Assembly: GCA_037143175.1 (NCBI GenBank)
Contig: JBAWZF010000015.1
Span: 1-62,401 of the forward strand
From: a bacterium
GTDB lineage: Bacteria > Verrucomicrobiota > Kiritimatiellia > CAIKKV01 > CAITUY01
Direction of reading: 5' to 3'
Length of the DNA: 62,401 nucleotides
Below are positions 1-62,401 of the stretch, piece by piece. Positions within the stretch are counted from its first letter, which is position 1; every line of letters begins with the position of its first letter. Position numbers and translations under genes: made by a program. The notes under the pieces were generated by a model that saw nothing but the letters and a program-made list of their open reading frames with translations, was not told where the DNA came from and ran no database searches.

Positions 1-54
1 CGCGTCAGCCTTGGGCGCTGAAAGTCGTGGGTTCAAATCCCGCCGCCCCGACCA
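1..54 (+). tRNA. tRNA-Pro (anticodon UGG), 5' part outside window
   Basis: The anticodon stem TCAGC/GCTGA (5-9 / 17-21) encloses a 7-base loop with anticodon TGG at 12-14. The T-arm has stem GTGGG/CCCGC (27-31 / 39-43) around TTCAAAT. Then come the 3' acceptor strand CGCCCCG (44-50), discriminator A and an encoded CCA (52-54). The acceptor strand predicts a 5' end of CGGGGCG, which is usual for proline tRNA. The D-arm and 5' acceptor strand lie before the window. Confidence 0.9.
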
Positions 55-71
55 TTTTTCAAAACTACGAC

Positions 72-293
72 ATGAATACCCACCTCCGTCTGCGTGATTT
101 TGTGGTTATTTCGCTATTGGCAAACGGCTCAGGAGTGATGTTGGACTTTTGCCTGAAAGAGGCCGTGCGAACGCCCATTGTCTGGATTTATCCAATGGAG
201 GCCTACCGATTATTTTTTATCGTTTGCGTGGGCTTATGTCTTATCGCTCTGCCAAACTTACTGTGGCTACGGCAAAATCGCCAGAGGCAGTGA
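72..293 (+). CDS. possible small membrane protein
   Basis: This is a 73-codon open frame between the tRNA and the glycine-zipper lipoprotein. The predicted peptide has two hydrophobic stretches (about residues 10-28 and 46-65), enough for two membrane helices. No Shine-Dalgarno sequence is visible before the ATG at 72, and I recognise no family. It is the only candidate gene in the 55-390 interval, which otherwise shows only an isolated TATAAA at 340-345. It could equally be a chance open frame. Confidence 0.3.
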   Translation: MNTHLRLRDFVVISLLANGSGVMLDFCLKEAVRTPIVWIYPMEAYRLFFIVCVGLCLIALPNLLWLRQNRQRQ

Positions 294-390
294 ATAAAAA
301 TCCAATCACTTCCGTCTATACGAGTATGAACAGGCATGGTATAAAAATACCGAACTGAATGATCAACAGGTTCGCGAGAGGGAGTTTATT

Positions 391-852
391 ATGAAAAAAG
401 CAATTGTTCTCAAAACCGCAGGCGTCGCAATGGCTGGACTCGTCATGATGGGTTGCTCCACTCCTCAATATCAGGAAAACCAATCAACGTTCAATCAAGC
501 GGCCATTGGGGCGGCCTTAGGCGCCTTAGCGGGCGGTATCATCGGAAACAATAGTCACGGCGCCTTCGGCAATCGTGAAGGTATGGTTGCAGGCGCAGCA
601 CTCGGTGGATTACTTGGCGGAACGATGGGCCACCAAACCGACAAATCGAATGCTCAGATGAACAACATGAATTCGCAAATTGGTGCCGCGAATGAGGCCG
701 CCAACACAACAGTCATCAATGTAAAGAATTCCAATGGGTCATATACCCCAGTCAATCTTCGCCGGGTGGGCAATCAATATGTCGGCCCGCGTGGTGAATA
801 TTATCCGGCACTGCCAACTGAAGAACAGTTGAAGATCGCGTACGGATTCTAA
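391..852 (+). CDS. glycine-zipper lipoprotein
   Basis: Predicted 153-residue envelope lipoprotein. The N-terminus is a basic, hydrophobic signal sequence ending in VMMGCS, so Cys22 is the likely lipidated residue. Residues 37-80 carry two small-residue-rich blocks (AAIGAALGALAGGIIG and a second block with GLLGGTMG), the pattern of glycine-zipper (OmpA/YMGG-like) envelope proteins that insert into or brace membranes. The C-terminal part (about 105-153) is polar and includes a short YVGPRGEYY segment. GGGAG lies 7 bases before the ATG. It is single-gene and convergent with the next gene, leaving 3 bp between them. Its precise role is unknown. Confidence 0.75.
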   Translation: MKKAIVLKTAGVAMAGLVMMGCSTPQYQENQSTFNQAAIGAALGALAGGIIGNNSHGAFGNREGMVAGAALGGLLGGTMGHQTDKSNAQMNNMNSQIGAANEAANTTVINVKNSNGSYTPVNLRRVGNQYVGPRGEYYPALPTEEQLKIAYGF

Positions 853-855
853 TCG

Positions 856-1266
856 CTATTTCGCCAGCAACACGACAATCAACTTTCCCTGACCGGATGA
901 AATCCCGCCGATGATCAGGGGGGTTCCATCACGGAGTTCAACGGTGGTCTGCATGATCTTTCGCCCACCGCGCTCGAGCACCACATTCAGGTTCTCCTGA
1001 CCGCCTGAACAGCGGGCCACGATACCTGAGCTTAAGGATGCCGCACTGTTGGCCGGCAAGGACATGGATCGACTCGCCAGTAATTGAAATGTTTTATAAG
1101 GAAGATTATTCTGGAGCAGGTGCGCGACATCGCCCAACCCTGTCCCCATGCCCTGCCCTGCATTATTGGCCTCAACCAGCCTGACACTCAACATGGAGCC
1201 GGCAAATGCCCAGTTTGCGGTTGATATGAGAGCCAGTAACAGGATTGTTTTCAGGTTATTGGACAT
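856..1266 (-). CDS. exported protein of the ECF sigma operon, unknown function
   Basis: A 136-residue protein with a typical signal peptide (hydrophobic residues 5-20, cleavage likely after AFA). The mature part ends with VELRDGTPLIIGGIS followed by a short beta-rich tail. That GTPLIIGG phrase resembles the terminal strand of secretin-like proteins, but the protein is far too short to be a secretin. It follows the anti-sigma gene by 3 bp, so it is the third gene of the sigma operon and may be part of the envelope signal or its output. No known family is recognised with confidence. Confidence 0.65.
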   Translation of the reverse strand: MSNNLKTILLLALISTANWAFAGSMLSVRLVEANNAGQGMGTGLGDVAHLLQNNLPYKTFQLLASRSMSLPANSAASLSSGIVARCSGGQENLNVVLERGGRKIMQTTVELRDGTPLIIGGISSGQGKLIVVLLAK

Positions 1267-1269
1267 AGG

Positions 1270-1650
1270 TCACCCCTTACTCCCATCGTCGGACTCCAAA
1301 TCTGTCACCCAAACGACGGTTCCTGGATTGTCTTCATCGGTCATGATGATCACACCACTGTGGGGAGCGAGAACTTGTAACGATTTAACCTGCGTCACCA
1401 GTGTTGAGGAGGCTGGCCATAGGACAAGCCCTGCAATGAGAACTGCCGCCGCAGTAGCGATTCCAATACGCCAACTCAAGACGGGGAACCAGGCGAACGC
1501 GGCTGCCGGACTGGCAGAATCCTGACGCATCAAGGAGGCTCGCGCCTTAAAATCCAGCTGGAACGACTCGGCATCGTTCTGCGGGGGCGGAGCTTTCTGG
1601 CTTCTTAAGCCCTCCTCGATCTCACTCCATGAGTTTTTTTTCATATCCAC
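1270..1650 (-). CDS. putative membrane anti-sigma factor
   Basis: A 126-residue protein encoded directly after an ECF sigma gene with a 10-bp overlap, the usual place for its cognate anti-sigma factor. The N-terminal 55 residues are cytoplasmic and charged. One transmembrane segment spans about residues 61-80 (GIATAAAVLIAGLVLW), and the remainder would lie outside the membrane. The HxxxCxxC motif of zinc-binding anti-sigma domains is absent, so the assignment rests on topology and gene order rather than on a family motif. Confidence 0.6.
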   Translation of the reverse strand: MDMKKNSWSEIEEGLRSQKAPPPQNDAESFQLDFKARASLMRQDSASPAAAFAWFPVLSWRIGIATAAAVLIAGLVLWPASSTLVTQVKSLQVLAPHSGVIIMTDEDNPGTVVWVTDLESDDGSKG

Positions 1651-2234
1651 CCTCTCGCCGTTTTCACGCCAAGCACCGCCAGAGCTTTCACGAATTTGCG
1701 CCGCCCATTGAACAAACGGGACATAACAGTCCCGATTGACACCCCTGTAACTGCCGCAATCTCGGAATAACTTAATTCATCCGAGAATCTCAATAACAAC
1801 ACCGTACGATGTTCAGGTGAGACGGTCTCCAACGCGGCGTCAATCGCCGCCTGTAATTCAGCTCCCGCAATCATCTCGGAGGGTTCGCGTTGTTGGGAAT
1901 CCACAAACAGGTTCCCCTCCCCGCTCCCCTCCTCATCGTCCCCTGCATCCAGGGGTTGCACCACGTGTCGCCTTTTCCTCAGCCAATCCACCGAACAATT
2001 ATGCGCAATCCGACATAACCATGTCCGAACCGAAGAACGCCCCGAGAAGCCGGGAACATATTTCCAAGCCCTCAGGTAGGTTTCCATCACAACATCTTCA
2101 GCCTCGTCCGGCCCTACCAACCGCCATGCCACCGAATGGATGGTTGCACGTGACTCCTCGAACAATGCCAGAAAGGCGTCCATATCGCCCTTCCTGGCAC
2201 GTTCAAGAAGCTCGGCTGATACAATGGCCTCCAT
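1641..2234 (-). CDS. ECF-type RNA polymerase sigma factor
   Basis: A 197-residue sigma-70 family protein with only regions 2 and 4, as in extracytoplasmic-function sigma factors. Region 2 (about residues 20-90) contains AEDVVMETYLRAWKYVPGF and the WLCRIAHNCSVDWLRKRR helix. Region 4 (about 130-185) ends in the helix-turn-helix YSEIAAVTGVSIGTVMSRL. An acidic linker of about 30 residues joins them. It should direct transcription in response to an envelope signal released by the adjacent anti-sigma factor. It lies 39 bp downstream of the rubrerythrin gene on the same strand, so readthrough is possible. No clear ribosome site precedes the ATG. Confidence 0.9.
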   Translation of the reverse strand: MEAIVSAELLERARKGDMDAFLALFEESRATIHSVAWRLVGPDEAEDVVMETYLRAWKYVPGFSGRSSVRTWLCRIAHNCSVDWLRKRRHVVQPLDAGDDEEGSGEGNLFVDSQQREPSEMIAGAELQAAIDAALETVSPEHRTVLLLRFSDELSYSEIAAVTGVSIGTVMSRLFNGRRKFVKALAVLGVKTARGWI

Positions 2235-2273
2235 GAGTTTAGACGGCTGAGTCGCTGGATTTATTCAGGTCAA

Positions 2274-2810
2274 TTAATAATTCGTCGGGGTAATTTCAAA
2301 AAAGGCCTGGGGATGAGCACAAACCGGGCATTTTACCAAGGCATTGGTCCCCTCGTAAACAAATCCACATTCGCGGCAACGCCACTTGACTTTGACGTCC
2401 TTCTTAAACACTTTGCCCTCTTCCATGTTCTTCAACAGGGCCTTATAACGCTCCTCGTGTTCTTTCTCGATCTTGGCAATTCCCTCAAAAAGCCGCGCGA
2501 TTTCGTCAAACCCTTCCTCACGGGCTTCCCTGGCCATCCGGGGATACATTTCCGTCCATTCCTCATGCTCGCCACCCGCCGCCGCTTTGAGATTAGCAAG
2601 CGTGTCCCCGATGCCACTCAACGCCTTAAAATGCAGCTTGGCATGGGTCTTTTCCTGCTCAGCAGTTTCCAGAAAGAGTGCCGCGATCTGCTCGTAACCT
2701 TCCTTTTTCGCTGTCGAGGCAAAATAGGAGTACTTATTACGGGCTTGAGATTCGCCAGCAAACGCATCCTGTAAATTTTTCTCCGTCTTTGATCCTTTGA
2801 GTTCCGCCAT
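2274..2810 (-). CDS. rubrerythrin
   Basis: A 178-residue non-haem iron protein that reduces hydrogen peroxide in anaerobes and microaerophiles. The N-terminal four-helix ferritin-like domain carries the expected carboxylate ligands in GESQARNKY, EQEKTHAKLHF and EKEHEERY. The C-terminal rubredoxin domain has paired cysteines CRECG and CPVC. AAAGGAG lies just before the ATG. Length and both domains are complete. It follows ruvA by 23 bp, so the two may share a transcript. Its presence suggests an anaerobic or oxygen-sensitive lifestyle. Confidence 0.95.
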   Translation of the reverse strand: MAELKGSKTEKNLQDAFAGESQARNKYSYFASTAKKEGYEQIAALFLETAEQEKTHAKLHFKALSGIGDTLANLKAAAGGEHEEWTEMYPRMAREAREEGFDEIARLFEGIAKIEKEHEERYKALLKNMEEGKVFKKDVKVKWRCRECGFVYEGTNALVKCPVCAHPQAFFEITPTNY

Positions 2811-2833
2811 ACTATTTCTCCTTTTGTTATGAT

Positions 2834-3427
2834 TTATCCAGCAAGAGATTTACGCACAATGTCCTCAACCGTCGCCTCCGTCATGTGAGGCTGATTGATG
2901 ACACGCAAGACGAGATCCTGGGCCTCGGCACGTTTGTAGCCGAGGGAAATCAATGCCAGAATCGCATCACGCAGTTTGATATCTGATTCGGGATGACCCG
3001 GGACTGATGCCGCCAGAATTTCTCCGGCGCCAAATTTGTCGCGCAACTCGATCACCATGCGTTCGGCCGTCTTTTTCCCGATTCCGGAAATGGAACTAAG
3101 TCGCTTTACATCTCCATCTTTGATGGCCACCTTAATTTCCCGCACGGTCATGCCACTGAGAGCCGAAAGCGCAATCTTGGGTCCAATCCCGGACACCCCC
3201 AGTAACAGGGTGAACACCCGCCGTTCATCGGCTGTCATAAACCCGAATAGCCGATGTTCATCTTCACGGATGTGGTCATGGGTCAGCAAGCGCACGGACT
3301 CGCCCGGCGCAGGCAGACGATCATAACTGTTCAGGGAAATCACCACCTCATACCCCACCCCGCCAACATTGAGCACGACGTGGGTGGGCTCTTTTTCCTC
3401 AATAATCCCCTCAAGAAAAGTTATCAT
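2834..3427 (-). CDS. ruvA: Holliday junction branch migration protein RuvA
   Basis: A 197-residue DNA-binding subunit of the RuvAB branch-migration machine. It starts with the OB-fold (MITFLEGIIEEKEPTHVVL) and contains helix-hairpin-helix motifs around LLGVSGIGPKIALSAL and LSSISGIGKKTAERM. The C-terminal three-helix domain that contacts RuvB is at about 150-197. It is 26 bp downstream of ruvC. RuvB is not in this window. Confidence 0.97.
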   Translation of the reverse strand: MITFLEGIIEEKEPTHVVLNVGGVGYEVVISLNSYDRLPAPGESVRLLTHDHIREDEHRLFGFMTADERRVFTLLLGVSGIGPKIALSALSGMTVREIKVAIKDGDVKRLSSISGIGKKTAERMVIELRDKFGAGEILAASVPGHPESDIKLRDAILALISLGYKRAEAQDLVLRVINQPHMTEATVEDIVRKSLAG

Positions 3428-3453
3428 AAGTCCCTCGCGCTTATCACCAGGTC

Positions 3454-3951
3454 CTAGATGGGTTGCGGGGCCAACTCAGCAATCGGATTGCGACTGTTGA
3501 AATGACACAGGGCGATCGCCAGCGCATCACCCGCATCCTCCTGCGGTTCCTCTTTCAATCCCAGAACCACCATGGCCATTTTTCGCACCTGCAGTTTATC
3601 GGCGGATCCGATTCCGGTGACCGATTGCTTCACCCGTCGCGGCGCATATTCATACACTGGAATCCCGGAAGTCGCACAGACCGCGATCACCACACCCCGG
3701 GCTTCCCCCAACACCATGGCCGTCCGGGCATTCTTGGCGAAGAAGATATCCTCGATGGCGGCCAACTCCGGCTTTGTCCGCGCAATGATCTCACGGATTC
3801 CGCCATCAATCCGCCGGAGACACTCAGATAAAGAAAGACGGTCGGAGTTGTGAATCCGACCGTACTCAACGGCAATCATTTTGCTGGCAAGGAACTCCAC
3901 CACGCCAACGCCTGTTGAGCGTAACGAGGTATCTATCCCGAGAACACGCAT
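3454..3951 (-). CDS. ruvC: Holliday junction resolvase RuvC
   Basis: A 165-residue RNase H-fold endonuclease that cuts Holliday junctions symmetrically. The four acidic catalytic residues are in place: Asp7 in GIDTS, Glu67 in AAIEDIFF, and Asp139 and Asp142 in EDAGDALAIAL. The ATG overlaps the stop codon of yebC by one base, giving the common yebC-ruvC-ruvA order and tight translational coupling. The length is normal for the family. Confidence 0.97.
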   Translation of the reverse strand: MRVLGIDTSLRSTGVGVVEFLASKMIAVEYGRIHNSDRLSLSECLRRIDGGIREIIARTKPELAAIEDIFFAKNARTAMVLGEARGVVIAVCATSGIPVYEYAPRRVKQSVTGIGSADKLQVRKMAMVVLGLKEEPQEDAGDALAIALCHFNSRNPIAELAPQPI

Positions 3952-4706
3952 TATTCCGCCGAAATTAACGCCAGCACGCTGTCATCCAGATCCATGTTGG
4001 TATACACGTCCTGAACATCGTCATTATCTTCCAGCGTCTCCACAAACTTCATCACAGCCTTGGCAACTGTTTTGTCGCTGACGGATGTATAAGTTTCGGG
4101 AACCAACCGGATCGCGGAATCATCGGTCTTGATGCCAGCTTTTTCAAGCGCATCCAGAACGCCTTGAAACGCATTGGGATCGGTAAGGACCTCGTACTGC
4201 TCGCCATCGAGGCTCATATCATCAGCGCCTGCAGTGAGAACCAAGTCCATCAATTTGTCTTCTTCAACCGACTTCGCGTCCACAAAGATCTGTCCACGCC
4301 GTTTAAAGCCACGGGACACCGACCCCGGAGCCGCAAGGCTGGAGCCGTTCTTGGAGAAAATGTGACGCAGCTCGGCCGCCGCACGATTTTTATTATCAGT
4401 CAGAACTTTAACCACCACTCCAACGCCACCGGCGGCGAAGCCTTCATAGGTGATATCCTCCATGACTTCCGACGCCAATTCACCAGTCCCTTTCTTGATG
4501 GCACGGTCAATGTTTTCATTGGGCATACTGGACGCCTTACACCGGATGATCAGATTGCGCAGGGCTGTATTGGTGTCGGGACTGCCGCCACCGGCTTTGG
4601 CCACAACCATCAATTCCTTCGCCATCTTGCTGAAAATTTTACCACGCTTGGCATCCGCCGCGCCCTTCTTATGCTGAATTGTCTTCCACTTACTATGACC
4701 GCTCAT
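3951..4706 (-). CDS. yebC: YebC/PmpR family transcription or translation regulator
   Basis: A 251-residue member of the YebC (TACO1) family, opening with the signature MSGHSKWKTIQHKKGAADAK. Family members have been described as DNA-binding regulators and, more recently, as translation factors that relieve ribosome stalling at proline stretches. The three-domain length is complete, with the usual acidic C-terminus (ETLEDNDDVQDVYTNMD). GAGAGG precedes the ATG. Placement directly before ruvC is the classic arrangement. Confidence 0.93.
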   Translation of the reverse strand: MSGHSKWKTIQHKKGAADAKRGKIFSKMAKELMVVAKAGGGSPDTNTALRNLIIRCKASSMPNENIDRAIKKGTGELASEVMEDITYEGFAAGGVGVVVKVLTDNKNRAAAELRHIFSKNGSSLAAPGSVSRGFKRRGQIFVDAKSVEEDKLMDLVLTAGADDMSLDGEQYEVLTDPNAFQGVLDALEKAGIKTDDSAIRLVPETYTSVSDKTVAKAVMKFVETLEDNDDVQDVYTNMDLDDSVLALISAE

Positions 4707-4743
4707 CTTATTCCTCTCTTTCCTGATACTTACTTGATCCCGA

Positions 4744-5652
4744 TTAACCCGGGCTCATTTTGAATCCAACTAAATTGTCCTGCACCGGAGTTTCATACTC
4801 CTGAATCCAACCTTCGGAAAACCCCAATCGCTCCATCGCGTCAACCACAATACCATACTCATCCTTTGTCGGGCGTCGATTCCATGGCGCTTGAGACAGA
4901 GCCTTGTAAGCCGGCGTATATTGAGCCATGACACTTACCGGGATCTCTGTCCCCACCGCTCCCGCCAGCCATTCCAAATTCGACACCGCCTCATCCGCAC
5001 GTCCCGGCAACACTAGCAACCGGCAAATCGTTCCTGTTTCTGCCACGCCCTCCTCATCGAGTTTCAACGGGCCCGTCTGGCGCCACATTTCCAACAAAGC
5101 CGCACGCGACGCCCAGACATAGCCGGTACAATCAGAGCCCTCTTTCGCCGTGGCATCCCGGGCGTATCTCAAGTCTGACAGATACACATTTATCCAGCCA
5201 GCCATCGCCTGCAGCTGCTCAACCCTCTCAAAGCCGCTCGTGTTATACACGATTGGCCGCGAGAGTCCATCCGCAACCACTCGGCTCCAAGCCTCATGGA
5301 TCCAAGGCAGCCAGGGTGTCGGACTTACCAAGTTCCAATTATGACACCCATCCCGATACAACGACCTCAGCATTTCCGCCAATTCATCGACCGAAACCGG
5401 CCGCCCCTGCCCCTCCTGGCTCCAGGGATAATTCTGGCAGTACACACAACTCAACGTACACCGGCTAAAAAACACCGTCCCTGAACCTTTGGTTCCGGAT
5501 ACCGGCGGCTCCTCACCCTGATGCAACCCGTAGCGATAAACCTCAACTGTCCCGCCCGCCTGACAATACCCTCGCTGACCTTCCGCCCGGTTGACACCAC
5601 AGCGGCGGGGACACAACTCACAGCGTGTCATGGATGCAGCAAAGGGATTCAC
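4744..5652 (-). CDS. PflX-like radical SAM protein
   Basis: A 302-residue radical S-adenosylmethionine enzyme. The 4Fe-4S motif is CTLSCVYC (Cys65, Cys69, Cys72). Upstream there is a second cysteine set CELCPRRC plus Cys30, as in the PflX/COG1313 group related to pyruvate formate-lyase activases. The substrate of this group is not established. The GTG at 5652 lies 11 bp after the stop of the EF-G-like gene, and the GGAGCAGGAG at that gene's end may serve as its ribosome site. An internal ATG at 5631 is an alternative, but it would put the first Cys set very close to the N-terminus. Confidence 0.85.
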   Translation of the reverse strand: MNPFAASMTRCELCPRRCGVNRAEGQRGYCQAGGTVEVYRYGLHQGEEPPVSGTKGSGTVFFSRCTLSCVYCQNYPWSQEGQGRPVSVDELAEMLRSLYRDGCHNWNLVSPTPWLPWIHEAWSRVVADGLSRPIVYNTSGFERVEQLQAMAGWINVYLSDLRYARDATAKEGSDCTGYVWASRAALLEMWRQTGPLKLDEEGVAETGTICRLLVLPGRADEAVSNLEWLAGAVGTEIPVSVMAQYTPAYKALSQAPWNRRPTKDEYGIVVDAMERLGFSEGWIQEYETPVQDNLVGFKMSPG

Positions 5653-5663
5653 GGGCCCGGATT

Positions 5664-7700
5664 TTACTCCTGCTCCTCTTCCTTATCTTTGGCTGCAGCC
5701 GCAATCACCTTCTGGGCCACAGACGCAGGCATCAAGTCATAACGAGCGAATGACATCTCAAACGAACCCCGGCCCCCCGTCATACTGCGCAGTTCGGCAC
5801 AATAACTGAACAATTCCGATTGCGGGATATCCGCCGTGATGACCTGCATGCCATCTGCCGACTCCATCCCGACAATTCGACCGCGCCGATGGCTCATATC
5901 CCCATTAATATCGCCCATAAAATGATCGGGAATCGTAATCTTAACTGACATAATCGGCTCCAGCAAAACCGGTTTGGCTTTACTCATCGCCTCGCGGAAC
6001 GCACGCCCCCCCGCAATCTTGAAGGCCACTTCAGAAGAGTCGACATCGTGATAAGAACCATCATAAACGGTGGAACGAACCCCGACAACCGGGCACCCTG
6101 CCAGCGAACCCTTCGCCATGCCATCCACGACACCCTTGTGGACGGCAGGCACGAAATTATGGGGAATGGAGCCCCCAACAAGCGCATCCACAAAAAACTT
6201 TTCATCGCCCTCGGGAAGCGGCTCAACCTTCAGGTAAACTTCTCCATACTGTCCCCGTCCGCCGGATTGCTTCTTATGCTTGTAATGACCTTCCCCGCGC
6301 CCGGTCACTGTCTCTTTATAGGCAACCTTCGGCGTGCTCAGAATCACGTCAACATTGTTCCGCTTTTTCATGCGCTCCACGGCAACCGCCAGATGCGTGT
6401 CGCCCATTCCCGCAAGTATCGTCTCATGGGTATCGGCATGCCGTTCCACATGAATGGTGGGATCATCCGCTGCAAGCTTGTGCAAGGCCGTACCGATCTT
6501 ATCCTCATCCCCTTGCGTTTTGGCCGCCACGGCGTACCACATCACCGGGTTCGGAAAGCTGAACGGGGTGAAGCTCGCCTTGGCGGGAGCCTGACACAGT
6601 GCATCCCCTAAGGTCGTGACTTTCAATTTCGAGATGGCCACGATATCACCCGCCTCCGCCTCAGTAATCGGCGTCTGCTTTTTGCCGTTCAACGATACAA
6701 ACTGAACAATTCGTTCCTTTTGCCCCTTACTCATATTCATGACTTCTAGGTCGGTTTTTAACGTGCCTCCACAGACATAAACGAAACTCATATGCCCGAT
6801 AAAGGGGTCATTGACGGTGCGCCAGACATACCCAACGAACGGCGCCGCAGGGGCCGTATCAATGGGTTTCCCATCGGCATCCTTCATGGGCCGATCAGCA
6901 GGAGACGGAAAGAACCGGGCAATTCCATCCAGCAGTTCACCCACTCCGATGTTCTTGAGCGCCATACAGGCGAACACCGGCACAAGTTTGCGATCAAACA
7001 CCGCATGACGAAGACCATCAGCAATTTCACGGGCCGACAGAGGCTGACCGGCAAGATACTTCTCAATCAGGGAGTCGTCCGTCTCGGCAGCCATTTCGAC
7101 CAACGCGCCCTTGGCTTCTTTCAAGGCGTCACTGACAGAAGCGGGAACATTTGTGGCCGCCAATACATCCACCACCCCGCTGGCATCAGGCAACGGCATC
7201 AGAACAGGAATACAGCGATCGCCCCAGGTGGCCTTGATATCGGCCATGACTTTATCAAAAGGAGAATTCTCACGATCCAACCCCGTCACCACAATCGCAC
7301 GTGGAATATCGAGAGCAGAAGCCTGCTTCCAGGCTTTCATGGTGCCAATCTGAATACCGGCATGGGCATCAACGGTGATCAAGGCGGCCCCGGCAATACG
7401 GCTCGCCTGAATGACCTGCCCGAAAAAGTCGTCATAGCCGGGCGTATCGCAGAAAACGATATCCATGTTGTGACCATCAGAGCTTTTATAGGTCCCGCAA
7501 AAAGACTTCGCGTAGATCGTGGTCTTCCGTGCTTTTTCTTCATCGGTATAATCACCGAGGCTGGAACCCTGATCCACAGAACCCAATCGGTCATTGGCAC
7601 CCATCTTGAACAATAACGCATCAGCCAAGGTGGTTTTTCCGCTCGCCGTATGACCCATCAAGACAAAATTCCGAACGTCGCTAACTGCAATGTCCTTCAT
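5664..7700 (-). CDS. elongation factor G-like translational GTPase
   Basis: A 678-residue EF-G paralogue with the domain order of EF-G: G domain, domain II (about 290-380), and domains III-V with the C-terminal RRGRIVGME motif. In the G domain the P-loop GHTASGKT is normal, but G3 reads DTPGY (the His of DTPGH is Tyr), the G2 region reads RKTTI rather than RGITI, and G4 reads TGLD instead of NKxD. These departures fit the EF-G-2/EF-G-like group, whose function is uncertain, rather than canonical FusA. The ATG at 7700 is preferred because AAAGGA lies upstream. An in-frame ATG at 7748 has no ribosome site. It likely shares an operon with the radical SAM gene. Confidence 0.88.
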   Translation of the reverse strand: MKDIAVSDVRNFVLMGHTASGKTTLADALLFKMGANDRLGSVDQGSSLGDYTDEEKARKTTIYAKSFCGTYKSSDGHNMDIVFCDTPGYDDFFGQVIQASRIAGAALITVDAHAGIQIGTMKAWKQASALDIPRAIVVTGLDRENSPFDKVMADIKATWGDRCIPVLMPLPDASGVVDVLAATNVPASVSDALKEAKGALVEMAAETDDSLIEKYLAGQPLSAREIADGLRHAVFDRKLVPVFACMALKNIGVGELLDGIARFFPSPADRPMKDADGKPIDTAPAAPFVGYVWRTVNDPFIGHMSFVYVCGGTLKTDLEVMNMSKGQKERIVQFVSLNGKKQTPITEAEAGDIVAISKLKVTTLGDALCQAPAKASFTPFSFPNPVMWYAVAAKTQGDEDKIGTALHKLAADDPTIHVERHADTHETILAGMGDTHLAVAVERMKKRNNVDVILSTPKVAYKETVTGRGEGHYKHKKQSGGRGQYGEVYLKVEPLPEGDEKFFVDALVGGSIPHNFVPAVHKGVVDGMAKGSLAGCPVVGVRSTVYDGSYHDVDSSEVAFKIAGGRAFREAMSKAKPVLLEPIMSVKITIPDHFMGDINGDMSHRRGRIVGMESADGMQVITADIPQSELFSYCAELRSMTGGRGSFEMSFARYDLMPASVAQKVIAAAAKDKEEEQE

Positions 7701-7862
7701 GCTTGTATTATCCTTTCGGCTGTTTCCTAAACTCTTCCATGATTCCACACAACGAATCTGAATTTTTTATCACAATCGCTCTTATTTGCACAACTTCAAG
7801 ATTTTACGGCCCAACGATGCACCCCTTGCCATTCACACCGTCCGGTGCTAAAAACTCCGCTC

Positions 7863-9560
7863 ATGGCATCGCGAAAGAAAATCCTATTCCTCCAGCTCCC
7901 TCAATTGGATAACGACATTCATGGGGATACTGAAAATGTCCCCCTGGCCGCCGCTTACCTTCAATACGCCGCCGAAGTGAATGGAGAAGACGCCTATTAT
8001 GAGTTTTTTCAGCTCCCGGAAGCTGCCCGGAACCGCGACAATCCAAGCCTGTTAAAAGCAATTCTTCGCCTGAACCCTGACCTTATCGCCTGCACCCTGT
8101 ATCTCTGGAACATCGAGCGGACTCTGCGCCTGATGCAACAATTCAAGGCTCGCCGACCCCATGCCCGCATCCTCTTCGGCGGGCCGGAGGCGGCCTATTC
8201 CCATCCCTTTTTGTTTGAACCACCGATAGCTGATGCCATCGCCGTCGGTGAAGGGGAAGCGGTATTCCCGGCCTTGCTCCGTTCCTTCCGGACCCGTAAA
8301 CCAGTCAATATATCATCGGTTGCGCTCCGCTCTCCCAAGGGCTACCAATGGGGTAAAAACACGCCCTGCCCCATCGAGTTATCGAAGCAGATTCCACCAC
8401 CAGGATATGCGGCCTGCCGACCAGACGCAAAAGGAATGGCGTATCTGGAAACTTCGCGCGGCTGCCCCATGCGCTGCACCTACTGCCGGTATCCGCATCT
8501 GCGCCATTCCATGTCCTTTCTCAGTCCTATCGACATTATGTCGCGCATTGATGCATTACAAACGATCGGAGCCCATGAAATCCGTTTCGTGGATCCTACC
8601 TTTAACGCCCATCCCTGCTTCCGGGAAATCCTGATTCAACTGGCAGCCTTTAACAAAAAAAGGACACTCTCCTTCTTTGCGGAACTCAATGCCGTGCGAT
8701 TAACCGATGAGGAGGCCGATCTCATGGCCGCAGCCAATTTTGTGGATATTGAAGTCGGTGTACAAAGCCGGGACACCATCGTCCTCAAGGCCATCCGCCG
8801 CCCCACCTCGTTGCCTCGACTGGATGCCGGAATCGCCAAATTAACCCGACGCCGCATCAAGGTTACGGTGGACATCATGTATGGGCTGCCCCTACAGCAT
8901 ATCAAAGACGTTCGACAATCCATAAACTGGGCCTTGAAACTTTCCAGCACGAATATCCAATGCCTGCAAACCCTTCTACTCCCCGGCACTGAATTGCGCG
9001 AACGACGGGGTGAGTGGAAAATTGAGGCGCAGCCCCTGCCCCCTTATGCGGTGACAAAGACGTCCACTATGGATCGCCGGGCTTTTCAAGCCATTGAGGC
9101 ACTTATCGCTCAGCACCCCAAGCTGCGATCCGACGTTTCCACGCCCCAATTTACAGGACGGAAACTCGACCTTTTCCCTGAACAGATTTCCGTAAAAAAC
9201 TTCGAAAAAAGGACACTTCCTGGCACACAATCCCGTCGAGCTTTTCTTTTCAAGGGAGCGAACTTATTTGCCAGGCGAGAAGAACTGGCCACCTTTATCC
9301 AGGAGTCTATCCGGACTCTTCCAGACAATCTCTTTCAATTCGTGCTGGTGCCACAAGCGGAGGAGCCCCTGGATCTGCTGGATGACCTGATTGCCGTCCT
9401 CCGTCGCGCCCCCACCCATCTTATTGACCGGTACGCCTCCGTAGCACTGGAAAACAAAATTGCCTCCCGCCGCCTGATGATTCTCCTCCCCCAAGGCCGG
9501 GCCATATCCAAAGCATGGGCGGATGAAGCCGAGACTATGTTGGCGTCCGCTTTCTTCTAA
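7863..9560 (+). CDS. B12-binding domain radical SAM protein
   Basis: About 565 residues. The N-terminal 130 residues form a cobalamin-binding-like Rossmann domain (KKILFLQLPQL, later ILFGGPEAAYS and VGEGEAVFPALL). The radical SAM core carries ETSRGCPMRCTYCRYP with CxxxCxxC, followed by RFVDPTFN and VDIEVGVQS motifs. The C-terminal region resembles the DUF4080 extension found in this subgroup. Reaction and substrate are unknown. Relatives include methyltransferases and ring-modifying enzymes. The ATG at 7863 is chosen, and a GTG at 7845 in the same frame is possible. Neither has a clear ribosome site. It is a single gene convergent with gltD. Confidence 0.85.
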   Translation: MASRKKILFLQLPQLDNDIHGDTENVPLAAAYLQYAAEVNGEDAYYEFFQLPEAARNRDNPSLLKAILRLNPDLIACTLYLWNIERTLRLMQQFKARRPHARILFGGPEAAYSHPFLFEPPIADAIAVGEGEAVFPALLRSFRTRKPVNISSVALRSPKGYQWGKNTPCPIELSKQIPPPGYAACRPDAKGMAYLETSRGCPMRCTYCRYPHLRHSMSFLSPIDIMSRIDALQTIGAHEIRFVDPTFNAHPCFREILIQLAAFNKKRTLSFFAELNAVRLTDEEADLMAAANFVDIEVGVQSRDTIVLKAIRRPTSLPRLDAGIAKLTRRRIKVTVDIMYGLPLQHIKDVRQSINWALKLSSTNIQCLQTLLLPGTELRERRGEWKIEAQPLPPYAVTKTSTMDRRAFQAIEALIAQHPKLRSDVSTPQFTGRKLDLFPEQISVKNFEKRTLPGTQSRRAFLFKGANLFARREELATFIQESIRTLPDNLFQFVLVPQAEEPLDLLDDLIAVLRRAPTHLIDRYASVALENKIASRRLMILLPQGRAISKAWADEAETMLASAFF

Positions 9561-9605
9561 ATCGAAATTCGCGTGTCGCCGTGGAAATGCACAAAGAATC
9601 GCCAG

Positions 9606-9643
9606 GGCCAGAACGGACACCGGAAAATCAGGTCCGTCTGGCC
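9606..9643. terminator. possible convergent hairpin at radical SAM / gltD junction
   Basis: GGCCAG-A-ACGGAC (9606-9618) pairs with GTCCGT-CTGGCC (9632-9643), giving 12 pairs with one bulged A and a 13-base loop. It lies at the convergent junction of two genes and overlaps the last codons of gltD. There is no T-run on either strand, so it may only be a weak bidirectional terminator. Confidence 0.35.
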
Positions 9644-11064
9644 TCAAGATAAGCAGCAATCCCGGCCGCCGCTTGTCGACCATCACGCATGGCTCGAACC
9701 ACGAGCGAGGCTCCTTGCGTCATGTCGCCTGCCACGAAGATACCAGGGATATTGGTCATATTCTGCTTGTCGCGCCAGATCACCCCATTGGGCTCTGTCT
9801 TGATAGCAAGCCCCTCCACAATTTTATTGCGCCCGGGTCCTGAAAAGCCCATCGCCAATAAAACAAGATCTGCTTCTATTACAAACTCAGTACCGGGTTT
9901 TTCCACCATAGCTGGCCGTCCACCACCCGCCGGGGTAACCCAATCCACCTCCACCGCCCGAATTGACTGAACGGCCCCATCCTTGCCAGAAAATTCTTTG
10001 GTCGCCACGCTCCACCGCCGGGTACAGCCTTCTTTATGACTGCTTGAAATCCGTAACTGCAACGGCCACATAGGCCAGGGAGTACTCTTAGCCCGAGTGG
10101 GAGGAGGCTGTGGCAGAATCTCAATCTGTGTCACAGACTTGGCTCCTTGCCGGATCGAAGTTCCAACACAATCCGCGCCCGTATCCCCTCCGCCAATCAC
10201 CAGCACATTTCTGTCACCGGCCAAAATATCAGTACCGACCTTGCCCCCCTCGCCCCCCAACCGTTTGTTCTGCTGCACCAGGAAGTCCATGGCAAAATGA
10301 ATCCCCTTTAACTCCCGCCCCGGCACCTTGATATCACGGGCTTCACGGGCACCACCGGAAAGGCAGATGGCGTCAAATCGATTTTGAAGGTAGTGATAGG
10401 AAATGTCATCCCCTACACTGACCTGATTCTCAAACACAACGCCTTCCGCCTCCATTAACTTTATCCGGCGATCCACGACCCATTTCCCAAGCTTAAACTC
10501 CGGAATACCGTATCGCAGGATGCCTCCGGGTCTTTCATCCGCATCATAAACCACAACCCAATAACCAGCGTGATTCAGCGTATCGGCGATCGTCAATCCG
10601 GCGGGACCAGAACCAAGCACCGCAACCCGCTCTTTTTTACGTTCCGCTGGCGGGCAGGGCTTCATATATCCCAACTCAAAGCCTTTTTCGATGATCGACA
10701 ATTCGATTTGCCGGATGGTCACCGGATCCTTGTTGATTCCCAACACGCAAGAACCTTCACAGAGTGCGGGGCAGATACGCCCAGTAAACTCTGGAAAATT
10801 ATCCTTCTCCAGTAGAATATCCAACGCCTGCTTCCAGCGGCCCTGATACACATGCTCATTGAATTCAGGAATCACATTCTCGATCGGGCATCCTGTGCAA
10901 TGGCAGAACGGCGTCCCGCAATCCATACACCGCGCCGCCTGCTCCCTCACCTCAGAGTCCGACAACCGGAGTTCCACCGCATTGAAATCCTTCACCCGTT
11001 CATCAATTGGACGATAGCCAGGGTCGTGGCGTTCAAATTCCATAAAACCGGTTACCTTACCCAT
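9628..11064 (-). CDS. gltD: glutamate synthase (NADPH) small subunit
   Basis: A 478-residue beta subunit that passes electrons from NAD(P)H through FAD and iron-sulfur clusters to GltB for making glutamate from glutamine and 2-oxoglutarate. The N-terminal cysteine-rich segment (CMDCGTPFCHCTGCPIENVIP) is the Fe-S region. VAVLGSGPAGLTIA is the FAD-binding and VIGGGDTGADC the NADPH-binding Rossmann motif, and GIFVAGDMTQGASLVV closes the FAD site. AGAGGTGA precedes the ATG. The gene overlaps the gltB end by 8 bp. Confidence 0.97.
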   Translation of the reverse strand: MGKVTGFMEFERHDPGYRPIDERVKDFNAVELRLSDSEVREQAARCMDCGTPFCHCTGCPIENVIPEFNEHVYQGRWKQALDILLEKDNFPEFTGRICPALCEGSCVLGINKDPVTIRQIELSIIEKGFELGYMKPCPPAERKKERVAVLGSGPAGLTIADTLNHAGYWVVVYDADERPGGILRYGIPEFKLGKWVVDRRIKLMEAEGVVFENQVSVGDDISYHYLQNRFDAICLSGGAREARDIKVPGRELKGIHFAMDFLVQQNKRLGGEGGKVGTDILAGDRNVLVIGGGDTGADCVGTSIRQGAKSVTQIEILPQPPPTRAKSTPWPMWPLQLRISSSHKEGCTRRWSVATKEFSGKDGAVQSIRAVEVDWVTPAGGGRPAMVEKPGTEFVIEADLVLLAMGFSGPGRNKIVEGLAIKTEPNGVIWRDKQNMTNIPGIFVAGDMTQGASLVVRAMRDGRQAAAGIAAYLEARRT

Positions 11065-14000
11065 GAATCACCTCTGCTCTTTCGGTCGCTTCATCTTCTC
11101 TCATCATCTGCCCCATCACCCGGCGATATTCCATCGGGAATACCTTGATGAAAAATGGCAGCTGTTCTTCCCAATTCTCCAGAATGCGTTTGGCTTTAAG
11201 ACTGCCCGTGTAGCGCAGATGCTTCTCCAACAATCCTCTCAGTTCAGCTTTATCAGCAGAGCTTACCACGAGCTCCAAATCCACCATGTCTAAATTACAG
11301 CGTGCGTCAAAAATACGGTGCTCATCATAAATATAGGCAAGACCACCACTCATTCCGGCCCCGAAATTGACACCGGTATGTCCCAGCACCACCACACGAC
11401 CGCCGGTCATGTATTCACATCCATGATCACCGATCCCTTCAACGACGGCGGTGGCACCACTGTTACGAATGGCAAACCGTTCACCAACAGCTCCGTTGAG
11501 ATAGACCTCACCACAGGTTGCCCCGTATAACAGAACGTTCCCGGCGATGACATTTGACTCCGGGGCATACGTCGCGGCGGCGAAGGGCCTGACAATGATT
11601 TTGCCACCCGACAATCCCTTCCCGAGGAAGTCATTAGACTCCCCTTCCAGGACAAGTGTCATTCCCCGGGCACACCAGGCCCCGAAACTTTGTCCAGCCG
11701 AGCCCTTAAAAGTCATGGTGATCGTATCCTCCGGCAGTCCGGAATGGCCATATTTTTTGGCCACCAACCCGGCAATCATCGTGCCCACGGTTCGATTCAC
11801 ATTCCGGATCGGCGCCTCAAGTGATACCGGCTTTCCGGTTTCAATGGCCGCCTTCACTTTGGGGATCAACTTCAAATCCATGGCACTACTTAATTCGTGG
11901 TTCTGCTTCCCGACACAGCGGACAGGGCTATTGCATGGGGGGCGGTAAAGTATCTTGGAAAAGTCCAAGCCCTTCGCCTTCCAGAAGGTGATCGCCTGAT
12001 TCATTTCAAGACAGTCTGAGCGACCGATCATTTCATCGATGGTACGGAAGCCCAGTTCCGCCATGATCTCACGCACCTCACTGGCGATAAACGTGAAGAA
12101 GTTGACGAGATGATCCGGACTCCCGGCAAACAATTTGCGCAAACATGGATCCTGTGTTGCGACCCCAACCGGACAGGTATTGTTATGGCACTTGCGCATC
12201 ATGATGCAACCCAGAACCACCAAAGCGGTGGTCGCGAAACCATATTCTTCCGCCCCCAACAAGGCGGCCACAACCACATCGCGTCCAGTTTTAATCTGCC
12301 CATCCGTCTGCAACCGTACCTGGCCCCGCAAATTATTCAACACCAGTGTCTGCTGGGTCTCCGCCAGACCAAGCTCCCAGGGCGCACCGGCATGCTTGAT
12401 GGATGACAACGGCGAGGCGCCCGTTCCGCCATCATAGCCACTGATCAAAACCATATCCGCGTGGGCTTTTACGACACCCGCGGCAATCGTACCCACCCCG
12501 AGCTCAGAAACCAACTTGACCGATACCCGTGCTTCAGGGTTGACGTTTTTTAAGTCGTAGATCAACTGCTTGATATCTTCAATAGAGTAAATGTCATGAT
12601 GCGGTGGCGGGGAAATCAAAGTAACTCCAGGCGTCGAGTGACGCACCTTGGCAATTTCCTCATTCACTTTATGACCGGGCAACTGTCCGCCTTCGCCCGG
12701 CTTGGCACCCTGGGCAATTTTGATCTGAAGCTCACGACAGTTAACACAGAATTCAGCCGTGACACCAAACCGTCCACTGGCGATCTGCTTGATGGCACTG
12801 CAGCGACTGTCACCGTTGGGAAGAGGCTGATAGCGCGCAGGGTCTTCGCCGCCCTCACCACTGTTACTCATGGCTCCTAACCGGTTCATCGCAATGGCCA
12901 TCGACTCATGGGCTTCCCGACTGATCGACCCGAACGACATCGCGCCGGTCACAAACCGCTTCATGATTCCGCCCACCGGCTCGACTTGATCCAAAGGCAC
13001 CGGAGCGCCTGGCTTAAACTTGAACATTCCCCGCAAGGTGAACTGCTTCTCAGCCTGGTCATTAATCAACCGCGCATAATCTTTATACCGCTTTACATCG
13101 CCGCTACGGGTGGCATGCTGAAGATGGGTAATCGCTTCCGGAGACCAAAGATGTCGCTCCCCGTCCCGCCGAAAACGATACTGGCCCCCCGTCGGCAAGA
13201 ACTCAGGTTTCGCTTCGACGTTGTAAAATGCCTCCGCATAACGTGCATTTGCTTCCATCGCAATTTCGGATAGCCCAATGCCGCCGACACGGGAAGCCGT
13301 CCCTGAAAAGTAATGTTCCACAACGCCCGGGTCAATGCCAACTGCCTCAAAGACCTGAGCGCTACGATAACTTCGCAACGTTGAGATCCCCATCTTCGAC
13401 ATCACTTTCCGAAGCCCCTCACACAAGGCGCCAACATAATTTTCCATCGCTTTGGCGGGCCCGACCTCCGCACTCAACTCTTTCTTGAGGGAAAGATCCG
13501 CGATGGACTCAAACGCAAGATAGGGATTAATTGCCGTGGCCCCGTACCCGAGCAAAAGTGCCATATGCATGACTTCACGGGCTTCACCGGTTTCAACAAG
13601 CAGCCCCACACCGGTACGACGGCCGCTCCGCACCAGATGCTGATTAACGGCGGCAACGGCCAATAAAACAGGAATGGGTGTAACCCCGGCCATCAAATCA
13701 CGATCACTCAAAATGAGAAGGTTTTTACCTGCGGCAACCCGTGCATCTGCATCCCCACACAACGCCTCCAATGCCGCCTTCAAGTCAGCACCCGAGCCGT
13801 TCGCCGGGAATCCGATAGAGAGCGTAGCCGCGCTGAAATCCTTGAGCTCGAGCCCACGGATCTGATCCAGATCTTCATTTGAAAGAAAGGGATGTCGCAG
13901 TTTAATCAAACGCGCGTACTGCGGGATTTCCATGAGAATATTGGAAGGATTGCCGATAAACGTCATCAACGACATCACCAGTTCCTCCCGAATCGGATCG

Positions 14001-15580
14001 ATCGGCGGGTTGGTGATCTGGGCAAACAGCTGCTTGAAATAAGAAAATAGCAGTTGGGGCTTATCTGAAAAGACCGCCAAAGGAGTATCCGTCCCCATGG
14101 AGCCCACAGCCTCATGCGCTTTGGACGCCATCGCCTCCAGAAGAATTTGGACATCTTCACGCGTATACCCGAAAAGACGCTGCCGCTGAAGCAGAGTCTC
14201 GGATTTCGGAATGACTGGGGACATGGCTTCAAACATGCCTTGCACCGAGACCTTATTTTCATCCACCCAGCGCCGATAGGGTTGACGCCGCGACATCTGG
14301 CTTTTAAGCTCTTTGTCCTTCAGAACCCGTTTGTGCTCAAGATCAATCAACATCATTTGGCCGGGGCGCAACGCCCCCTTCTCCAATACGCGTTCGGCTG
14401 GAATATCAAGAACACCCGCCTCTGAGGCCATCACAATAAAATTATCCTTTGTGATGGTATAACGAGCCGGTCGCAATCCATTCCGGTCAAGCAGGGTTCC
14501 CACCACGGAACCATCCGAGAAAGCCACCGTAGCCGGTCCATCCCAAGGCTCCATCAAACCGGCATGGTATTCAAAAAAACCTTTTTGATCGGGGCCAATG
14601 GGATATTTTGCACCCCACGCTTCAGGAATGAGCATCATCATCGAATGCGGGATTGAGCGCCCGCCGGCTACCAAAAGCTCCAGCGCATTATCCAAACAGG
14701 CCGAATCACTTCCTCCGGGATCAATAATGGGAAGCAACTTGCGAATGTCGTCCCCAAATAGCGGCGAGGCCAGCCCATTCTCGCGGGACTTCATCTGATT
14801 GAGATTTCCACGGAGTGTATTGATCTCGCCATTATGGGCCAGAAAACGAAATGGCTGTGACAACTCCCAGGACGGAAATGTATTAGTGCTATAGCGCTGA
14901 TGAATCACTGCTACTGCGCTCTCCATGTCCGGATCATTCAAGTCCTTATAAAACCCGGAAACCTGCCCACCCATCAACAACCCTTTATAAACAATCGTCC
15001 GTGAGGAAAAGCTGGGGATATAAAAGCGCTCATCGGGCCCCATGATTTCCGCAACCCGGTGCTGGCACTGTTTGCGGACCACATAAAGTCTGCGATCCAG
15101 CGCCAGACATGACAATTTTCCACCCCCGACCAAGACCTGCATCACAAAAGGTTGTGCCTCACGTGCCTCTTCCCCGAGGATACTCCCGTCAGTCGGGACT
15201 TCGCGCCAGCCTATGAACTCCAGACCTTCTTCCTGAAGCACCTGCTGAATGGCAGAGAGGCAATGAGAACGAACCTTCGACTGGGGTACAAAAAGCATTC
15301 CCACGCCGTATGACCCCGCCTTGGGCAAAGTGAACTTGAGACGTGCGGCTTCCTTGCGGAAAAATTTATCAGAAATCTGCAGCAATACCCCCGCCCCATC
15401 TCCGGTACTCAAGTCACCCCCCACGGCACCTCGGTGCAAAAGATTCTTAAGAACCTCGATACTGTCGGATACGATACGATGCGATTGAACCCCGTCAATA
15501 TTGGCGAGAAATCCTACGCCGCAATTATCGTGTTCATTTGCAGGGTCATACAACCCTTGTTGTTCAGGCATTCCATTCAT
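11057..15580 (-). CDS. gltB: glutamate synthase large subunit
   Basis: About 1507 residues. The enzyme cleaves glutamine in an N-terminal Ntn-type glutaminase domain and transfers ammonia internally to 2-oxoglutarate on an FMN barrel. Cys20, within DNCGVGFLANIDG, is the expected nucleophile exposed after propeptide removal. The FMN/3Fe-4S region contains CIMMRKCHNNTCPVGVATQDPC, and the C-terminal beta-helix has the G-rich GXXGG repeats. The ATG at 15580 is chosen because AAAGGGGA lies before it and the short propeptide is then normal. An in-frame ATG at 15646 would run across the upstream terminator. Confidence 0.96.
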   Translation of the reverse strand: MNGMPEQQGLYDPANEHDNCGVGFLANIDGVQSHRIVSDSIEVLKNLLHRGAVGGDLSTGDGAGVLLQISDKFFRKEAARLKFTLPKAGSYGVGMLFVPQSKVRSHCLSAIQQVLQEEGLEFIGWREVPTDGSILGEEAREAQPFVMQVLVGGGKLSCLALDRRLYVVRKQCQHRVAEIMGPDERFYIPSFSSRTIVYKGLLMGGQVSGFYKDLNDPDMESAVAVIHQRYSTNTFPSWELSQPFRFLAHNGEINTLRGNLNQMKSRENGLASPLFGDDIRKLLPIIDPGGSDSACLDNALELLVAGGRSIPHSMMMLIPEAWGAKYPIGPDQKGFFEYHAGLMEPWDGPATVAFSDGSVVGTLLDRNGLRPARYTITKDNFIVMASEAGVLDIPAERVLEKGALRPGQMMLIDLEHKRVLKDKELKSQMSRRQPYRRWVDENKVSVQGMFEAMSPVIPKSETLLQRQRLFGYTREDVQILLEAMASKAHEAVGSMGTDTPLAVFSDKPQLLFSYFKQLFAQITNPPIDPIREELVMSLMTFIGNPSNILMEIPQYARLIKLRHPFLSNEDLDQIRGLELKDFSAATLSIGFPANGSGADLKAALEALCGDADARVAAGKNLLILSDRDLMAGVTPIPVLLAVAAVNQHLVRSGRRTGVGLLVETGEAREVMHMALLLGYGATAINPYLAFESIADLSLKKELSAEVGPAKAMENYVGALCEGLRKVMSKMGISTLRSYRSAQVFEAVGIDPGVVEHYFSGTASRVGGIGLSEIAMEANARYAEAFYNVEAKPEFLPTGGQYRFRRDGERHLWSPEAITHLQHATRSGDVKRYKDYARLINDQAEKQFTLRGMFKFKPGAPVPLDQVEPVGGIMKRFVTGAMSFGSISREAHESMAIAMNRLGAMSNSGEGGEDPARYQPLPNGDSRCSAIKQIASGRFGVTAEFCVNCRELQIKIAQGAKPGEGGQLPGHKVNEEIAKVRHSTPGVTLISPPPHHDIYSIEDIKQLIYDLKNVNPEARVSVKLVSELGVGTIAAGVVKAHADMVLISGYDGGTGASPLSSIKHAGAPWELGLAETQQTLVLNNLRGQVRLQTDGQIKTGRDVVVAALLGAEEYGFATTALVVLGCIMMRKCHNNTCPVGVATQDPCLRKLFAGSPDHLVNFFTFIASEVREIMAELGFRTIDEMIGRSDCLEMNQAITFWKAKGLDFSKILYRPPCNSPVRCVGKQNHELSSAMDLKLIPKVKAAIETGKPVSLEAPIRNVNRTVGTMIAGLVAKKYGHSGLPEDTITMTFKGSAGQSFGAWCARGMTLVLEGESNDFLGKGLSGGKIIVRPFAAATYAPESNVIAGNVLLYGATCGEVYLNGAVGERFAIRNSGATAVVEGIGDHGCEYMTGGRVVVLGHTGVNFGAGMSGGLAYIYDEHRIFDARCNLDMVDLELVVSSADKAELRGLLEKHLRYTGSLKAKRILENWEEQLPFFIKVFPMEYRRVMGQMMREDEATERAEVIHG

Positions 15581-15613
15581 CGTTCGGTCCCCTTTATTCT
15601 TCAAAAATGTGAC

Positions 15614-15642
15614 AAAAAACCCGTCGGGATTTTCCCGACGGG
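15614..15642 (-). terminator. rho-independent terminator between glnN and gltB
   Basis: A perfect 10-bp stem CCCGTCGGGA/TCCCGACGGG (15620-15629 / 15633-15642) with a 3-base loop is followed on the minus strand by six T. It lies downstream of glnN and upstream of gltB. It should end most glnN transcripts and could allow limited readthrough into gltBD or act as an attenuator. Confidence 0.88.
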
Positions 15643-15673
15643 GCATCGTTTATGTCAATACTAACACTTCTAA

Positions 15674-17797
15674 TCAACGATAGAACAACATATCGGCATA
15701 AGTCGGCAGCGGCCAATATTCGGCATCCACAACCGGCTCAATCCCATCCGAGACCATGCGCAAGGCAACCATAGCTGGCACGACAACGTCCCGGAAAGCC
15801 ACAGCCTTCTTACCCACGGCCGACTCTGCGGACGCTACGGAAACCACATCCGCCAACACATCAATCGCCAGACTCATATCCGCCGCCGCATCATTCACCT
15901 GCTGCAACAGTTTTGACTGAGCAACAGCGTCCACCCCGGCCGCCTCAACCGCAGTCACGCCATGAGCCAGATCCGTCGCATAACTTATAAGTGATGGGAG
16001 AATCTCGCGGCGAGCCATGAACAACATGGTCTTAGCTTCAATGTTAATGGTCTTGATGTAATTCTCCAAAAGGATTTCATGACGCGCATGAATTTCCTCT
16101 TTGGGGAGGGTGCCGTGTTTCATCATCACTTTGGCGTTATTCTTCTCCATCATGACGTTAATGCCGTCCACACAATTCCGGATGTTGTGCAGACCCCGCT
16201 TTTCAGCCTCTGCAACCCATTCTTGAGTATAGTTATCGCCATTGAAGATAATCGCTTCGTGTTCCTTGGCGTATTTCTGAAGCAGCGCCTGTACGCTCGA
16301 ATTGATGTTCTTGGCTCCCTGCAGTTCATCCGCGATTTCAGATAAGGCCTCCGCGACAATCGTATTCAGCACAAAGTTCGGACCGCTCAGGGACTGTGAA
16401 GACCCCGGCATACGAAATTCGAACTTATTTCCGGTAAAGGCAAACGGAGAAGTCCGATTACGATCCGTGGTATCCATGGGAATAGCCGGAAGCGTGGTGA
16501 CGCCCAACTGCAAACGCCCGCCCTGCTTCGAACTGCTTGCGGCACCTTTCTTGATCTGCTGATAAATGTCCGTCAGCTGGTCGCCCAGGAAGATCGACAC
16601 AATCGCAGGTGGCGCCTCATTGGCGCCCAGGCGATGGTCATTGCCCGGTGTCGCCACCGTCGCACGCAACAGGTCGGCATATTTATGTACCGCACGAATC
16701 GTGGCAAACAGGAACACAAGGAACTGCATGTTGTCATGCGGCGTGTTCCCAGGATTCAACAGATTAATCCCGTCATCCGTGCACAATGCCCAGTTGTTGT
16801 GCTTGCCCGACCCATTGACGCCCGCAAAAGGTTTTTCATGCAACACACAGACAAAGTTATGTTTGCGTGCGATCCGCTGCATCATTTCCATGGCCAACTG
16901 ATTATGGTCCACACCGATGTTTACCGTGGCATAAACGGGAGCAAGCTCATGCTGTGCAGGGGCCACCTCGTTATGCTGAGTTTTGGCCGACACACCCATC
17001 TTCCAAAGCTCATCATTCAGATCCGCCATGAATGAAGCTACACGCTCATGAATCGCACCAAAATACTGATCTTCCAGTTCTTGCCCTTTGGGTGGAGGCG
17101 CACCGAATAAGGTGCGGCCAGCATACCGTAAATCCGCACGTTTTTCAACAAACTGCCGGTCAATCAGGAAATATTCCTGCTCGCCACCGAGCGTTGTGAT
17201 CACACGCTTACTCGTGTCGTTGCCCAGGGCTTTCAAAACACGCATTCCCTGCTTATTCAAAACCTGCATCGAACGCAACAACGGCGTCTTTTTATCCAAC
17301 GCCTCCCCCGTATAGGACGCAAAAGAAGTGGGAATGAACAAAGTGGTATTCGAGCCATCGGTCTTGACGAAAACCGGCGAGGTGCAATCCCACACGGTAT
17401 AACCACGTGCTTCAAAAGTTGCCCGGATTCCTCCTGACGGAAACGACGACGCATCGGGTTCGCCCTGCGTCAATTCTTTGCCACTGAATTCCATCATGAT
17501 CCGTCCGTCCGCAGTCGGGGAAATGAACGCGTCATGTTTTTCCGCGGTGATACCAGTCATAGGCTGGAACCAATGGCAATAATGCGTAGCCCCCTTCTCA
17601 ATCGCCCAATCTTTCATGGCGTTAGCCACAACATCAGCAATGGTGGGATCCAACTCCTTGCCTTCGTCAATGGTCGCTCGCAACTTTTTGTAAACATTCT
17701 TAGGGAGACGCGCACGCATCACCACATCACTAAAAACATTCGATCCAAACATTTCCGGGAGGGATTGTTTTTTTACTGAATCACAACAATCATTCAT
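15674..17797 (-). CDS. glnN: glutamine synthetase type III
   Basis: A 707-residue enzyme that makes glutamine from glutamate, ammonia and ATP. The size (about 700 residues, not about 450) and sequence such as [32 protein letters not shown] and the catalytic stretch [17 protein letters not shown] mark the GSIII family. [16 protein letters not shown] and the C-terminal helical region are complete. AAGGAG lies 11 bases before the ATG. Together with gltBD downstream it forms the GS-GOGAT ammonium assimilation route. A sigma-54 type promoter element upstream indicates nitrogen-limited expression. Confidence 0.97.
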
Positions 17798-17855
17798 ATA
17801 TATAGGCTCCTTTTTGTTATTCTAAAAACCAACCCAAAACTTGAAATTTTTATTT

Positions 17856-17871
17856 AGCAGGTACTGTGCCA
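17856..17871 (-). promoter_or_regulatory. sigma-54 (-24/-12) promoter of glnN
   Basis: Read on the minus strand the element is TGGCACAGTACCTGCT, against the RpoN consensus TGGCACG-N4-TTGCW. The invariant GG (-24) and GC (-12) are present at exactly the required spacing, and only two consensus positions differ. The predicted transcript would start near 17845, about 48 bases before the glnN ATG. The 200 bp beyond it toward 18100 are AT-rich and could hold enhancer sites, but I see no clear NtrC palindrome. Confidence 0.8.
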
Positions 17872-18048
17872 AAATTATTTATTCATTCCGCAACCACTTC
17901 AAATACAATACCTAACGATTGATTACAAAATTAAAGAACACTCGAAACAATGCACGTTAACTACAATTTTGTAACAATACATTGCTCGGTAATGCAAGTT
18001 TGTAGCACCCTGAGCCAGTTCAATCCTCTCTATCTCAAGCGTCACATA

Positions 18049-18077
18049 TTGATGTATGACTCTAATTCATTTATAAA
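18049..18077 (+). promoter_or_regulatory. sigma-70 type promoter for the TSUP gene
   Basis: TTGATG (18049-18054) and TATAAA (18072-18077) are separated by 17 bases. They match the -35 box at four of six and the -10 box at five of six positions, 43 bp before the ATG at 18121. It lies in the 323-bp interval shared with the divergent glnN promoter. Other than these two promoters I see no gene in that interval. Confidence 0.6.
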
Positions 18078-18120
18078 TCAAGCTCACTGAAAACAACCTT
18101 TTTCTTCAAGGCGACTATGC

Positions 18121-18861
18121 ATGAGTGAACTTTCGGTATTTCAATGGATGATTATGGCGTTTGCCGCCGTTATTATTGGTCTGGCAAAAAGCGGACTTCC
18201 CGGCTTTGGCATTCTCGCCGTACCCATCGTCGCGGCCGTAATACCCGCCAAAATTTCAACTGGTTTTATCCTCCCCATGCTCATCGCCGGAGATGTGATT
18301 GGCGTACTCTATTACCGGCGTCACGCCGATTGGCCAAGACTGATACGCCTCTTTCCCTGGACAATCCTCGGCATTATTGCCGGGTGGCTTTCAATGGATC
18401 ATCTGAATGATGCGCAAATTCGCCCGCTCATCGGGGGTATTGTACTGTTTATGCTGGCATTGAACTTATGGAGGCAACGATTTGCAAATCCCGTAAGCCG
18501 GATTCCCCACCACCACGGTGCGGCAATCCTGATTGGCCTCCTTGCCGGGTTTACCACGATGATGGCCAATGCGGCCGGACCCATTATGGGCATTTATCTT
18601 CTGGCGATGGAACTCCCAACCACGGCCTTTATTGGGACGAGCGCATGGTTTTTTCTACTCGTCAACACCTTCAAAGTTCCTTTTAGCGCCCAATTGGGAC
18701 TGATCACCCTTCCCTCATTGACCTTCAATGCCATGCTCCTGCCATTCATTGCGATCGGTGCCTGTGCAGGAATCCGGTTCGCCCGCCACATTCCTCGAAA
18801 AATCTTCGAACAACTGGTTCAAATCTTTGCAGCGCTAGGCGCAATCAAACTCTTATTCTAA
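18121..18861 (+). CDS. TSUP (TauE/SafE) family membrane permease
   Basis: A 246-residue hydrophobic protein with about eight membrane segments. It begins with the family pattern of a first helix followed by GLAKSGLPGFGILAVPIVA, and the second half repeats it with GLLAGFTTMMANAAGP. These duplicated G-x-G/N-rich loops identify the TauE/SafE family, known exporters of sulfite, sulfoacetate and related organic sulfur anions. The substrate here cannot be read from the sequence. AAGG lies 11 bases before the ATG. Confidence 0.85.
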   Translation: MSELSVFQWMIMAFAAVIIGLAKSGLPGFGILAVPIVAAVIPAKISTGFILPMLIAGDVIGVLYYRRHADWPRLIRLFPWTILGIIAGWLSMDHLNDAQIRPLIGGIVLFMLALNLWRQRFANPVSRIPHHHGAAILIGLLAGFTTMMANAAGPIMGIYLLAMELPTTAFIGTSAWFFLLVNTFKVPFSAQLGLITLPSLTFNAMLLPFIAIGACAGIRFARHIPRKIFEQLVQIFAALGAIKLLF

Positions 18862-18895
18862 ATTGGAGATTGTATTGCTCTGGCCAGCTTAAAGT

Positions 18896-18914
18896 GATAT
18901 TTTTAAAAAATATC
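18896..18914 (+). terminator. AT-only hairpin after the TSUP gene
   Basis: GATATTTTT and AAAAATATC flank a single A, forming a 7-bp AT stem with a small loop just after the stop codon at 18861. It lacks GC pairs and a following T-run, so it may be a weak terminator or simply an AT-rich palindrome. Confidence 0.25.
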
Positions 18915-18935
18915 AGTTAATCGGGTTATAACATC

Positions 18936-19394
18936 ATGAACTCCATATTATTCTCAAGGCGTCGGCATTCCCGTATAAACCAAGACGGCTTTTTCATGGT
19001 TGCGTTCTGGCAACTTATGTCGTTTTTTATGCTAACCCTGCTGATCTGGGTTAACGAAGTGCTGGATTTGTCAGCTCTCTGGTTTAACATCCGACCAGAA
19101 ACCCCTAATTTCTACCGGGGATGCGGACTGACAATCGGGGTGATGGTTGTTGCAATTATCACGGTCGGACACACCTATATCCAGCAGAAACGAATCATCA
19201 CACAACTGATCGTAGTCTGTTCACACTGCCGGAAAATGCGTATAGATGAGACGGTCTGGGCACATTTGGATCAATACCTAGGCGAGCATTCCCTGGCCCG
19301 GATCAGCCACGGACTCTGTCCTGAATGCTATGAGCAGGCGAAAAAGGAAGTCTCCGACTGTCCTCAGCATCCTCCCAAAACGCGTCACGGATAA
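18936..19394 (+). CDS. small two-helix membrane protein with CxxC...CPxC motif
   Basis: A 152-residue protein. Two membrane helices span about residues 20-40 and 66-85. The cytoplasmic tail reads VCSHCRKMRIDETVWAHLDQ and later SHGLCPECYEQ. This CSxCKK..W..L..YL...SHGICPxC pattern usually occurs as a short module at the end of PAS, GAF or response-regulator proteins, where the four cysteines may bind a metal. Here it stands alone on a membrane anchor with no kinase or output domain. No Shine-Dalgarno sequence is evident. Function unknown, with redox or metal sensing a reasonable guess. Confidence 0.7.
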   Translation: MNSILFSRRRHSRINQDGFFMVAFWQLMSFFMLTLLIWVNEVLDLSALWFNIRPETPNFYRGCGLTIGVMVVAIITVGHTYIQQKRIITQLIVVCSHCRKMRIDETVWAHLDQYLGEHSLARISHGLCPECYEQAKKEVSDCPQHPPKTRHG

Positions 19395-19443
19395 ATTTTT
19401 AAATCTTTCAACACCACATGTTCCTTACAGGAGAATGAGCTCA

Positions 19444-20334
19444 ATGAGAATCACCAAACAGATTTTTATCACCCTTCTCGCCAGCGTGTGGGTTTGTCAG
19501 GCCTATGCGGGATACCAGATTACCGTAAAAACAGTTTCAGATGCCGACAGTCATGGCAAAAAGGAAGCGGCGAACAACGTTGTCAAAATGACAAGCGAAT
19601 CCAGTAAGGCCCGAATCGATTTCACAGAAGGCCAGGTTCCCGGCGCCGAGAAAGGCAGCTACCTCCTGACGCAAGATAGCGGCAAAACATTCATTATGGT
19701 CATGCCTGACAACAAGGCCTACATGAAATGGGATATGGACTCCATGATGAATATGGCAGGAGCTATGGGCAACATGCTGCAAATGAAAATCACCGATCCA
19801 AAGGTTGAGACAATCCTGGATGAATCTGGCCCCGCTATCCTCGGGTACCCTACCCGTCATTACAAGCTTCGTACCTCCTACCGCGTCTCCATGAACGTCA
19901 TGGGCTTTAAAAACGAAAGCTCCATTTCCAAGGACGATGAGAGCTGGGCAACCACTAAGATCGACTTATCTGCTCTTGGTGCCTGGGTAGGGAAAACGCC
20001 CAAGACAAACAATCAAAGCATGGATCAGTTGATCCAGTCTGAAAAAAACAAAATGAAAGGGTTTCCCGTGAAAACGCTTTCGATTACAACAACGACGAAT
20101 AGCGAGGGCAAAATCAGCGTCTCCAAATCCAGCATGGAAGTCACTGAAATTAAAACGGTTAGGACCGACGCGGTGTCTTTTGAAATCCCCGCGGATTATC
20201 AGGAAATGAGCCTCCACATGACGACCGGAAATGAGGAGGAGCAACCCAAAGGAAAGTCCAAATCCAAGAAAGCGTCACACCCAAAAATTGATTTTGGCGC
20301 CCTTATGAAACAAGCCATGGAACAGGCGCAGTAG
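19444..20334 (+). CDS. exported DUF4412-like protein
   Basis: A 296-residue protein with a signal peptide (ITKQIFITLLASVWVCQAYAG). The body is beta-rich: an N-terminal GYQITVKTV strand, a region with KTFIMVMPDNKAYMKWDMD, and LGYPTRHYKLRTSYRV. This layout recalls DUF4412 proteins, probably lipoprotein-carrier-like beta sheets. The C-terminus is lysine-rich and charged. The ATG at 19444 is preferred because GGAG sits ten bases before it, and another ATG at 19435 is too close. It follows the previous gene by 49 bp on the same strand. Its role is unknown. Confidence 0.7.
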   Translation: MRITKQIFITLLASVWVCQAYAGYQITVKTVSDADSHGKKEAANNVVKMTSESSKARIDFTEGQVPGAEKGSYLLTQDSGKTFIMVMPDNKAYMKWDMDSMMNMAGAMGNMLQMKITDPKVETILDESGPAILGYPTRHYKLRTSYRVSMNVMGFKNESSISKDDESWATTKIDLSALGAWVGKTPKTNNQSMDQLIQSEKNKMKGFPVKTLSITTTTNSEGKISVSKSSMEVTEIKTVRTDAVSFEIPADYQEMSLHMTTGNEEEQPKGKSKSKKASHPKIDFGALMKQAMEQAQ

Positions 20335-20382
20335 TCAGTTGACAGCGGGCAGCAGACAGTAAGCAATCACTGCCCACACGGC

Positions 20383-20910
20383 CTACTGAATCAAAGCAGC
20401 CTTCATCCCGGGAAATTCCATTTCAACCACCTCGGGCAGCCCAACCCAGAAATCCCCACCGACCGTCAACATGATGCCCATATAGAGGGCCACTTCACGA
20501 GGCGGAAATTTCTCAAGAACGGCAAGAACTCCTTTTTTAACAGACTTCAGATCCGCCTGAGTAACATTGTCATCAAGAATTCCATTGGTATGTTTCAGCC
20601 CCTGCGCCTCAACAAAACACACCAGCATGGGCGTCTTGCGGCTCACCACCCAAGAACGCAGCAGATCATCACAAACATGACGAAGCGTAGGACTGTCGGT
20701 CAACCGACGCAAATGGCGGGCCTTTTCCCGAATGGGCAACCGCTTCAAAAAGGTTTCCCTGAATTTTAAGGCCCCAGCCAATTCCTGCGTCACTCGCGTC
20801 AAAACATCCCGGCTGAAGGTATCCTTACCCTCCAAAAAAGCCAAACAGGCATCATCTTTTTCCGTCCCCGAAAGCGCATTCCAAACTTCTTTTACTGTTA
20901 ACTCAAGCAT
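20383..20910 (-). CDS. hypothetical cytoplasmic protein
   Basis: A 175-residue, mostly helical protein with no signal peptide or membrane segment. GGAG lies about nine bases before the ATG, which supports its being a real gene. The most distinctive stretch is RKTPMLVCFVEAQGLKHTNG, followed by KGVLAVLEKFPPREVALYMGIMLTVGGDFW. I recognise no family. It is a single gene: the neighbour on the left is convergent, and the 193 bp on its right up to the AraC gene contain nothing I can identify. Confidence 0.6.
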   Translation of the reverse strand: MLELTVKEVWNALSGTEKDDACLAFLEGKDTFSRDVLTRVTQELAGALKFRETFLKRLPIREKARHLRRLTDSPTLRHVCDDLLRSWVVSRKTPMLVCFVEAQGLKHTNGILDDNVTQADLKSVKKGVLAVLEKFPPREVALYMGIMLTVGGDFWVGLPEVVEMEFPGMKAALIQ

Positions 20911-21103
20911 AGCTCTCTCCGTTCATATTCCATCCTCCCGGCCGCACACTCAACTCTGAGCCGATCCGAAACGGGGGATGTTCCAACCAAACTCTCTCAT
21001 TGTCAACTTCGCAATACTACAGCCAACTCTTCTGGCCCGAAGCCCAACCCCCATGCAACGAACACGACATGAAGATGGGCTGGCATGCCAACAGTGTCAT
21101 CCA

Positions 21104-21958
21104 TTATGGATTAAACGAGAGCGGAGATTGATGGGTATTCCGATATTCAGCGGCGGTGACACCCGTTTCCAAGCGGAAACGTCGGGAGAAATATAAGGGA
21201 TCGCTAAAGCCCAAGACTTCCGCGATCTCACCAACCTTCATGCGGGTTTCAACTAGCAGCCGACAGGCCTTCTCTATCTTCAACCGCATCGCATAACGCG
21301 CGGGGGGTTCCCCCACCAACTCCTGCCAACGCCGACGGAACGTAGAGATCGAAAGCCCATTTTTACGCGCTAATGCGTGATAATCGTGATACTCCAGAAA
21401 ATGCGATTTCACCGTATCTCGAATTTCCAGAATGGCCCGCGCTTCCGGGGGCACGGATTCCCGCGTTTCCCCCAGAATGCTCTCGATCACCATGGATTCA
21501 CACAGCCGATCAATGCGGTCAGCAAATCCATCATCCTGTCCACTTGCATCCACTTGCTTTAATTCCAGGAGCAGGGCTCGCGTTGGACCGGTATCCTTGA
21601 TGTTCCAGGCAGGGACATCGCGCCGGATCAGCCCCATTTTTTCCAAGGCAGGTATCCGGTTCTGGTTGTAGATCAGAAATAATTCCTCCCACTCTGTCCA
21701 TTGACCACTGGGCCCATACTCGTACTGCAAACCTGGTGCCTGGGTAATCACACAGGGGGCCTGGACAGGCCATAAACGGCCCTCACACCAATATTCACCT
21801 CCTCCACTGAGAATAAACGAAAAATTATAGGAACTGAACCGATGCCGTATCCACCCAGTCTTGTGAGGAATGTACCCGATATTGTCCACGGCCAAAACCG
21901 ATGGAAAGCGTCGGGGAAGATGACCGATATGCATCAACCGATTGAAAATATAATCCAT
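21104..21958 (-). CDS. AraC family transcriptional regulator
   Basis: A 284-residue regulator. The N-terminal 170 residues form a cupin-like sensing domain (YNFSFILSGGGEYWCEGRLW). The C-terminal region carries two helix-turn-helix motifs: YHALARKNGLSISTFRRRWQ and the second with VGEIAEVLGFSDPLYFSRRF, the AraC signature. It diverges from the Gfo/Idh gene and probably controls it in response to a sugar or polyol. The ATG at 21958 is chosen because starts further upstream would extend across the direct repeats and into the divergent promoter. No ribosome site is clear at any candidate. Confidence 0.88.
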   Translation of the reverse strand: MDYIFNRLMHIGHLPRRFPSVLAVDNIGYIPHKTGWIRHRFSSYNFSFILSGGGEYWCEGRLWPVQAPCVITQAPGLQYEYGPSGQWTEWEELFLIYNQNRIPALEKMGLIRRDVPAWNIKDTGPTRALLLELKQVDASGQDDGFADRIDRLCESMVIESILGETRESVPPEARAILEIRDTVKSHFLEYHDYHALARKNGLSISTFRRRWQELVGEPPARYAMRLKIEKACRLLVETRMKVGEIAEVLGFSDPLYFSRRFRLETGVTAAEYRNTHQSPLSFNP

Positions 21959-21980
21959 AACAATGATCATAATGTGCATT

Positions 21981-22037
21981 GTTATTGAGTCAACGCATAA
22001 GTATTTTGACGTAATTGAGTCAACGCGTAAGTATTTT
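21981..22037. repeat. 30-bp-period direct repeat, probable AraC operator
   Basis: Two 27-base copies, 21981-22007 and 22011-22037, differ at only two positions. The core ATTGAGTCAACGC is identical in both. The repeat period is exactly 30 bp, about three helical turns, so both copies face the same side of the DNA. They lie between the AraC gene and the divergent Gfo/Idh gene, where AraC-family proteins bind tandem direct half-sites. A TTGACG hexamer (22006-22011) bridges the two copies and may be a -35 box. Confidence 0.65.
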
Positions 22038-22056
22038 TCAAAAAAGGAAATTAAAA

Positions 22057-23157
22057 ATGCAACGAACAAAGATTGGCGTAATTGGGTGTGGTAATATCAG
22101 CGGGGCCTATTTTTCGGCCGGTAAAACCTTCAAAAACCTCGAAATTGCAGCTTGTGCCGATTTGGACATAAATCGCGCCAAAGCCAAGGCTGAGGAATTC
22201 AAAATTACGAAGGCCTGCACCGTCAAAGAATTGCTGGCGGATCCCGAAATCGAAATCGTGGTCAATCTGACCATTCCCAAAGCTCACGCAGAAGTGGCTC
22301 TTGCGGCACTGGCGGCGGGAAAACACGTCTATGGCGAAAAGCCGTTGGCGGTCACACGTAAAGATGGCGAGAAAATCATCGCGATGGCCAAGGCGAAAAA
22401 GCTGCGCGTCGGCTCGGCTCCTGACACCTTTTTCGGTGGTGGTATCCAAACCTGCCGGAAGTTGATCGACGACGGTTGGATCGGCAAACCTGTCGCCGCC
22501 TCGGCGTTTATGCTGTGCGCGGGACATGAGAGCTGGCATCCGCAGCCCGAGTTTTACTACGACCTCGGTGGCGGACCGATGTTGGACATGGGACCCTACT
22601 ACCTGACAGCACTTGTTAATCTTCTGGGACCGATCAAACGCGTGAGCGGTTCGGCTCGCACGACACATAGCGAGCGCATGATCACCAGCCAGCCCCAATG
22701 CGGCAAGATCATGAAGGTCAAAGCGCTCACTCACTACGCATCAGTCTTGGACTTCGCTCAGGGCGCGATTTGCTCCATGATTATGTCCTTTGATTGCAAA
22801 GGCGCACAGTTACCGCGCATCGAGATCTACGGCACCGAAGGTACACTCAGTGTGCCAGACCCGAACGGTTTCGGTGGCCCTGTTCTCATCGGCGGTAAAG
22901 GTAAAGGCTGGCAGGAAGTGCCGTTGACCCATGGATATACGGACAACAGCCGCAGTATTGGTGTAGCCGACATGGCCAACGCCATCAAGTCTGGTCGCCC
23001 GCACCGTGCGAGCGGTGAACTGGCCCTCCATGTGCTTGATGCCATGGAGGCCGCCGCCGATGCTTCGGCGAAAGGCAAGGCGATCACGCTCACCAGTACC
23101 TGCAAGCAACCTGCAGCGCTGCCGATGGGGCTGATGCCGGGAATGTTGGATGATTAA
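22057..23157 (+). CDS. Gfo/Idh/MocA family oxidoreductase
   Basis: A 366-residue NAD(P)-dependent sugar or polyol dehydrogenase. The N-terminal Rossmann fold opens with IGVIGCGNISGAYF. GEKPLAVT holds the EKP motif with the catalytic Lys. The C-terminal alpha/beta domain includes GGGPMLDMGPYYLTALVNLL, where a conserved Asp-x-Gly segment binds substrate. AAAAGGAA precedes the ATG. With the ThuA-like gene 24 bp downstream it forms a two-gene operon, a pairing frequent in Planctomycetes and Verrucomicrobia carbohydrate loci. The substrate cannot be named. Confidence 0.93.
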   Translation: MQRTKIGVIGCGNISGAYFSAGKTFKNLEIAACADLDINRAKAKAEEFKITKACTVKELLADPEIEIVVNLTIPKAHAEVALAALAAGKHVYGEKPLAVTRKDGEKIIAMAKAKKLRVGSAPDTFFGGGIQTCRKLIDDGWIGKPVAASAFMLCAGHESWHPQPEFYYDLGGGPMLDMGPYYLTALVNLLGPIKRVSGSARTTHSERMITSQPQCGKIMKVKALTHYASVLDFAQGAICSMIMSFDCKGAQLPRIEIYGTEGTLSVPDPNGFGGPVLIGGKGKGWQEVPLTHGYTDNSRSIGVADMANAIKSGRPHRASGELALHVLDAMEAAADASAKGKAITLTSTCKQPAALPMGLMPGMLDD

Positions 23158-23181
23158 TGTTAATAGGAAATAAATAATTAT

Positions 23182-23841
23182 ATGAAAAAAGCACTTATTG
23201 TTTGGGGTGGTTGGGATGGGCACACGCCTAAGGCATCGGTTGATGTTTTCGCGCCCCTTTTAGCTGAGCGTGGTTTTGAAGTAATGGTTTCGGACAAATT
23301 GGATAGCTATGCCAACAAGGATCTGATGGCGGCGCAGGATTTAATCATCCCGTGCTGGACCATGGCCAAGATCGAAGGTCCTCAATCCAAGGGATTATTG
23401 GACGCGGTGCGTGCAGGCGCTGGAATCGTCGGCTGGCATGGCGGCATCATCGACTCCTTCCGGGAAAACACTGAATACCAGTGGATGACCGGTGGACAAT
23501 GGGTGGCCCATCCGGGTAATTGCATTCCCTCTTACAAGGTAGCGATCGTGGATCCCCAGCACCCCATTGTGAAGGGCCTGAAGGATTTCACCATGCCCAA
23601 CACCGAGCAATACTACATTCACGTCGACCCGGGTGTTCACGTTCTTTGCAACACGGTGTTCACAGGGGAATATGGCGATGCTGATCTTTACAAGGCTGGC
23701 ACCGTGATGCCCTACGCTTACACCAAAACATGGGGTAAAGGTAAGGTATTCGTCGCCTGCTGGGGCCATACGAACAAGGACTTCGATGTTCCTGAAGCAC
23801 GCGAGATCGTACTGAGAGCCATGCTCTGGGCCGCACGATAA
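23182..23841 (+). CDS. ThuA-like domain protein
   Basis: A 219-residue glutamine-amidotransferase-like fold protein of the ThuA family, named for trehalose utilisation in Sinorhizobium. It opens with KKALIVWGGWDGHTPKASVD. The central VGWHGGIIDSFRENTEYQW and C-terminal PYAYTKTWGKGKVFVACWGHT segments are the family's conserved blocks. It is thought to act on keto-sugars or related intermediates with the partner dehydrogenase. A strong terminator follows 35 bp after the stop. Confidence 0.9.
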   Translation: MKKALIVWGGWDGHTPKASVDVFAPLLAERGFEVMVSDKLDSYANKDLMAAQDLIIPCWTMAKIEGPQSKGLLDAVRAGAGIVGWHGGIIDSFRENTEYQWMTGGQWVAHPGNCIPSYKVAIVDPQHPIVKGLKDFTMPNTEQYYIHVDPGVHVLCNTVFTGEYGDADLYKAGTVMPYAYTKTWGKGKVFVACWGHTNKDFDVPEAREIVLRAMLWAAR

Positions 23842-23876
23842 GTCGGCACAGAACTACGCTGCCAAATTACGGCACT

Positions 23877-23934
23877 ACCACCACTCAAGAAATCAGGTTC
23901 AAAAACCTGATTTCTTGAGTTTGGTGGTTTTTTC
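23877..23934 (+). terminator. rho-independent terminator after the ThuA gene
   Basis: A perfect 17-bp stem (23883-23899 with 23904-23920) encloses a 4-base loop. The outer ACCACC (23877-23882) can also pair with GGTGGT (23923-23928) across a two-T bulge. A run of six T's follows immediately. It ends the Gfo/Idh-ThuA transcript and separates it from the kdp remnant. Confidence 0.92.
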
Positions 23935-23993
23935 TGACAGAATACTACCCACCCCTTCGAAAATCCCACGCTACTCTCAAATTTCATGGAAGT

Positions 23994-24270
23994 CTGTGGG
24001 CAGAATCGCAACCGAATCCAGTGACCGCCAACCTATTGCCCCAATTGGAAGGAAAGGAAACACGGTTCGGAGTCATGAACAGCGTGCTGTTTGCCACGGC
24101 CACCACCGGCACCTCCTGCGGTGCGGTGAACGCCATGCATGACAGTTTCATGCCGCTGGCGGGCCTGATACCGCTTAGGGTCAGCCATTGCGGCCAGCGT
24201 GTCGGCAGGACTGGCGGGCCCCGCCAATTCGGGCCCGCATGGTCTGAGTGAAATCCTCTACGCCTATTAA
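23994..24270 (+). pseudogene. kdpA: kdpA remnant (potassium-transporting ATPase subunit A)
   Basis: Two fragments in different frames. The first, about 23994-24175, translates to [13 protein letters not shown] followed by [19 protein letters not shown], unmistakably the KdpA region with a selectivity-filter-like loop. The second, 24202-24267, reads [21 protein letters not shown] and then meets a TAA. Between them most of several hundred bases of kdpA are missing, and the N-terminal half and C-terminal end are also absent. It cannot make a functional potassium channel subunit. No start codon or ribosome site of the original gene remains. Confidence 0.85.
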
Positions 24271-25373
24271 TCTTCAACTTGCGCTCTGGCTCTGGTTCAC
24301 CTGCTTGTTTGCCAACTTCGCCGAAGCCATGGCCGAAGGACGGGGCAAGGCGCATGCCGATGCATTACGTAAAATGCGGACCACTACCATGGCACGACGC
24401 TTTGACCAAGGAACGGAAAGCGCCGTAATTGCCACCGACCTGAAAATAGGCAACTTCTTTGTCTGCGAGACGGGAGACATCATTCCCGCGGATGGCGAAA
24501 TTGTGGAGGGAATTGCGACTGTGGATGAATCGGCCATCACCGGTGAATCGGCCCCCGCCATTAGAGAAAGCGGGGGCGACCGGAGTGCTGTCACGGGTGG
24601 AACCAGGGTCATCAGTGACCGTATCGCAGTAAGGGTTACTGCCGAACCCGGCCACTTCTTTCTGGATCGGATGATCGCCATGATTGAAGGCGCACGACGG
24701 CAGAAAACCCCAAACGAAATCGCACTTAACATCGTGCTAATCAGCCTGACGGCCTTGTTTATTCTGGTGGTTCTAACCCTGCCAATATTTGCGGCATTTA
24801 AGGAACGCGCAGCAGGTCAGTCCGGTGTGGTTCTTACGTCATTGCCGGTTTTACTGGCCTTGATCGTGTGTTTGATTCCCACCACGATCGGTGGATTACT
24901 CAGTGCCATCGGGATTGCCGGCATTGACCGGCTCATGCGTCGTAACGTGCTGGCCACAAGCGGACGGGCCGTGGAAGCCGCAGGCGATGTGGATGTGTTG
25001 CTCCTCGACAAGACCGGAACCATCACCTTGGGCAATCGCATGGCGACGGAACTCATCCCCGCTCGAGGACAAATTGGCGCGCATCCGTCAGGAACAGGCC
25101 GATGGCAGGCTAATTGCCATGATCGGCGACGGCACCAATGATGCCCCTGCCCTCGCCCAGGCTGATGTCGGAGTCGCGATGAACACCGGCACCCAGGCGG
25201 CACGGGAAGCCGGGAATTGGTGGATCTGGAAAGTAATCCAACCAAACTGATTGAGGTAGTCGAAATCGGCAAACAGCTTCTCATGACTCGCGGCGCCCTG
25301 ACGACCTTCAGTATTGCCAATGATGTCGCCAAGTACTTCGCCATACTTCCGGCCATGTTCGGGCTGCTCTACG
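24248..25373 (+). pseudogene. kdpB: kdpB remnant (P-type ATPase subunit), internally deleted and frameshifted
   Basis: It begins inside KdpB ([20 protein letters not shown]), lacking about the first 60 codons. The actuator TGES, the membrane segment, and the phosphorylation motif DKTGTIT are intact in one frame to about 25067. There the nucleotide-binding domain (roughly 190 codons) is deleted and the frame changes. [20 protein letters not shown] follows in the second frame. At about 25217 a one-base loss shifts to a third frame that encodes [20 protein letters not shown]. The protein then runs directly into kdpD sequence, so the kdpB 3' end and all of kdpC are gone. Not functional as an ion pump. 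Confidence 0.88.
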
Positions 25374-25925
25374 CGCCCCATCCCGGGGGACTGGGCCGTA
25401 TCGTGGACAATCTGCTCAGCATGACCCGTATTGAGTCCGGACGCTTCACCATCGCACCAGTCTGGTGCGACGTAGATGAAATGATCTCTTCCGCCCAGCA
25501 ACAGGTGAGCGACCTGATCTCCCGGCATCGGATGCGCATTCTGATCCCCAATGACCTTCCGTCCGTCAAAGTCGAAAGCGGATTTATGGAGCAAGCACTG
25601 GCCAACCTTACCGCCAATGCCGCCCTTTACACTGAACCAGGCTCGGAAATTACGATTTCAGCACAGGTGGACGAGGCTCATCTTGTCCTCAAGGTATCAG
25701 ACCAAGGGCCCGGACTCCCGCAGGGCGGAGAAAACCGCATTTTCGAGAAGTTTTACCGGGGCACCAAAGCGCCATCGGGGGGGGATCGGACTGGGTTTGT
25801 CCATTGTCCGAGGCCTGATGACCGCACTGAACGGCACCGTATCCGCCGTGAATAATCCCGATCGGGGAGCCACCTTCACATTGCGTATTCCCGTTGAAAT
25901 GAAGAATATTCCGGAAAGTATATGA
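25374..25925 (+). pseudogene. kdpD: kdpD remnant (sensor kinase C-terminal part)
   Basis: Joined in frame to the kdpB fragment at about 25374. It encodes [16 protein letters not shown], a partial N-box region ([12 protein letters not shown]), [10 protein letters not shown] and FEKFYRGTK. At an eight-G run (25777-25784) the frame is lost. Dropping one G restores [12 protein letters not shown] and the normal C-terminus to the TGA at 25923. The universal-stress, transmembrane and His-phosphotransfer parts are missing. The stop still overlaps the kdpE ATG (ATGA), the usual kdpD-kdpE coupling. Confidence 0.85.
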
Positions 25926-26614
25926 CAGACTCCACTTCTCAACCCGTGGCCTTGGTGATTGACGACGAAGTTCAAATCCGCCGTTTCCTTAAACTTGCAC
26001 TTGAAGCGGAAGGGTATCGGGTATTTGAAGCCGAAACGGGACAAGCAGGGTTATCGGCCGCCGTGTATCGCCGTCCTGATGTCATCATTCTCGACCTCGG
26101 CTTACCTGATCTGGACGGGACTGAAGTTTTGAAACGCCTCCGTGAATGGAGCTCAACCCCCGTTTTAGTGCTTTCTGTCAGCCAGGATATTGATCAGAAA
26201 GTTGAGGCGCTTGATCACGGAGCTGATGACTATCTCACCAAGCCGTTTCATGCCTCTGAGCTAGCTGCCCGCTTACGCGCCATCCGACGGCACTCTCCGT
26301 CAGAACCCGCTGAATCGGCCTACCAAACCGGTTCCTTGCGATTGGATTTCGGTGCACGTCGGGTCACAACAAATGGTGCAGAGATCCATCTCACATCTAC
26401 GGAATACGCTTTGCTCCGGATATTGGCGCAGAATCACGGCAAGGTGGTCACGCACCGGCAGTTACTACGAGAAGTCTGGGGACCGCAGGCGGAAGAGCAA
26501 TCCCAATACCTGCGCGTATATATGAATCATCTTCGCAAGAAAATCAAGACTTCATCCGACTCTACCAAGCTCATCAAAACCGAACCAGGTATTGGGTATC
26601 GGCTGTCTATTTAG
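25922..26614 (+). CDS. kdpE: KdpE-like OmpR-family response regulator
   Basis: A complete 230-residue regulator. The receiver domain has LVIDDEVQIRRFLKLALEAE, the phospho-acceptor Asp in IILDLGLPDLDG, and the conserved Lys in YLTKPF. The C-terminal winged helix (about 130-228) includes LTSTEYALLRILAQNHGKVV and RVYMNHLRKKI. It is identified as KdpE by similarity and by its overlap with the kdpD end. With kdpD broken and kdpAB destroyed, its partner and target are gone here, so it may be drifting, or it may respond to another kinase. Confidence 0.88.
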   Translation: MTDSTSQPVALVIDDEVQIRRFLKLALEAEGYRVFEAETGQAGLSAAVYRRPDVIILDLGLPDLDGTEVLKRLREWSSTPVLVLSVSQDIDQKVEALDHGADDYLTKPFHASELAARLRAIRRHSPSEPAESAYQTGSLRLDFGARRVTTNGAEIHLTSTEYALLRILAQNHGKVVTHRQLLREVWGPQAEEQSQYLRVYMNHLRKKIKTSSDSTKLIKTEPGIGYRLSI

Positions 26615-26701
26615 CCGCTATTGACTTCATGTACACGCTTATATATACAGCTTGAGCATTAACTCATCGATTCACAATTGCAGTTTTGAGGATCAGCGGC
26701 T

Positions 26702-27298
26702 ATGACTTCCCGCAGTCAAGACCAAGACAAACGTATCGTTCTGATCGTTGATGATGATCCGATTATTTTACAACTTTTAAACACATTACTAGGCTCATCC
26801 AATCAAGTTTTTACAGCCTCAACTGTTCGGGATGCCCAGACCATTCTCCTGTCGCAGCCCGTACAGGTCATTTTGTGCGACCACCATTTGGAAGATGAAA
26901 AAGGACTGACCTTTTTAACGCGTGTGGCAAAATCGAACCCTCTCATTCAGCGAATCCTGGTCACCGGAGACATCAAAACAGAACTGCTGCTGGACGCTAT
27001 CAACAAAGGACATCTCTTCCGCTTCCTTGTCAAACCGTTCAGAAACAATGAGGTAATTCAATTGGTGGAAGAGGCCTTTATGCAATACAAGGTTGCGGGT
27101 CGCCGCGAAAACCTGGCTCGAATCCGACTGAATATATCCAATGCCGGAAAACTTATTAGCTTAGCCGTTATCGGAATTCTGCTGCTGTTCATCGCGATCC
27201 TGGCACTGGGAACACTGGCCTTCCTGATATTATATTTTTTCAAGAGTGCACTCGGAATCGATCTCCTGCCAAATACTCATCTTCCCGATCTGATCTAG
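26702..27298 (+). CDS. receiver domain protein with C-terminal membrane anchor
   Basis: A 198-residue protein. Residues 10-130 are a response-regulator receiver with IVLIVDDDPIILQLLNTLLG, phospho-acceptor Asp in QVILCDHHLEDEKG and Lys in FLVKPFRNNE. Residues 150-182 form one or two membrane helices (LAVIGILLLFIAILALGTLA). There is no DNA-binding or enzymatic output. Receivers tethered this way are uncommon. It may act as a phosphate sink or localised binding partner. It stands 87 bp after kdpE and is convergent with the GH9 gene. Confidence 0.75.
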   Translation: MTSRSQDQDKRIVLIVDDDPIILQLLNTLLGSSNQVFTASTVRDAQTILLSQPVQVILCDHHLEDEKGLTFLTRVAKSNPLIQRILVTGDIKTELLLDAINKGHLFRFLVKPFRNNEVIQLVEEAFMQYKVAGRRENLARIRLNISNAGKLISLAVIGILLLFIAILALGTLAFLILYFFKSALGIDLLPNTHLPDLI

Positions 27299-27312
27299 CG
27301 AACGGACCCCGA

Positions 27313-29820
27313 TCAGGGTAACCAGAAATATCCATTCATTTCACTCCGTGACTTGGGCACGCGATTCTTGAGTTCCTCAGATGGTTGCCACCCCGGGCCC
27401 AGCAGGGACCCAAACAATAATACCAAGGGGCTTAATGTTTCCTGCAGGGTGAACTCGTTATTGAGAGGGTCATGCCAGCCATTGGGTCCATATTGCCGCC
27501 ATAAGGGGATGGGCGGTTTGGGCACATCAAATGGTGGTGGCAGAAAATAGTCCGGATGGCTCGCCTGAGACGTGCCCACGGTCATGCTGTAAACATGATT
27601 ACGCTCACCAGCTGGCACGGAAACAATGCCATACGGGGTTATGCCCGGCACCGGCTCTAACAAGCCGTCCGCGCGGCTTTCAGCATCCTGCACCATGCCA
27701 ATGGAATACGAGCCCAGTCCCGTGGTTTGGCTCAATCCCAGGGCATTGCACCCCAAATGAAAGTCGGCGCTATGCAGGGCGGCCGTGCGGTAACGCTCTT
27801 TTCCAGTCAATTTCCATGCAAGGATACAATATCGGGCCTGCGTTGCGGACAAGGCCGCCCCCCAGCGCCGGCTTTTTTGTGGATTCCAAGGGTGCCGGTA
27901 CGGTGTGGCCTCTTGCTCTCGCACAGCCTCATCTGCGCGAGCAATAAGCATCTCGGTGGCTCGGCGGCGATCAGTTTCAGGCATCCCCCCCCCTTGCCAG
28001 GTTGCCACCTCAAAAACCCCCCATGATTGAAATATATAATTGGGATAACTATCAAAAAACCGGAGTGCATAGGGCATGAAGGATTGCACCAATTCGGCCC
28101 GATACGTTTCGTTGGAGGTAACTCGATAGAGTTGTAAAGCCGCATGGAAACCGGCAAATAAATGTGCATCCGGAGACTCGTTCCAAAACAACTCCCGCTT
28201 TCCATCCGGCAGGATTCTGTTTTTCTCGATCACGGTGACAGCCATGGATGCGGGATGCCTGTTCGTGCGTACTGCCCATGCATAAGCACGGGTCGCTGAC
28301 TCAACCCACTCATCTGACTTTCGGCGATCAAAGGGGCGGAGCAACCAGCCCAACTGGGCGGCAGATGCCGCGTAGTACAATGTGCTCTCACGGGTTTCCA
28401 CGGATTTGAAAAACGGAGTGTGTTCCTCGTCGGGCATCCCCCGGTGGTTGGGATGGCTCACCGTTTCAATACGCCCGCATACAGCTCCATCCGGTCGTTG
28501 TGCCCGCCGCCACACCTCAAGACCATAATCGACTTCATCCAGCAAATCCGGAACCCCATTGCCGCTTTCAGGAAGGTTGAGCTGTCCATCTAAAAACGCC
28601 AGGGGATTTAATTCATAGACCCCCATCAGGTCCCATGCCGCAAAGTGATGACTCTGGCGGCGATCATAATCAGCCGCATCGTGCCATCCTCCCCAGATGT
28701 CATAGGCTATCGAGGAATCCCCCGTGGCTTTGATCACCTCAAAATCCAACCCTTTAATGTCCTTGACGACCCGCCCGGAGGAATCTTTCCAGATATCCCC
28801 GCCATTGCCCACCATACTACATGCAAACACTGGCGGTAGATGACAACGGCCACGTGTCCAAGCGGTATAAGGTTGCTCAAGTTTACATCCACACCGCTGA
28901 TGGTAAAACCCCCTCGCAGCAACGTAGAAGGCTTCACCTAAGGCCGTAGGGCCGATCACGAAAGGCCACGATCGCCCCAACCCTGGAACGCGGATGTAGA
29001 AACGGCCACTCCCATGCATTGCGCTGAAATCCATTTCATACACAATCTCTCCTGAATAGGTCAGGTTCGTGGATCTGACGCTCAGTATTCCCTGCCAGAC
29101 ACTTTGTCCATCTTCCTCGCGACACAGTTCGAATGATTTTAAACCGCTGTAATCTACGGGTCCAATCGTGGGAATCCACGCGCCCAAATAGGCATATCTC
29201 TCGTGAGCATCACATAAATATCCCGCCTGGTTGACCTTGATCGCAGGTGATATCAGGGTATTGTCATTAAAATTGATTAACGCCACCCGTCCGTCCTTTT
29301 GTCTGATACGAAGGGCGCTGCCATTGGTCATGGCATACGGTAGTCGTAAATATGAATAATGCCCCACCTCATAGTCAGCACAGGCCCGGAGTGGTGATTG
29401 AGCCACATCAACACGATCACCCAGTTCATTAACCCAGGAGACTGCTTGCCGTGGACTCCTGCTGCGCGTTTCGCCGCTTGTGCTATCCTCCTCGATGGAA
29501 AAAGCATCCAGCTCCCGGGCCCACCGATGTTGCTCTGACATTTCCACGTACAACCGGGCCCACAACGAAGACCGCTGCTTCAAAACAGGCCAATCGGGAA
29601 TCTTCCCCTGCTCTAATGCCTCTTGTTCTACCAGCAAACGGTCAAATACAGATTTATTAGCGGCATACATCTGAGTGTCTGTTTCATCCATGTAATCGTT
29701 GGCTAATACGACCCACTCAGATGAGAGAACCCAGACACGATCTACCGACTTTCCTGCCTGTGACAAGGGACTGACCATCACGAGTGACAGCCAAACTACA
29801 AACATAAGAATTATATTCAT
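27313..29820 (-). CDS. glycoside hydrolase family 9 protein, exported
   Basis: An 835-residue protein with a signal peptide (residues 1-22). Residues about 25-180 are a helical region I do not recognise. Residues about 190-290 fit the CelD N-terminal immunoglobulin-like domain (IKVNQAGYLCDAHERYAYLG). The catalytic (alpha/alpha)6 barrel follows, with the acidic pair in GGWHDAADYD acting as the base and NNEFTLQET near the C-terminus offering the acid Glu. The family cleaves beta-1,4 glucans and related glucosides. Next to a polysaccharide locus it may trim or depolymerise the cell's own polymer, or digest plant material. Confidence 0.85.
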   Translation of the reverse strand: MNIILMFVVWLSLVMVSPLSQAGKSVDRVWVLSSEWVVLANDYMDETDTQMYAANKSVFDRLLVEQEALEQGKIPDWPVLKQRSSLWARLYVEMSEQHRWARELDAFSIEEDSTSGETRSRSPRQAVSWVNELGDRVDVAQSPLRACADYEVGHYSYLRLPYAMTNGSALRIRQKDGRVALINFNDNTLISPAIKVNQAGYLCDAHERYAYLGAWIPTIGPVDYSGLKSFELCREEDGQSVWQGILSVRSTNLTYSGEIVYEMDFSAMHGSGRFYIRVPGLGRSWPFVIGPTALGEAFYVAARGFYHQRCGCKLEQPYTAWTRGRCHLPPVFACSMVGNGGDIWKDSSGRVVKDIKGLDFEVIKATGDSSIAYDIWGGWHDAADYDRRQSHHFAAWDLMGVYELNPLAFLDGQLNLPESGNGVPDLLDEVDYGLEVWRRAQRPDGAVCGRIETVSHPNHRGMPDEEHTPFFKSVETRESTLYYAASAAQLGWLLRPFDRRKSDEWVESATRAYAWAVRTNRHPASMAVTVIEKNRILPDGKRELFWNESPDAHLFAGFHAALQLYRVTSNETYRAELVQSFMPYALRFFDSYPNYIFQSWGVFEVATWQGGGMPETDRRRATEMLIARADEAVREQEATPYRHPWNPQKSRRWGAALSATQARYCILAWKLTGKERYRTAALHSADFHLGCNALGLSQTTGLGSYSIGMVQDAESRADGLLEPVPGITPYGIVSVPAGERNHVYSMTVGTSQASHPDYFLPPPFDVPKPPIPLWRQYGPNGWHDPLNNEFTLQETLSPLVLLFGSLLGPGWQPSEELKNRVPKSRSEMNGYFWLP

Positions 29821-29920
29821 AATACCTCTAAAGCTGGATTTGCTTTCTATAAACCTAACTCTGCACTATGATTACGTTTCTGAACAATCAAAAACCGTTC
29901 GACGAAAGAGGCAGCGCCTG
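29821..29920. promoter_or_regulatory. divergent intergenic region between GH9 and GT2 genes
   Basis: A 100-bp AT-rich gap separates the minus-strand GH9 gene from the plus-strand glycosyltransferase gene. It must carry promoters for both, but no convincing -35/-10 pair or -24/-12 element can be singled out by eye. Confidence 0.4.
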
Positions 29921-31024
29921 ATGAAAATCAGTATCGGCATCATGGCATGGAATGAATCTGAAATCATCGCGACCAGCCTGACCTCACTTTTTGAGCAAAG
30001 CCTGCTGAAGCACCTCCTCACCCGGAATGTTTGTCTTGAAATCATCGTCGTTCCAAATGGATGCTCTGACAACACAGAGGAAATCGCACGAACAACGCTA
30101 GGGACTTTAGCCGCGCCTTATCCCATAACAAATCTGACCTTGTCGGTGAACATCCTGGAGGAAGCGGGTAAAGCAAATGCGTGGAATCACTATATCCATA
30201 CATTTTCAGACCAGAATACGGATTATTATATACTGATGGATGCAGACATCACGTTTTCCAACCCTGACACATTATCCAATATGGTAACTGTCCTGGAACA
30301 AAACCCCGTTGCGCAAGTCTCAACTGACCTGCCTCAAAAACATGTTCAATTCAAAAAGCACAAATCCATTTTTGACCGGGTTTCACTGGCAATCGGTCAG
30401 ATGACACAGGCCGCTCCCGCCCAGATAACCGGTCAATTGTATTGCGCCCGAGGCTCGGTTCTCCGAGGTATTTACATGCCCCCCGGTCTGATGACAGAAG
30501 ATGGTTTTATTAAGTTCATGGTCTGCACAGATCTATACCGGCAGCCATCAGATAACCGGTGTGTGATACGCGCCCCAAATGCTTCCCACATCTTCGAGTC
30601 ATACACCCGGGTTCGGGATGTATTCTATAATCAACGCCGCCAGCAGGTTGCGCATGCCATCTATAGCTATCTCCGTGATTACCTGAAAGAGCGCATCGGC
30701 GTACAGAACGCCGGAGAAATTATCAGGGATAACAACGCCCGCGACCCGAACTGGTATCGCTCGCTCATTGCCGAGCGGGTGGCCCAAAGTGGCTGGTGGG
30801 TCATGTATCCCGGCGCATTGGCTGTCCGGTTCCAGAGACTCAAAAATCTCACTCCTGCCCAAACCCTAATGAAGCTGCCAGTGGCTTGTCTCGGATTTAT
30901 GATGGACGCCGTTGTCCTGTTGGCAGCCAACTCGAAGTTGAAATCCGGACAACTTAAGGGCGTCTGGAAAGACACCAAATCCAATACGCTTGCAACGAGC
31001 AACACTTCGACTAAGTCCGGGTGA
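29921..31024 (+). CDS. family 2 glycosyltransferase
   Basis: A 367-residue GT-A fold enzyme. It opens with ISIGIMAWNESEIIATSLTSLFEQ. EIIVVPNGCSDNTEEIA and YYILMDADITFSNPDT supply the nucleotide-binding and DxD-type metal motifs. The C-terminus has one hydrophobic stretch (about residues 315-340) suggesting membrane association. The ATG at 29921 is chosen because GAAAGAGG lies upstream. It is the only plus-strand gene between 27.3 and 50.1 kb and overlaps the end of the phosphatase-superfamily gene by 14 bp. It probably adds a sugar to the exopolysaccharide made by the adjacent operon. Confidence 0.85.
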   Translation: MKISIGIMAWNESEIIATSLTSLFEQSLLKHLLTRNVCLEIIVVPNGCSDNTEEIARTTLGTLAAPYPITNLTLSVNILEEAGKANAWNHYIHTFSDQNTDYYILMDADITFSNPDTLSNMVTVLEQNPVAQVSTDLPQKHVQFKKHKSIFDRVSLAIGQMTQAAPAQITGQLYCARGSVLRGIYMPPGLMTEDGFIKFMVCTDLYRQPSDNRCVIRAPNASHIFESYTRVRDVFYNQRRQQVAHAIYSYLRDYLKERIGVQNAGEIIRDNNARDPNWYRSLIAERVAQSGWWVMYPGALAVRFQRLKNLTPAQTLMKLPVACLGFMMDAVVLLAANSKLKSGQLKGVWKDTKSNTLATSNTSTKSG

Positions 31025-32168
31025 GTTCGGGAATTTCACGCATCATCAGGCTATGGATATGATGAATACGCCGGACTTCTTCCGGAATGGAACGATTGCT
31101 GAGCAACGTCGCAAAAGAATCCGCATCCTTCGGATGAAAGCCATGAAGTCCCGCCACCCTTTTGTTTCCCATAAAACTCGGGACAATCTGGAGGGAAGAA
31201 TTCATCAGGAAAACGAGGTCACCGTAAAGGTGATCCTCGAAATAGACCCCAAGCGATTTCAGCTCCTCATCAGGCATGATGCGTCCTTGGGAATGGGACG
31301 AAAGCAGGGCGGTAATCTTTACGCGGGCCAAGTCGTTCAGAAACCAGACACGAGCCATCGTGGCATCATAAAACGCCACATAATCCTTTCCGTAACGGAG
31401 CTCCAACCGCTCCACATCGCGCGCCAGATCATATTCACCCGTCGTGTTATGCATGCCATGGTCCGTAAACACATACCAGGACACTTCCTGATAAGAGGCT
31501 TCTGCAGTCACAATCAACTCCCGGACTTTAGTGTCATACCAACGGATGAGTTCCGTCACCCCCTCGCCTTGGTTTCCGACCTTGTGCATCAATGCATCGA
31601 GTTTCCCCAGTGACACATAGGCGAATGGAATCTCAGCTCCAGCCAACATTCCTTTAAGCTGGCTGAAACGGGCTTCGTCCGAAGTTCCGCTCCGATGCAC
31701 GAAATATGGAAGACCGGCCTTGTCCAACCGGTTAAACACTGTTGTACCTTTCAAAACCCCCTCACGCCAGATGCTGCGCGTCTCAGAATAATCAAACAAG
31801 GGTAGATACTTGAACGGCACGCTGTACAACATGAAATAACCCGTAAATCCATGGAGCTTCTTGATCAGCTTGCTCATCCAGTGGCGTACCCGTCCACGAC
31901 TGAAAATGGAATCGGGCAGAATCTGCAACCATCTCAACCACCGGTACGGACAGGTCTTTGGGGAATAGAAAAAAGATGACCACATGCGATGCTCGCTGGG
32001 AAGCAACCCGGAAATGATGGAGGGATCACAGGCCGATGAGTATCCCAGAATAGTTTCCAGTTTTTTAGAATCTTTAACCAGGCCTTGCAAAAAAAAACGA
32101 TTCCGCTGGTAGACCTCCCAACCAAATGCGTCAATAAATATAAACAGAGCTAGTTTTTTATGATTCAT
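31011..32168 (-). CDS. alkaline phosphatase superfamily protein
   Basis: A 385-residue protein related to type I phosphodiesterases. The N-terminal metal site is ALFIFIDAFGWEVY. The nucleophile region is YSSACDPSIISGLLPSEHRM, where a Ser or Thr normally sits. The second metal site is WYVFTDHGMHNTTG and the final His is in AGLHGFHPKD. No signal peptide is present, so it may act in the cytoplasm. It is the last gene of the 15-gene polysaccharide operon, overlapping the upstream gene by 4 bp. A role in transferring or removing a phosphate-linked group from the polymer is possible but unproven. Confidence 0.75.
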   Translation of the reverse strand: MNHKKLALFIFIDAFGWEVYQRNRFFLQGLVKDSKKLETILGYSSACDPSIISGLLPSEHRMWSSFFYSPKTCPYRWLRWLQILPDSIFSRGRVRHWMSKLIKKLHGFTGYFMLYSVPFKYLPLFDYSETRSIWREGVLKGTTVFNRLDKAGLPYFVHRSGTSDEARFSQLKGMLAGAEIPFAYVSLGKLDALMHKVGNQGEGVTELIRWYDTKVRELIVTAEASYQEVSWYVFTDHGMHNTTGEYDLARDVERLELRYGKDYVAFYDATMARVWFLNDLARVKITALLSSHSQGRIMPDEELKSLGVYFEDHLYGDLVFLMNSSLQIVPSFMGNKRVAGLHGFHPKDADSFATLLSNRSIPEEVRRIHHIHSLMMREIPELTRT

Positions 32169-33295
32169 GAAATCCTTTTCTGAAGCCTGTAGAACTGTGA
32201 TTCAATCGCCTCACGTTGCCCTGAAACCGAAGACAGCAAGCCTTGCAACTGTTCGGACGGAGATGAATCCCCCAGAAGTAGCGGCAAGGCCATGTACAGT
32301 CGCGCCCGGGGATGCAGCCCCAGAAAGCCAGCACGGCACGCGAAAGCACGATATCCAAAAAGCCGCAGGTTGAGCAACAGCGCTTTCCCTACGCCACACT
32401 CCCTTCCGGATACGACCAATGCCGCCAGATAGCCCGCAGGCGTCGATACATCGGCCGCCAGGCGACGCCCTTCATACCACTGGATAAAGCGGACGTAATA
32501 TCGGCGAATACGGTCGAATTCCTCACGCCACGCCTCCGGGGCCAGTGACTGGAAGTCGCCCCACTCTTTATACTCCACGGCCCGCCGGTATCCCTCGACC
32601 ATAAACTCCGGATCCGGCATATCAGCATTCAAGTATTTCAAAATCCGTTCTTTTTTTACTGAGTACCTGAGGTCATAATCAGCGTAAACTAGAAGCGTAC
32701 AATCCCCGAAAGCCAATAAGGCCTTGAAAAGAAACTTGATATAGCGGATTCGTTCCTCGTCCGTGAAGGAGGTCTTGTCTCGCAAAGCCCGACGCACGTC
32801 CAACAGAAGTTTCCCCCGATTCATCAAGAGACGGGTCCCTTCGGATAAAGGAATTAAATGATGCTGATAATCAGGCATATGCCGGACAATATCCGGTTCT
32901 CCCCAGACCACGAGGTGGCCATATTTCATTTCATAATTCAGCAGTGAAAACTCGGCCTGACAGAACACGTTGTCGGGATACAGACACAAGTCAACCGGCA
33001 GATTCAATTCGCTGGAAAGCGTTACCTCCCAGTGCCTTAAATCAGACTGAACCTCCGTCCGCTGACGGCAACTGAGGGATTTTGAGACCACCACCAGGTC
33101 GTAATCGTTAAAGGGAACCTGCTTCCCCTTGACGATGAATGGGGTCCCCTCCCCCCGCCCGTACCCACCTATCAAAATCAAGGCACGATATAGTGAACCA
33201 AAGCGAGATCCGCGTACCGCCTCGCTGATGCGATTGAGGTCAGTATCGATTTTCGCATCAAGTTCAGCAGACCCTCTCAGTGTATATTTGCTCAT
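32165..33295 (-). CDS. nucleotidyltransferase-fold protein
   Basis: A 376-residue protein whose first 120 residues match the pol-beta nucleotidyltransferase superfamily. ALILIGGYGRGEGTPF gives the G-G/S motif and FNDYDLVVV the D-x-D metal ligands, with a third acidic residue likely in LPVDLCLYPDN. The rest is helical with a patch of hydrophobic residues near the C-terminus. AGGA lies about nine bases before the ATG. It is co-translated with the downstream phosphatase-superfamily gene and lies 39 bp after a GT2 gene. The reaction is unknown. Adding a nucleotide-linked group to a lipid or sugar carrier is one idea. Confidence 0.7.
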   Translation of the reverse strand: MSKYTLRGSAELDAKIDTDLNRISEAVRGSRFGSLYRALILIGGYGRGEGTPFIVKGKQVPFNDYDLVVVSKSLSCRQRTEVQSDLRHWEVTLSSELNLPVDLCLYPDNVFCQAEFSLLNYEMKYGHLVVWGEPDIVRHMPDYQHHLIPLSEGTRLLMNRGKLLLDVRRALRDKTSFTDEERIRYIKFLFKALLAFGDCTLLVYADYDLRYSVKKERILKYLNADMPDPEFMVEGYRRAVEYKEWGDFQSLAPEAWREEFDRIRRYYVRFIQWYEGRRLAADVSTPAGYLAALVVSGRECGVGKALLLNLRLFGYRAFACRAGFLGLHPRARLYMALPLLLGDSSPSEQLQGLLSSVSGQREAIESQFYRLQKRIS

Positions 33296-33334
33296 GAATC
33301 GATCCTATTCATTTCCATCAAATACCCGTTCTCA

Positions 33335-34168
33335 TCAGGCCCGGGATCCCTTGTACAACGCCAGATGTATGGTTATGCGATACACCAGATTATAGGGAAT
33401 CGTATCCAATCGCCCCCGGGAAACCGCATACACGAAATCACGCACCAGTTCCCTTATGCATTTATAGGCCTGGTAAAAACACCCCGGCTTCAACCCGTAG
33501 ATTCGAAGGTAGGTCTGACCATGACGGAATTTTTTTCGATAGAGTTCCTTAATCGTATAATTATGCGAGTGCTCTACATCGGAATCCAACACTAATTTGA
33601 ATCTTGCTCCCTGCAATCGGCACTCTCGCGCCCAAGCCAGATCTTCGGCATAGCCAGACTCCGGGAATTTCAGCTTGTCCCACAACTCCCGCCGGAAAGC
33701 GCACGCCACTGCTGAAAAGAAATCTTCGTTTTCCTCCTTGATGTTCCGCGGGTCATAGGCCCTCCGATAGTCATATTTTACGATGAAGCGAGCGTCATCA
33801 CGGGGCGTTTGTTTGCTCATCACCGCATCCGCTCGGCCCTCCACAATCGGTTTTAGCAACCGTTCCAACCAGTGGTCGTCACCAGGAATGGCATCCGCAT
33901 TTAAGAAGACGACAATCGGCTCAGTCGTTTTGGAGATCATCTCGTTCAAGACCTTGCCCGGCACATAAGATTTCGGCGAAATCTCTTCCAAACGGGTCGA
34001 GTTATAGAGTTTGATCTGCGCCACCGTTCCATCCGTTGATCCTGAATCCACGTTATACAGCGTAAAGTCTTTCCAGGTTTGAACAAACAAGCGCTTCAGC
34101 GCCGTAATCGCATATGGCATTTCATTCTTAGATCGCATGATGACCGCTGCGGATTTATCAGTTCCCAT
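33335..34168 (-). CDS. family 2 glycosyltransferase
   Basis: A 277-residue GT-A enzyme, close in appearance to rhamnosyltransferases. It opens with AAVIMRSKNEMPYAITALKR. LYNVDSGSTDGTVAQ and VVFLNADAIPGDDHWLERL give the sugar-nucleotide and metal motifs. SGYAEDLAWARECRLQG provides the ED acceptor-side acidic pair. It overlaps the upstream glycosyltransferase by 11 bp, part of the unbroken polysaccharide operon. The specific sugar cannot be stated. Confidence 0.88.
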   Translation of the reverse strand: MGTDKSAAVIMRSKNEMPYAITALKRLFVQTWKDFTLYNVDSGSTDGTVAQIKLYNSTRLEEISPKSYVPGKVLNEMISKTTEPIVVFLNADAIPGDDHWLERLLKPIVEGRADAVMSKQTPRDDARFIVKYDYRRAYDPRNIKEENEDFFSAVACAFRRELWDKLKFPESGYAEDLAWARECRLQGARFKLVLDSDVEHSHNYTIKELYRKKFRHGQTYLRIYGLKPGCFYQAYKCIRELVRDFVYAVSRGRLDTIPYNLVYRITIHLALYKGSRA

Positions 34169-35306
34169 ATGATGTTGTCCCCACTTTCCTGTAAACTTCC
34201 ATGACTTTCTGAGCCGTTTGATCCCAATTAAAACCTGCGGAATAAGCCTGACCGCGGGCCGACAGTTCCGCGTCGTGCCCCCGTTTCAATGCGTCTTCCA
34301 TCCGCGCCAGCATCTCATCAATGTTGAGCGGATCAAACTTCTGAACAAAATCAGCCGCGATCTCCTGCATGGACGATGTATTTGAGCAAATTACAGGGGC
34401 ACCACAGGCTAATGCCTCAACAATGGGAAACCCGAACCCCTCAAAGAGCGAGGGGTAAACCATCAGCTCACAGGCCGAGTAGAAAAACGGAATATCCGAC
34501 AGCGGAACAAATCCTGGGAACATAATGTCCCGAGCCACCGGGCTTGCACTCGCGACAGCCTTCACAACGTCCGCCCCATTCCAATCCGCTCCCGCAAGGA
34601 CCAGTTTAATATCTGACGGATGCGCCGCCTTCAGGCGCTCAAACGCCTGAATCAGGCGGACGTGATTTTTTGCCGGATGCTCAACGCGGGACACAAAAAC
34701 AATAAACGGTGATTCAAGTCGATATTTCTCCGCCAATTTCAAACGGGCCTCCGCTGCAGGAACGGGAAAATATGACCGTTGGTTGATGCCGGAATAGATC
34801 ACGGAAATCCGCTCTTTGGGATAGCCGACCAGATTGACGATATCATCAGCCGTGTATTGGCTCACAGTAATGATGTGATCTGCACGACGAATCAAAGAAG
34901 GCACAATCCGTCGATTATAAAACATGCGTGCCGCATCATACTTGGCGTCAATATGAAGCGTCGCCAGATCATGAACCGTCGCAACGATTTTTGTCCCTTT
35001 CAGCAAGGGCAGGCGCCGATAACTCGGCACATGTACCAGATCATATCGCTCCTGTCGGCTGCGCCCGGGCAAACATAGATTGTGCCAAAGAATATTGGCG
35101 ACTGGTTTGGATAATCTGTCGGAAATCATTGTTTTTTTAAAATTTGGAGAATGAACCGGAATTAACGCCTCCTCCGACTCAGGTAACATGACATCGTAGG
35201 TGTTGGTTCGATCCATACGCTCCAAGGCATCGAGTAGATTGACGATGTAGGAGGCCACCCCGGTTTTGCCCCCCTGCAACACAAAAGAAGAAAACCCGAT
35301 ATTCAT
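34158..35306 (-). CDS. GT4-family glycosyltransferase
   Basis: A 382-residue GT-B fold enzyme. The N-terminal domain has GFSSFVLQGGKTGVASYIVN and the acceptor-side DLVHVPSYRRLP. The C-terminal donor-binding domain holds FVSRVEHPAKNHVRLIQAF, MVYPSLFEGFGFPIVEALAC and GAPVICS, the E-x7-E region of family 4. The ATG overlaps the previous gene's stop by 4 bp. It probably transfers a hexose or mannose during repeat-unit assembly. Confidence 0.9.
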   Translation of the reverse strand: MNIGFSSFVLQGGKTGVASYIVNLLDALERMDRTNTYDVMLPESEEALIPVHSPNFKKTMISDRLSKPVANILWHNLCLPGRSRQERYDLVHVPSYRRLPLLKGTKIVATVHDLATLHIDAKYDAARMFYNRRIVPSLIRRADHIITVSQYTADDIVNLVGYPKERISVIYSGINQRSYFPVPAAEARLKLAEKYRLESPFIVFVSRVEHPAKNHVRLIQAFERLKAAHPSDIKLVLAGADWNGADVVKAVASASPVARDIMFPGFVPLSDIPFFYSACELMVYPSLFEGFGFPIVEALACGAPVICSNTSSMQEIAADFVQKFDPLNIDEMLARMEDALKRGHDAELSARGQAYSAGFNWDQTAQKVMEVYRKVGTTSYGN

Positions 35307-36559
35307 CCTTTCCCCCCTCCTGCATGCCGCTCCTTGGCTTGCCGGTAAATGTCACGCATTCTTTGGGCAATTGCAATCCAGTCGTAGTGGCTGACTTCCT
35401 GTGTTGCACCGGCGACCAACTCCCTTCGCAGCACTTCATCAGTTGCCAGTCGATCCAGATGACTGACCAGAGCGGACTCGTCATTTTTTTCAAATAGCAG
35501 GATGTCCCGCCCATCATGCGTAAACCCCGGGATACCCCCGATACGGGTGGCAATGACAGGAGTACCTGCGGCCCATGCTTCGAGAATTACAATGCCAAAT
35601 GGTTCATGGACAGTTGGCAGAACAAACACCGAGGCCGCCTTGTAAGCGCTCGGCAGTAACGGATCGTCAGGTTGGAATCCGGGAATCAGGAGTACTCGCG
35701 ATTCGAGGCCAGACTTTCTTATTTCTTCCCTGATCTCGGCTCCGTACTGCTCCACGGTGACAGGCCCCACAAGAACCAACTTCCATTTGGGTTGATGGGC
35801 CGCAAACCGGGCAAATGCACGAACCAAGAGCAATTGATTTTTCTGGTAATCGATTCTCGAAACGCAAAGCACAAAGGGCTCATCCGGTTCCAGTCCGAAC
35901 TTCTGCCGGAATGGTTCAGGTGTGGCATTCCGGAATAGCTCCGTCCTGACGCCATTGGGCATATAATAGGATTTACCAGGGTATTTCTTCTGCATGATTT
36001 CATGCTCATCCCGGCCCACGCAGATAATGGCATCAGCATCGGTCAACACCCGACGCGCCCCGAGTAACCAACCAAAAAGCTTACCCCACTCGAGCTTGCC
36101 GCGGAAAGGGTCGCGCATTTTTTCCGTCTGTTCCGCTGGAAGGGTGAGATAACCTCCGTGGATGCTCACAACATAGGGAATGCCCCGAAGCCGGGCAACA
36201 GTCCGGGCGACTCCCCCAAGGCGGTGCTGAACATGGGCATGAATCAGCGATAATCCCGGTTCCCGCCACAATGCCAGAAATAAAGAGAATGAGAGGGGGC
36301 TTCCCCCTTTCAAGCGAAGCTTGGCTTTGGCCTCTTTCCCCAGAAAAAACCAGGGAAATACGTACGGGAACCGATGAACAGGGACCTGTTCAACCCGTTC
36401 ACAGCCCGGCTTGGAAAACATCTCTGTGCAATAGACGGGACTCTCTAAACCTTCACGGGTATATTCACGAGCAAGGTTGAAGACCACACTTTCCGTGCCC
36501 CCCCACTTTTGCAGGCTAAACCGACGCATTACGTGGGCCACCTTCGTTATGGCGATCAT
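35303..36559 (-). CDS. GT4-family glycosyltransferase
   Basis: A 418-residue GT-B fold enzyme. It opens with VAHVMRRFSLQKWGGTESV, a glycine-rich loop typical of the family. LIHAHVQHRLGGVARTV and ICVGRDEHEIMQKKYPG lie in the N-terminal domain. FVLCVSRIDYQKNQLLLVRA and LPTVHEPFGIVILEAWAAGT form the donor site. It overlaps both neighbours by 4 bp. It differs enough from the preceding GT4 to use another sugar or linkage. Confidence 0.9.
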   Translation of the reverse strand: MIAITKVAHVMRRFSLQKWGGTESVVFNLAREYTREGLESPVYCTEMFSKPGCERVEQVPVHRFPYVFPWFFLGKEAKAKLRLKGGSPLSFSLFLALWREPGLSLIHAHVQHRLGGVARTVARLRGIPYVVSIHGGYLTLPAEQTEKMRDPFRGKLEWGKLFGWLLGARRVLTDADAIICVGRDEHEIMQKKYPGKSYYMPNGVRTELFRNATPEPFRQKFGLEPDEPFVLCVSRIDYQKNQLLLVRAFARFAAHQPKWKLVLVGPVTVEQYGAEIREEIRKSGLESRVLLIPGFQPDDPLLPSAYKAASVFVLPTVHEPFGIVILEAWAAGTPVIATRIGGIPGFTHDGRDILLFEKNDESALVSHLDRLATDEVLRRELVAGATQEVSHYDWIAIAQRMRDIYRQAKERHAGGGKG

Positions 36560-37761
36560 GACAAGACCTCCTTCAGTCGCAGGGTGGCCTGATTCAACCG
36601 TTCCAGCAACACTTCACGCACCTCCCGGCTTTGCGCCGCAAAAGCGGCTTTCCCGGCCAGAAGTCGCTCTGTTTCAAGACGCAAACGGTCGAAATCACAT
36701 TGTTCGACATTGCCGACTGATTTCAATCCGTATGGTCTCAGGAAATTATCAACCTTCGAACCGCGACTTACTCCGATGAATGGAATATGAACGATGGATG
36801 CAAGAATAATAAGATGAAGTCGACTCGATATGATCAGATCCATTTGCGAAGTAATCGCCAGAATTTCCGCGGGTTCATATCGCCCCGTAAGAACTGCGGC
36901 ACGGTCTGACCATTTCATCTTTCGCCGGAGTCCATCCATGAGCCCCGCATCCGTGATCGGGTTCATCGGGATGAACACGATGCGCCGCGTATCGTTCTCG
37001 ACCACGCCATCGCAATACGCAACTAATTTATCCAGGTTGGCAATCTTCCGCTGGGCTGAAACACAGATCCCGACTTTCGCTCCTCCAAACGACAATACTT
37101 GCGAAAATTCTGAAGGAAGGTTGAGCCCCATGACTGGAGTCGGACTGAGCAACAGGGCAGAGTCCGCACCCACGACCACTTCTGCACGGGTTCCACTTTG
37201 GAGCACCTGCTCACGGCTTTCAGGATCCCTCACCACCACCAGATCGGCCGCAGCCAACGTAGAGGCTATCGCGGTTTTCGCACGTCGAACCCGATGTTTT
37301 TCCACCAACGCCACACCATCCCAACATCCCAGGGTCAGACGGGAAAGCAGAGAAAGAAGCACCCGCTTTTTACCGGGAAGAACCCTGTATTTAGCGGGAT
37401 TAAGCTCATCGTTCATCCCCACGTTCCAGACGATAGTCTTGCGCCCGGCTACCTGTGCAAGGCGCAACATTTCTAAAGGAATCTCAGGATAATCAGAGAG
37501 TCCTGTCGCACCTGCCCAGACAAAAACATCATGCTCTTGGATGACCTGTACCATTCGCGCATGGCTATAAGGGGGCTCAAATCCGAAAAGTTCCACAGTA
37601 TTGACTTTCAACTTTCTGGCGGTCTCCGCGCCATCGTCAGTGCTCACGGTCAGAACGGCATCCACAAAGGTTTTCCTGAGTATTGCGACAACACATTCAA
37701 GAATAGCCTCGTCGCCCACGTTGTTCCGGCCAAATGGTACCCCACCGATCAGTATCTTCAT
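36556..37761 (-). CDS. polysaccharide pyruvyl transferase family protein
   Basis: A 401-residue protein of the CsaB/PssK/WcaK type, which attaches pyruvate ketals to sugars using phosphoenolpyruvate. It opens with ILIGGVPFGRNNVGDEAIL. The middle has VVVRDPESREQVLQSG and VVGADSALLL, and the C-terminal half contains IISSRLHLIILASIVHIPFI, the conserved RLH segment. Its presence predicts an acidic, pyruvylated polysaccharide. It overlaps both neighbours by 4 bp. Confidence 0.85.
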   Translation of the reverse strand: MKILIGGVPFGRNNVGDEAILECVVAILRKTFVDAVLTVSTDDGAETARKLKVNTVELFGFEPPYSHARMVQVIQEHDVFVWAGATGLSDYPEIPLEMLRLAQVAGRKTIVWNVGMNDELNPAKYRVLPGKKRVLLSLLSRLTLGCWDGVALVEKHRVRRAKTAIASTLAAADLVVVRDPESREQVLQSGTRAEVVVGADSALLLSPTPVMGLNLPSEFSQVLSFGGAKVGICVSAQRKIANLDKLVAYCDGVVENDTRRIVFIPMNPITDAGLMDGLRRKMKWSDRAAVLTGRYEPAEILAITSQMDLIISSRLHLIILASIVHIPFIGVSRGSKVDNFLRPYGLKSVGNVEQCDFDRLRLETERLLAGKAAFAAQSREVREVLLERLNQATLRLKEVLS

Positions 37762-39386
37762 GATGACTTCTCTCCAGATTTCCGCAGCGTTCCCGAACCC
37801 CGGGACAGCAATCGCACTATTTTCCCCAGCCGGCCGATCGCAAGCAGTTGCAAATCGTCATTGTCGGCCACGTTGATCAATCCTAATTTCTTGATAATCA
37901 CGAGATACGATGCAAGAAATAGCACCGTCACCCCAAACAGTCCTGCAAGATTCAAATAGGGCGACAGAAAGCTCAGTCCCCCTGCAAGCGCCACGACGGA
38001 CAAGACGATGCGGAAACAGAATGCCGCCGGAAAATGTATCGCCCCGAGGATCTGCCTGACCGCCCAAAGCCGGATCGGGATGGTCACAATAAATGTGAGA
38101 GCCACTGCAGATACAGCCCCAGGTATTCCCCACTTTGGAATCAGCAGATAATCCAGTACCAAGTTTACTGCCACCTGCATGATCATGTACGGCAGCATGT
38201 TCAGAACCTTCTCGCGGGCAGTGATTGCCATGGACAACGGCATGGAGATCAATGGCAATGCGTGAAGCACGCAAAAAAAGGAGGCGATCCATCCTGATGC
38301 ACGCATGGTCTCACCATACAGTAAAACAACCGCACGGGGAGCAAAAAAGAAACCGAATGCAGCCATGGGGATAACCAGAAGGATAAGCATTTTGTAAACT
38401 GCCGTAATCAATCTCCCCAGACAGTCACGATCCCGCGAATACGCCTCAGCAAAGGCCGAGGTGAACAAGGTTTGAAGGGCGGAGGGAATGAGCGTCATGG
38501 CAACAAACGGCATGGTATATCCCAGGTCATAGACACCAACCACAGACGGCGTAAAATAAACCCCCAGGAAAAATACCTCCGTATATTTCAACATCAACAT
38601 TCGGAACATCGAGTTGAATAGAGTGGCGGAGGAGAGTTTCAAGGTTCTCACGCGACCGATCCCCAACGGCGGAGAACGCCATTTCATTTGCCGGACGAAC
38701 CGCAGCAGTAGTACGAATCCGACCATGGAAACAAGACCCATTGAAACAATCTGAGCCCCCAGGCCCACTCCCACGGTGGGACGCCAAGTTAAACCTGCCC
38801 ATAATAATCCAAGCCACAGAAGCGCCTGAATAAAAGACATGCTGGACACCAACCTCGAACGGAATAAGGACGTAAAGGTATCGTTTAGATAGTCCTTGCT
38901 CAGCTGGGCGGCAGATAACAATCCCGCAATGACCAGGAGGGATCCGAACGGTACACGAAACCACTGACTGAACAGCGGGGTCATCAACCAAAGCACGCCA
39001 ATTGCGCCAACCACCGCAATACCTTGGAGGCAAGCGGATTTCCATAACAAACGCTTAATCCCAGCCATATTGCGGGTAAGTGCCAATTCAGGAACAAACC
39101 TGAGGATCGCAGAATTAAGGCCTAGCGCACATAACACCACAAGATACTCAGACACATTCCTGCAAAGGCTGAGGACCCCGTACTGCTCTTTGCCAAGTTT
39201 GCGAACGGCCACAATGGAAATTCCGAAATATACGAAGAAAAGTACCGCCTTGGTGGCTACCATCCATGGAATTCCAGCCACAGCGCCGGGAGCGAATCTG
39301 ACCGATGGCCCCTCGTCTTTCATAATTGCCGTTACGTCGCTTGTTTTGCGCAATCCCATCTCTTCTTGTTCTGCCATAATTTTCAC
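37758..39386 (-). CDS. Wzx-type polysaccharide flippase
   Basis: A 542-residue membrane protein with about 14 helices of the MOP superfamily. The first helices contain AVLFFVYFGISIVAVRKLGK, and YGVLSLCRNVSEYLVVLCAL fits the family's N-terminal pattern. It would flip undecaprenyl-linked repeat units across the inner membrane for polymerisation by the ligase/polymerase encoded further upstream in the operon. It is 21 bp downstream of the Wza-like gene. Confidence 0.9.
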   Translation of the reverse strand: MKIMAEQEEMGLRKTSDVTAIMKDEGPSVRFAPGAVAGIPWMVATKAVLFFVYFGISIVAVRKLGKEQYGVLSLCRNVSEYLVVLCALGLNSAILRFVPELALTRNMAGIKRLLWKSACLQGIAVVGAIGVLWLMTPLFSQWFRVPFGSLLVIAGLLSAAQLSKDYLNDTFTSLFRSRLVSSMSFIQALLWLGLLWAGLTWRPTVGVGLGAQIVSMGLVSMVGFVLLLRFVRQMKWRSPPLGIGRVRTLKLSSATLFNSMFRMLMLKYTEVFFLGVYFTPSVVGVYDLGYTMPFVAMTLIPSALQTLFTSAFAEAYSRDRDCLGRLITAVYKMLILLVIPMAAFGFFFAPRAVVLLYGETMRASGWIASFFCVLHALPLISMPLSMAITAREKVLNMLPYMIMQVAVNLVLDYLLIPKWGIPGAVSAVALTFIVTIPIRLWAVRQILGAIHFPAAFCFRIVLSVVALAGGLSFLSPYLNLAGLFGVTVLFLASYLVIIKKLGLINVADNDDLQLLAIGRLGKIVRLLSRGSGTLRKSGEKSS

Positions 39387-39407
39387 CCGCGAGTCAGCCG
39401 GCGTTCC

Positions 39408-40511
39408 TTAAGGCAACACAATGGGCCTTGTTGACGTTCCCGATTCGCCTCGCACATTACGATACACCTGGGCCCCGGAATCCGCCGCCACAGTTCCAGC
39501 GAAGGTGCTGATGGCAACCTTCACAATATCTGCAAGTATTTCAAATGACGGACGCGGAGCATATACTATATCACCCGGCGAAAGCTGTATATCCCGAGCC
39601 TTACCGGCCAGAACACGTTGTATATCCACAACCATAACCTCGGGTTTTGCAAGTGAGCCGCGGACCACCACCATCCTGCCATTCGATGTAGCTTTCAAGC
39701 CCTTTACCTCCGTCAAGGCTTGCACAAGAGTAAGTGAAGTCACAAACCCTATACTCCGAGGATAGTTTACTTCACCCAAAACATAAACACTCCGGACCAG
39801 AGCGGAAGGGAACGTGAGGATATCCCCCATCTTTAACTCCATATTCTGGGTGCTGTCCCCCCGGGAAATCAAAGCCTCGAAATCAACGGGAACAGCATTT
39901 CCCTGCCGCAACAGCGTGGCATGCCTGAGGTCAAATAAGTCAGCAGTCGAATTCCGAAAATACCCACTCCGGAATCCACCCGCCCGCCCCAGCGCATCCA
40001 TGATCAACATACGTCCTTCAATTGGATATGTTCCGGGCTTCTGAACCAGCCCCAAAACAGTGAATGTCTGACTGCCGAAATGGATGGGGACCACCGATAC
40101 AATGCCATATTTCAACTCTTTTGAAATTTTCTGTTGCAACTCTGACCGGAGTTCGTCGATTGTCCGTCCTGACGCCTGCATGGGATTGACCAGAGAGAAG
40201 GAAATACGTCCGGAGGGATCCACCGGAACGGTTCGGGCCGAGCCCTCCTCTCCGTAAATTGAGATCGATAAAACATCACCAATCCCAAGCTTATAGGGCG
40301 CGGAGGGGGCCGTCTTCACCACCCGGCTTTCGCTTATCACATTTGTTCCCCGCAAATCCAACTGTGTATGGGACAACACCGCTGACGGACTCTCTGCCCC
40401 GCAAACGCAGGAGGCATGCAGGCCGGCTATGAGCGTGCAAGCGATGACCCCTCGCCCGAAAATACGGCCCGGCGGTAGAAGGTCTGAAATGGAATGTGTA
40501 ATCCTGCTCAT
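39408..40511 (-). CDS. Wza-like polysaccharide export protein (copy 2)
   Basis: A 367-residue periplasmic or outer membrane export protein. A signal sequence spans about residues 20-40 and ends near CVCGAE. The poly_export domain includes YKLGIGDVLSISIYGEEG, PVDPSGRISFSLV and the VPIHFGSQTFTVLGLVQKPG entry to an SLBB-type fold, with a second SLBB domain at SVYVLGEVNYPRSIGF. The C-terminal LSPGDIVYAPRP segment is also family-typical. It resembles the product of the gene directly upstream (40508-41674), so the operon carries two such proteins. A canonical lipobox is not obvious here. Confidence 0.88.
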   Translation of the reverse strand: MSRITHSISDLLPPGRIFGRGVIACTLIAGLHASCVCGAESPSAVLSHTQLDLRGTNVISESRVVKTAPSAPYKLGIGDVLSISIYGEEGSARTVPVDPSGRISFSLVNPMQASGRTIDELRSELQQKISKELKYGIVSVVPIHFGSQTFTVLGLVQKPGTYPIEGRMLIMDALGRAGGFRSGYFRNSTADLFDLRHATLLRQGNAVPVDFEALISRGDSTQNMELKMGDILTFPSALVRSVYVLGEVNYPRSIGFVTSLTLVQALTEVKGLKATSNGRMVVVRGSLAKPEVMVVDIQRVLAGKARDIQLSPGDIVYAPRPSFEILADIVKVAISTFAGTVAADSGAQVYRNVRGESGTSTRPIVLP

Positions 40512-41674
40512 TTTGGCGGGGTGTCGGGAGGTGTCTGGTCAATCGGGACAGAGGTTGATCCGGATCCGGGAGAAACGGTCACGGTAGGTGTAACCGTATT
40601 AAAAATGGATTCCTCAACAAACCGGCCTCCGGCTTCAGCCGAGAACGAACGGACAAAGGTGAGCACGATGGTGCGCGCAAGGTCACGCGCAAAACGGAAG
40701 GGTTTTGAATTCACATAAATAAGATCACCAGGCATCAAATACACATCAGGCTCACGCCCGTTAAGAATACGCGACACATTCACCTCGAACGTCTGAGGAT
40801 TGTTCAGTGCCCCCCTCAAAATAACCACACGCCGGAGATTGGCCTCATCCGTATAGCCACCAGCCCGGTCGGAGGATCCCGCCAGCAGTTCAATCAGCGT
40901 CATATTATCCCGGTACCCGATCGTCTTCTGTTCAGCCACTTCTCCCAGAAGGTAGACTTCCCTTGAACTCCCCAATCCCGAGGCGATGTAGATGACATCG
41001 CCAGGCCGGATATAAATATTAAAGGCCGGATCCTGTTTATTCATCAGCGCCTCAAAATTAACATGAAGCCGTTTTCCATCCCGGATCAGGTAACTATCCC
41101 GGAGCGAGGCGAGTTCAATCGTCGTTCCCCGGTAGATTCCCTGGGCAAGCCCACCCGCATTGGCAATGGCCTGCTGCAAAGTAATCGCCGAGTCAAGCGG
41201 GAATGTGCCTGGATATTGAACCTTTCCCAATACAAGGTATTTGGTAGACGCGAAAGATTTTGGCAGAATGGTTACGCGGGGATTGTTGAAAAGCTTTGTC
41301 AATCGCCCTTGAATTATACCCGCCACAACCTCCGGCTTGAGCCCGGCTGCAGGAACGCCATCCCCGAACATGTAATATAACTTACCATCCGGTGCGATGG
41401 GTAAGGAGGCAATCGTGTCGGAAAACCCGAATACCGCCACCTCAACGACATCTCCGATAGCCAGCTTATAGTCTGACGGACTATAGGGTAAAAAGCAGTC
41501 CGCTGGCAGCATTTCCGCAGGAATAGCATTCGTCGCCAGAGCGGCCTCTGAAGCGAGCTGCGCAGGCTTGATTATCTGGGGGGGAGCTACGTGGGCACAG
41601 GACATCAATCCGGCCGCCATCATGACGGGGATCATTGTCTTCATCAGGTCACTTCTGCGTTTGCCCATTATCAT
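40508..41674 (-). CDS. Wza-like polysaccharide export lipoprotein (copy 1)
   Basis: A 388-residue protein with signal sequence ending in AAGLMSC, a plausible lipobox. The poly_export domain has YKLAIGDVVEVAVFGFSDT and PIAPDGKLYYMFG. SLBB-like segments are YLVLGKVQYPGTFPLDSA and VYLLGEVAEQKTIGYRDN. It ends with VYLMPGDLIYVNSKPFRFA and a proline-rich tail. Compared with the adjacent copy it shares the same order of domains, indicating duplication. It should form or support the outer membrane channel. It overlaps both neighbours by 4 bp. Confidence 0.9.
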   Translation of the reverse strand: MIMGKRRSDLMKTMIPVMMAAGLMSCAHVAPPQIIKPAQLASEAALATNAIPAEMLPADCFLPYSPSDYKLAIGDVVEVAVFGFSDTIASLPIAPDGKLYYMFGDGVPAAGLKPEVVAGIIQGRLTKLFNNPRVTILPKSFASTKYLVLGKVQYPGTFPLDSAITLQQAIANAGGLAQGIYRGTTIELASLRDSYLIRDGKRLHVNFEALMNKQDPAFNIYIRPGDVIYIASGLGSSREVYLLGEVAEQKTIGYRDNMTLIELLAGSSDRAGGYTDEANLRRVVILRGALNNPQTFEVNVSRILNGREPDVYLMPGDLIYVNSKPFRFARDLARTIVLTFVRSFSAEAGGRFVEESIFNTVTPTVTVSPGSGSTSVPIDQTPPDTPPK

Positions 41675-43887
41675 GATTCCATCATGCCTACCAGATTATC
41701 CTTACCACAGAATTCGGGGGGGACCCTATTCAACACCAATAAGGAAGGCCGGACATGATTGGCCTCCATTTGTGAGAAGACTTCATCCACGGCCGCCTTA
41801 GGGGAAATGGGAGAGCCGATAACAAAGACGATTCGATCAACAAGGCCGGCCAGGAAAACAGGCACTTCGTCTTCCACCATCCCCGGGGCCTCAACAATCA
41901 CCAGATCATAACGACTTTTAACAGTTTCCCAAAGCCTTGCCATGGCCGGGGTATTCATAAGTTCGCGCAGGTCTGCGGTCGGCGCAAGGACCTTCATGGC
42001 GGAAAGTCCTGCGACCTCCCTCATCGTGTCAGGCCAATCCGATTTTCCCCGCAAATATGCCTCCAGTCCCGCTTTAAAATTAAAAGAAGCGAGCCAGGCA
42101 TTATCCCGTGAATCAAAATCAAGAATCATGGTCTTAAAGCCTAACGCAGAACAATACCTTGCAACGTGGAAAGAAAAACTACTTTTCCCTTCCCCGAAAC
42201 TGGCACTGGTAATCCCGATGGTGACACAGGGTGCTTCCCCTTTCCAGCGTTGCCACCGGTCGTAAAACTGGCGACATACCGGCAAAAACAGATTTGGGGC
42301 GGTTTCCGTATTGAGATCACTCCTATTCGGGATTTCAGGGGCCAGCGGTACCGCATACACACCTTCCACTTGGCGTCGGGTTTTCAGATAGGGATCCATG
42401 AATTCAAGAACCACCGCCAGCCCCAAACTGCCGATCAGACCCATAATCAACGCCAATACCGGAAGCACGAAAGCCAGCACCGACCGGTGAGCCGCCCCTT
42501 CACGGGCAGCCTCCAGAATCTCAAAGTCCGCTAAATCCAACCGGGAAGCCATCTCTGCGTTCTCCGCACATTTTTTCATGGCCTTGAACATCTCTTCCAC
42601 AGCAAGACGTTTTTGCTGAAGGGACGACAGTTCCAGTTGCTGGCGTGGCAGATAATTATAACGTTGCTCAATACCCTTCAATTCGCCTTCCAACTGCTCA
42701 ACACTCTGCAAAAGGACAGTCCGTTCCGCCTCCAATTTCAGCAGTTCGGTCTCAAACTGGGTTTTGACCGGATTTGGCTGAAATACCTGCTCACGATTCT
42801 GATCGAAAGACTTGTCCGCAATCATACGGCGCATTTCCTTGATCTCATCTTCAAGTTGTTGCACCCGTGGATTTTCAGCCCCATACCGGGTTCTCGCCTC
42901 CATCAGGGCTACTTCAGTGTTGGAAATCCGGCGCTTGAGCGGATTATCCTCAAAAGACTCTCTCAGCACTTCCGTCGCAAGCCCGCCAATCATCTGCTTG
43001 TAATTCTGTATACGGATCAGCATGGACTGATAGGCGATTCGCGCATTACTCAGCCTTTCCGAGGTGGCGGTAATACTATCGAGGAATGCCTTCGCGTCCG
43101 CGCTGGGCTCGAGCAATCTGTTGGTGGATTGGAAGTCTGCAATTTTTAGATCCAACGCATTCAAATCCGTCCGTGAGCTCTCCGACTGTTTCAGGAACTG
43201 GGCGGCGGCACTGGCGGCCTGATCCCTGTAAAACCTCGCATTATCAGCAATCGCCACGGCAGCGACCTCATTGGCCACACGCACCGCCATGTCTTCTTTG
43301 GGAAACCCAGTTATCAGCAAAAGGACGATCTGTGAATTCTTCTCAGACTTGGTTTCAACCTGCCACTTCAACTCATCCGGATTCATTGAAAGAATCAGAT
43401 TGGTTACCACCTGCTCCATGTTGCTCCTGCGCCGGATCAGACTGGTTGCCGTCGAACGTGTCATGCCTTTCATGGCAAAGGTGGAGCCGGAGGAAGCAAG
43501 TAATTGCTGTTGCCGCTCATTACGGTACAGCAGGCTGACCCGGGATTCGTATTTGACCCGGGAGGCCTTGAGTCCGCCGATGATACCCAGACAAAGGCAT
43601 GCCAAAGTGATACCCAAGACGAGAGACTTCCGCTTGAGGAGTCCTTTTAAGATTTTCTGAAAATCAATCCCGTCAAGGAGGTTCTCAGCCCCTGCGGGCT
43701 TCCGAATGGGAACGCCACCCTGCCCTGTCCGGGTCGGCCGGGACAACACAGGGGGCCGCTCACCTTGAAGGGAATGTGCAGAGCCTTCAGCCCAGGAAGA
43801 TCGGCCCGCCATCTGGTCCCGAATACTGAATTCGCCGGATATTTCGTTTTTTTGCTTTTCGGTTTGGTCAGGCATACTGTTTTTCAA
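41671..43887 (-). CDS. Wzc-like polysaccharide copolymerase with ATPase domain
   Basis: A 738-residue inner membrane protein. A proline-rich N-terminal tail precedes the first helix (about residues 90-110). A long periplasmic coiled coil spans about 215-460 and the second helix about 480-505. The cytoplasmic BY-kinase-like domain has Walker A SASFGEGKSSFSFHVA and A' MILDFDSRDN. The Walker B equivalent is LVIVEAPGM, with Glu where Asp is usual. The C-terminus (RVPPEFCGKDNLVGMMES) lacks the tyrosine cluster that Wzc and CapB phosphorylate. It probably sets chain length, but classical tyrosine cycling seems unlikely. Confidence 0.87.
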   Translation of the reverse strand: MKNSMPDQTEKQKNEISGEFSIRDQMAGRSSWAEGSAHSLQGERPPVLSRPTRTGQGGVPIRKPAGAENLLDGIDFQKILKGLLKRKSLVLGITLACLCLGIIGGLKASRVKYESRVSLLYRNERQQQLLASSGSTFAMKGMTRSTATSLIRRRSNMEQVVTNLILSMNPDELKWQVETKSEKNSQIVLLLITGFPKEDMAVRVANEVAAVAIADNARFYRDQAASAAAQFLKQSESSRTDLNALDLKIADFQSTNRLLEPSADAKAFLDSITATSERLSNARIAYQSMLIRIQNYKQMIGGLATEVLRESFEDNPLKRRISNTEVALMEARTRYGAENPRVQQLEDEIKEMRRMIADKSFDQNREQVFQPNPVKTQFETELLKLEAERTVLLQSVEQLEGELKGIEQRYNYLPRQQLELSSLQQKRLAVEEMFKAMKKCAENAEMASRLDLADFEILEAAREGAAHRSVLAFVLPVLALIMGLIGSLGLAVVLEFMDPYLKTRRQVEGVYAVPLAPEIPNRSDLNTETAPNLFLPVCRQFYDRWQRWKGEAPCVTIGITSASFGEGKSSFSFHVARYCSALGFKTMILDFDSRDNAWLASFNFKAGLEAYLRGKSDWPDTMREVAGLSAMKVLAPTADLRELMNTPAMARLWETVKSRYDLVIVEAPGMVEDEVPVFLAGLVDRIVFVIGSPISPKAAVDEVFSQMEANHVRPSLLVLNRVPPEFCGKDNLVGMMES

Positions 43888-44698
43888 AATCGGAGATAAT
43901 CAGTTGAAGAAGTTTGGCATGAATCCGAGGCTCGTGCAACAGGCATGTCCGGTCAACTGCTAATTTGCATATGCGATTGATCTGTCGCGGGCATCCCTTG
44001 GAGAAACGGTAAAGAGGCTCGATGCAATCGGAGTCAAAAACATCCGGAGTAGACGCGCCCGCTGTCAAAAATCGATGGCGCATATAAGGAAAGATTTCCT
44101 CACTCCCAAGATAGTCCAGATGATAGAAAAGGCCAACCCGCTGGTAAACCTGCGGAAGTGAACGTAACACCGACTTCATTTCAGGTTGGCCAGAAAACAC
44201 AATGCTTAATGCCGCCTGCTGTGGTTCATTGAAGTTAGTCAACCCCCGCAAACCATCCAAAGCCTCCGGGGAAAGCAACTGGGCTTCATCGACCATCACC
44301 AGGCAATGCCGTCCGTGGCGGAACACCTTCTCCTGCATCAACCGTTGAAACTCCAAGGTCAACTCATATCGGCCCTGGGCGCGGGTGGACGGTTGCCCCG
44401 CTTGCAACCCGTCATTCAGGTGGCAAAGAATATCATCATACGTCAGGTTCGCTGTTTTAATCTCGACGACAACATAGCGATCGGGCGGTAACCGTTTTTT
44501 TAAGGCATTTAACGTGATGGTTTTCCCGGCGCCAATCTCTCCCGTCAACGCGGCCAAACCCATACCCCGGTCGGCGGCAAAATATAACAACCTCGCCAAA
44601 GCCTCACCGTGGGCATGGCTCTCGAAAAAAAAATCAGGATCCGCAATCGCCTCAAACGGGGACTGATGCAACCCCCAGAATTCACGATAGTTGATCAC
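43868..44698 (-). CDS. ExeA-like AAA ATPase of the polysaccharide locus
   Basis: A 276-residue ATPase of the ExeA/GspA type, often found in exopolysaccharide clusters. It opens with EFWGLHQSPFEAIADPDFFF. Walker A is GEIGAGKTITL, Walker B is HCLVMVDEAQLL, and the sensor/arginine segment is around QVYQRVGLFYHLDYL. The GTG start at 44698 overlaps the stop of the upstream glycosyltransferase. It overlaps the Wzc-like gene by 20 bp, consistent with a partnership in assembly or export control. It lacks a peptidoglycan-binding domain. Confidence 0.87.
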   Translation of the reverse strand: MINYREFWGLHQSPFEAIADPDFFFESHAHGEALARLLYFAADRGMGLAALTGEIGAGKTITLNALKKRLPPDRYVVVEIKTANLTYDDILCHLNDGLQAGQPSTRAQGRYELTLEFQRLMQEKVFRHGRHCLVMVDEAQLLSPEALDGLRGLTNFNEPQQAALSIVFSGQPEMKSVLRSLPQVYQRVGLFYHLDYLGSEEIFPYMRHRFLTAGASTPDVFDSDCIEPLYRFSKGCPRQINRICKLAVDRTCLLHEPRIHAKLLQLIISDFEKQYA

Positions 44699-45930
44699 CG
44701 GGCGCGCTCACTTCCCTGATCCGCTAAAACCCGAAAGGTCTGGATCATCCGGGCAATGTAGGCCTCAAAGTCGTAGACACGATTGACAAACTCGCGCCCC
44801 TGCTCTCCCAGACGACGCGCCACATCTTTGTGACTCAACAAATAATCGATACGTTCCGCCATCAAGCGGACATCCATCCAGGGAATTAAATACCCTGTCT
44901 CACCGTCGCGTAACCAGTCGCGTATGCCCCCGGCATCAAACCCGACTACCGGCAATCCGTATCGCAATACTTCCAGGCCGATCGTGGCGATCGGTTCAGG
45001 CCACACGGAAGGCACCACCACCAGCGTGGCATCTGCATAAAACCCGGCCAACTCTTCCTGCGACACGAACCCCGGAAAATGAACACGATCTACTAAACCA
45101 AGTTCACGGGACAAAGCCTCGCAATACGACTGATGCGAACCGCTCCCCAGAACAACCAGTTCAAACGATTCACGACATTGCTTCAAGGCGTGAAGCAGAA
45201 CATCCAACCCCTTACCCCGGATAATTTGTCCGGCAAATATCACCCGGTTCCGGGCTGAGAATGATGGAGTGAACGCCGCTTGGCGCGGCAACGGAATCGG
45301 GGGGAATATGTGAATGCGACCTGGTTCAAACCCTTGCCGGATCAACTCTTCACGCATATATTCGGTCACCACAAAGTATGCCGAGAAAGCCTTGTTGACC
45401 TGAATACACTTTTGTTGTTCGCGGTAACTGACCCACTTGATGCCAAACCGTCCACGGTCGCGATCCCGTGCGAGGAAGGCCATGCAAGGGAATAAACAGC
45501 ACAGTCCTGCTTTCTTTGTGCAAATCCGCCGATTCCAGGGGAAATATTTATACCGCCTCATGCAATATATGTCGTGATCGTGCTCCATTCGAACCAGGGG
45601 AATCCGCGTTGCTACCAAAGCCTCAAGCACAGGCACGGAAATGCATTTGTGGACATAGATCAGAGCGGGCTGTTCCCTCAGCACCGCCTCGGTCACCTCC
45701 GCGCGCACAACCTCGGCGGCTCCATCAAAATCGACAAATTGGACTGACTCAAACATCTTTCCGAAGGCGTCTTCATCGCGTCCACTCCGCTTACTGAATA
45801 GCCCTGACAGACGGAATCCCTCACGGAGATACGGGGCCGTCACCATGATGTTCTGTTCGGCGCCAGCCATTCTCCCGAAGGTTTCATGGACAAAGAGTAT
45901 TTTTTTCAAAGGTTGCAGATCCGTGGCCAT
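44695..45930 (-). CDS. GT4-family glycosyltransferase
   Basis: A 411-residue GT-B fold enzyme. It opens with KKILFVHETFGRMAGAEQNI. A cysteine-containing insertion, ICTKKAGLCCLFPC, follows the first nucleotide-fold helices and is unusual. The donor domain has RVIFAGQIIRGKGLDVLLHA and VVPSVWPEPIATIGLEVLRY, with the family E residues. The ATG at 45930 is chosen since GGGAG lies 11 bases before it. An ATG at 45948 has no ribosome site. It overlaps the preceding gene. Confidence 0.88.
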   Translation of the reverse strand: MATDLQPLKKILFVHETFGRMAGAEQNIMVTAPYLREGFRLSGLFSKRSGRDEDAFGKMFESVQFVDFDGAAEVVRAEVTEAVLREQPALIYVHKCISVPVLEALVATRIPLVRMEHDHDIYCMRRYKYFPWNRRICTKKAGLCCLFPCMAFLARDRDRGRFGIKWVSYREQQKCIQVNKAFSAYFVVTEYMREELIRQGFEPGRIHIFPPIPLPRQAAFTPSFSARNRVIFAGQIIRGKGLDVLLHALKQCRESFELVVLGSGSHQSYCEALSRELGLVDRVHFPGFVSQEELAGFYADATLVVVPSVWPEPIATIGLEVLRYGLPVVGFDAGGIRDWLRDGETGYLIPWMDVRLMAERIDYLLSHKDVARRLGEQGREFVNRVYDFEAYIARMIQTFRVLADQGSERAR

Positions 45931-47186
45931 TTTGTTCGTTTCTCCCATTCAAACCATACATTATCCGAACCGCTGAATAAGCGTATGGTCCGGTCATCCT
46001 CCTCAAAAACAGCTGGAATCCCGCGAATCGTCACATCACGGTGAACTGCCCCCACCGGAGCCAAAGCGAATGTACTGGACTGGAGCAGGGATAGAAGGTG
46101 GTAAACCTTGTCAGCCCAGCCGCACACGGGCACCACATCGCGCCAGTCAGGAGGGATAGCCCGAATCCCCCCATTAAAGCCCTGAGCGGTATTAAACGCA
46201 CCCGACTCAGTTTGCTGACCAAGGATCAATGTCAGATGAGGCTGTAGCCAGTCGTCGGTCAGTCGCCCGCTCCGGGCCAGGGAGGTCAACACCCCGGCGG
46301 CGGCACCGACAAACACAGGAAACTCAGATGCGGGTCGCTCTTGATGCACGAGGCTCGGAAACCCTCCTTCTTTTCGGGCGACTTTCCGTAAAAATGACTC
46401 CAAGGCATCACCGGCCTGAGCAAACCGCTCATCGTTCAACCGCCGACGTAACAAGGAAAATGCGACCTGACAACGAGCAGCCAAATACGGGCTGACAGGA
46501 CTCCCGCTCCGGTTGGAAACCGGAACTCCGCCCGCCAAGGATCCGGTCTTAATCTGTACTGCAAGCAGGGAATCTGCCGCCCCTTTAATCATCGGCTCCA
46601 ACGCTGACGTTTGCCCTGTAGCCTCCTCATAACCAATCAATACCTCCACAATGGCAGATACGGCGGAAGGCGAATAGAACTCATATTCGCTCTGGAGCCA
46701 GTTATTAAAGGTTCTTAAGGCTTTATTCCAGAGTTCACGAGTCAGCCGCTCCTCTACGAAACGCTCCACAAGCGTATCAAGTCCAGAATCAACGGGCCTT
46801 CCGGCTAAACAAAGGCAAGCACGAGCTCGCAATGCTGCGGCCATCAGGATCGGTTCATGCGGCATACTGCCTTCTGATGGATTGGACTCAAAATATGAAC
46901 ACCGCAACGTGCCGTTGGCCAGCTGGCTTCGCCATATCTCGGCGAGTGCTCCCTCGATCCGCTCCAGCCGGACGAAATCAGAACCAGTCTGGCTTTGGAG
47001 CAACCAGCCATCAAGCAACCCTTCGTATCTCCAATCGAAACCAGGGCCGCAATATCCCATGCTGATACCACGGAATCCCACGACGGGGCCGTAATATCCA
47101 TCAGGGCCATGCATACCATTAAACCAGGATTCCAACCTTTGCCTGGCACCTGTTATTTTAGCGTTATCAATCCCTTGTAAGTTCAT
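45906..47186 (-). CDS. predicted alpha/alpha-toroid protein of the polysaccharide locus
   Basis: A 426-residue cytoplasmic protein with no signal peptide. Repeated helical pairs with G-x-F/Y motifs (GTLRCSYFESNPSEG, GSLAGGVPVSNRSG, GGFPSLVHQER, GAFNTAQGFNGG) suggest an alpha/alpha toroid, the fold of terpene cyclases, prenyltransferases and several polysaccharide lyases or hydrolases. No catalytic signature is certain. It sits between a GT4 gene and a nitroreductase-methyltransferase gene, overlapping both, so it is probably part of the biosynthesis pathway. Function unknown. Confidence 0.6.
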   Translation of the reverse strand: MNLQGIDNAKITGARQRLESWFNGMHGPDGYYGPVVGFRGISMGYCGPGFDWRYEGLLDGWLLQSQTGSDFVRLERIEGALAEIWRSQLANGTLRCSYFESNPSEGSMPHEPILMAAALRARACLCLAGRPVDSGLDTLVERFVEERLTRELWNKALRTFNNWLQSEYEFYSPSAVSAIVEVLIGYEEATGQTSALEPMIKGAADSLLAVQIKTGSLAGGVPVSNRSGSPVSPYLAARCQVAFSLLRRRLNDERFAQAGDALESFLRKVARKEGGFPSLVHQERPASEFPVFVGAAAGVLTSLARSGRLTDDWLQPHLTLILGQQTESGAFNTAQGFNGGIRAIPPDWRDVVPVCGWADKVYHLLSLLQSSTFALAPVGAVHRDVTIRGIPAVFEEDDRTIRLFSGSDNVWFEWEKRTKWPRICNL

Positions 47187-48591
47187 AAGCTATAGAACTG
47201 CTTAGAAAGCGTGTGAAAGAACGGCTGACGAACCGTTGCGACCGCCAATCCGCCACCCGATTCGCCAAAGCATGTAAACCGAACCGGCGGGAAAATTTCT
47301 CAACTACAGACGCGACAGCCAGCTCCATGGGTTGTATTCCGGCGCTTCCGGTAATCCGGAAGCCAGCCTCACGGAACGCAGCCTCTATCTGGCTGGGTTC
47401 ATATTTTCGCTCAGGTCCGCGATTCCAGTTCCGCCCGAGGGCAAAGTTTTTCTTTCGCATCCGCCGATACCGGTAAAAATGCGGGTAGAATCGATTGGAA
47501 ACAGTTACAAGCACAGAGCCACCCGGTGCCAAAACGCGGCGCATTTCACGCAGTAACGGGAGCGGATCTTCAAAATGCTCAAGGCGTTCATAACATGACA
47601 TCACCTGAACATGGCCGTCCGGCAGAGGAATATGAATACGCTTCTTTTCAGAATTAGTTACACATTCAAGAGCACCGGGCGGCTGCAAACGACTGAACCG
47701 CTCGCGAATGAACCGCTCCACACCCGGCGTTAAATCGAAGGCATAATACATCTTCGCATCATCACCACAGGCATTCATCATCTGGAACAGCATATCTCCG
47801 TTGAAGGAAAGCACGTCCAACACACATGGACGCTGATAACGGGAGATCATCATACCCAGACGGCAGGTCATATACTGAATCTTGGGGGAAAACCGGGGAT
47901 CACAGTCGACATGAAGCGTCATGGCGTCGATGTGAAGTCCTTTGTACCAGAGCAACTTATCACGGAAATCGGCCGTCTGTTCCAGGCTCCATAGATGGGG
48001 CCTGATATCCGCATGAAATCGCTTGGGGCGGGCCGTATAGGTGTTGAAATCAAGAACGTCCTCAACCGGTCTGCGGCCTGGTGGCGGGGGCGAATCATCC
48101 GGATATCCGATACAAACAACTCCGAAATTCTTCAGGTAAGCAGGAGCCCCAACAGCCTTGCGAATCCCATCGGGCACACGGATCCCACCAAGATAGATCG
48201 CACCCAAATCATGGGCTTCTGCGGCGAACAATAGAGCGGCAATCGCCATTCCCATGGAAATCTGCGCTGTACTGCAGGGATTGCGCAACTCCAGGGATGT
48301 GTCATAAAAAACGGCAATAAGGACGGGGGCATCATGGAAGTAGGATTGCTGGGCATCACTCATCCGACAGGCTTTCATTCTCACCTCGGGATCTGTGATG
48401 GCGACAAACTGCCACAACTGCCGATTGCAGGCAGTAGGAGTCATGGTGGCCGCCAGAATGAGTCGCTCAATCAGGTGACGGGGAACAGGCGCATCTTTAA
48501 AAACACGAGTGCTGCTTCGGCGTTCGAGCATCGCCAAAAAAGCATCACCGGATGAACCTGTAATTCCGTTTGCAGAGGCAGTCTGATTCAT
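47167..48591 (-). CDS. nitroreductase-methyltransferase fusion
   Basis: A 474-residue two-domain protein. Residues about 18-185 are a nitroreductase-family FMN domain: RRSSTRVFKDAPV, TPTACNRQLWQFVAI and a C-terminal VVCIGYPDD segment. Residues about 225-474 are a class I SAM methyltransferase with VLDVLSFNGDML, HVQVMSCYERLEHFEDPLPL and RRVLAPGGSVLVTVSN. The glycine-rich SAM loop is altered (LSFNGD rather than a GxGxG string), so activity needs checking. It overlaps the O-antigen ligase gene by 4 bp. The substrate is unknown. Confidence 0.8.
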   Translation of the reverse strand: MNQTASANGITGSSGDAFLAMLERRSSTRVFKDAPVPRHLIERLILAATMTPTACNRQLWQFVAITDPEVRMKACRMSDAQQSYFHDAPVLIAVFYDTSLELRNPCSTAQISMGMAIAALLFAAEAHDLGAIYLGGIRVPDGIRKAVGAPAYLKNFGVVCIGYPDDSPPPPGRRPVEDVLDFNTYTARPKRFHADIRPHLWSLEQTADFRDKLLWYKGLHIDAMTLHVDCDPRFSPKIQYMTCRLGMMISRYQRPCVLDVLSFNGDMLFQMMNACGDDAKMYYAFDLTPGVERFIRERFSRLQPPGALECVTNSEKKRIHIPLPDGHVQVMSCYERLEHFEDPLPLLREMRRVLAPGGSVLVTVSNRFYPHFYRYRRMRKKNFALGRNWNRGPERKYEPSQIEAAFREAGFRITGSAGIQPMELAVASVVEKFSRRFGLHALANRVADWRSQRFVSRSFTRFLSSSIAYELTRD

Positions 48592-50009
48592 GGGGGTTGA
48601 GTGTAATCAACTGGTGTGGACGACGCAATCGGAATAGACGTAATCGACGGCACATTTTCAGCCTCGTGTCCGGCATACCAAACAGCCACCACCATACCGA
48701 CGAAGATCATCATCATGAAATACATAGGTGTCTGCCGGTAACCAAGTTGGAGGCAACTTTGAAGATGATCGACCAATAAGGCCGTCGTGGAGGCCACCGC
48801 CAAAGCATGAAACAAACTCTTCCCTTTGCGCACATAAAAGGGAAGCGCCAAGCCCGCAAATCGAAGCCAGAAGAAGGCCAGGGCGATAACCCCCGGTATC
48901 CCTAACTCCCCCAACGTCAGATACCAATTGTTGTGGGCCGGCGTTCCGGGGGGTAAATCAGGATCAACATCCCCTGCATATTTCAACCAAGACCATGCCG
49001 AGAAATTACCAAGACCAACCCCCCAGGCATGGTCTTTGGCCATCAAGCGACCTTCCTGATTGTAAAGTCCCCGGTACGCCAGATCAGCGGACGCGTCCTG
49101 CTCACCGCCGAATCGATTCATGAGGGTATTCAGTGCCATTGCCAGGACAACCACAGCCACTACCAAGCCGATAAAAAGCAGTACGATATTTTTTACGTTA
49201 AAGTGGCGCGGCAACAAAACCATGGCATTCAACCAGATTCCCAGAACCAAACCAGCGAGGCCACCACGAGAAATGGTCAGAATAACAGAAATAGCGGCGC
49301 ACAAGGTTAAGAAACCGAACACCAGGCTACCCAACCACTGGCGACGCTGGAGCGCAAATGCAAAAACGAACGTCCCCAGCATGGCCATATAGGTCGCTAA
49401 ACTGTTGGGGTGCCCCAACGTCGCACGAACCCGGTTGATGCCATACAGATAGCGTGAACTGACAGCCAACCAGGTCATGTAAAGTGCCGTCAACCCTATG
49501 CCGAACAAGATCGTCTGAGCCGTCTTTTCATCCCTGACGTAGTTCACGATGACGAGATAGAGAAGAAATCCTCGGAATATTTTACTCAGCTCAAAAAGAG
49601 GATACAGGCCCACCTCAAATTGCTCATAGGGAATGAGTTTTGCCTCTTCAGGAACAGTAATCAATGAACCCGCAAGTAACCAGGATACTATCCCGACAGC
49701 CAGATAGATCAGGGTTGGAATCGTCAGAGGGGGGAACCAGCGAAACGGAACTTCTTTGCGCTTGAGCAGCATTGTGATCATCAGGATCCACACACAGATA
49801 TCCACTAAACTTATCTCGAACCCCCGGGTGTTGGCCCGGTAGAATTCCCTGGAAACAAAATTTATTCCCACTAAATCCGGCTCACAGGTTGCCCACACCA
49901 GAACCACAGCGACAACGTGCATCATCGACTGCCAGGTCTTGCATATCAGCACGCCGATGGGAATACCGAACACTACCACCAGCAAAAATATGATGTACTT
50001 CGCTTCCAT
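48588..50009 (-). CDS. O-antigen ligase/polymerase (Wzy/WaaL type)
   Basis: A 473-residue membrane protein with about 12 helices. The large periplasmic loop near LMAKDHAWGVGLGNFSAWSW and PAHNNWYLTLGELGIPGV matches the Wzy_C region, with the typical G-x-G-N-F and H-N-x-Y/W-L. It either polymerises flipped repeat units or ligates the chain to an acceptor. It is the first gene of the 15-gene minus-strand operon. The 113 bp to the divergent STAS-glycosyltransferase gene must hold the operon promoter. A weak TTGATT box on the minus strand is all I can see. Confidence 0.87.
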   Translation of the reverse strand: MEAKYIIFLLVVVFGIPIGVLICKTWQSMMHVVAVVLVWATCEPDLVGINFVSREFYRANTRGFEISLVDICVWILMITMLLKRKEVPFRWFPPLTIPTLIYLAVGIVSWLLAGSLITVPEEAKLIPYEQFEVGLYPLFELSKIFRGFLLYLVIVNYVRDEKTAQTILFGIGLTALYMTWLAVSSRYLYGINRVRATLGHPNSLATYMAMLGTFVFAFALQRRQWLGSLVFGFLTLCAAISVILTISRGGLAGLVLGIWLNAMVLLPRHFNVKNIVLLFIGLVVAVVVLAMALNTLMNRFGGEQDASADLAYRGLYNQEGRLMAKDHAWGVGLGNFSAWSWLKYAGDVDPDLPPGTPAHNNWYLTLGELGIPGVIALAFFWLRFAGLALPFYVRKGKSLFHALAVASTTALLVDHLQSCLQLGYRQTPMYFMMMIFVGMVVAVWYAGHEAENVPSITSIPIASSTPVDYTQPP

Positions 50010-50122
50010 TCCATTGATTTCGTGTTCTGACCGACAGGGGGGCGAGATAAAGGAACACGTTATTTTCCTTTTCTTTCAGCATAGAATCAATAATATCCTG
50101 CTTTGGTCAACACTCTTTTATC

Positions 50123-51571
50123 ATGAATACAGACAACCCCTACGATCCTTCGGTTCAAGTTATCCTGGGTATCCCCTTCAATAATGTATCCTTTGCTGAA
50201 GCGGTAGAATGGGTACATCGTCGCGTCATCTCACGTACCCCTGGCTACATTGCCACAGCCAATTTGGATTTTGTAAAGCTGGCCTGGGAAGATCCTGAAT
50301 TGCAACGCATCCTACTTGAGGCGGATCTGGTTGTGGCTGATGGTTTCCCCATTGTCTGGCTGTCGAGCTTGCTGGGGCCTGCCCTGAAGGAACGAGTAAC
50401 AGGTAGTGACCTGGTCCCCATGATGGCCGCAATGGCCGCTGAAAAAGGACACAGTCTATATCTCCTCGGCGGCGCGCCCGGTGTAGGGGAAAAAGCAGAG
50501 AACTCGCTCCGGAAACGTTTTCCCGAAATCCGGATTGCCGGGTGTTATTCCCCGCCCTTGGCTGACGTCATTTCCATGAATCATTCAGGTATTCTCGAGC
50601 GGCTTGAAACCGCAAATCCGGACATACTTCTAGTAGCTTTCGGGGCACCAAAGCAGGAAAAGTTCGCCAACATTCATGTCCGGAACTGGTCCGTTCCTGT
50701 TTCTATCGGCGTGGGAGGGACATTGGATTTTCTGGCTGGAACGCAAACCCGTGCCCCGCGTTTTGTCCAAAAGATATCACTGGAATGGCTGTGGCGATGG
50801 CTAACGGCGCCGCGGCGGCTGACTAAACGCTATGTTGATGATTTTGTGTTTTTACTGACGTCCTGCTGGCGTCTGTTGACCTTACGGGTCCGTTCAGATC
50901 ATGCTTCAGAAGTCGATCCCCACGATACTATGGGCGAAGTGGATTCTCCTGAAATCTTTTGGACACGCTACCCCTTTCAGTCAAAAGAGAGCTTGGAACA
51001 TCTGTTCATTACGGCGCAAACTCAATCCATTGCCCTCGACATTAGGGGAATCTCGTGGTTTTCCAGCACTGAACTAGGGGGGCTACTACAACTGGCGAAA
51101 ACCTGTCGTCGCCATGACCGCCGATTGATCCTATACCATGCTGGAACCCGGGTGAAGCGACTGCTCTTAACCTGCCGCCTTATGGAGTATCTAGAGTTGG
51201 CCGAATCCAAAGCTGAGGTTCAGTCTTACTTAACCAGTATTTTGCCAGGCATACAGAAAGGCCGCACCTACAGGGGGGATGGAAATCAACTGGTCATTCA
51301 AACACCCCGGGAACTCACCGCCGCCAATATGTCTGAATTCAAATCCGAAATTGAACCTGAATGCAACCATTCCCCCGCCTACTCGGCTTGGGTCGCGGAT
51401 CTCCAGCACACCAAATTCGTCGACAGTTCGGCTTTGGGATTGTTTGCGGCTTGGCGGAAAAGAGCGACTCAAAACAGTATTCCGTTGAAGTTTATCAACG
51501 CTCAAAAAAACGTAGCTCAGACGTTTCGCATTGCAAAAGTGGAATCCTGGCTCGACTCGCCCCCACCCTGA
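50123..51571 (+). CDS. WecG/TagA/CpsF-family glycosyltransferase with two STAS domains
   Basis: A 482-residue fusion. Residues 10-255 are the GT26 domain, with TANLDFVKLAWEDPEL, VVADGFPIVWL, LLGGAPGVGEKA and VAFGAPKQEKF. That family transfers N-acetylmannosaminuronic acid or similar sugars to lipid-linked acceptors. Residues about 270-372 form a STAS domain with SWFSSTELGGL (Ser314/Ser315). Residues about 378-482 form a second STAS domain with KFVDSSALGL (Ser435/Ser436), the SpoIIAA-type phosphoserine site. STAS domains are the antagonists in partner switching. Their fusion to a glycosyltransferase is unusual and points to direct regulation by the adjacent phosphatase/kinase. Confidence 0.85.
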   Translation: MNTDNPYDPSVQVILGIPFNNVSFAEAVEWVHRRVISRTPGYIATANLDFVKLAWEDPELQRILLEADLVVADGFPIVWLSSLLGPALKERVTGSDLVPMMAAMAAEKGHSLYLLGGAPGVGEKAENSLRKRFPEIRIAGCYSPPLADVISMNHSGILERLETANPDILLVAFGAPKQEKFANIHVRNWSVPVSIGVGGTLDFLAGTQTRAPRFVQKISLEWLWRWLTAPRRLTKRYVDDFVFLLTSCWRLLTLRVRSDHASEVDPHDTMGEVDSPEIFWTRYPFQSKESLEHLFITAQTQSIALDIRGISWFSSTELGGLLQLAKTCRRHDRRLILYHAGTRVKRLLLTCRLMEYLELAESKAEVQSYLTSILPGIQKGRTYRGDGNQLVIQTPRELTAANMSEFKSEIEPECNHSPAYSAWVADLQHTKFVDSSALGLFAAWRKRATQNSIPLKFINAQKNVAQTFRIAKVESWLDSPPP

Positions 51572-51582
51572 ACAAAAGGCAT

Positions 51583-51601
51583 TCCCTCGTATAGTGAGGG
51601 A
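51583..51601. terminator. possible bidirectional hairpin between convergent genes
   Basis: TCCCTC (51583-51588) and GAGGGA (51596-51601) form a 6-bp stem with a 7-base loop, GTATAGT. It lies in the 32-bp gap between the STAS-glycosyltransferase gene and the convergent fusion gene. There is no T-run, so it can only be a weak terminator. Confidence 0.4.
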
Positions 51602-51603
51602 GA

Positions 51604-53049
51604 TTAACCCCTGTTATCTGTCCGCGTGCTGAGGAATCTCAGAGGTCGATTGAGCAACAAGGACAAAATCATTTTGACATCCCCAAAAAAAGAACGGAAC
51701 CGGGCGTAATACAAGGCATGGGCCAAGTGTCCTCCTGGTTCCGCATAATCTTGCGAATCGGTTTCATAGACAAGCACGGCGGGGAAATACTCTTTAAGTT
51801 GGAACTTTAACGAGGTTTCTTCGGGAGAAGCCATCGGTCGTACGCCACACAACCAGAGTTGCCCCATCACAACCCTGCAAAGCCGTGGAAATAGATCAAG
51901 GTTCAACGCCTGAAACAGCGTGCTTATGCCTGAACCGGATTCGGGAATTGGAACAAATTCGGAAAGCGGACCGACTCGCGCCCCTGTTAAATGAAAAGAA
52001 GCTTTCCGGAATCGTCCCTTCCGGAGCAAGTTGATCAAGGGGTATAATACAATAAACGGCCCAGCCTGAAGTAACACTAACACCATCGCACATAGCCAAC
52101 CAAACACAGCACGAAGCGCATCGCCCCATCGCACCATGGGTCGAACAGCGGCAACCAACCAGGGATCATTGATTTCAGCGATTGTTCCGCTATCAGGATC
52201 AATAAGTCGACCGCCAGCCACAATTTTACCACGGATTTCAAGCCCTCGTCCCACGTACGTTCCGTCCAGAATCACACATCGCGATAAATCGGATTGACGA
52301 TCGATAATGACATGGTTGCCGATCACCGCCAGTGGCCCCACCGATGCCATGACGCCGATGCGGGAGTTATTGCCGATCGCCACCGGCGGCGTAACGGAGA
52401 CGGACGGAGGAATGACAACATTATACCCGATGCTCACATCATCTATTAATGAGTAACCCGCCCGGACATATCGCGGAGCCTCCTCGCCCACGATACTCAT
52501 ATTCAAGGCATAGTAGTCTCGTATCGAAAGGATCAAAGCAGGCTTCAGGTTCAGTTCATTAAATGAACGGCCCTTAAGTTCTGCACGGGGACTCGCAATA
52601 TGAGCCCGCAGGAAATCTGGAGAATCGCTCAACAGACAATTCACAGAACCATCCACCGAGCGATCCAGAAATACGCCCCCGGAAAAACTTGCCGCAGCAC
52701 CCGTGGCGGCCAGACGATGAAGGAATACCGGGTTGCGCAAATATAACAATCCATCCACCCACTGCTCAGGATTTCGCATCAAAAAGGAATCAGGATCCTG
52801 CTCTTCCTTCAAAAAACTGTAGGTGATCGATAATCCCCACTGTTCCCCATCCCCGGCATAGCCCTCTATAAATTCCGCCCCCTCGCCCAGGATAATCCGG
52901 ACATCCTTGATCCCAAGATCAATGCATACTTCGAACCAATATTCCAGAAAATGACGATTCCCGACTGGCAGTAATGGCCAGGGAATATCACCCAGAATTT
53001 CCGCCCAAGGCTGGATCAGACCCGTATGGAGAACTGCTTTCACTGGCAT
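51604..53049 (-). CDS. nucleotidyltransferase-like / beta-helix / degenerate sugar transferase fusion
   Basis: A 481-residue multi-part protein. The first 100 residues resemble a sugar-nucleotide pyrophosphorylase (PWPLLPVGNRHFLEYWFEVC) but lack the N-terminal GGxGTR motif. Residues about 210-290 show left-handed beta-helix hexapeptides (VVIPPSVSVTPPVAIGNNSR, IGVMASVGPLAVIG). A membrane segment lies near 320-345. The C-terminal 130 residues recall the initiating sugar transferases: LNLDLFPRLCRVVMGQLWL followed by CGVRPM in place of VGPRP. Catalytic residues of both ends seem eroded, suggesting a regulatory or scaffold protein. It is the last gene of the operon and overlaps the STAS gene by 10 bp. 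Confidence 0.65.
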   Translation of the reverse strand: MPVKAVLHTGLIQPWAEILGDIPWPLLPVGNRHFLEYWFEVCIDLGIKDVRIILGEGAEFIEGYAGDGEQWGLSITYSFLKEEQDPDSFLMRNPEQWVDGLLYLRNPVFLHRLAATGAAASFSGGVFLDRSVDGSVNCLLSDSPDFLRAHIASPRAELKGRSFNELNLKPALILSIRDYYALNMSIVGEEAPRYVRAGYSLIDDVSIGYNVVIPPSVSVTPPVAIGNNSRIGVMASVGPLAVIGNHVIIDRQSDLSRCVILDGTYVGRGLEIRGKIVAGGRLIDPDSGTIAEINDPWLVAAVRPMVRWGDALRAVFGWLCAMVLVLLQAGPFIVLYPLINLLRKGRFRKASFHLTGARVGPLSEFVPIPESGSGISTLFQALNLDLFPRLCRVVMGQLWLCGVRPMASPEETSLKFQLKEYFPAVLVYETDSQDYAEPGGHLAHALYYARFRSFFGDVKMILSLLLNRPLRFLSTRTDNRG

Positions 53050-53381
53050 GCCCGGACTGCTTCGTCCACCGTATCAACAATTTCAAAAACTTTGTAAGCC
53101 CGTGTAATTTCGAAGACCATTCTTACTTTTTTTGACAAGCAGGCAATTTTTAGATCGCCGCCCCTCTCCGACACACGCTTTAACATTGCAATCAATGTGC
53201 CTAAGCCTGAACTGTCCATGAAATCCACCGACTCAAGGCTAATCACCACATTTTTTACACCACTCAACCCGGCAAACCAGTCAATGAATTGTTCCCGGAA
53301 TGAATCAACCGATTCAGCTGTTAAAGCTTCCATCGGCGTAACCACCCCAATGGTTCCTCTCTCTTCAAACTTTATTTTCAT
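53040..53381 (-). CDS. STAS domain anti-sigma factor antagonist
   Basis: A 113-residue single STAS domain protein of the SpoIIAA/RsbV/HsbA type. The phosphorylation loop is VDFMDSSGLGTL, with Asp56 and Ser57/Ser58. The unphosphorylated form of such proteins binds a partner and the phosphorylated form releases it. It lies 15 bp after the initiating sugar transferase gene and is the natural substrate of the PP2C and HATPase domains encoded two genes upstream. Confidence 0.93.
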   Translation of the reverse strand: MKIKFEERGTIGVVTPMEALTAESVDSFREQFIDWFAGLSGVKNVVISLESVDFMDSSGLGTLIAMLKRVSERGGDLKIACLSKKVRMVFEITRAYKVFEIVDTVDEAVRACQ

Positions 53382-53396
53382 AAATAGTCCCCAATA

Positions 53397-54131
53397 TCAA
53401 AAAGCCCCACGGCCCAGCAACACTGCCGGCACAGTTTGCACCATGATTACAAGATCCTTAATCATGCTTTGACTGTGAATATACTGCAAATCAAGCCGTA
53501 CCTGTTCCTTGAACGGAATCTCCGAACGCCCCTGAATCTGCCATAAGCAGGTCAACCCCGGCTTAATATGTAACCGTTTGCGATCCTCGAGAGTATATTG
53601 AGCCACTTCCCTGGGTACTGGGGGGCGCGGTCCGACAATGGAGAGATCCCCAAGCAAAACATTAAGAAACTGGGGCATCTCATCGATGCTATACCGTCGG
53701 ATAAAGCGACCGACCTTCGTAATCCGGGGATCATTTTTCATCTTAAAAATAACCCCGTCCTGGGATTCATTTTGCTTTATCAACATATCCTTGAGTTGCT
53801 CGGCATTACGAAACATGGATCTGAACTTGTAAAAACGGAACACCCGGCCATTTAAACCCACCCGATTTTGGGCGAAAAAAACAGGATAGCCGTCTTCAAG
53901 ACAAATGGCCACACCCACCACGATAAATAAGGGGATCAGCATCAAAATCGCCATCGCCGAGAGAGAAATATCTATAATCCGTTTAACCGAGTAGACGCTT
54001 CTCAAGCCGAATTCCCAAAAGCCTATTTTAAGAATAAGACGTGCACGCAACATTCTTATGCTGGAGCGGGAGGTCGGCAGATTCAGATCTTTAAAGAGAG
54101 CGGCCCGAGCGGTGTAAATACTTTCATTCAT
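53397..54131 (-). CDS. initiating sugar transferase (WcaJ/WbaP type)
   Basis: A 244-residue polyprenyl-phosphate sugar-1-phosphate transferase that starts repeat units on undecaprenyl phosphate. One N-terminal re-entrant or membrane helix is at about 55-80. The catalytic region has VFFAQNRVGLNGRVFRFYKF, RFIRRYSIDEMPQFLNVLLG, LSIVGPRPPVPREV and PGLTCLWQIQGRSE, all normal. It is the short monotopic form without the four-helix N-terminal region of WcaJ or WbaP. The ATG at 54131 lies 25 bp after the upstream stop, while an in-frame start at 54335 would overlap that gene by 179 bp. Its location inside the signalling operon suggests control of priming. Confidence 0.92.
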   Translation of the reverse strand: MNESIYTARAALFKDLNLPTSRSSIRMLRARLILKIGFWEFGLRSVYSVKRIIDISLSAMAILMLIPLFIVVGVAICLEDGYPVFFAQNRVGLNGRVFRFYKFRSMFRNAEQLKDMLIKQNESQDGVIFKMKNDPRITKVGRFIRRYSIDEMPQFLNVLLGDLSIVGPRPPVPREVAQYTLEDRKRLHIKPGLTCLWQIQGRSEIPFKEQVRLDLQYIHSQSMIKDLVIMVQTVPAVLLGRGAF

Positions 54132-54156
54132 AGGTGTTACTCTTGTCTGAGGATTG

Positions 54157-55833
54157 TTACTCGGGATGGATATCCTTTGCAACTTCAAAAACCCCGAAAT
54201 TTTCATGATACCGGCGAAACAGGTCTTTCCGACGGGCAATGGCCATGATGATCTCACGTCCTCGCCCCCGTTCACTCCGTGAGCTGGCCACATCGGTTCG
54301 GGCAAGCCAGCCATCCATATCCCACTCCCGCCCACTGTCTAAAAAGAACACCCGACAGAATGAATCGTATAGACGTAATTGAAAAATGATTGCCCCCCCT
54401 TCAGGAACTCGCCCATGCTCAACAACGTTAACCCCGTACTCCATGACCAGTAACCTCACTGCCCCCGCGGCTAAATCTGTCCACCCGGCTTCCAAAAGCC
54501 GCTGTTCACTGATCTCAGCAAGTTGCGCAATGGCCCTTTTGGTAGGCAGGACGGATGATTCAAATAGCACCTGAGCAGGATCCAAACAGTTTATAAAAAT
54601 GGCAGTACAATCGTCCTTATCCAAATGATAGCCGTCCTGGATAAGCCGTTCCATCAACCCTTCAGGCGGATTCACGCAGCCAGCTTTAATGGCCCGAATA
54701 AGCCCTGACTTCACACCAACGACCCCGCAGGCATCATCACGCTGTCCCCGGTAAGCTTCAGAAAGGCCGTCCGTATAGATCAATAAAGAAGTCCCTGGAG
54801 TTGCAGACACAGTCATTTCGCCAAGAGATGCCGCGTCAGCCCCGACACAATCGTCGAGTTCAAACCCAATGGGGAAAGTTCCATCTCCAGACAGAGGACG
54901 CGCTTCCGCGAAGGCCTGACCATGCCAAACCAAAGGCTCAGGATGCCCGCAATTCATGCACTTCCATACCCGGGTGTCAGGATCATATAATGCCAGGAAT
55001 AGCGAGGCATAGATTTCCTGATTCGTTACATTCCTCCTGAATCGTTCCTCAATCTTGCGATGCACCATCGCCAGCCCCTGATCACCATATCCAAGAAGCA
55101 CCTCAGTAATAATCACCTTCAACAGTGATGCAACCATGGCTGCGCCCACCCCATGTCCCGATACATCACCGACATAGACACACACACGCCCGCTCGGCAA
55201 CTTGATGGCGTCAAATACATCACCTCCGATAGCCATACTGGGGTGGTAGGCCATCCGGATCTCGCAATCCAGCGTGATTAACGGGGTAGTTGAAAGAAGC
55301 TTCTGTTGCAAGGATCCAGCCACTCTCAACTCACGCGACATCTTTTCTTTCCACCGTTTCAAGGCATCATGGCTGCGCTTCAAATCCAGAGCGTTGCGAA
55401 CTCTAGCGATCAACTCGCGCGGATTAAACGGCTTCCGTATATAATCAAAAGCGCCAGCATCAAAACCTTTTTCAATGTCCGCAATATTGGCCAGGGCTGT
55501 CACCATGATCACAGGAATGTCCTGGGTTCGGGGATCCTCCTTTAAGGAATGAGAAACATCGTACCCCGAGATCCCGGGCATCATAACGTCCACCAGTATT
55601 AATTCGGGAACGCTGTCACGGGCCAAGGACAAGCCCTGTTCACCGCTTTCAGCCAGTGTCACCTTGCACCCTCGCCCGACCAATAATTTCCGCAAATACT
55701 CTCGGTTGGGAAGTTCATCATCAATCACCAGAACATGCCCCTCCAATCCTATACCCTCGATCGCGCACGCCCCACTGAGCTGAGGGATAGGCATCGCCCC
55801 CACGGGTTTCGAGTCTTTTAGGTTCGTATTCAT
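54157..55833 (-). CDS. REC-PP2C-HATPase regulator (HsbR/RsbU-like)
   Basis: A 558-residue protein. The receiver (about 32-150) has VLVIDDELPNREYLRKLL, phospho-acceptor Asp in LILVDVMMPGISG and Lys in YIRKPF. The SpoIIE-type phosphatase (about 190-400) keeps its metal-binding Asp residues in MAIGGDVFDAI, YVGDVSGHGVGAAM and LLIYTDGLSEAY. The RsbW-type kinase domain (about 420-555) has LLVMEYGVNVVEHG, DSGREWDMDG and ERGRGREIIM, so the ATP site looks intact. It can in principle both phosphorylate and dephosphorylate a STAS partner, switched by REC phosphorylation, as in Pseudomonas HsbR. The ATG at 55833 overlaps the Hpt stop (ATGA). Confidence 0.92.
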   Translation of the reverse strand: MNTNLKDSKPVGAMPIPQLSGACAIEGIGLEGHVLVIDDELPNREYLRKLLVGRGCKVTLAESGEQGLSLARDSVPELILVDVMMPGISGYDVSHSLKEDPRTQDIPVIMVTALANIADIEKGFDAGAFDYIRKPFNPRELIARVRNALDLKRSHDALKRWKEKMSRELRVAGSLQQKLLSTTPLITLDCEIRMAYHPSMAIGGDVFDAIKLPSGRVCVYVGDVSGHGVGAAMVASLLKVIITEVLLGYGDQGLAMVHRKIEERFRRNVTNQEIYASLFLALYDPDTRVWKCMNCGHPEPLVWHGQAFAEARPLSGDGTFPIGFELDDCVGADAASLGEMTVSATPGTSLLIYTDGLSEAYRGQRDDACGVVGVKSGLIRAIKAGCVNPPEGLMERLIQDGYHLDKDDCTAIFINCLDPAQVLFESSVLPTKRAIAQLAEISEQRLLEAGWTDLAAGAVRLLVMEYGVNVVEHGRVPEGGAIIFQLRLYDSFCRVFFLDSGREWDMDGWLARTDVASSRSERGRGREIIMAIARRKDLFRRYHENFGVFEVAKDIHPE

Positions 55834-56219
55834 GATTCCGAAATCCCCTCCTCGCTCCATGCAGCCACCCAGTTCCGGAGCCCCTCCGATAACTCGAAAC
55901 AACGGGAGTAATCGCCGCGTTTGATCCCCGCACTCAATTCCTCAGCAACTACTGACAAGGCGGGCACTCCCATCGTCCCGCCCATCCCGAGTAGCGAATG
56001 GGCCGCACGCCTGACATCCGGCTCGCTGCGCCCTGTTACCGCCGTATGAATCGATAAAACTAAATTGTTGATATGGTCTCGAAAAAGCAACACCAGTTCA
56101 TCATCCAACTCAGAGGTATCCACCAAAAAAACATGACACCGGTCAGCCAATCCAGGAATCATTCCCTCAAAAGTTTTCATAGTAAGACGGTTCAGTTCAT
56201 CCGGATTAGAGGCCATCAC
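55830..56219 (-). CDS. Hpt domain protein
   Basis: A 129-residue histidine phosphotransfer protein. The site is VRRAAHSLLGMGGTMGVPAL, with the phospho-accepting His in AHSLLG. It has no other domain. It lies between a hybrid kinase and a REC-output protein, overlapping both by a few bases, so it almost certainly carries phosphate between them, like HptB. The GTG at 56219 overlaps the kinase stop (GTGA). An ATG at 56216 is equally possible. Confidence 0.9.
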   Translation of the reverse strand: MMASNPDELNRLTMKTFEGMIPGLADRCHVFLVDTSELDDELVLLFRDHINNLVLSIHTAVTGRSEPDVRRAAHSLLGMGGTMGVPALSVVAEELSAGIKRGDYSRCFELSEGLRNWVAAWSEEGISES

Positions 56220-58714
56220 AATCCCCTACCTTTCAACGAATTAATCCCCGATTTCCAGCTCTCAAGTGCCTGTTTCAAGACCTCAACACGCACGGGCTTC
56301 GAGATATAATCATCCATCCCAGCCTCCAGACACTTCTCGCGATCCCCATCCAGGGCATTGGCCGTCATGGCAATGATCGTTACCCTGCGCCCCGAACGAC
56401 CTCGTTGTTGTTCCAGCTCACGAATTCTTCCGGTCGCTTCAAACCCGTCTATAACGGGCATCTGACAGTCCATCAATATGATGTCATAATCTTGTCGCCC
56501 CGCCGCCTCGAGGGCTTCCCGGCCATTGCACACCGCATCCGTCCGAGTGTAGCCAAGCTTATGTAACTGCTTCAATGCAACCTTTTGATTCACCAGATTA
56601 TCCTCGGCCAGAAGAATCCGAGCCGTCTGCTCAACCGGTTCCGGACTGCCTGCAACAGGCCTATCGGAGATAGCAGGCATCTGGCTCTTTCCCTCCGCAT
56701 CCAGAACAACCATGATGGAATCTAATAATAGGGATTGCTTGACCGGCTTGAGCATCACCCGGACTCCCGGCAGATCCCTGACCGCGTCGGTCTCGGGAGA
56801 CAATCCCATAGAGGTCAATACAACCACGGGAAGAGAAGCTAAGGCCGGATCACCCTTAATAGACCTGACGAGGTCTAGTCCCGTCAATTCCGGCATAGCC
56901 ATATCACTCAACAAAAAAGCATAGGGGATTCCCGCAGAAGCTTTCCCCCGAATGGCGCGTAATCCTTCCTCAACGGTCGCGAAACAGTCACAGGTCATTC
57001 CCCAGGATCGCAGGATTTTATCCAAAATGAGCCGGCTGGTAGCATTATCATCAATCACAACACAACAAAGATTTTCCAGACCGGCTGGATCAGACCGGAC
57101 ACGTGGGCTTGACGCATGGCTTCTCAATAAGGGGAGTTGGAACCAGAACAAAGAGCCCTTCCCGACCTCACTTTGCACTCCGATGTGACCGTCCATTAAT
57201 TCGATGAGCCGCCGCGAAATGGCAAGTCCCAAGCCTGTCCCACCATACTTGCGAGAAGCAGATCCATCCTCCTGCCAAAAAACCTCAAAAAGTCGCTCCT
57301 GAGCCTTAGTCGACATCCCAATGCCAGTATCCTGGACTTCAAAATGCAGCCAGAACCGGTCATCCTCCTGTCGCTCCAGCCTGACTCGCGCAACGACCTC
57401 ACCCCTCTCCGTGAACTTGACTGCGTTCGACAAGAGGTTAATCATGACTTGACGTAACCGCCCGGCATCACCACGTAACATCATGGGCACATCCATTTCG
57501 ACATGCGACACCATCTCGACATGCTTCGCCGCTGCTGCCTCAGCCAGAACATCAAGCGATCCCTCAATCAGATCCATCAGGTCAAAATCGTCCTGAATGA
57601 TTTTAAACTTGCCCGCCTCAATCTTTGAGAAATCAAGAATTTCATTGATCAGGGAGAGAAGGGCTTCGCCGCTGGTGCCGATGGTCCGGACGTAATCAGC
57701 CTGCTCCTCAGTCAAGGGAGTCTGCGCCAACAGACCGGTTAGCCCGATCACAGCATTCATTGGAGTTCGTATTTCGTGGCTGATGTTGGCCAGGAATTCG
57801 CCCTTGGCTTTATTGGCCGCTTCTGCCGCCACCGCCAACTGATTGGAGCGTTCAATGGCCTTCTGTAATTCACCGTGCGAGGCCTCAAGTCGCTGTCGCG
57901 ATGCCTCGAGGTCCTCCATCACGCTCAACATCTGAACGTGATTATGCTCCAATTCACGAGTCCGACGGCTTAAGTCCTCATTCGCCCTTTTGAGGATCAG
58001 CTCATTATTTTTCCGATCCGATATATCTACAAAACTTTCCAGCAGACAGGCCCTGCCCCGGTGTATAATCGGCCCCACTGTTTTCAAGATCGGCAACAAG
58101 GATCCATCCCTGCGCACCAATTGCCGCTCCGAGTTATCGATCTTCTGGTGAAAGTCGCTGATCGGACATTTGCCCCTTTCCGCCGGACAGACAAACTGCT
58201 GGCATCGCCTGTCTATAACCTCTTCCCGGGAGGCTCCCATCATTCGCAATGCGGCGGGGTTGGCATCGCAGATAACATGGGTTTCTTCATCAATGACCAT
58301 CACCCCGACCTGAATATTGTCCAGAAGAAATTTCAGTTGGCGCTCACTTTCCGCAGCATCAACATCCTTCTTCTTTCGCTCAGTAATATCCACTGCAGAA
58401 CCGATCAATTCAATCACTACCCCATTTCGTATTCTCGGCAGGATATCGAGAAGGAAGATGAATTTCCCATTTTCCACGGCCAGCTCGAACGAGCAGGGCT
58501 TCCCACTCCATGAAGACTCAAAGTAAGCAACCAAAGTTCGGCTCACCTCCGGGGAAAAGACATCATCAACAAACCGCCCGCCAATTCCCCCTTTACATGA
58601 TGTCATCCGGGAAACCAATTGCCCGCGGCACAAGGGCAAGACAAATCGATCTCCGGTTTTGACAACCCGGAACGTCATTCCCGGCTGAAGGTCTTGAGAC
58701 AGGTCATGATTCAT
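56216..58714 (-). CDS. hybrid histidine kinase PAS-PAS-HK-REC-REC
   Basis: An 832-residue soluble hybrid kinase. Two PAS domains (about 20-110 and 125-235) precede a coiled coil (235-300). HisKA has FLANISHEIRTPMNAVIGL, with phospho-accepting His313. HATPase follows with INLLSNAVKFTERG, VQDTGIGM and GGTGLGLAI. Two receivers lie at about 555-670 and 700-820, the second with RILLAEDNLVNQKVALKQL and the Asp in IILMDCQMPVIDG. The second PAS has an unusual cysteine set CQQFVCPAERGKC (171-183). It has no Hpt of its own, since this is the separate gene downstream. It overlaps both neighbours by 4 bp. Confidence 0.92.
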   Translation of the reverse strand: MNHDLSQDLQPGMTFRVVKTGDRFVLPLCRGQLVSRMTSCKGGIGGRFVDDVFSPEVSRTLVAYFESSWSGKPCSFELAVENGKFIFLLDILPRIRNGVVIELIGSAVDITERKKKDVDAAESERQLKFLLDNIQVGVMVIDEETHVICDANPAALRMMGASREEVIDRRCQQFVCPAERGKCPISDFHQKIDNSERQLVRRDGSLLPILKTVGPIIHRGRACLLESFVDISDRKNNELILKRANEDLSRRTRELEHNHVQMLSVMEDLEASRQRLEASHGELQKAIERSNQLAVAAEAANKAKGEFLANISHEIRTPMNAVIGLTGLLAQTPLTEEQADYVRTIGTSGEALLSLINEILDFSKIEAGKFKIIQDDFDLMDLIEGSLDVLAEAAAAKHVEMVSHVEMDVPMMLRGDAGRLRQVMINLLSNAVKFTERGEVVARVRLERQEDDRFWLHFEVQDTGIGMSTKAQERLFEVFWQEDGSASRKYGGTGLGLAISRRLIELMDGHIGVQSEVGKGSLFWFQLPLLRSHASSPRVRSDPAGLENLCCVVIDDNATSRLILDKILRSWGMTCDCFATVEEGLRAIRGKASAGIPYAFLLSDMAMPELTGLDLVRSIKGDPALASLPVVVLTSMGLSPETDAVRDLPGVRVMLKPVKQSLLLDSIMVVLDAEGKSQMPAISDRPVAGSPEPVEQTARILLAEDNLVNQKVALKQLHKLGYTRTDAVCNGREALEAAGRQDYDIILMDCQMPVIDGFEATGRIRELEQQRGRSGRRVTIIAMTANALDGDREKCLEAGMDDYISKPVRVEVLKQALESWKSGINSLKGRGL

Positions 58715-61167
58715 GCGTTCTCCTGTTTATCACTGACCGGATTTCTTCCTTCTAAGGACTCTTTCGCCAAAATCGACTGGTAGGCGGGAGGCCTGCCCAA
58801 CTCCACCTGCAACTGATTGACTTCGTGCTTTAGCTCCAAAATTCGCGTCTCACGTCCCGTCATAAGTCGGTTATGTCGCTCCAGTTCCTTGAGCGTTCCC
58901 TTGAGAATAGCTTCCCCTTGCTTATTCTGGGTAATATCCGCAATGATCACCAGGTTACCCATCAGGTTCCCCCACTGTCCATGCAACGGTGCGACATAGA
59001 GAAGTCCCTCTCGACGTTCGCCTGTACTGGTCAACAACTCCAGTTCGCAAGGAGCCACGTCTTTGCTTTCTTTGATCAATCGCATTTGCTCATTCACGCG
59101 CAACCGGCTCTCCTGAATAAAACATGGCCAATCCGAGATCGCCTGACCCACCAGAGCCTCGGCAGGGAACCCGACCATCGACAAGGCGCGGCGATTCAGT
59201 TCAACCAGCCGGTCGTTGCCATCCAACACCATGATCGCCTCAGGCGAATGCTCAAATACTCGCCGATATCGCTCCTCGCTTTCATATTTCTGAGATTCCA
59301 TGGACTTCCGTTCATCTTTCGCAATGAGCAACGCCAGCATATCCACGATTGCCAGAATGAGTTGAATCTCTTCATTCGTCCAGCTTCGGATGGTTTCGGC
59401 ATGTTCAACACACAGCATGCCTTGAATTTTCCCGCCTCTCGAAACAGGTGCATGGAGCAAAGAAATAATACGCTTGTCGTTGAGCAAATCCTCCGCCAGG
59501 CCATGAGTCCGCTCATCGACACGAATGTCAGGAATACTGAGAAACGGCTTGTCTTTCAGCGCCTGGTAATATCCGGGATATCGGCTGACGAGCAACGCCG
59601 CCCCGCACTCATGGATATTCCGTGATTTGGAATAGGATTCTTCGCAGATAAATGCCGAGCGATCCTCGATATATTTCCAGACGCTGACAGATTCCACATC
59701 CAGGGAAGACGCAAGAGTCTGCGCTACATGCTCCAATGCAGCAGGAAAAGAGGCGAAATCCTGCCGGGACAACTCCAGGACAACCGCCTGATTGAGTTCA
59801 AATTGACGTGTTCTATCCCACCAGTTTTGCCGAAACTGGAAAAAACCAATCAAAATAACCGACAACATTGCAATCTGCTGAATGATCCCAAAACGAGCCT
59901 CAGCTGTTCGACGTTCGATGTCGGCAGCCGACACATCTAGCCCGAGTGCAAGCTTGACACGCTCAGGGCCGTCTTTGTTCAATACCACGGCAATCAGGGC
60001 GGAGACCCAGGTCCCCCAACGATCCGTGTAGGGTTTTGATACATACGGGACTCCTGATTGAAAAAACGACCGATCCTCCTCGTCAATCTGATCAGCATAG
60101 ACCGTTCCAGGAACAATGTTCCAGCCCTCCTTGGAGTCAGTCGATGAGGACACATAGTTGATGCTTTTGCCCTCTTTGGGGCCATACAGATAAATATTGC
60201 GCACATCCGAACTTGACGTCCGAATTCGAGTAAATATATCTCGCAGGTGGCTGTATTCCGGTGACTTTAAATCGTCCAATGTGCCTGAAAAATGTCTCAA
60301 GGGCTCCACGTCCAAAGCAGCGGTAACAAGCATGGCTCGAACCATCAGTTCAGCTCCATATTCTTTCCGGGCTTGTTCTCCTGCCTGTTGGGTTACTACC
60401 CAGCCCCCGCAAGCCAATGACACCATGATACACGCCATCTGAAGCCCGAACCAGGACTTGCGCCTGACAAAAACACCCGACGCCGTGTTTCGCGAAGCAT
60501 ACTGGTAGGCTTGCCACAACGAGGCTGCCAATAACAACGGCACAATAATGTAAACATAGGTTATGGGAAAACCAACAATAGCGGCAAATCGCTCGCGATT
60601 GAGAACGGAGGCAGGAAAGAAATCATCTTTCGGGGCACCAAGAAGAAAAACCAAAGCCATCAGGATCATACTAGTAGTTGCCAGCCCCAATGCACTTTTT
60701 GAAACTCGGGCAAAACGGGTTGCCTGCCACATCCGCCGGGCACAATAAATTGCGATCGCTGCCAGAAAAAGGAATATCGCCAATTCGTATTCTTGCACCC
60801 CGCCTACTTCAATCACAACGACAAGGAAAACGAGGGGCAGCATGTTCAGGCTTATACGAAGCCAAGGCTTCGAAACCCAGCGAGGCAAAAGTTCCGTCAT
60901 GGAAAATAAAAGCAGGCATGTTACAGCCCCCGCGAATAAGATGGAATGCACCGCATTCAGGATCGGTAACGCCCCGAGGTTAGTCGCGGCACATTCAATC
61001 CACTGACAGCCACCAAACATGACCCCAAACCACCCCAGGCTCGCCCACGATAAGAGCGGGGTAGGGATTCGTCGGAGGCAAAAACAGACTGAAGACAGCA
61101 CGAAAAAGGCCAAACCCGTGAGGAAATGGATATAATCTGATTGCAAGTCAAAAAATGATGAAATCAT
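58711..61167 (-). CDS. multi-pass membrane sensor with GAF and PAS domains, no kinase
   Basis: An 818-residue protein. The first 230 residues contain about seven helices of unknown ligand type. A further helix (about 238-260) opens an extracytoplasmic PDC/Cache-like domain (about 262-415) that ends with a helix near 425-445. A GAF domain (about 465-610) and a PAS domain (about 630-750) are cytoplasmic. The tail is coiled coil with ILELKHEVNQLQVELGRPPA, a frequent end of PAS/GAF signalling proteins. No HisKA, HATPase, GGDEF or PP2C follows, so it must signal by contact, probably with the hybrid kinase encoded 4 bp into its stop. It is the first gene of the operon. Confidence 0.85.
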   Translation of the reverse strand: MISSFFDLQSDYIHFLTGLAFFVLSSVCFCLRRIPTPLLSWASLGWFGVMFGGCQWIECAATNLGALPILNAVHSILFAGAVTCLLLFSMTELLPRWVSKPWLRISLNMLPLVFLVVVIEVGGVQEYELAIFLFLAAIAIYCARRMWQATRFARVSKSALGLATTSMILMALVFLLGAPKDDFFPASVLNRERFAAIVGFPITYVYIIVPLLLAASLWQAYQYASRNTASGVFVRRKSWFGLQMACIMVSLACGGWVVTQQAGEQARKEYGAELMVRAMLVTAALDVEPLRHFSGTLDDLKSPEYSHLRDIFTRIRTSSSDVRNIYLYGPKEGKSINYVSSSTDSKEGWNIVPGTVYADQIDEEDRSFFQSGVPYVSKPYTDRWGTWVSALIAVVLNKDGPERVKLALGLDVSAADIERRTAEARFGIIQQIAMLSVILIGFFQFRQNWWDRTRQFELNQAVVLELSRQDFASFPAALEHVAQTLASSLDVESVSVWKYIEDRSAFICEESYSKSRNIHECGAALLVSRYPGYYQALKDKPFLSIPDIRVDERTHGLAEDLLNDKRIISLLHAPVSRGGKIQGMLCVEHAETIRSWTNEEIQLILAIVDMLALLIAKDERKSMESQKYESEERYRRVFEHSPEAIMVLDGNDRLVELNRRALSMVGFPAEALVGQAISDWPCFIQESRLRVNEQMRLIKESKDVAPCELELLTSTGERREGLLYVAPLHGQWGNLMGNLVIIADITQNKQGEAILKGTLKELERHNRLMTGRETRILELKHEVNQLQVELGRPPAYQSILAKESLEGRNPVSDKQENA

Positions 61168-61181
61168 AATATATTATCCAC

Positions 61182-61829
61182 TTAACCAGAATTTATAGAG
61201 ACTCCTCTTGCCCGCAGCAGATGCTCGATCCGTCCCCACATACCTACGACCTCTTCACAATACAAACGGTCATCGGGGTATGGAAGATTAATCACGACAT
61301 CTGCATACTGCCGGGTCGGCAAAATATGACGTTGATACATAGGTTCAACCTGATATTCAAATTGGCGGACAATATCCTCAACACTCCGTCCTCGCTCCAC
61401 CGTATCGCGCGCGATTCGTCGACGGAGACGTTCCGCGACTGGCACCTCCACAAAAAAGCGCAGGTCTAAAGACTCGCGTAATGCGGCGTTACAATACAAA
61501 AAAAGGCCTTCCACAATCAACACTGGCATCGGAGTCAACGGCTCTGTTTGCACTTTACGACAATGCGTCAAAAAATCATAACAGGGCACATGGATCTCCT
61601 GTCCACGTTTCACCGCATCTATATGTTGCGCTAATAAATCGAGGTCTAATGCGGCTGGCTCGTCAAAATTATAGGCTTCCGCCGGTATTCCCCGTGGCAC
61701 CTCCAGATAGTAATGATCTTGAGAGATGACCCGGCACCCAAATTGCCCCGTCAGCAATGCCAGCCCTTGAGCAAGCGTTGTCTTGCCGGAGCCTGAACCT
61801 CCTACGATACCAATGATGATGGGCTTCAT
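61182..61829 (-). CDS. udk: uridine kinase
   Basis: A 215-residue P-loop nucleoside kinase that makes UMP or CMP from uridine or cytidine. Walker A is GIVGGSGSGKTTLAQGLALL. VISQDHYYLEVPRG and NFDEPAALDLDLLAQHI are the substrate-binding blocks, and RRIARDTVERGRSVEDIVRQ the lid. It ends 14 bp before the sensor gene on the same strand and could share a transcript. UMP feeds UDP-sugars, but the pairing may be coincidental. Confidence 0.92.
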   Translation of the reverse strand: MKPIIIGIVGGSGSGKTTLAQGLALLTGQFGCRVISQDHYYLEVPRGIPAEAYNFDEPAALDLDLLAQHIDAVKRGQEIHVPCYDFLTHCRKVQTEPLTPMPVLIVEGLFLYCNAALRESLDLRFFVEVPVAERLRRRIARDTVERGRSVEDIVRQFEYQVEPMYQRHILPTRQYADVVINLPYPDDRLYCEEVVGMWGRIEHLLRARGVSINSG

Positions 61830-61999
61830 AAATACAGTACCAAACAGAATTATACTCGAGTAATCATATTGACTGGGTAGTTATGGAATTGTCAAGGTTC
61901 TATGCCCAACCCAAATTCTCACCCGCTATCTTCCGTCCCCGCCGCCAAAATACGAATTGCTGTAATTATTCTTTGCTAAGTAGTTATCACCTGTTAAAT
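61830..61999. promoter_or_regulatory. divergent intergenic region between udk and LacI-type gene
   Basis: A 170-bp AT-rich region separates two divergent genes and must hold both promoters. I found no clear -35/-10 pair, terminator or LacI-type palindrome by eye, so no element inside is annotated. Confidence 0.3.
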
Positions 62000-62401
62000 A
62001 TGGAAATCATGGTTACTCAACTCGATATTGCACGCAAATTGGGAATCTCGCGGCAACTCGTCACCTTTGCACTCGCTGGCTATCCTCAGGTCTCTCCTGA
62101 ATCGCGCAAGCTCATCCAGGCTACGGCCATCGAAATGGGTTATCTTCCGAATCCCCATGCAAGGGCACTCAAAGAGGGAAAAACCGGCATTGTGGCACTC
62201 TGGATTCCCGACCAGATTTCCTCCCATTACGTCCAAGTCACCCGTGAAATGACACGTCTTCTCAAACAAGCCCAGGTCGAACTTATTGTCAGTGAAATGG
62301 GCGCATCTCTATCCGGGCAAGTCCTTTCCCATGTACCGGCAGACGGTATCTTTGTGGTGGATGCCCCGTCCCAAGTCCTTACCTACCTCCGGGCCCACCC
62401 C
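62000..62401 (+). CDS. LacI family transcriptional regulator, 3' part outside window
   Basis: The frame is open to the window end, encoding at least 134 residues. The N-terminal helix-turn-helix is VTQLDIARKLGISRQLVTFA, followed by hinge helix PNPHARALKEGKTG and the start of the periplasmic-binding-like effector domain (TGIVALWIPDQISSHYVQVT). The ATG at 62000 or the one at 62009 can serve. The second gives the more standard LacI start. Family members respond to sugars and control adjacent sugar genes, which lie beyond the window. Confidence 0.88.
   Translation, partial: MEIMVTQLDIARKLGISRQLVTFALAGYPQVSPESRKLIQATAIEMGYLPNPHARALKEGKTGIVALWIPDQISSHYVQVTREMTRLLKQAQVELIVSEMGASLSGQVLSHVPADGIFVVDAPSQVLTYLRAHP

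Follow-up and report, generated by a model that had tools for sequence, protein, structure and literature searches.

The glnN gene in the stretch of DNA analysed here (the window, 62,401 nucleotides) raises the question of whether a type III glutamine synthetase (GSIII) is placed under sigma-54 control and, if so, by which activator. The first-pass annotation had proposed a −24/−12 promoter before this gene, served by RpoN and an NtrC-like enhancer-binding protein. The identity of the gene itself was verified by its domains: glnN (15674 to 17797, minus strand) encodes a full GSIII of 707 amino acids with GSIII_N, Gln-synt_C and Gln-synt_C-ter (PF12437, PF00120, PF18318), and its ribosome-binding site AAGGAG can be read directly from the sequence at 17807 to 17812 of the same strand. 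It is followed, likewise on the minus strand, by an intrinsic terminator with a 10-pair stem and TTTTTT (15620 to 15642), by gltB for the large subunit of glutamate synthase, assigned by domain matches (11057 to 15580), and by a gltD-like gene for the small subunit (9628 to 11064; Fer4_20, Pyr_redox_2). For gltB the start at 15580 was preferred over the mechanical open reading frame start at 15646, because the latter lies upstream of the terminator stem. The GSIII of near relatives (L044 to L051) often opens with a cysteine pair, as in MNDCCDS, MNGCCES, MNCCCET and MSCCCES (17780 to 17797 in the window), which was not seen in distant class members.

The promoter element TGGCACAGTACCTGCT was confirmed on the minus strand at 17871 to 17856, with a gap of 58 bp to the gene. 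It has GG at −24 and GC at −12 in the right spacing and agrees with the strongest consensus except for an A instead of G at position 7 and a C instead of T at position 12. With the −12 at 17857, the geometry of the element alone predicts a transcription start at 17845, 12 nt after the −12 C, which is the position given by the annotation; the predicted leader up to the ATG at 17797 comprises 48 nt. An Rfam scan gave no match at the promoter. Nowhere else in the window is TGGCAYRNNNNNTGCW matched exactly. Since sites with at most one mismatch to TGGCAYRNNNNNTGCW are found there at chance level (seven versus eight expected), the exact match alone is weak evidence. This count, together with a weak sigma-70-like site at 17902 to 17874, would be compatible with a chance match of the 16-mer and a housekeeping promoter for glnN. 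However, sigma-70-like sites around the promoter are no commoner than in shuffled sequences, and the sigma-54 site is kept in diverged intergenic DNA across the class, with linked dyads, which renders such a coincidence hardly credible.

This conservation emerged from the comparison of orthologous upstream regions. The genome carrying the window (G000; 3.3 Mb, 107 contigs, 95% complete) belongs to a class with many families. Sigma-54 sites were scored with our own simple weight matrix, using a threshold of at least 13 and 600 bp upstream of the gene in relatives. As relatives, 29 further genomes were searched, and 22 of them have a site reaching the threshold before glnN. Among these 22 are the three remaining members of the family and, within the genus, each of the four further members in which a glnN gene could be located. 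In G021 no site lies close to glnN; the gene follows amt and a P-II gene there, and the promoter precedes amt. The conservation before glnN lifts the match beyond chance, and we read TGGCACAGTACCTGCT as a real sigma-54 promoter. For comparison, 78 GSIII genes were taken from other named organisms, mostly Firmicutes; sites of at least 13 precede four of them when 400 bp upstream are considered instead of 600 bp, and sites of at least 14 precede two, versus 0.3 expected, in this shorter upstream window. Outside the class, sigma-54 sites were found before GSIII genes in an Omnitrophota and a Sedimentisphaerales member and, weaker, in Nitrospirae. Being common in the relatives and rare in the 78 other genes, sigma-54 control seems to characterise the GSIII genes of this class and a few others, and not GSIII genes in general. 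Among the papers searched, none joins GSIII and sigma-54, and nothing was found to contradict the remark that this form of control is little documented for GSIII.

The presence of RpoN could be established directly: rpoN is found in G000, and the encoded protein has an intact RpoN box (ARRTVAKYR). In addition, nine proteins of this genome carry a strong sigma-54 activation domain, one of them cut by a contig end.

Sites at which such an activator could bind became apparent upstream of the promoter, where a conserved palindrome is visible in the aligned glnN regions. In the window it occurs as a proximal dyad TACAAAATTGTA at 17962 to 17973 (centre −122.5), an exact TAC-N6-GTA, and, 31 bp further away, a distal dyad TACAAACTTGCA at 17993 to 18004 (centre −153.5). 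Dyads of 4+4 with gaps of 0 to 14 were counted without bias upstream of the sigma-54 sites of glnN and amt in near relatives, and ACAA-N2-TTGT came out top for both genes separately (4 of 10 glnN regions and 6 of 15 amt regions). Taken together, it occurs in 10 of 25 regions versus 0.23 expected, and the maximum for any dyad in 100 shuffled sets was 4. The positions −153.5 and −122.5 are shared by G004 and the glnN of G000, and several amt promoters carry dyad pairs 29–30 bp apart. The count was repeated independently on 13 distant members of the class with a GSIII identity of only about 52–57%, and the same two dyads rank top upstream of glnN; ACA-N4-TGT is present in 11 of the 13 regions, in six as pairs 31–33 bp apart. 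Two regions, those before the G003 glnN and the G049 amt (L197), show no clear dyad when up to two mismatches to the consensus are allowed. Overall the dyad reads TAC/GAC-N6-GTA/GTC and corresponds to an operator of AnfA type, with partial sites in several genomes. With rpoN present, the promoter conserved and an activator dyad shared upstream, the proposed RpoN-dependent control of glnN appears well supported at the level of sequence comparison.

A dimer site of this size is compatible with several regulator families. In principle, the dyads could thus bind an unrelated repressor or activator, with the sigma-54 promoter served by an activator bound elsewhere. We regard this as very unlikely, since a tandem arrangement around −120 and −150, with a spacing of about three turns, is typical of enhancer sites such as those of E. 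coli glnA, and since the dyad not only fits the AnfA operator but co-occurs with a linkage of NifA-type genes to glnN and amt.

Among 29 sigma-54-like sites in G000, the one at glnN alone has a dyad upstream, whereas the other 28 are without; amt1 has a TGGTAC-type site and falls outside this list. The dyad pattern alone proved uninformative genome-wide (16 sites versus 18 for the control; 26 versus 23), so that its combination with a sigma-54 site was needed. Dyad and sigma-54 site at the right distance gave 37 matches in 11 genomes versus 5 for the reversed pattern as control, and 24 of the 37, by our own count, are located at glnN, amt or, in G021, a GSI gene. In G000 exactly two matches remain, glnN and amt1-glnK. 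Both amt genes of this genome are followed by P-II genes. The GSI-type glutamine synthetase gene of G021 (L306:922-2409, contig C106) likewise has a sigma-54 site upstream, together with a pair of dyads spaced by 31 bp; as it carries both promoter and dyads, the regulon is not tied to GSIII.

Upstream of amt2 (L170:3715-4080, G000 contig C32; orthologues L185, L191 and L192), the element TTGGCACGGANNNTGGTA is common to four genus members. Its −24 part is perfect, but the most invariant promoter base is altered, with GG instead of GC at −12, and the alteration is kept between species. The amt2 promoters also have upstream dyads, in three of the four as a pair 29 bp apart. Other sigma-54-like sites of G000 (L175 and L176 on C63 and C67; L173) stand before the gene of a histidine kinase of PrsK type (above the TIGR02916 cut-off, with a PrsR-like regulator adjacent), before genes of secreted proteins and before a type IV pilin-like gene that adjoins its own activator. 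A further site (L270, G000:C51:4646-4661) is found some 200 bp upstream of a gene for an agmatine/peptidyl-arginine deiminase (PAD_porph), with no nearby dyad; this gene is a possible nitrogen-scavenging target.

As candidate for the activator we identified a GAF-AAA+-HTH protein of NifA type, encoded on contig C14 (G000:C14:43401-45020). Its loop of GAFTGA type reads GSFTGA, which is listed among the variants that would keep function (PMC4641369). With 520.3 bits the protein scores slightly below the equivalog cut-off for NifA (528.85), and it is 41–43% identical to a plasmid-borne NifA and to a Nitratidesulfovibrio activator. Orthologues are near full-length in nine of ten relatives and present as a contig-end fragment in the tenth. 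Uniqueness by phylogenetic profile had to be dropped as an argument, since the near relatives keep two other activators almost as widely; the assignment of the activator hence relies on linkage and operator. In G000 the gene adjoins neither glnN nor amt. A gene of this type adjoins amt in six near relatives (G001, G003, G005, G021, G022 and G049), and it is located at most 5 kb from glnN in 7 of 15 distant relatives, among which no other activator type was repeatedly found near glnN. The gene order is EBP-amt-glnK-glnN-gltB-gltD in G036 (EBP, enhancer-binding protein), and in G026 glnN is followed by one gene, the EBP gene, amt and a P-II gene. In four distant relatives (L358, L364, L365, L366) the gene between glnN and the GAF activator gene resembles, to judge by its N-terminus alone, a glutamine-dependent NAD synthetase.

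Two further roles of the C14 protein were considered and rejected. Autoregulation in G000 was dropped because the dyad upstream of the activator gene sits in a copy of a dispersed repeat (contig C7, E 1e-36) and is a false operator match; this repeat has no match in the regions of glnN and amt1. On contig C7 (L256, G000:C7:76000-82800) the repeat is 194 nt long and present four times at distances of 1.2–1.7 kb, and the copy before the activator gene is related to these. A function as nitrogen-fixation regulator was discarded since no nifH over cut-off was detected in 11 genomes.

The expectation of an NtrC-like activator found no support. None of the enhancer-binding proteins exceeds the NCBIfam cut-off for NtrC (best score 446.9 versus 558.6 bits), the dyad does not resemble the NtrC operator with its TGCAC-type half sites, and the gene travelling with amt and glnN encodes a GAF-type, NifA-like activator. 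If an NtrB/NtrC-like two-component pair nevertheless activated glnN, the best candidate would be a response regulator on contig C13 with an adjacent PAS histidine kinase. Its receiver-AAA+-HTH architecture and its orthologues in nine of ten relatives agree with such a role. On the other hand, the best NtrC score quoted above is that of this very protein, which scores higher to AtoC, itself below cut-off; its gene is located near an apparent type IV pilus cluster, as read from open reading frame starts; and, unlike the GAF protein, activators of this kind do not recur next to glnN or amt. We consider activation by this pair unlikely. From gene linkage and operator similarity, the glnN activator is most likely a relative of NifA and AnfA and not a textbook NtrC.

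We propose that the sigma-54 promoter of glnN would be opened only when an enhancer-binding protein occupies the two tandem dyads about 120 and 150 bp upstream, with the consensus T/G-ACA-N4-TGT-A/C. This protein would be the GAF-AAA+-HTH activator of contig C14, for which we infer dyad binding, and it would also drive amt1-glnK and probably amt2-glnK. Its GAF domain may sense the nitrogen status, perhaps via PII or 2-oxoglutarate as in NifA and AnfA, and glnN would be induced under ammonium limitation. With the same activator for amt-glnK and glnN, uptake (Amt), nitrogen signalling (PII) and assimilation (GSIII) would form one regulon. Comparison between genomes strongly supports the promoter and the shared dyad, including how the dyads are spaced and how specific they are, and it shows that the activator gene is linked to amt and glnN. 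The scheme as a whole, in which sigma-54, tandem dyads and the C14 activator would run glnN, amt1-glnK and probably amt2-glnK, appears highly likely to us, and the glnN promoter very probably switches on GSIII when ammonium is scarce. With somewhat less assurance, we favour the wider view that an activator of NifA/AnfA type with a GAF domain and an AnfA-type operator is the main regulator of nitrogen assimilation throughout the class, replacing NtrBC; such regulators may have governed ammonium assimilation before some of them were taken over for nitrogenase, or the reverse may apply. The initial suggestion that RpoN and NtrC control GSIII thereby turns into a concrete predicted regulon, consisting of sigma-54, a NifA/AnfA-type activator without nitrogenase, a defined operator, GSIII and ammonium transport. 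It also assigns targets to a kind of protein so far known as Aquifex Nlh1 and provides a clue to the origin of nitrogen-fixation activators.

Among known systems, glnAp2 of E. coli with NtrB/NtrC is similar in that a sigma-54 promoter precedes a glutamine synthetase gene and paired activator sites lie about three turns apart. The locus described here differs in the enzyme class (GSIII), in the operator, in a GAF instead of a receiver domain and in the lack of an NtrC over cut-off. Outside enteric bacteria, an RpoN promoter supported by primer extension was reported upstream of glnB-glnA in Geobacter sulfurreducens (PMC2725144), likewise before a glutamine synthetase operon, but in a different lineage and with glnA in place of a GSIII gene.

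The domain order of the C14 activator is that of AnfA, VnfA and NifA. AnfA binds two tandem TAC-N6-GTA dyads, NifA TGT-N10-ACA and VnfA GTAC-N6-GTAC (PMC7294313). The proximal glnN dyad TACAAAATTGTA fits the AnfA operator and not that of NifA, and as with AnfA two tandem operators stand upstream of the sigma-54 promoter. Unmodified PII inhibits AnfA, apparently via its GAF domain (PMC12093980); as both amt genes are followed by P-II genes, an AnfA-like control by PII is a plausible model here. In contrast to these activators of nitrogenase genes, the proposed targets are glnN and amt-glnK. Oxygen-sensitive NifA and AnfA have cysteine clusters, whereas the cysteine motif, located in the interdomain linker of NifA and in or before the GAF domain of VnfA and AnfA, is absent from the C14 activator. 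Besides the score below the NifA cut-off, its recognition helix reads TTQR compared to TPRQ or TTRQ in the NifA sequences examined. A close parallel is found in Nlh1 (NifA-like homologue 1) of Aquifex aeolicus, likewise a sigma-54 activator with GAF-AAA+-HTH order, whose GAF domain (4g3k) is among the solved structures matching that of the C14 protein. According to a review (PMC9866876), it has been speculated that Nlh1 governs the assimilation of nitrogen and not its fixation; the present case offers defined target promoters, a defined operator and a defined linkage to amt and to a gene for GSIII.

Follow-up and report, generated by a model that had tools for sequence, protein, structure and literature searches.

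A WecG/TagA-type glycosyltransferase fused to two STAS domains as the candidate output of an exopolysaccharide partner-switching system

In the window, by which I mean the whole analysed stretch of 62,401 nucleotides of contig JBAWZF010000015.1 from a member of the Kiritimatiellia, an exopolysaccharide cluster encodes a 482-amino-acid protein that is confirmed as a glycosyltransferase of family GT26 (WecG/TagA/CpsF); its catalytic residues are intact, and two STAS domains follow the enzyme part. A few genes away lies the gene for a protein with a receiver (REC), a SpoIIE phosphatase and a HATPase kinase domain, hereafter RSH (Table 1). The reading that I favour, with moderate confidence, is that these genes form a partner-switching system for exopolysaccharide in which the output STAS domains are fused to a chain-building glycosyltransferase, and that RSH would set the phosphorylation of S315 and S435 of the fusion, thereby gating docking or assembly of the enzyme.

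Table 1. Features of the fusion gene and of its surroundings, in positions of the window
Feature	Position	Strand	Remarks
Wzy-type polymerase/ligase	48588..50009	-	divergent neighbour in the exopolysaccharide cluster
GT26-STAS-STAS fusion gene	50123..51571	+	482 aa, ATG start; from ORF, Pfam and AlphaFold2 model
GT26 catalytic domain	50150..50833	+	residues 10-237
Appendage at the C-terminus of GT26, continued by a long helix (230-256) with hydrophobic stretch	50759..50890	+	equivalent of the TagA membrane-docking element
STAS1	50945..51238	+	residues 275-372
S315 codon	51065..51067	+	equivalent of SpoIIAA S58 in STAS1
STAS2	51254..51562	+	residues 378-480
S435 codon	51425..51427	+	equivalent of SpoIIAA S58 in STAS2
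Hexapeptide-repeat protein	51604..53049	-	N-terminus nucleotidyltransferase-like, C-terminus weakly Bac_transf-like; its gene ends the conserved block
Free-standing STAS protein	53040..53381	-	113 aa; acceptor S57, codon 53211-53213
Polyprenyl-phosphate hexose-1-phosphate transferase (Bac_transf)	53397..54131	-	presumed chain-initiating enzyme; profile match; start set from 244-aa homologues, ORF open to 54335
REC + SpoIIE phosphatase + HATPase kinase protein (RSH)	54157..55902	-	start uncertain, 55902 or 55833
Hpt phosphotransfer protein	55830..56219	-	profile match
Hybrid histidine kinase with two receivers	56216..58714	-	candidate input; profile match
GAF/PAS sensor protein	58711..61167	-	candidate input; profile match

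The order of a GT26 domain and two STAS domains had been proposed in a first-pass annotation of the sequence, and it is borne out by both profile matches and the predicted fold. In the Pfam scan, Glyco_tran_WecG (PF03808) matches residues 67-237 with its complete profile (positions 1-168 of 168, 188.6 bits, E = 1e-55), while STAS (PF01740, 59.9 bits, E = 2.3e-16) and STAS_2 (E = 1.3e-15) each match two stretches, all three over their cut-offs; NCBIfam agrees, with TIGR00377 covering two stretches at 74.6 bits. The AlphaFold2 model of the protein, for which the input was 24 sequences, has a mean pLDDT of 89.0 and a pTM of 0.88. In structure alignments its GT26 part (residues 10-210) resembles TagA/TarA with Z scores of 28-29 and an rmsd of 1.4-1.6 over 194-198 residues, STAS1 (270-380) resembles 4xs5 (Z 10.1), and STAS2 (375-480) resembles TM1442 (Z 14.3) and RsbV (Z 13.7), so that the C-terminal half is predicted to fold as STAS, as had been supposed. 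The helix of the appendage runs on to residue 256 in the model, and a low-confidence linker at about residues 257-277 joins the GT26 part to STAS1. In an alignment to 7MPK (E = 6.8e-32), residues T45, D73, R225 and R232 of the fusion fall on T37, D65, R214 and R221 of TagA. Judging from these residues, the window copy is probably an active GT26 enzyme, which would transfer a sugar onto a substrate that is presumably an undecaprenyl-diphosphate-linked intermediate in exopolysaccharide assembly.

The first-pass annotation had also pointed to loops of the phosphoserine type, with candidate serines at 314/315 and 435/436. Such loops are indeed present in both STAS domains, and the candidates could be narrowed to one of each pair: aligned with the loop of SpoIIAA, F-M-D57-S58-S59-G-L-G, the acceptors fall on S315 and S435. 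In the model S315 opens the helix 315-330 and S435 the helix 435-450; S58 of SpoIIAA stands at the start of a helix as well. In the loop of STAS1, when aligned to SpoIIAA, a Ser replaces the Asp before the acceptor and a Glu replaces the Gly after it. The loop around S435, with its preceding Asp, is a classic phospho-loop.

Homologues of the fusion, full-length or nearly so, are present in about 52 of the 346 genomes of the class, and the full-length ones mostly share 40-52% identity. A scan of the contig collection with a single sequence gave no matches, and the alignment-based scan of the same collection gave named carriers. The named relatives among them are Kiritimatiellales, including the cultured Pontiella sulfatireligans F21, and further carriers are Pontiellaceae isolates, MAGs of Kiritimatiellales and Lentisphaerae, and other Verrucomicrobia. 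In other phyla the fusion is sparse and known from MAGs, with single-STAS forms in Armatimonadetes, in Bryobacterales and in one MAG labelled Gammaproteobacteria. Within the class, family f20 also has a one-STAS form, and its genomes carry RSH nonetheless. One 866-amino-acid open reading frame (L055:2524-5124, genome G070) combines GT2, GT26 and STAS. An assembly join, a worry raised at the outset, is excluded by the full-length homologues, which recur in independent genomes by the dozen, and the two parts are not separate genes in relatives. Two apparent splits were set aside: the one in G090 breaks near residue 209, within GT26 and away from the domain boundary, and the one in G079 is explained by contig ends.

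Residue 315 is Ser in 55 of 61 fusions and residue 435 in 44 of the 49 that have this column. S315 is replaced by Ile in two RSH-bearing genomes (G150 and G155), and four fusions of other lineages have Ala, Cys or Glu there. T45, D73, Q178, R225 and R232 are kept in at least 56 of 61 fusions. The idea that the fused domains derive recently from the free STAS protein of the block was considered and rejected: STAS1, STAS2 and the free STAS form three separate clades, and hence there has been no recent exchange between fused and free STAS.

The block of Hpt, RSH, Bac_transf, STAS and hexapeptide genes is kept in most of the genomes examined, also where the fusion sits elsewhere. The first-pass annotation had described a HATPase domain encoded at 54157-55833; this domain is present, as one part of the larger RSH protein with its REC and SpoIIE domains. 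The SpoIIE domain is matched by PF07228 with 98.4 bits, and HATPase_c_2 reaches 24.8 bits in the window copy, below the cut-off of 27.4 that orthologues exceed. The residues expected of working domains are invariant among 34 sequences, namely E488 and N492 of the kinase N-box, D522 and G524 of its DxG motif, D105 of the REC domain, and the metal-binding D228, D246, D378 and D430 of the SpoIIE domain. In the free STAS protein S57 is invariant in 27 of 27 sequences, as is the acceptor Asp-Ser across these 27. In view of these invariant residues, the machinery looks active. Among the ten window proteins around the fusion, the profile scan gave no match to a sigma factor.

Some further observations concern the surroundings. 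Homologues of the composite hexapeptide-type protein (for example L150:6635-8032) usually adjoin a free STAS gene. Within the exopolysaccharide cluster, positions 47167-48591 encode a nitroreductase-like domain fused to a methyltransferase, with homologues in the same gene order elsewhere (L038, L042, L158 and L189). Farther away, two short open reading frames at 24248-25855 resemble, by eye, a KdpB-type ATPase in truncated form and the C-terminal portion of a kinase of the KdpD type, and are followed at 25922-26614 by an apparently intact response regulator, which gives the region the look of a decayed kdp operon.

RSH, counted at E <= 1e-45, is present in 56 of the 346 class genomes and the fusion in 52, with both in 50. 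Applied to the raw table, Fisher's exact test yields 6e-51, a value that ignores the relatedness of the genomes. Because the genomes are related, I used a within-family permutation, in which 49 shared genomes compare with 33.2 +/- 2.0 expected and a maximum of 43 in 200,000 draws; the co-occurrence numbers are approximate, as the limits of the families were deduced from the order of the genome handles and the list of fusions was compiled by eye. In seven families (f1, f3, f8, f12, f26, f28 and f45) one or a few genomes have both genes and the remainder neither. In six genomes RSH was detected and the fusion was not. Two of them, G069 and G097, are incomplete MAGs; in three (G311, G312 and G345) no Bac_transf and hexapeptide genes adjoin RSH; and in the sixth, G109, the RSH, Bac_transf, STAS and hexapeptide genes are all present. 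The loci L163 and L176 (of G311 and G312) and L161 (of G310) encode an Hpt-REC-SpoIIE-HATPase arrangement accompanied by STAS and hybrid kinase genes and with no adjoining Bac_transf or hexapeptide gene, apparently the same module in a different context.

Outside the class, the gene order of G494 equals that of the window. In G508 and G440 the fusion lies a few kilobases from a free STAS gene, a gene for a HATPase-GAF-SpoIIE protein and a separate REC gene, and in an Akkermansiaceae MAG a HATPase-SpoIIE protein and a REC gene are encoded near the fusion. The last three genomes indicate that the association of the fusion with a kinase/phosphatase recurs with differing domain orders. On the genomic evidence, the near one-to-one pairing of fusion and RSH suggests a direct on/off control of polymer assembly. 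The earlier proposal, in which partner switching targets a polymer-assembly enzyme directly, gains support from the co-occurrence, the conserved acceptor serines and the invariant kinase/phosphatase residues; the phosphorylation and the change in activity that it implies are predictions.

Part of the co-occurrence may stem from exopolysaccharide genes being gained and lost as a single set. Taken further, the association could be genomic only, both genes being cargo of such a set and the role of the STAS domains being unrelated and structural. This would fit the window, G001, G125 and G494, where all the genes are adjacent. However, in two families the genes co-occur while fusion and RSH are unlinked where examined (f19, 22 genomes shared out of 23 with the fusion and 23 with RSH; f20, 8 shared out of 8 and 9), and on single contigs the two can lie far apart, at 3.69 and 0.50 Mb in G083 and at 0.93 and 0.39 Mb in G101. 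As the acceptor serines are also conserved, I regard a purely genomic association as very improbable. Alternatively, the fused STAS pair could be a docking adaptor that recruits the second-step transferase to a complex with the free STAS, the initiating transferase or the hexapeptide protein; RSH would then act chiefly on the free STAS, and the serines of the fusion would be kept for binding. The free STAS gene does lie between the genes for the initiating transferase and the hexapeptide protein in most blocks, and MAGs of Armatimonadetes and Bryobacterales place the GT26-STAS gene itself between the Bac_transf and hexapeptide genes. The Glu after the acceptor of STAS1 and the Ile in G150 and G155 point in the same direction, and there is a precedent in MlaB, a STAS protein that acts through binding to an enzyme subunit (PMC7367683). 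A mere adaptor would nevertheless not be expected to pair about one-to-one with a kinase/phosphatase even where the genes are unlinked, nor to keep a phospho-loop of the classic kind around S435, and I consider this explanation unlikely.

Several lineages carry a degenerate GT26 part. In G015 and G016 (L061:688-2265 and L062:9101-10597), which have the gene order of the window and RSH, the GT26 motifs TAN, TGSD and PKQ and the appendage are lost and both STAS serines are kept; between these two genomes dN/dS is about 0.31 for the GT-like part, 0.17 for STAS1 and 0.04 for STAS2. Two other copies (L098:10001-11377 and L116:1668-3035) have Glu-Glu in place of Asp-Gly and a deleted appendage, again with the serines kept, and in G306 (L065:8822-10402) the appendage is gone and catalytic parts are missing from GT26, with both acceptor serines still in place. 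The retention of the STAS pair on a degenerate GT26 indicates that catalysis is not the sole selected function and argues for a partner of the STAS pair's own; the switch may act beyond catalysis alone. It could even be that the STAS pair is the real output, in a signalling protein on a GT26 scaffold with, for instance, a regulator or a synthase as its partner, and that glycosyltransferase activity is incidental and lost in places. The losses in G015, G016, L098 and L116 and the dN/dS values of the first two would agree with this, but the five catalytic and appendage residues are kept in nearly all fusions and the window copy is intact, which makes it improbable as a general account.

In the favoured reading, a partner switch acting on the glycosyltransferase, a signal would pass from the hybrid histidine kinase to Hpt and on to the REC domain of RSH, which would set the balance between the HATPase serine kinase and the SpoIIE phosphatase. 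RSH would thereby control how far S315 and S435 of the fusion, and S57 of the free STAS protein, are phosphorylated. Speaking against this reading are the replacements of S315, the one-STAS form of f20, the degenerate GT26 copies, the RSH genes without a detected fusion and the sub-threshold HATPase_c_2 match of the window copy. TagA is reported to be an inactive soluble dimer that becomes an active, membrane-bound monomer after its appendage folds onto the active site, in which T37 and D65 are located; R221 is part of the C-terminal appendage, which is required for activity (PMC6493773). The fusion shares with TagA/TarA (PDB 5WB4 and 7MPK) the catalytic fold, the Thr and Asp residues and the Arg-bearing C-terminal appendage, yet TagA ends at this appendage, whereas the fusion protein continues with two STAS domains after a longer helix. 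These domains are attached directly to the element that in TagA completes the active site on the membrane, and for this reason their phosphorylation or the binding of a partner could gate membrane docking, or else assembly with the initiating transferase. A phospho-dependent STAS partner could favour or hinder docking; by analogy with SypA, the unphosphorylated form would be the one that permits synthesis. A more specific version is that the serine kinase/phosphatase directly phosphorylates the GT-fused STAS domains and so switches assembly at the enzyme, with neither a sigma factor nor c-di-GMP involved, while elsewhere, on a dead enzyme, the STAS pair serves as a signalling adaptor. This version is tentative, and I would rate it as quite possible and somewhat short of probable.

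The first-pass annotation knew of no example of this architecture. A search of the open-access literature for STAS combined with WecG or CpsF and glycosyltransferase found no description, though an earlier one is possible; the architecture is common in Verrucomicrobiota, and a review mentions a glycosyltransferase with an N-terminal STAS domain, namely all4160 of Anabaena, which is needed for envelope polysaccharide (PMC8256260). The likeness lies in the fusion of STAS to a glycosyltransferase for envelope polysaccharide; all4160 differs in its single, N-terminal STAS domain, and the passage of that review on all4160 describes no link to a kinase/phosphatase. If the proposed switch is real, it would be the first on an undecaprenyl-linked sugar transferase, as far as could be found in the open-access literature. 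Cultured carriers of the fusion exist, among them Pontiella sulfatireligans F21, a species reported to form sulfated, glycosaminoglycan-like exopolymers in stationary phase (PMC7356697).

Among known systems, HsbA-HsbD, BgrV-BgrR and SiaC-SiaD are alike in that a STAS or STAS-like protein under phospho-control acts directly on an enzyme (PMC8457831); there, however, this enzyme is a diguanylate cyclase and serves signalling, and the STAS component is a separate protein. In MlaB-MlaF a STAS protein also binds an enzyme, with the acceptor position at the interface (PMC7367683), but the enzyme is an ABC transporter ATPase, the two are separate proteins, and phosphorylation is not demonstrated for this pair. 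Closest is the SypA/SypE system, which likewise has a STAS protein and a kinase-REC-phosphatase protein in a polysaccharide locus (PMC4517449, PMC10120452 and PMC8256260), corresponding here to the free STAS gene with its acceptor Ser and to RSH. The domain order of SypE is kinase-REC-phosphatase (PMC10120452) and that of RSH is REC-SpoIIE-HATPase, so that RSH would work like SypE without being classed as one. SypA of Vibrio fischeri acts in its unphosphorylated form and below transcription, on a target that is unknown (PMC10120452, PMC4517449). How STAS proteins of this type control polysaccharide below transcription is an open question, and it becomes directly testable where a STAS domain is part of a defined chain-assembly enzyme. 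The joining of a STAS output to such an enzyme, together with its near one-to-one pairing with a kinase/phosphatase, suggests that glycosyltransferases are targets; in contrast to SypA, the STAS domains are here covalently part of the glycosyltransferase itself.
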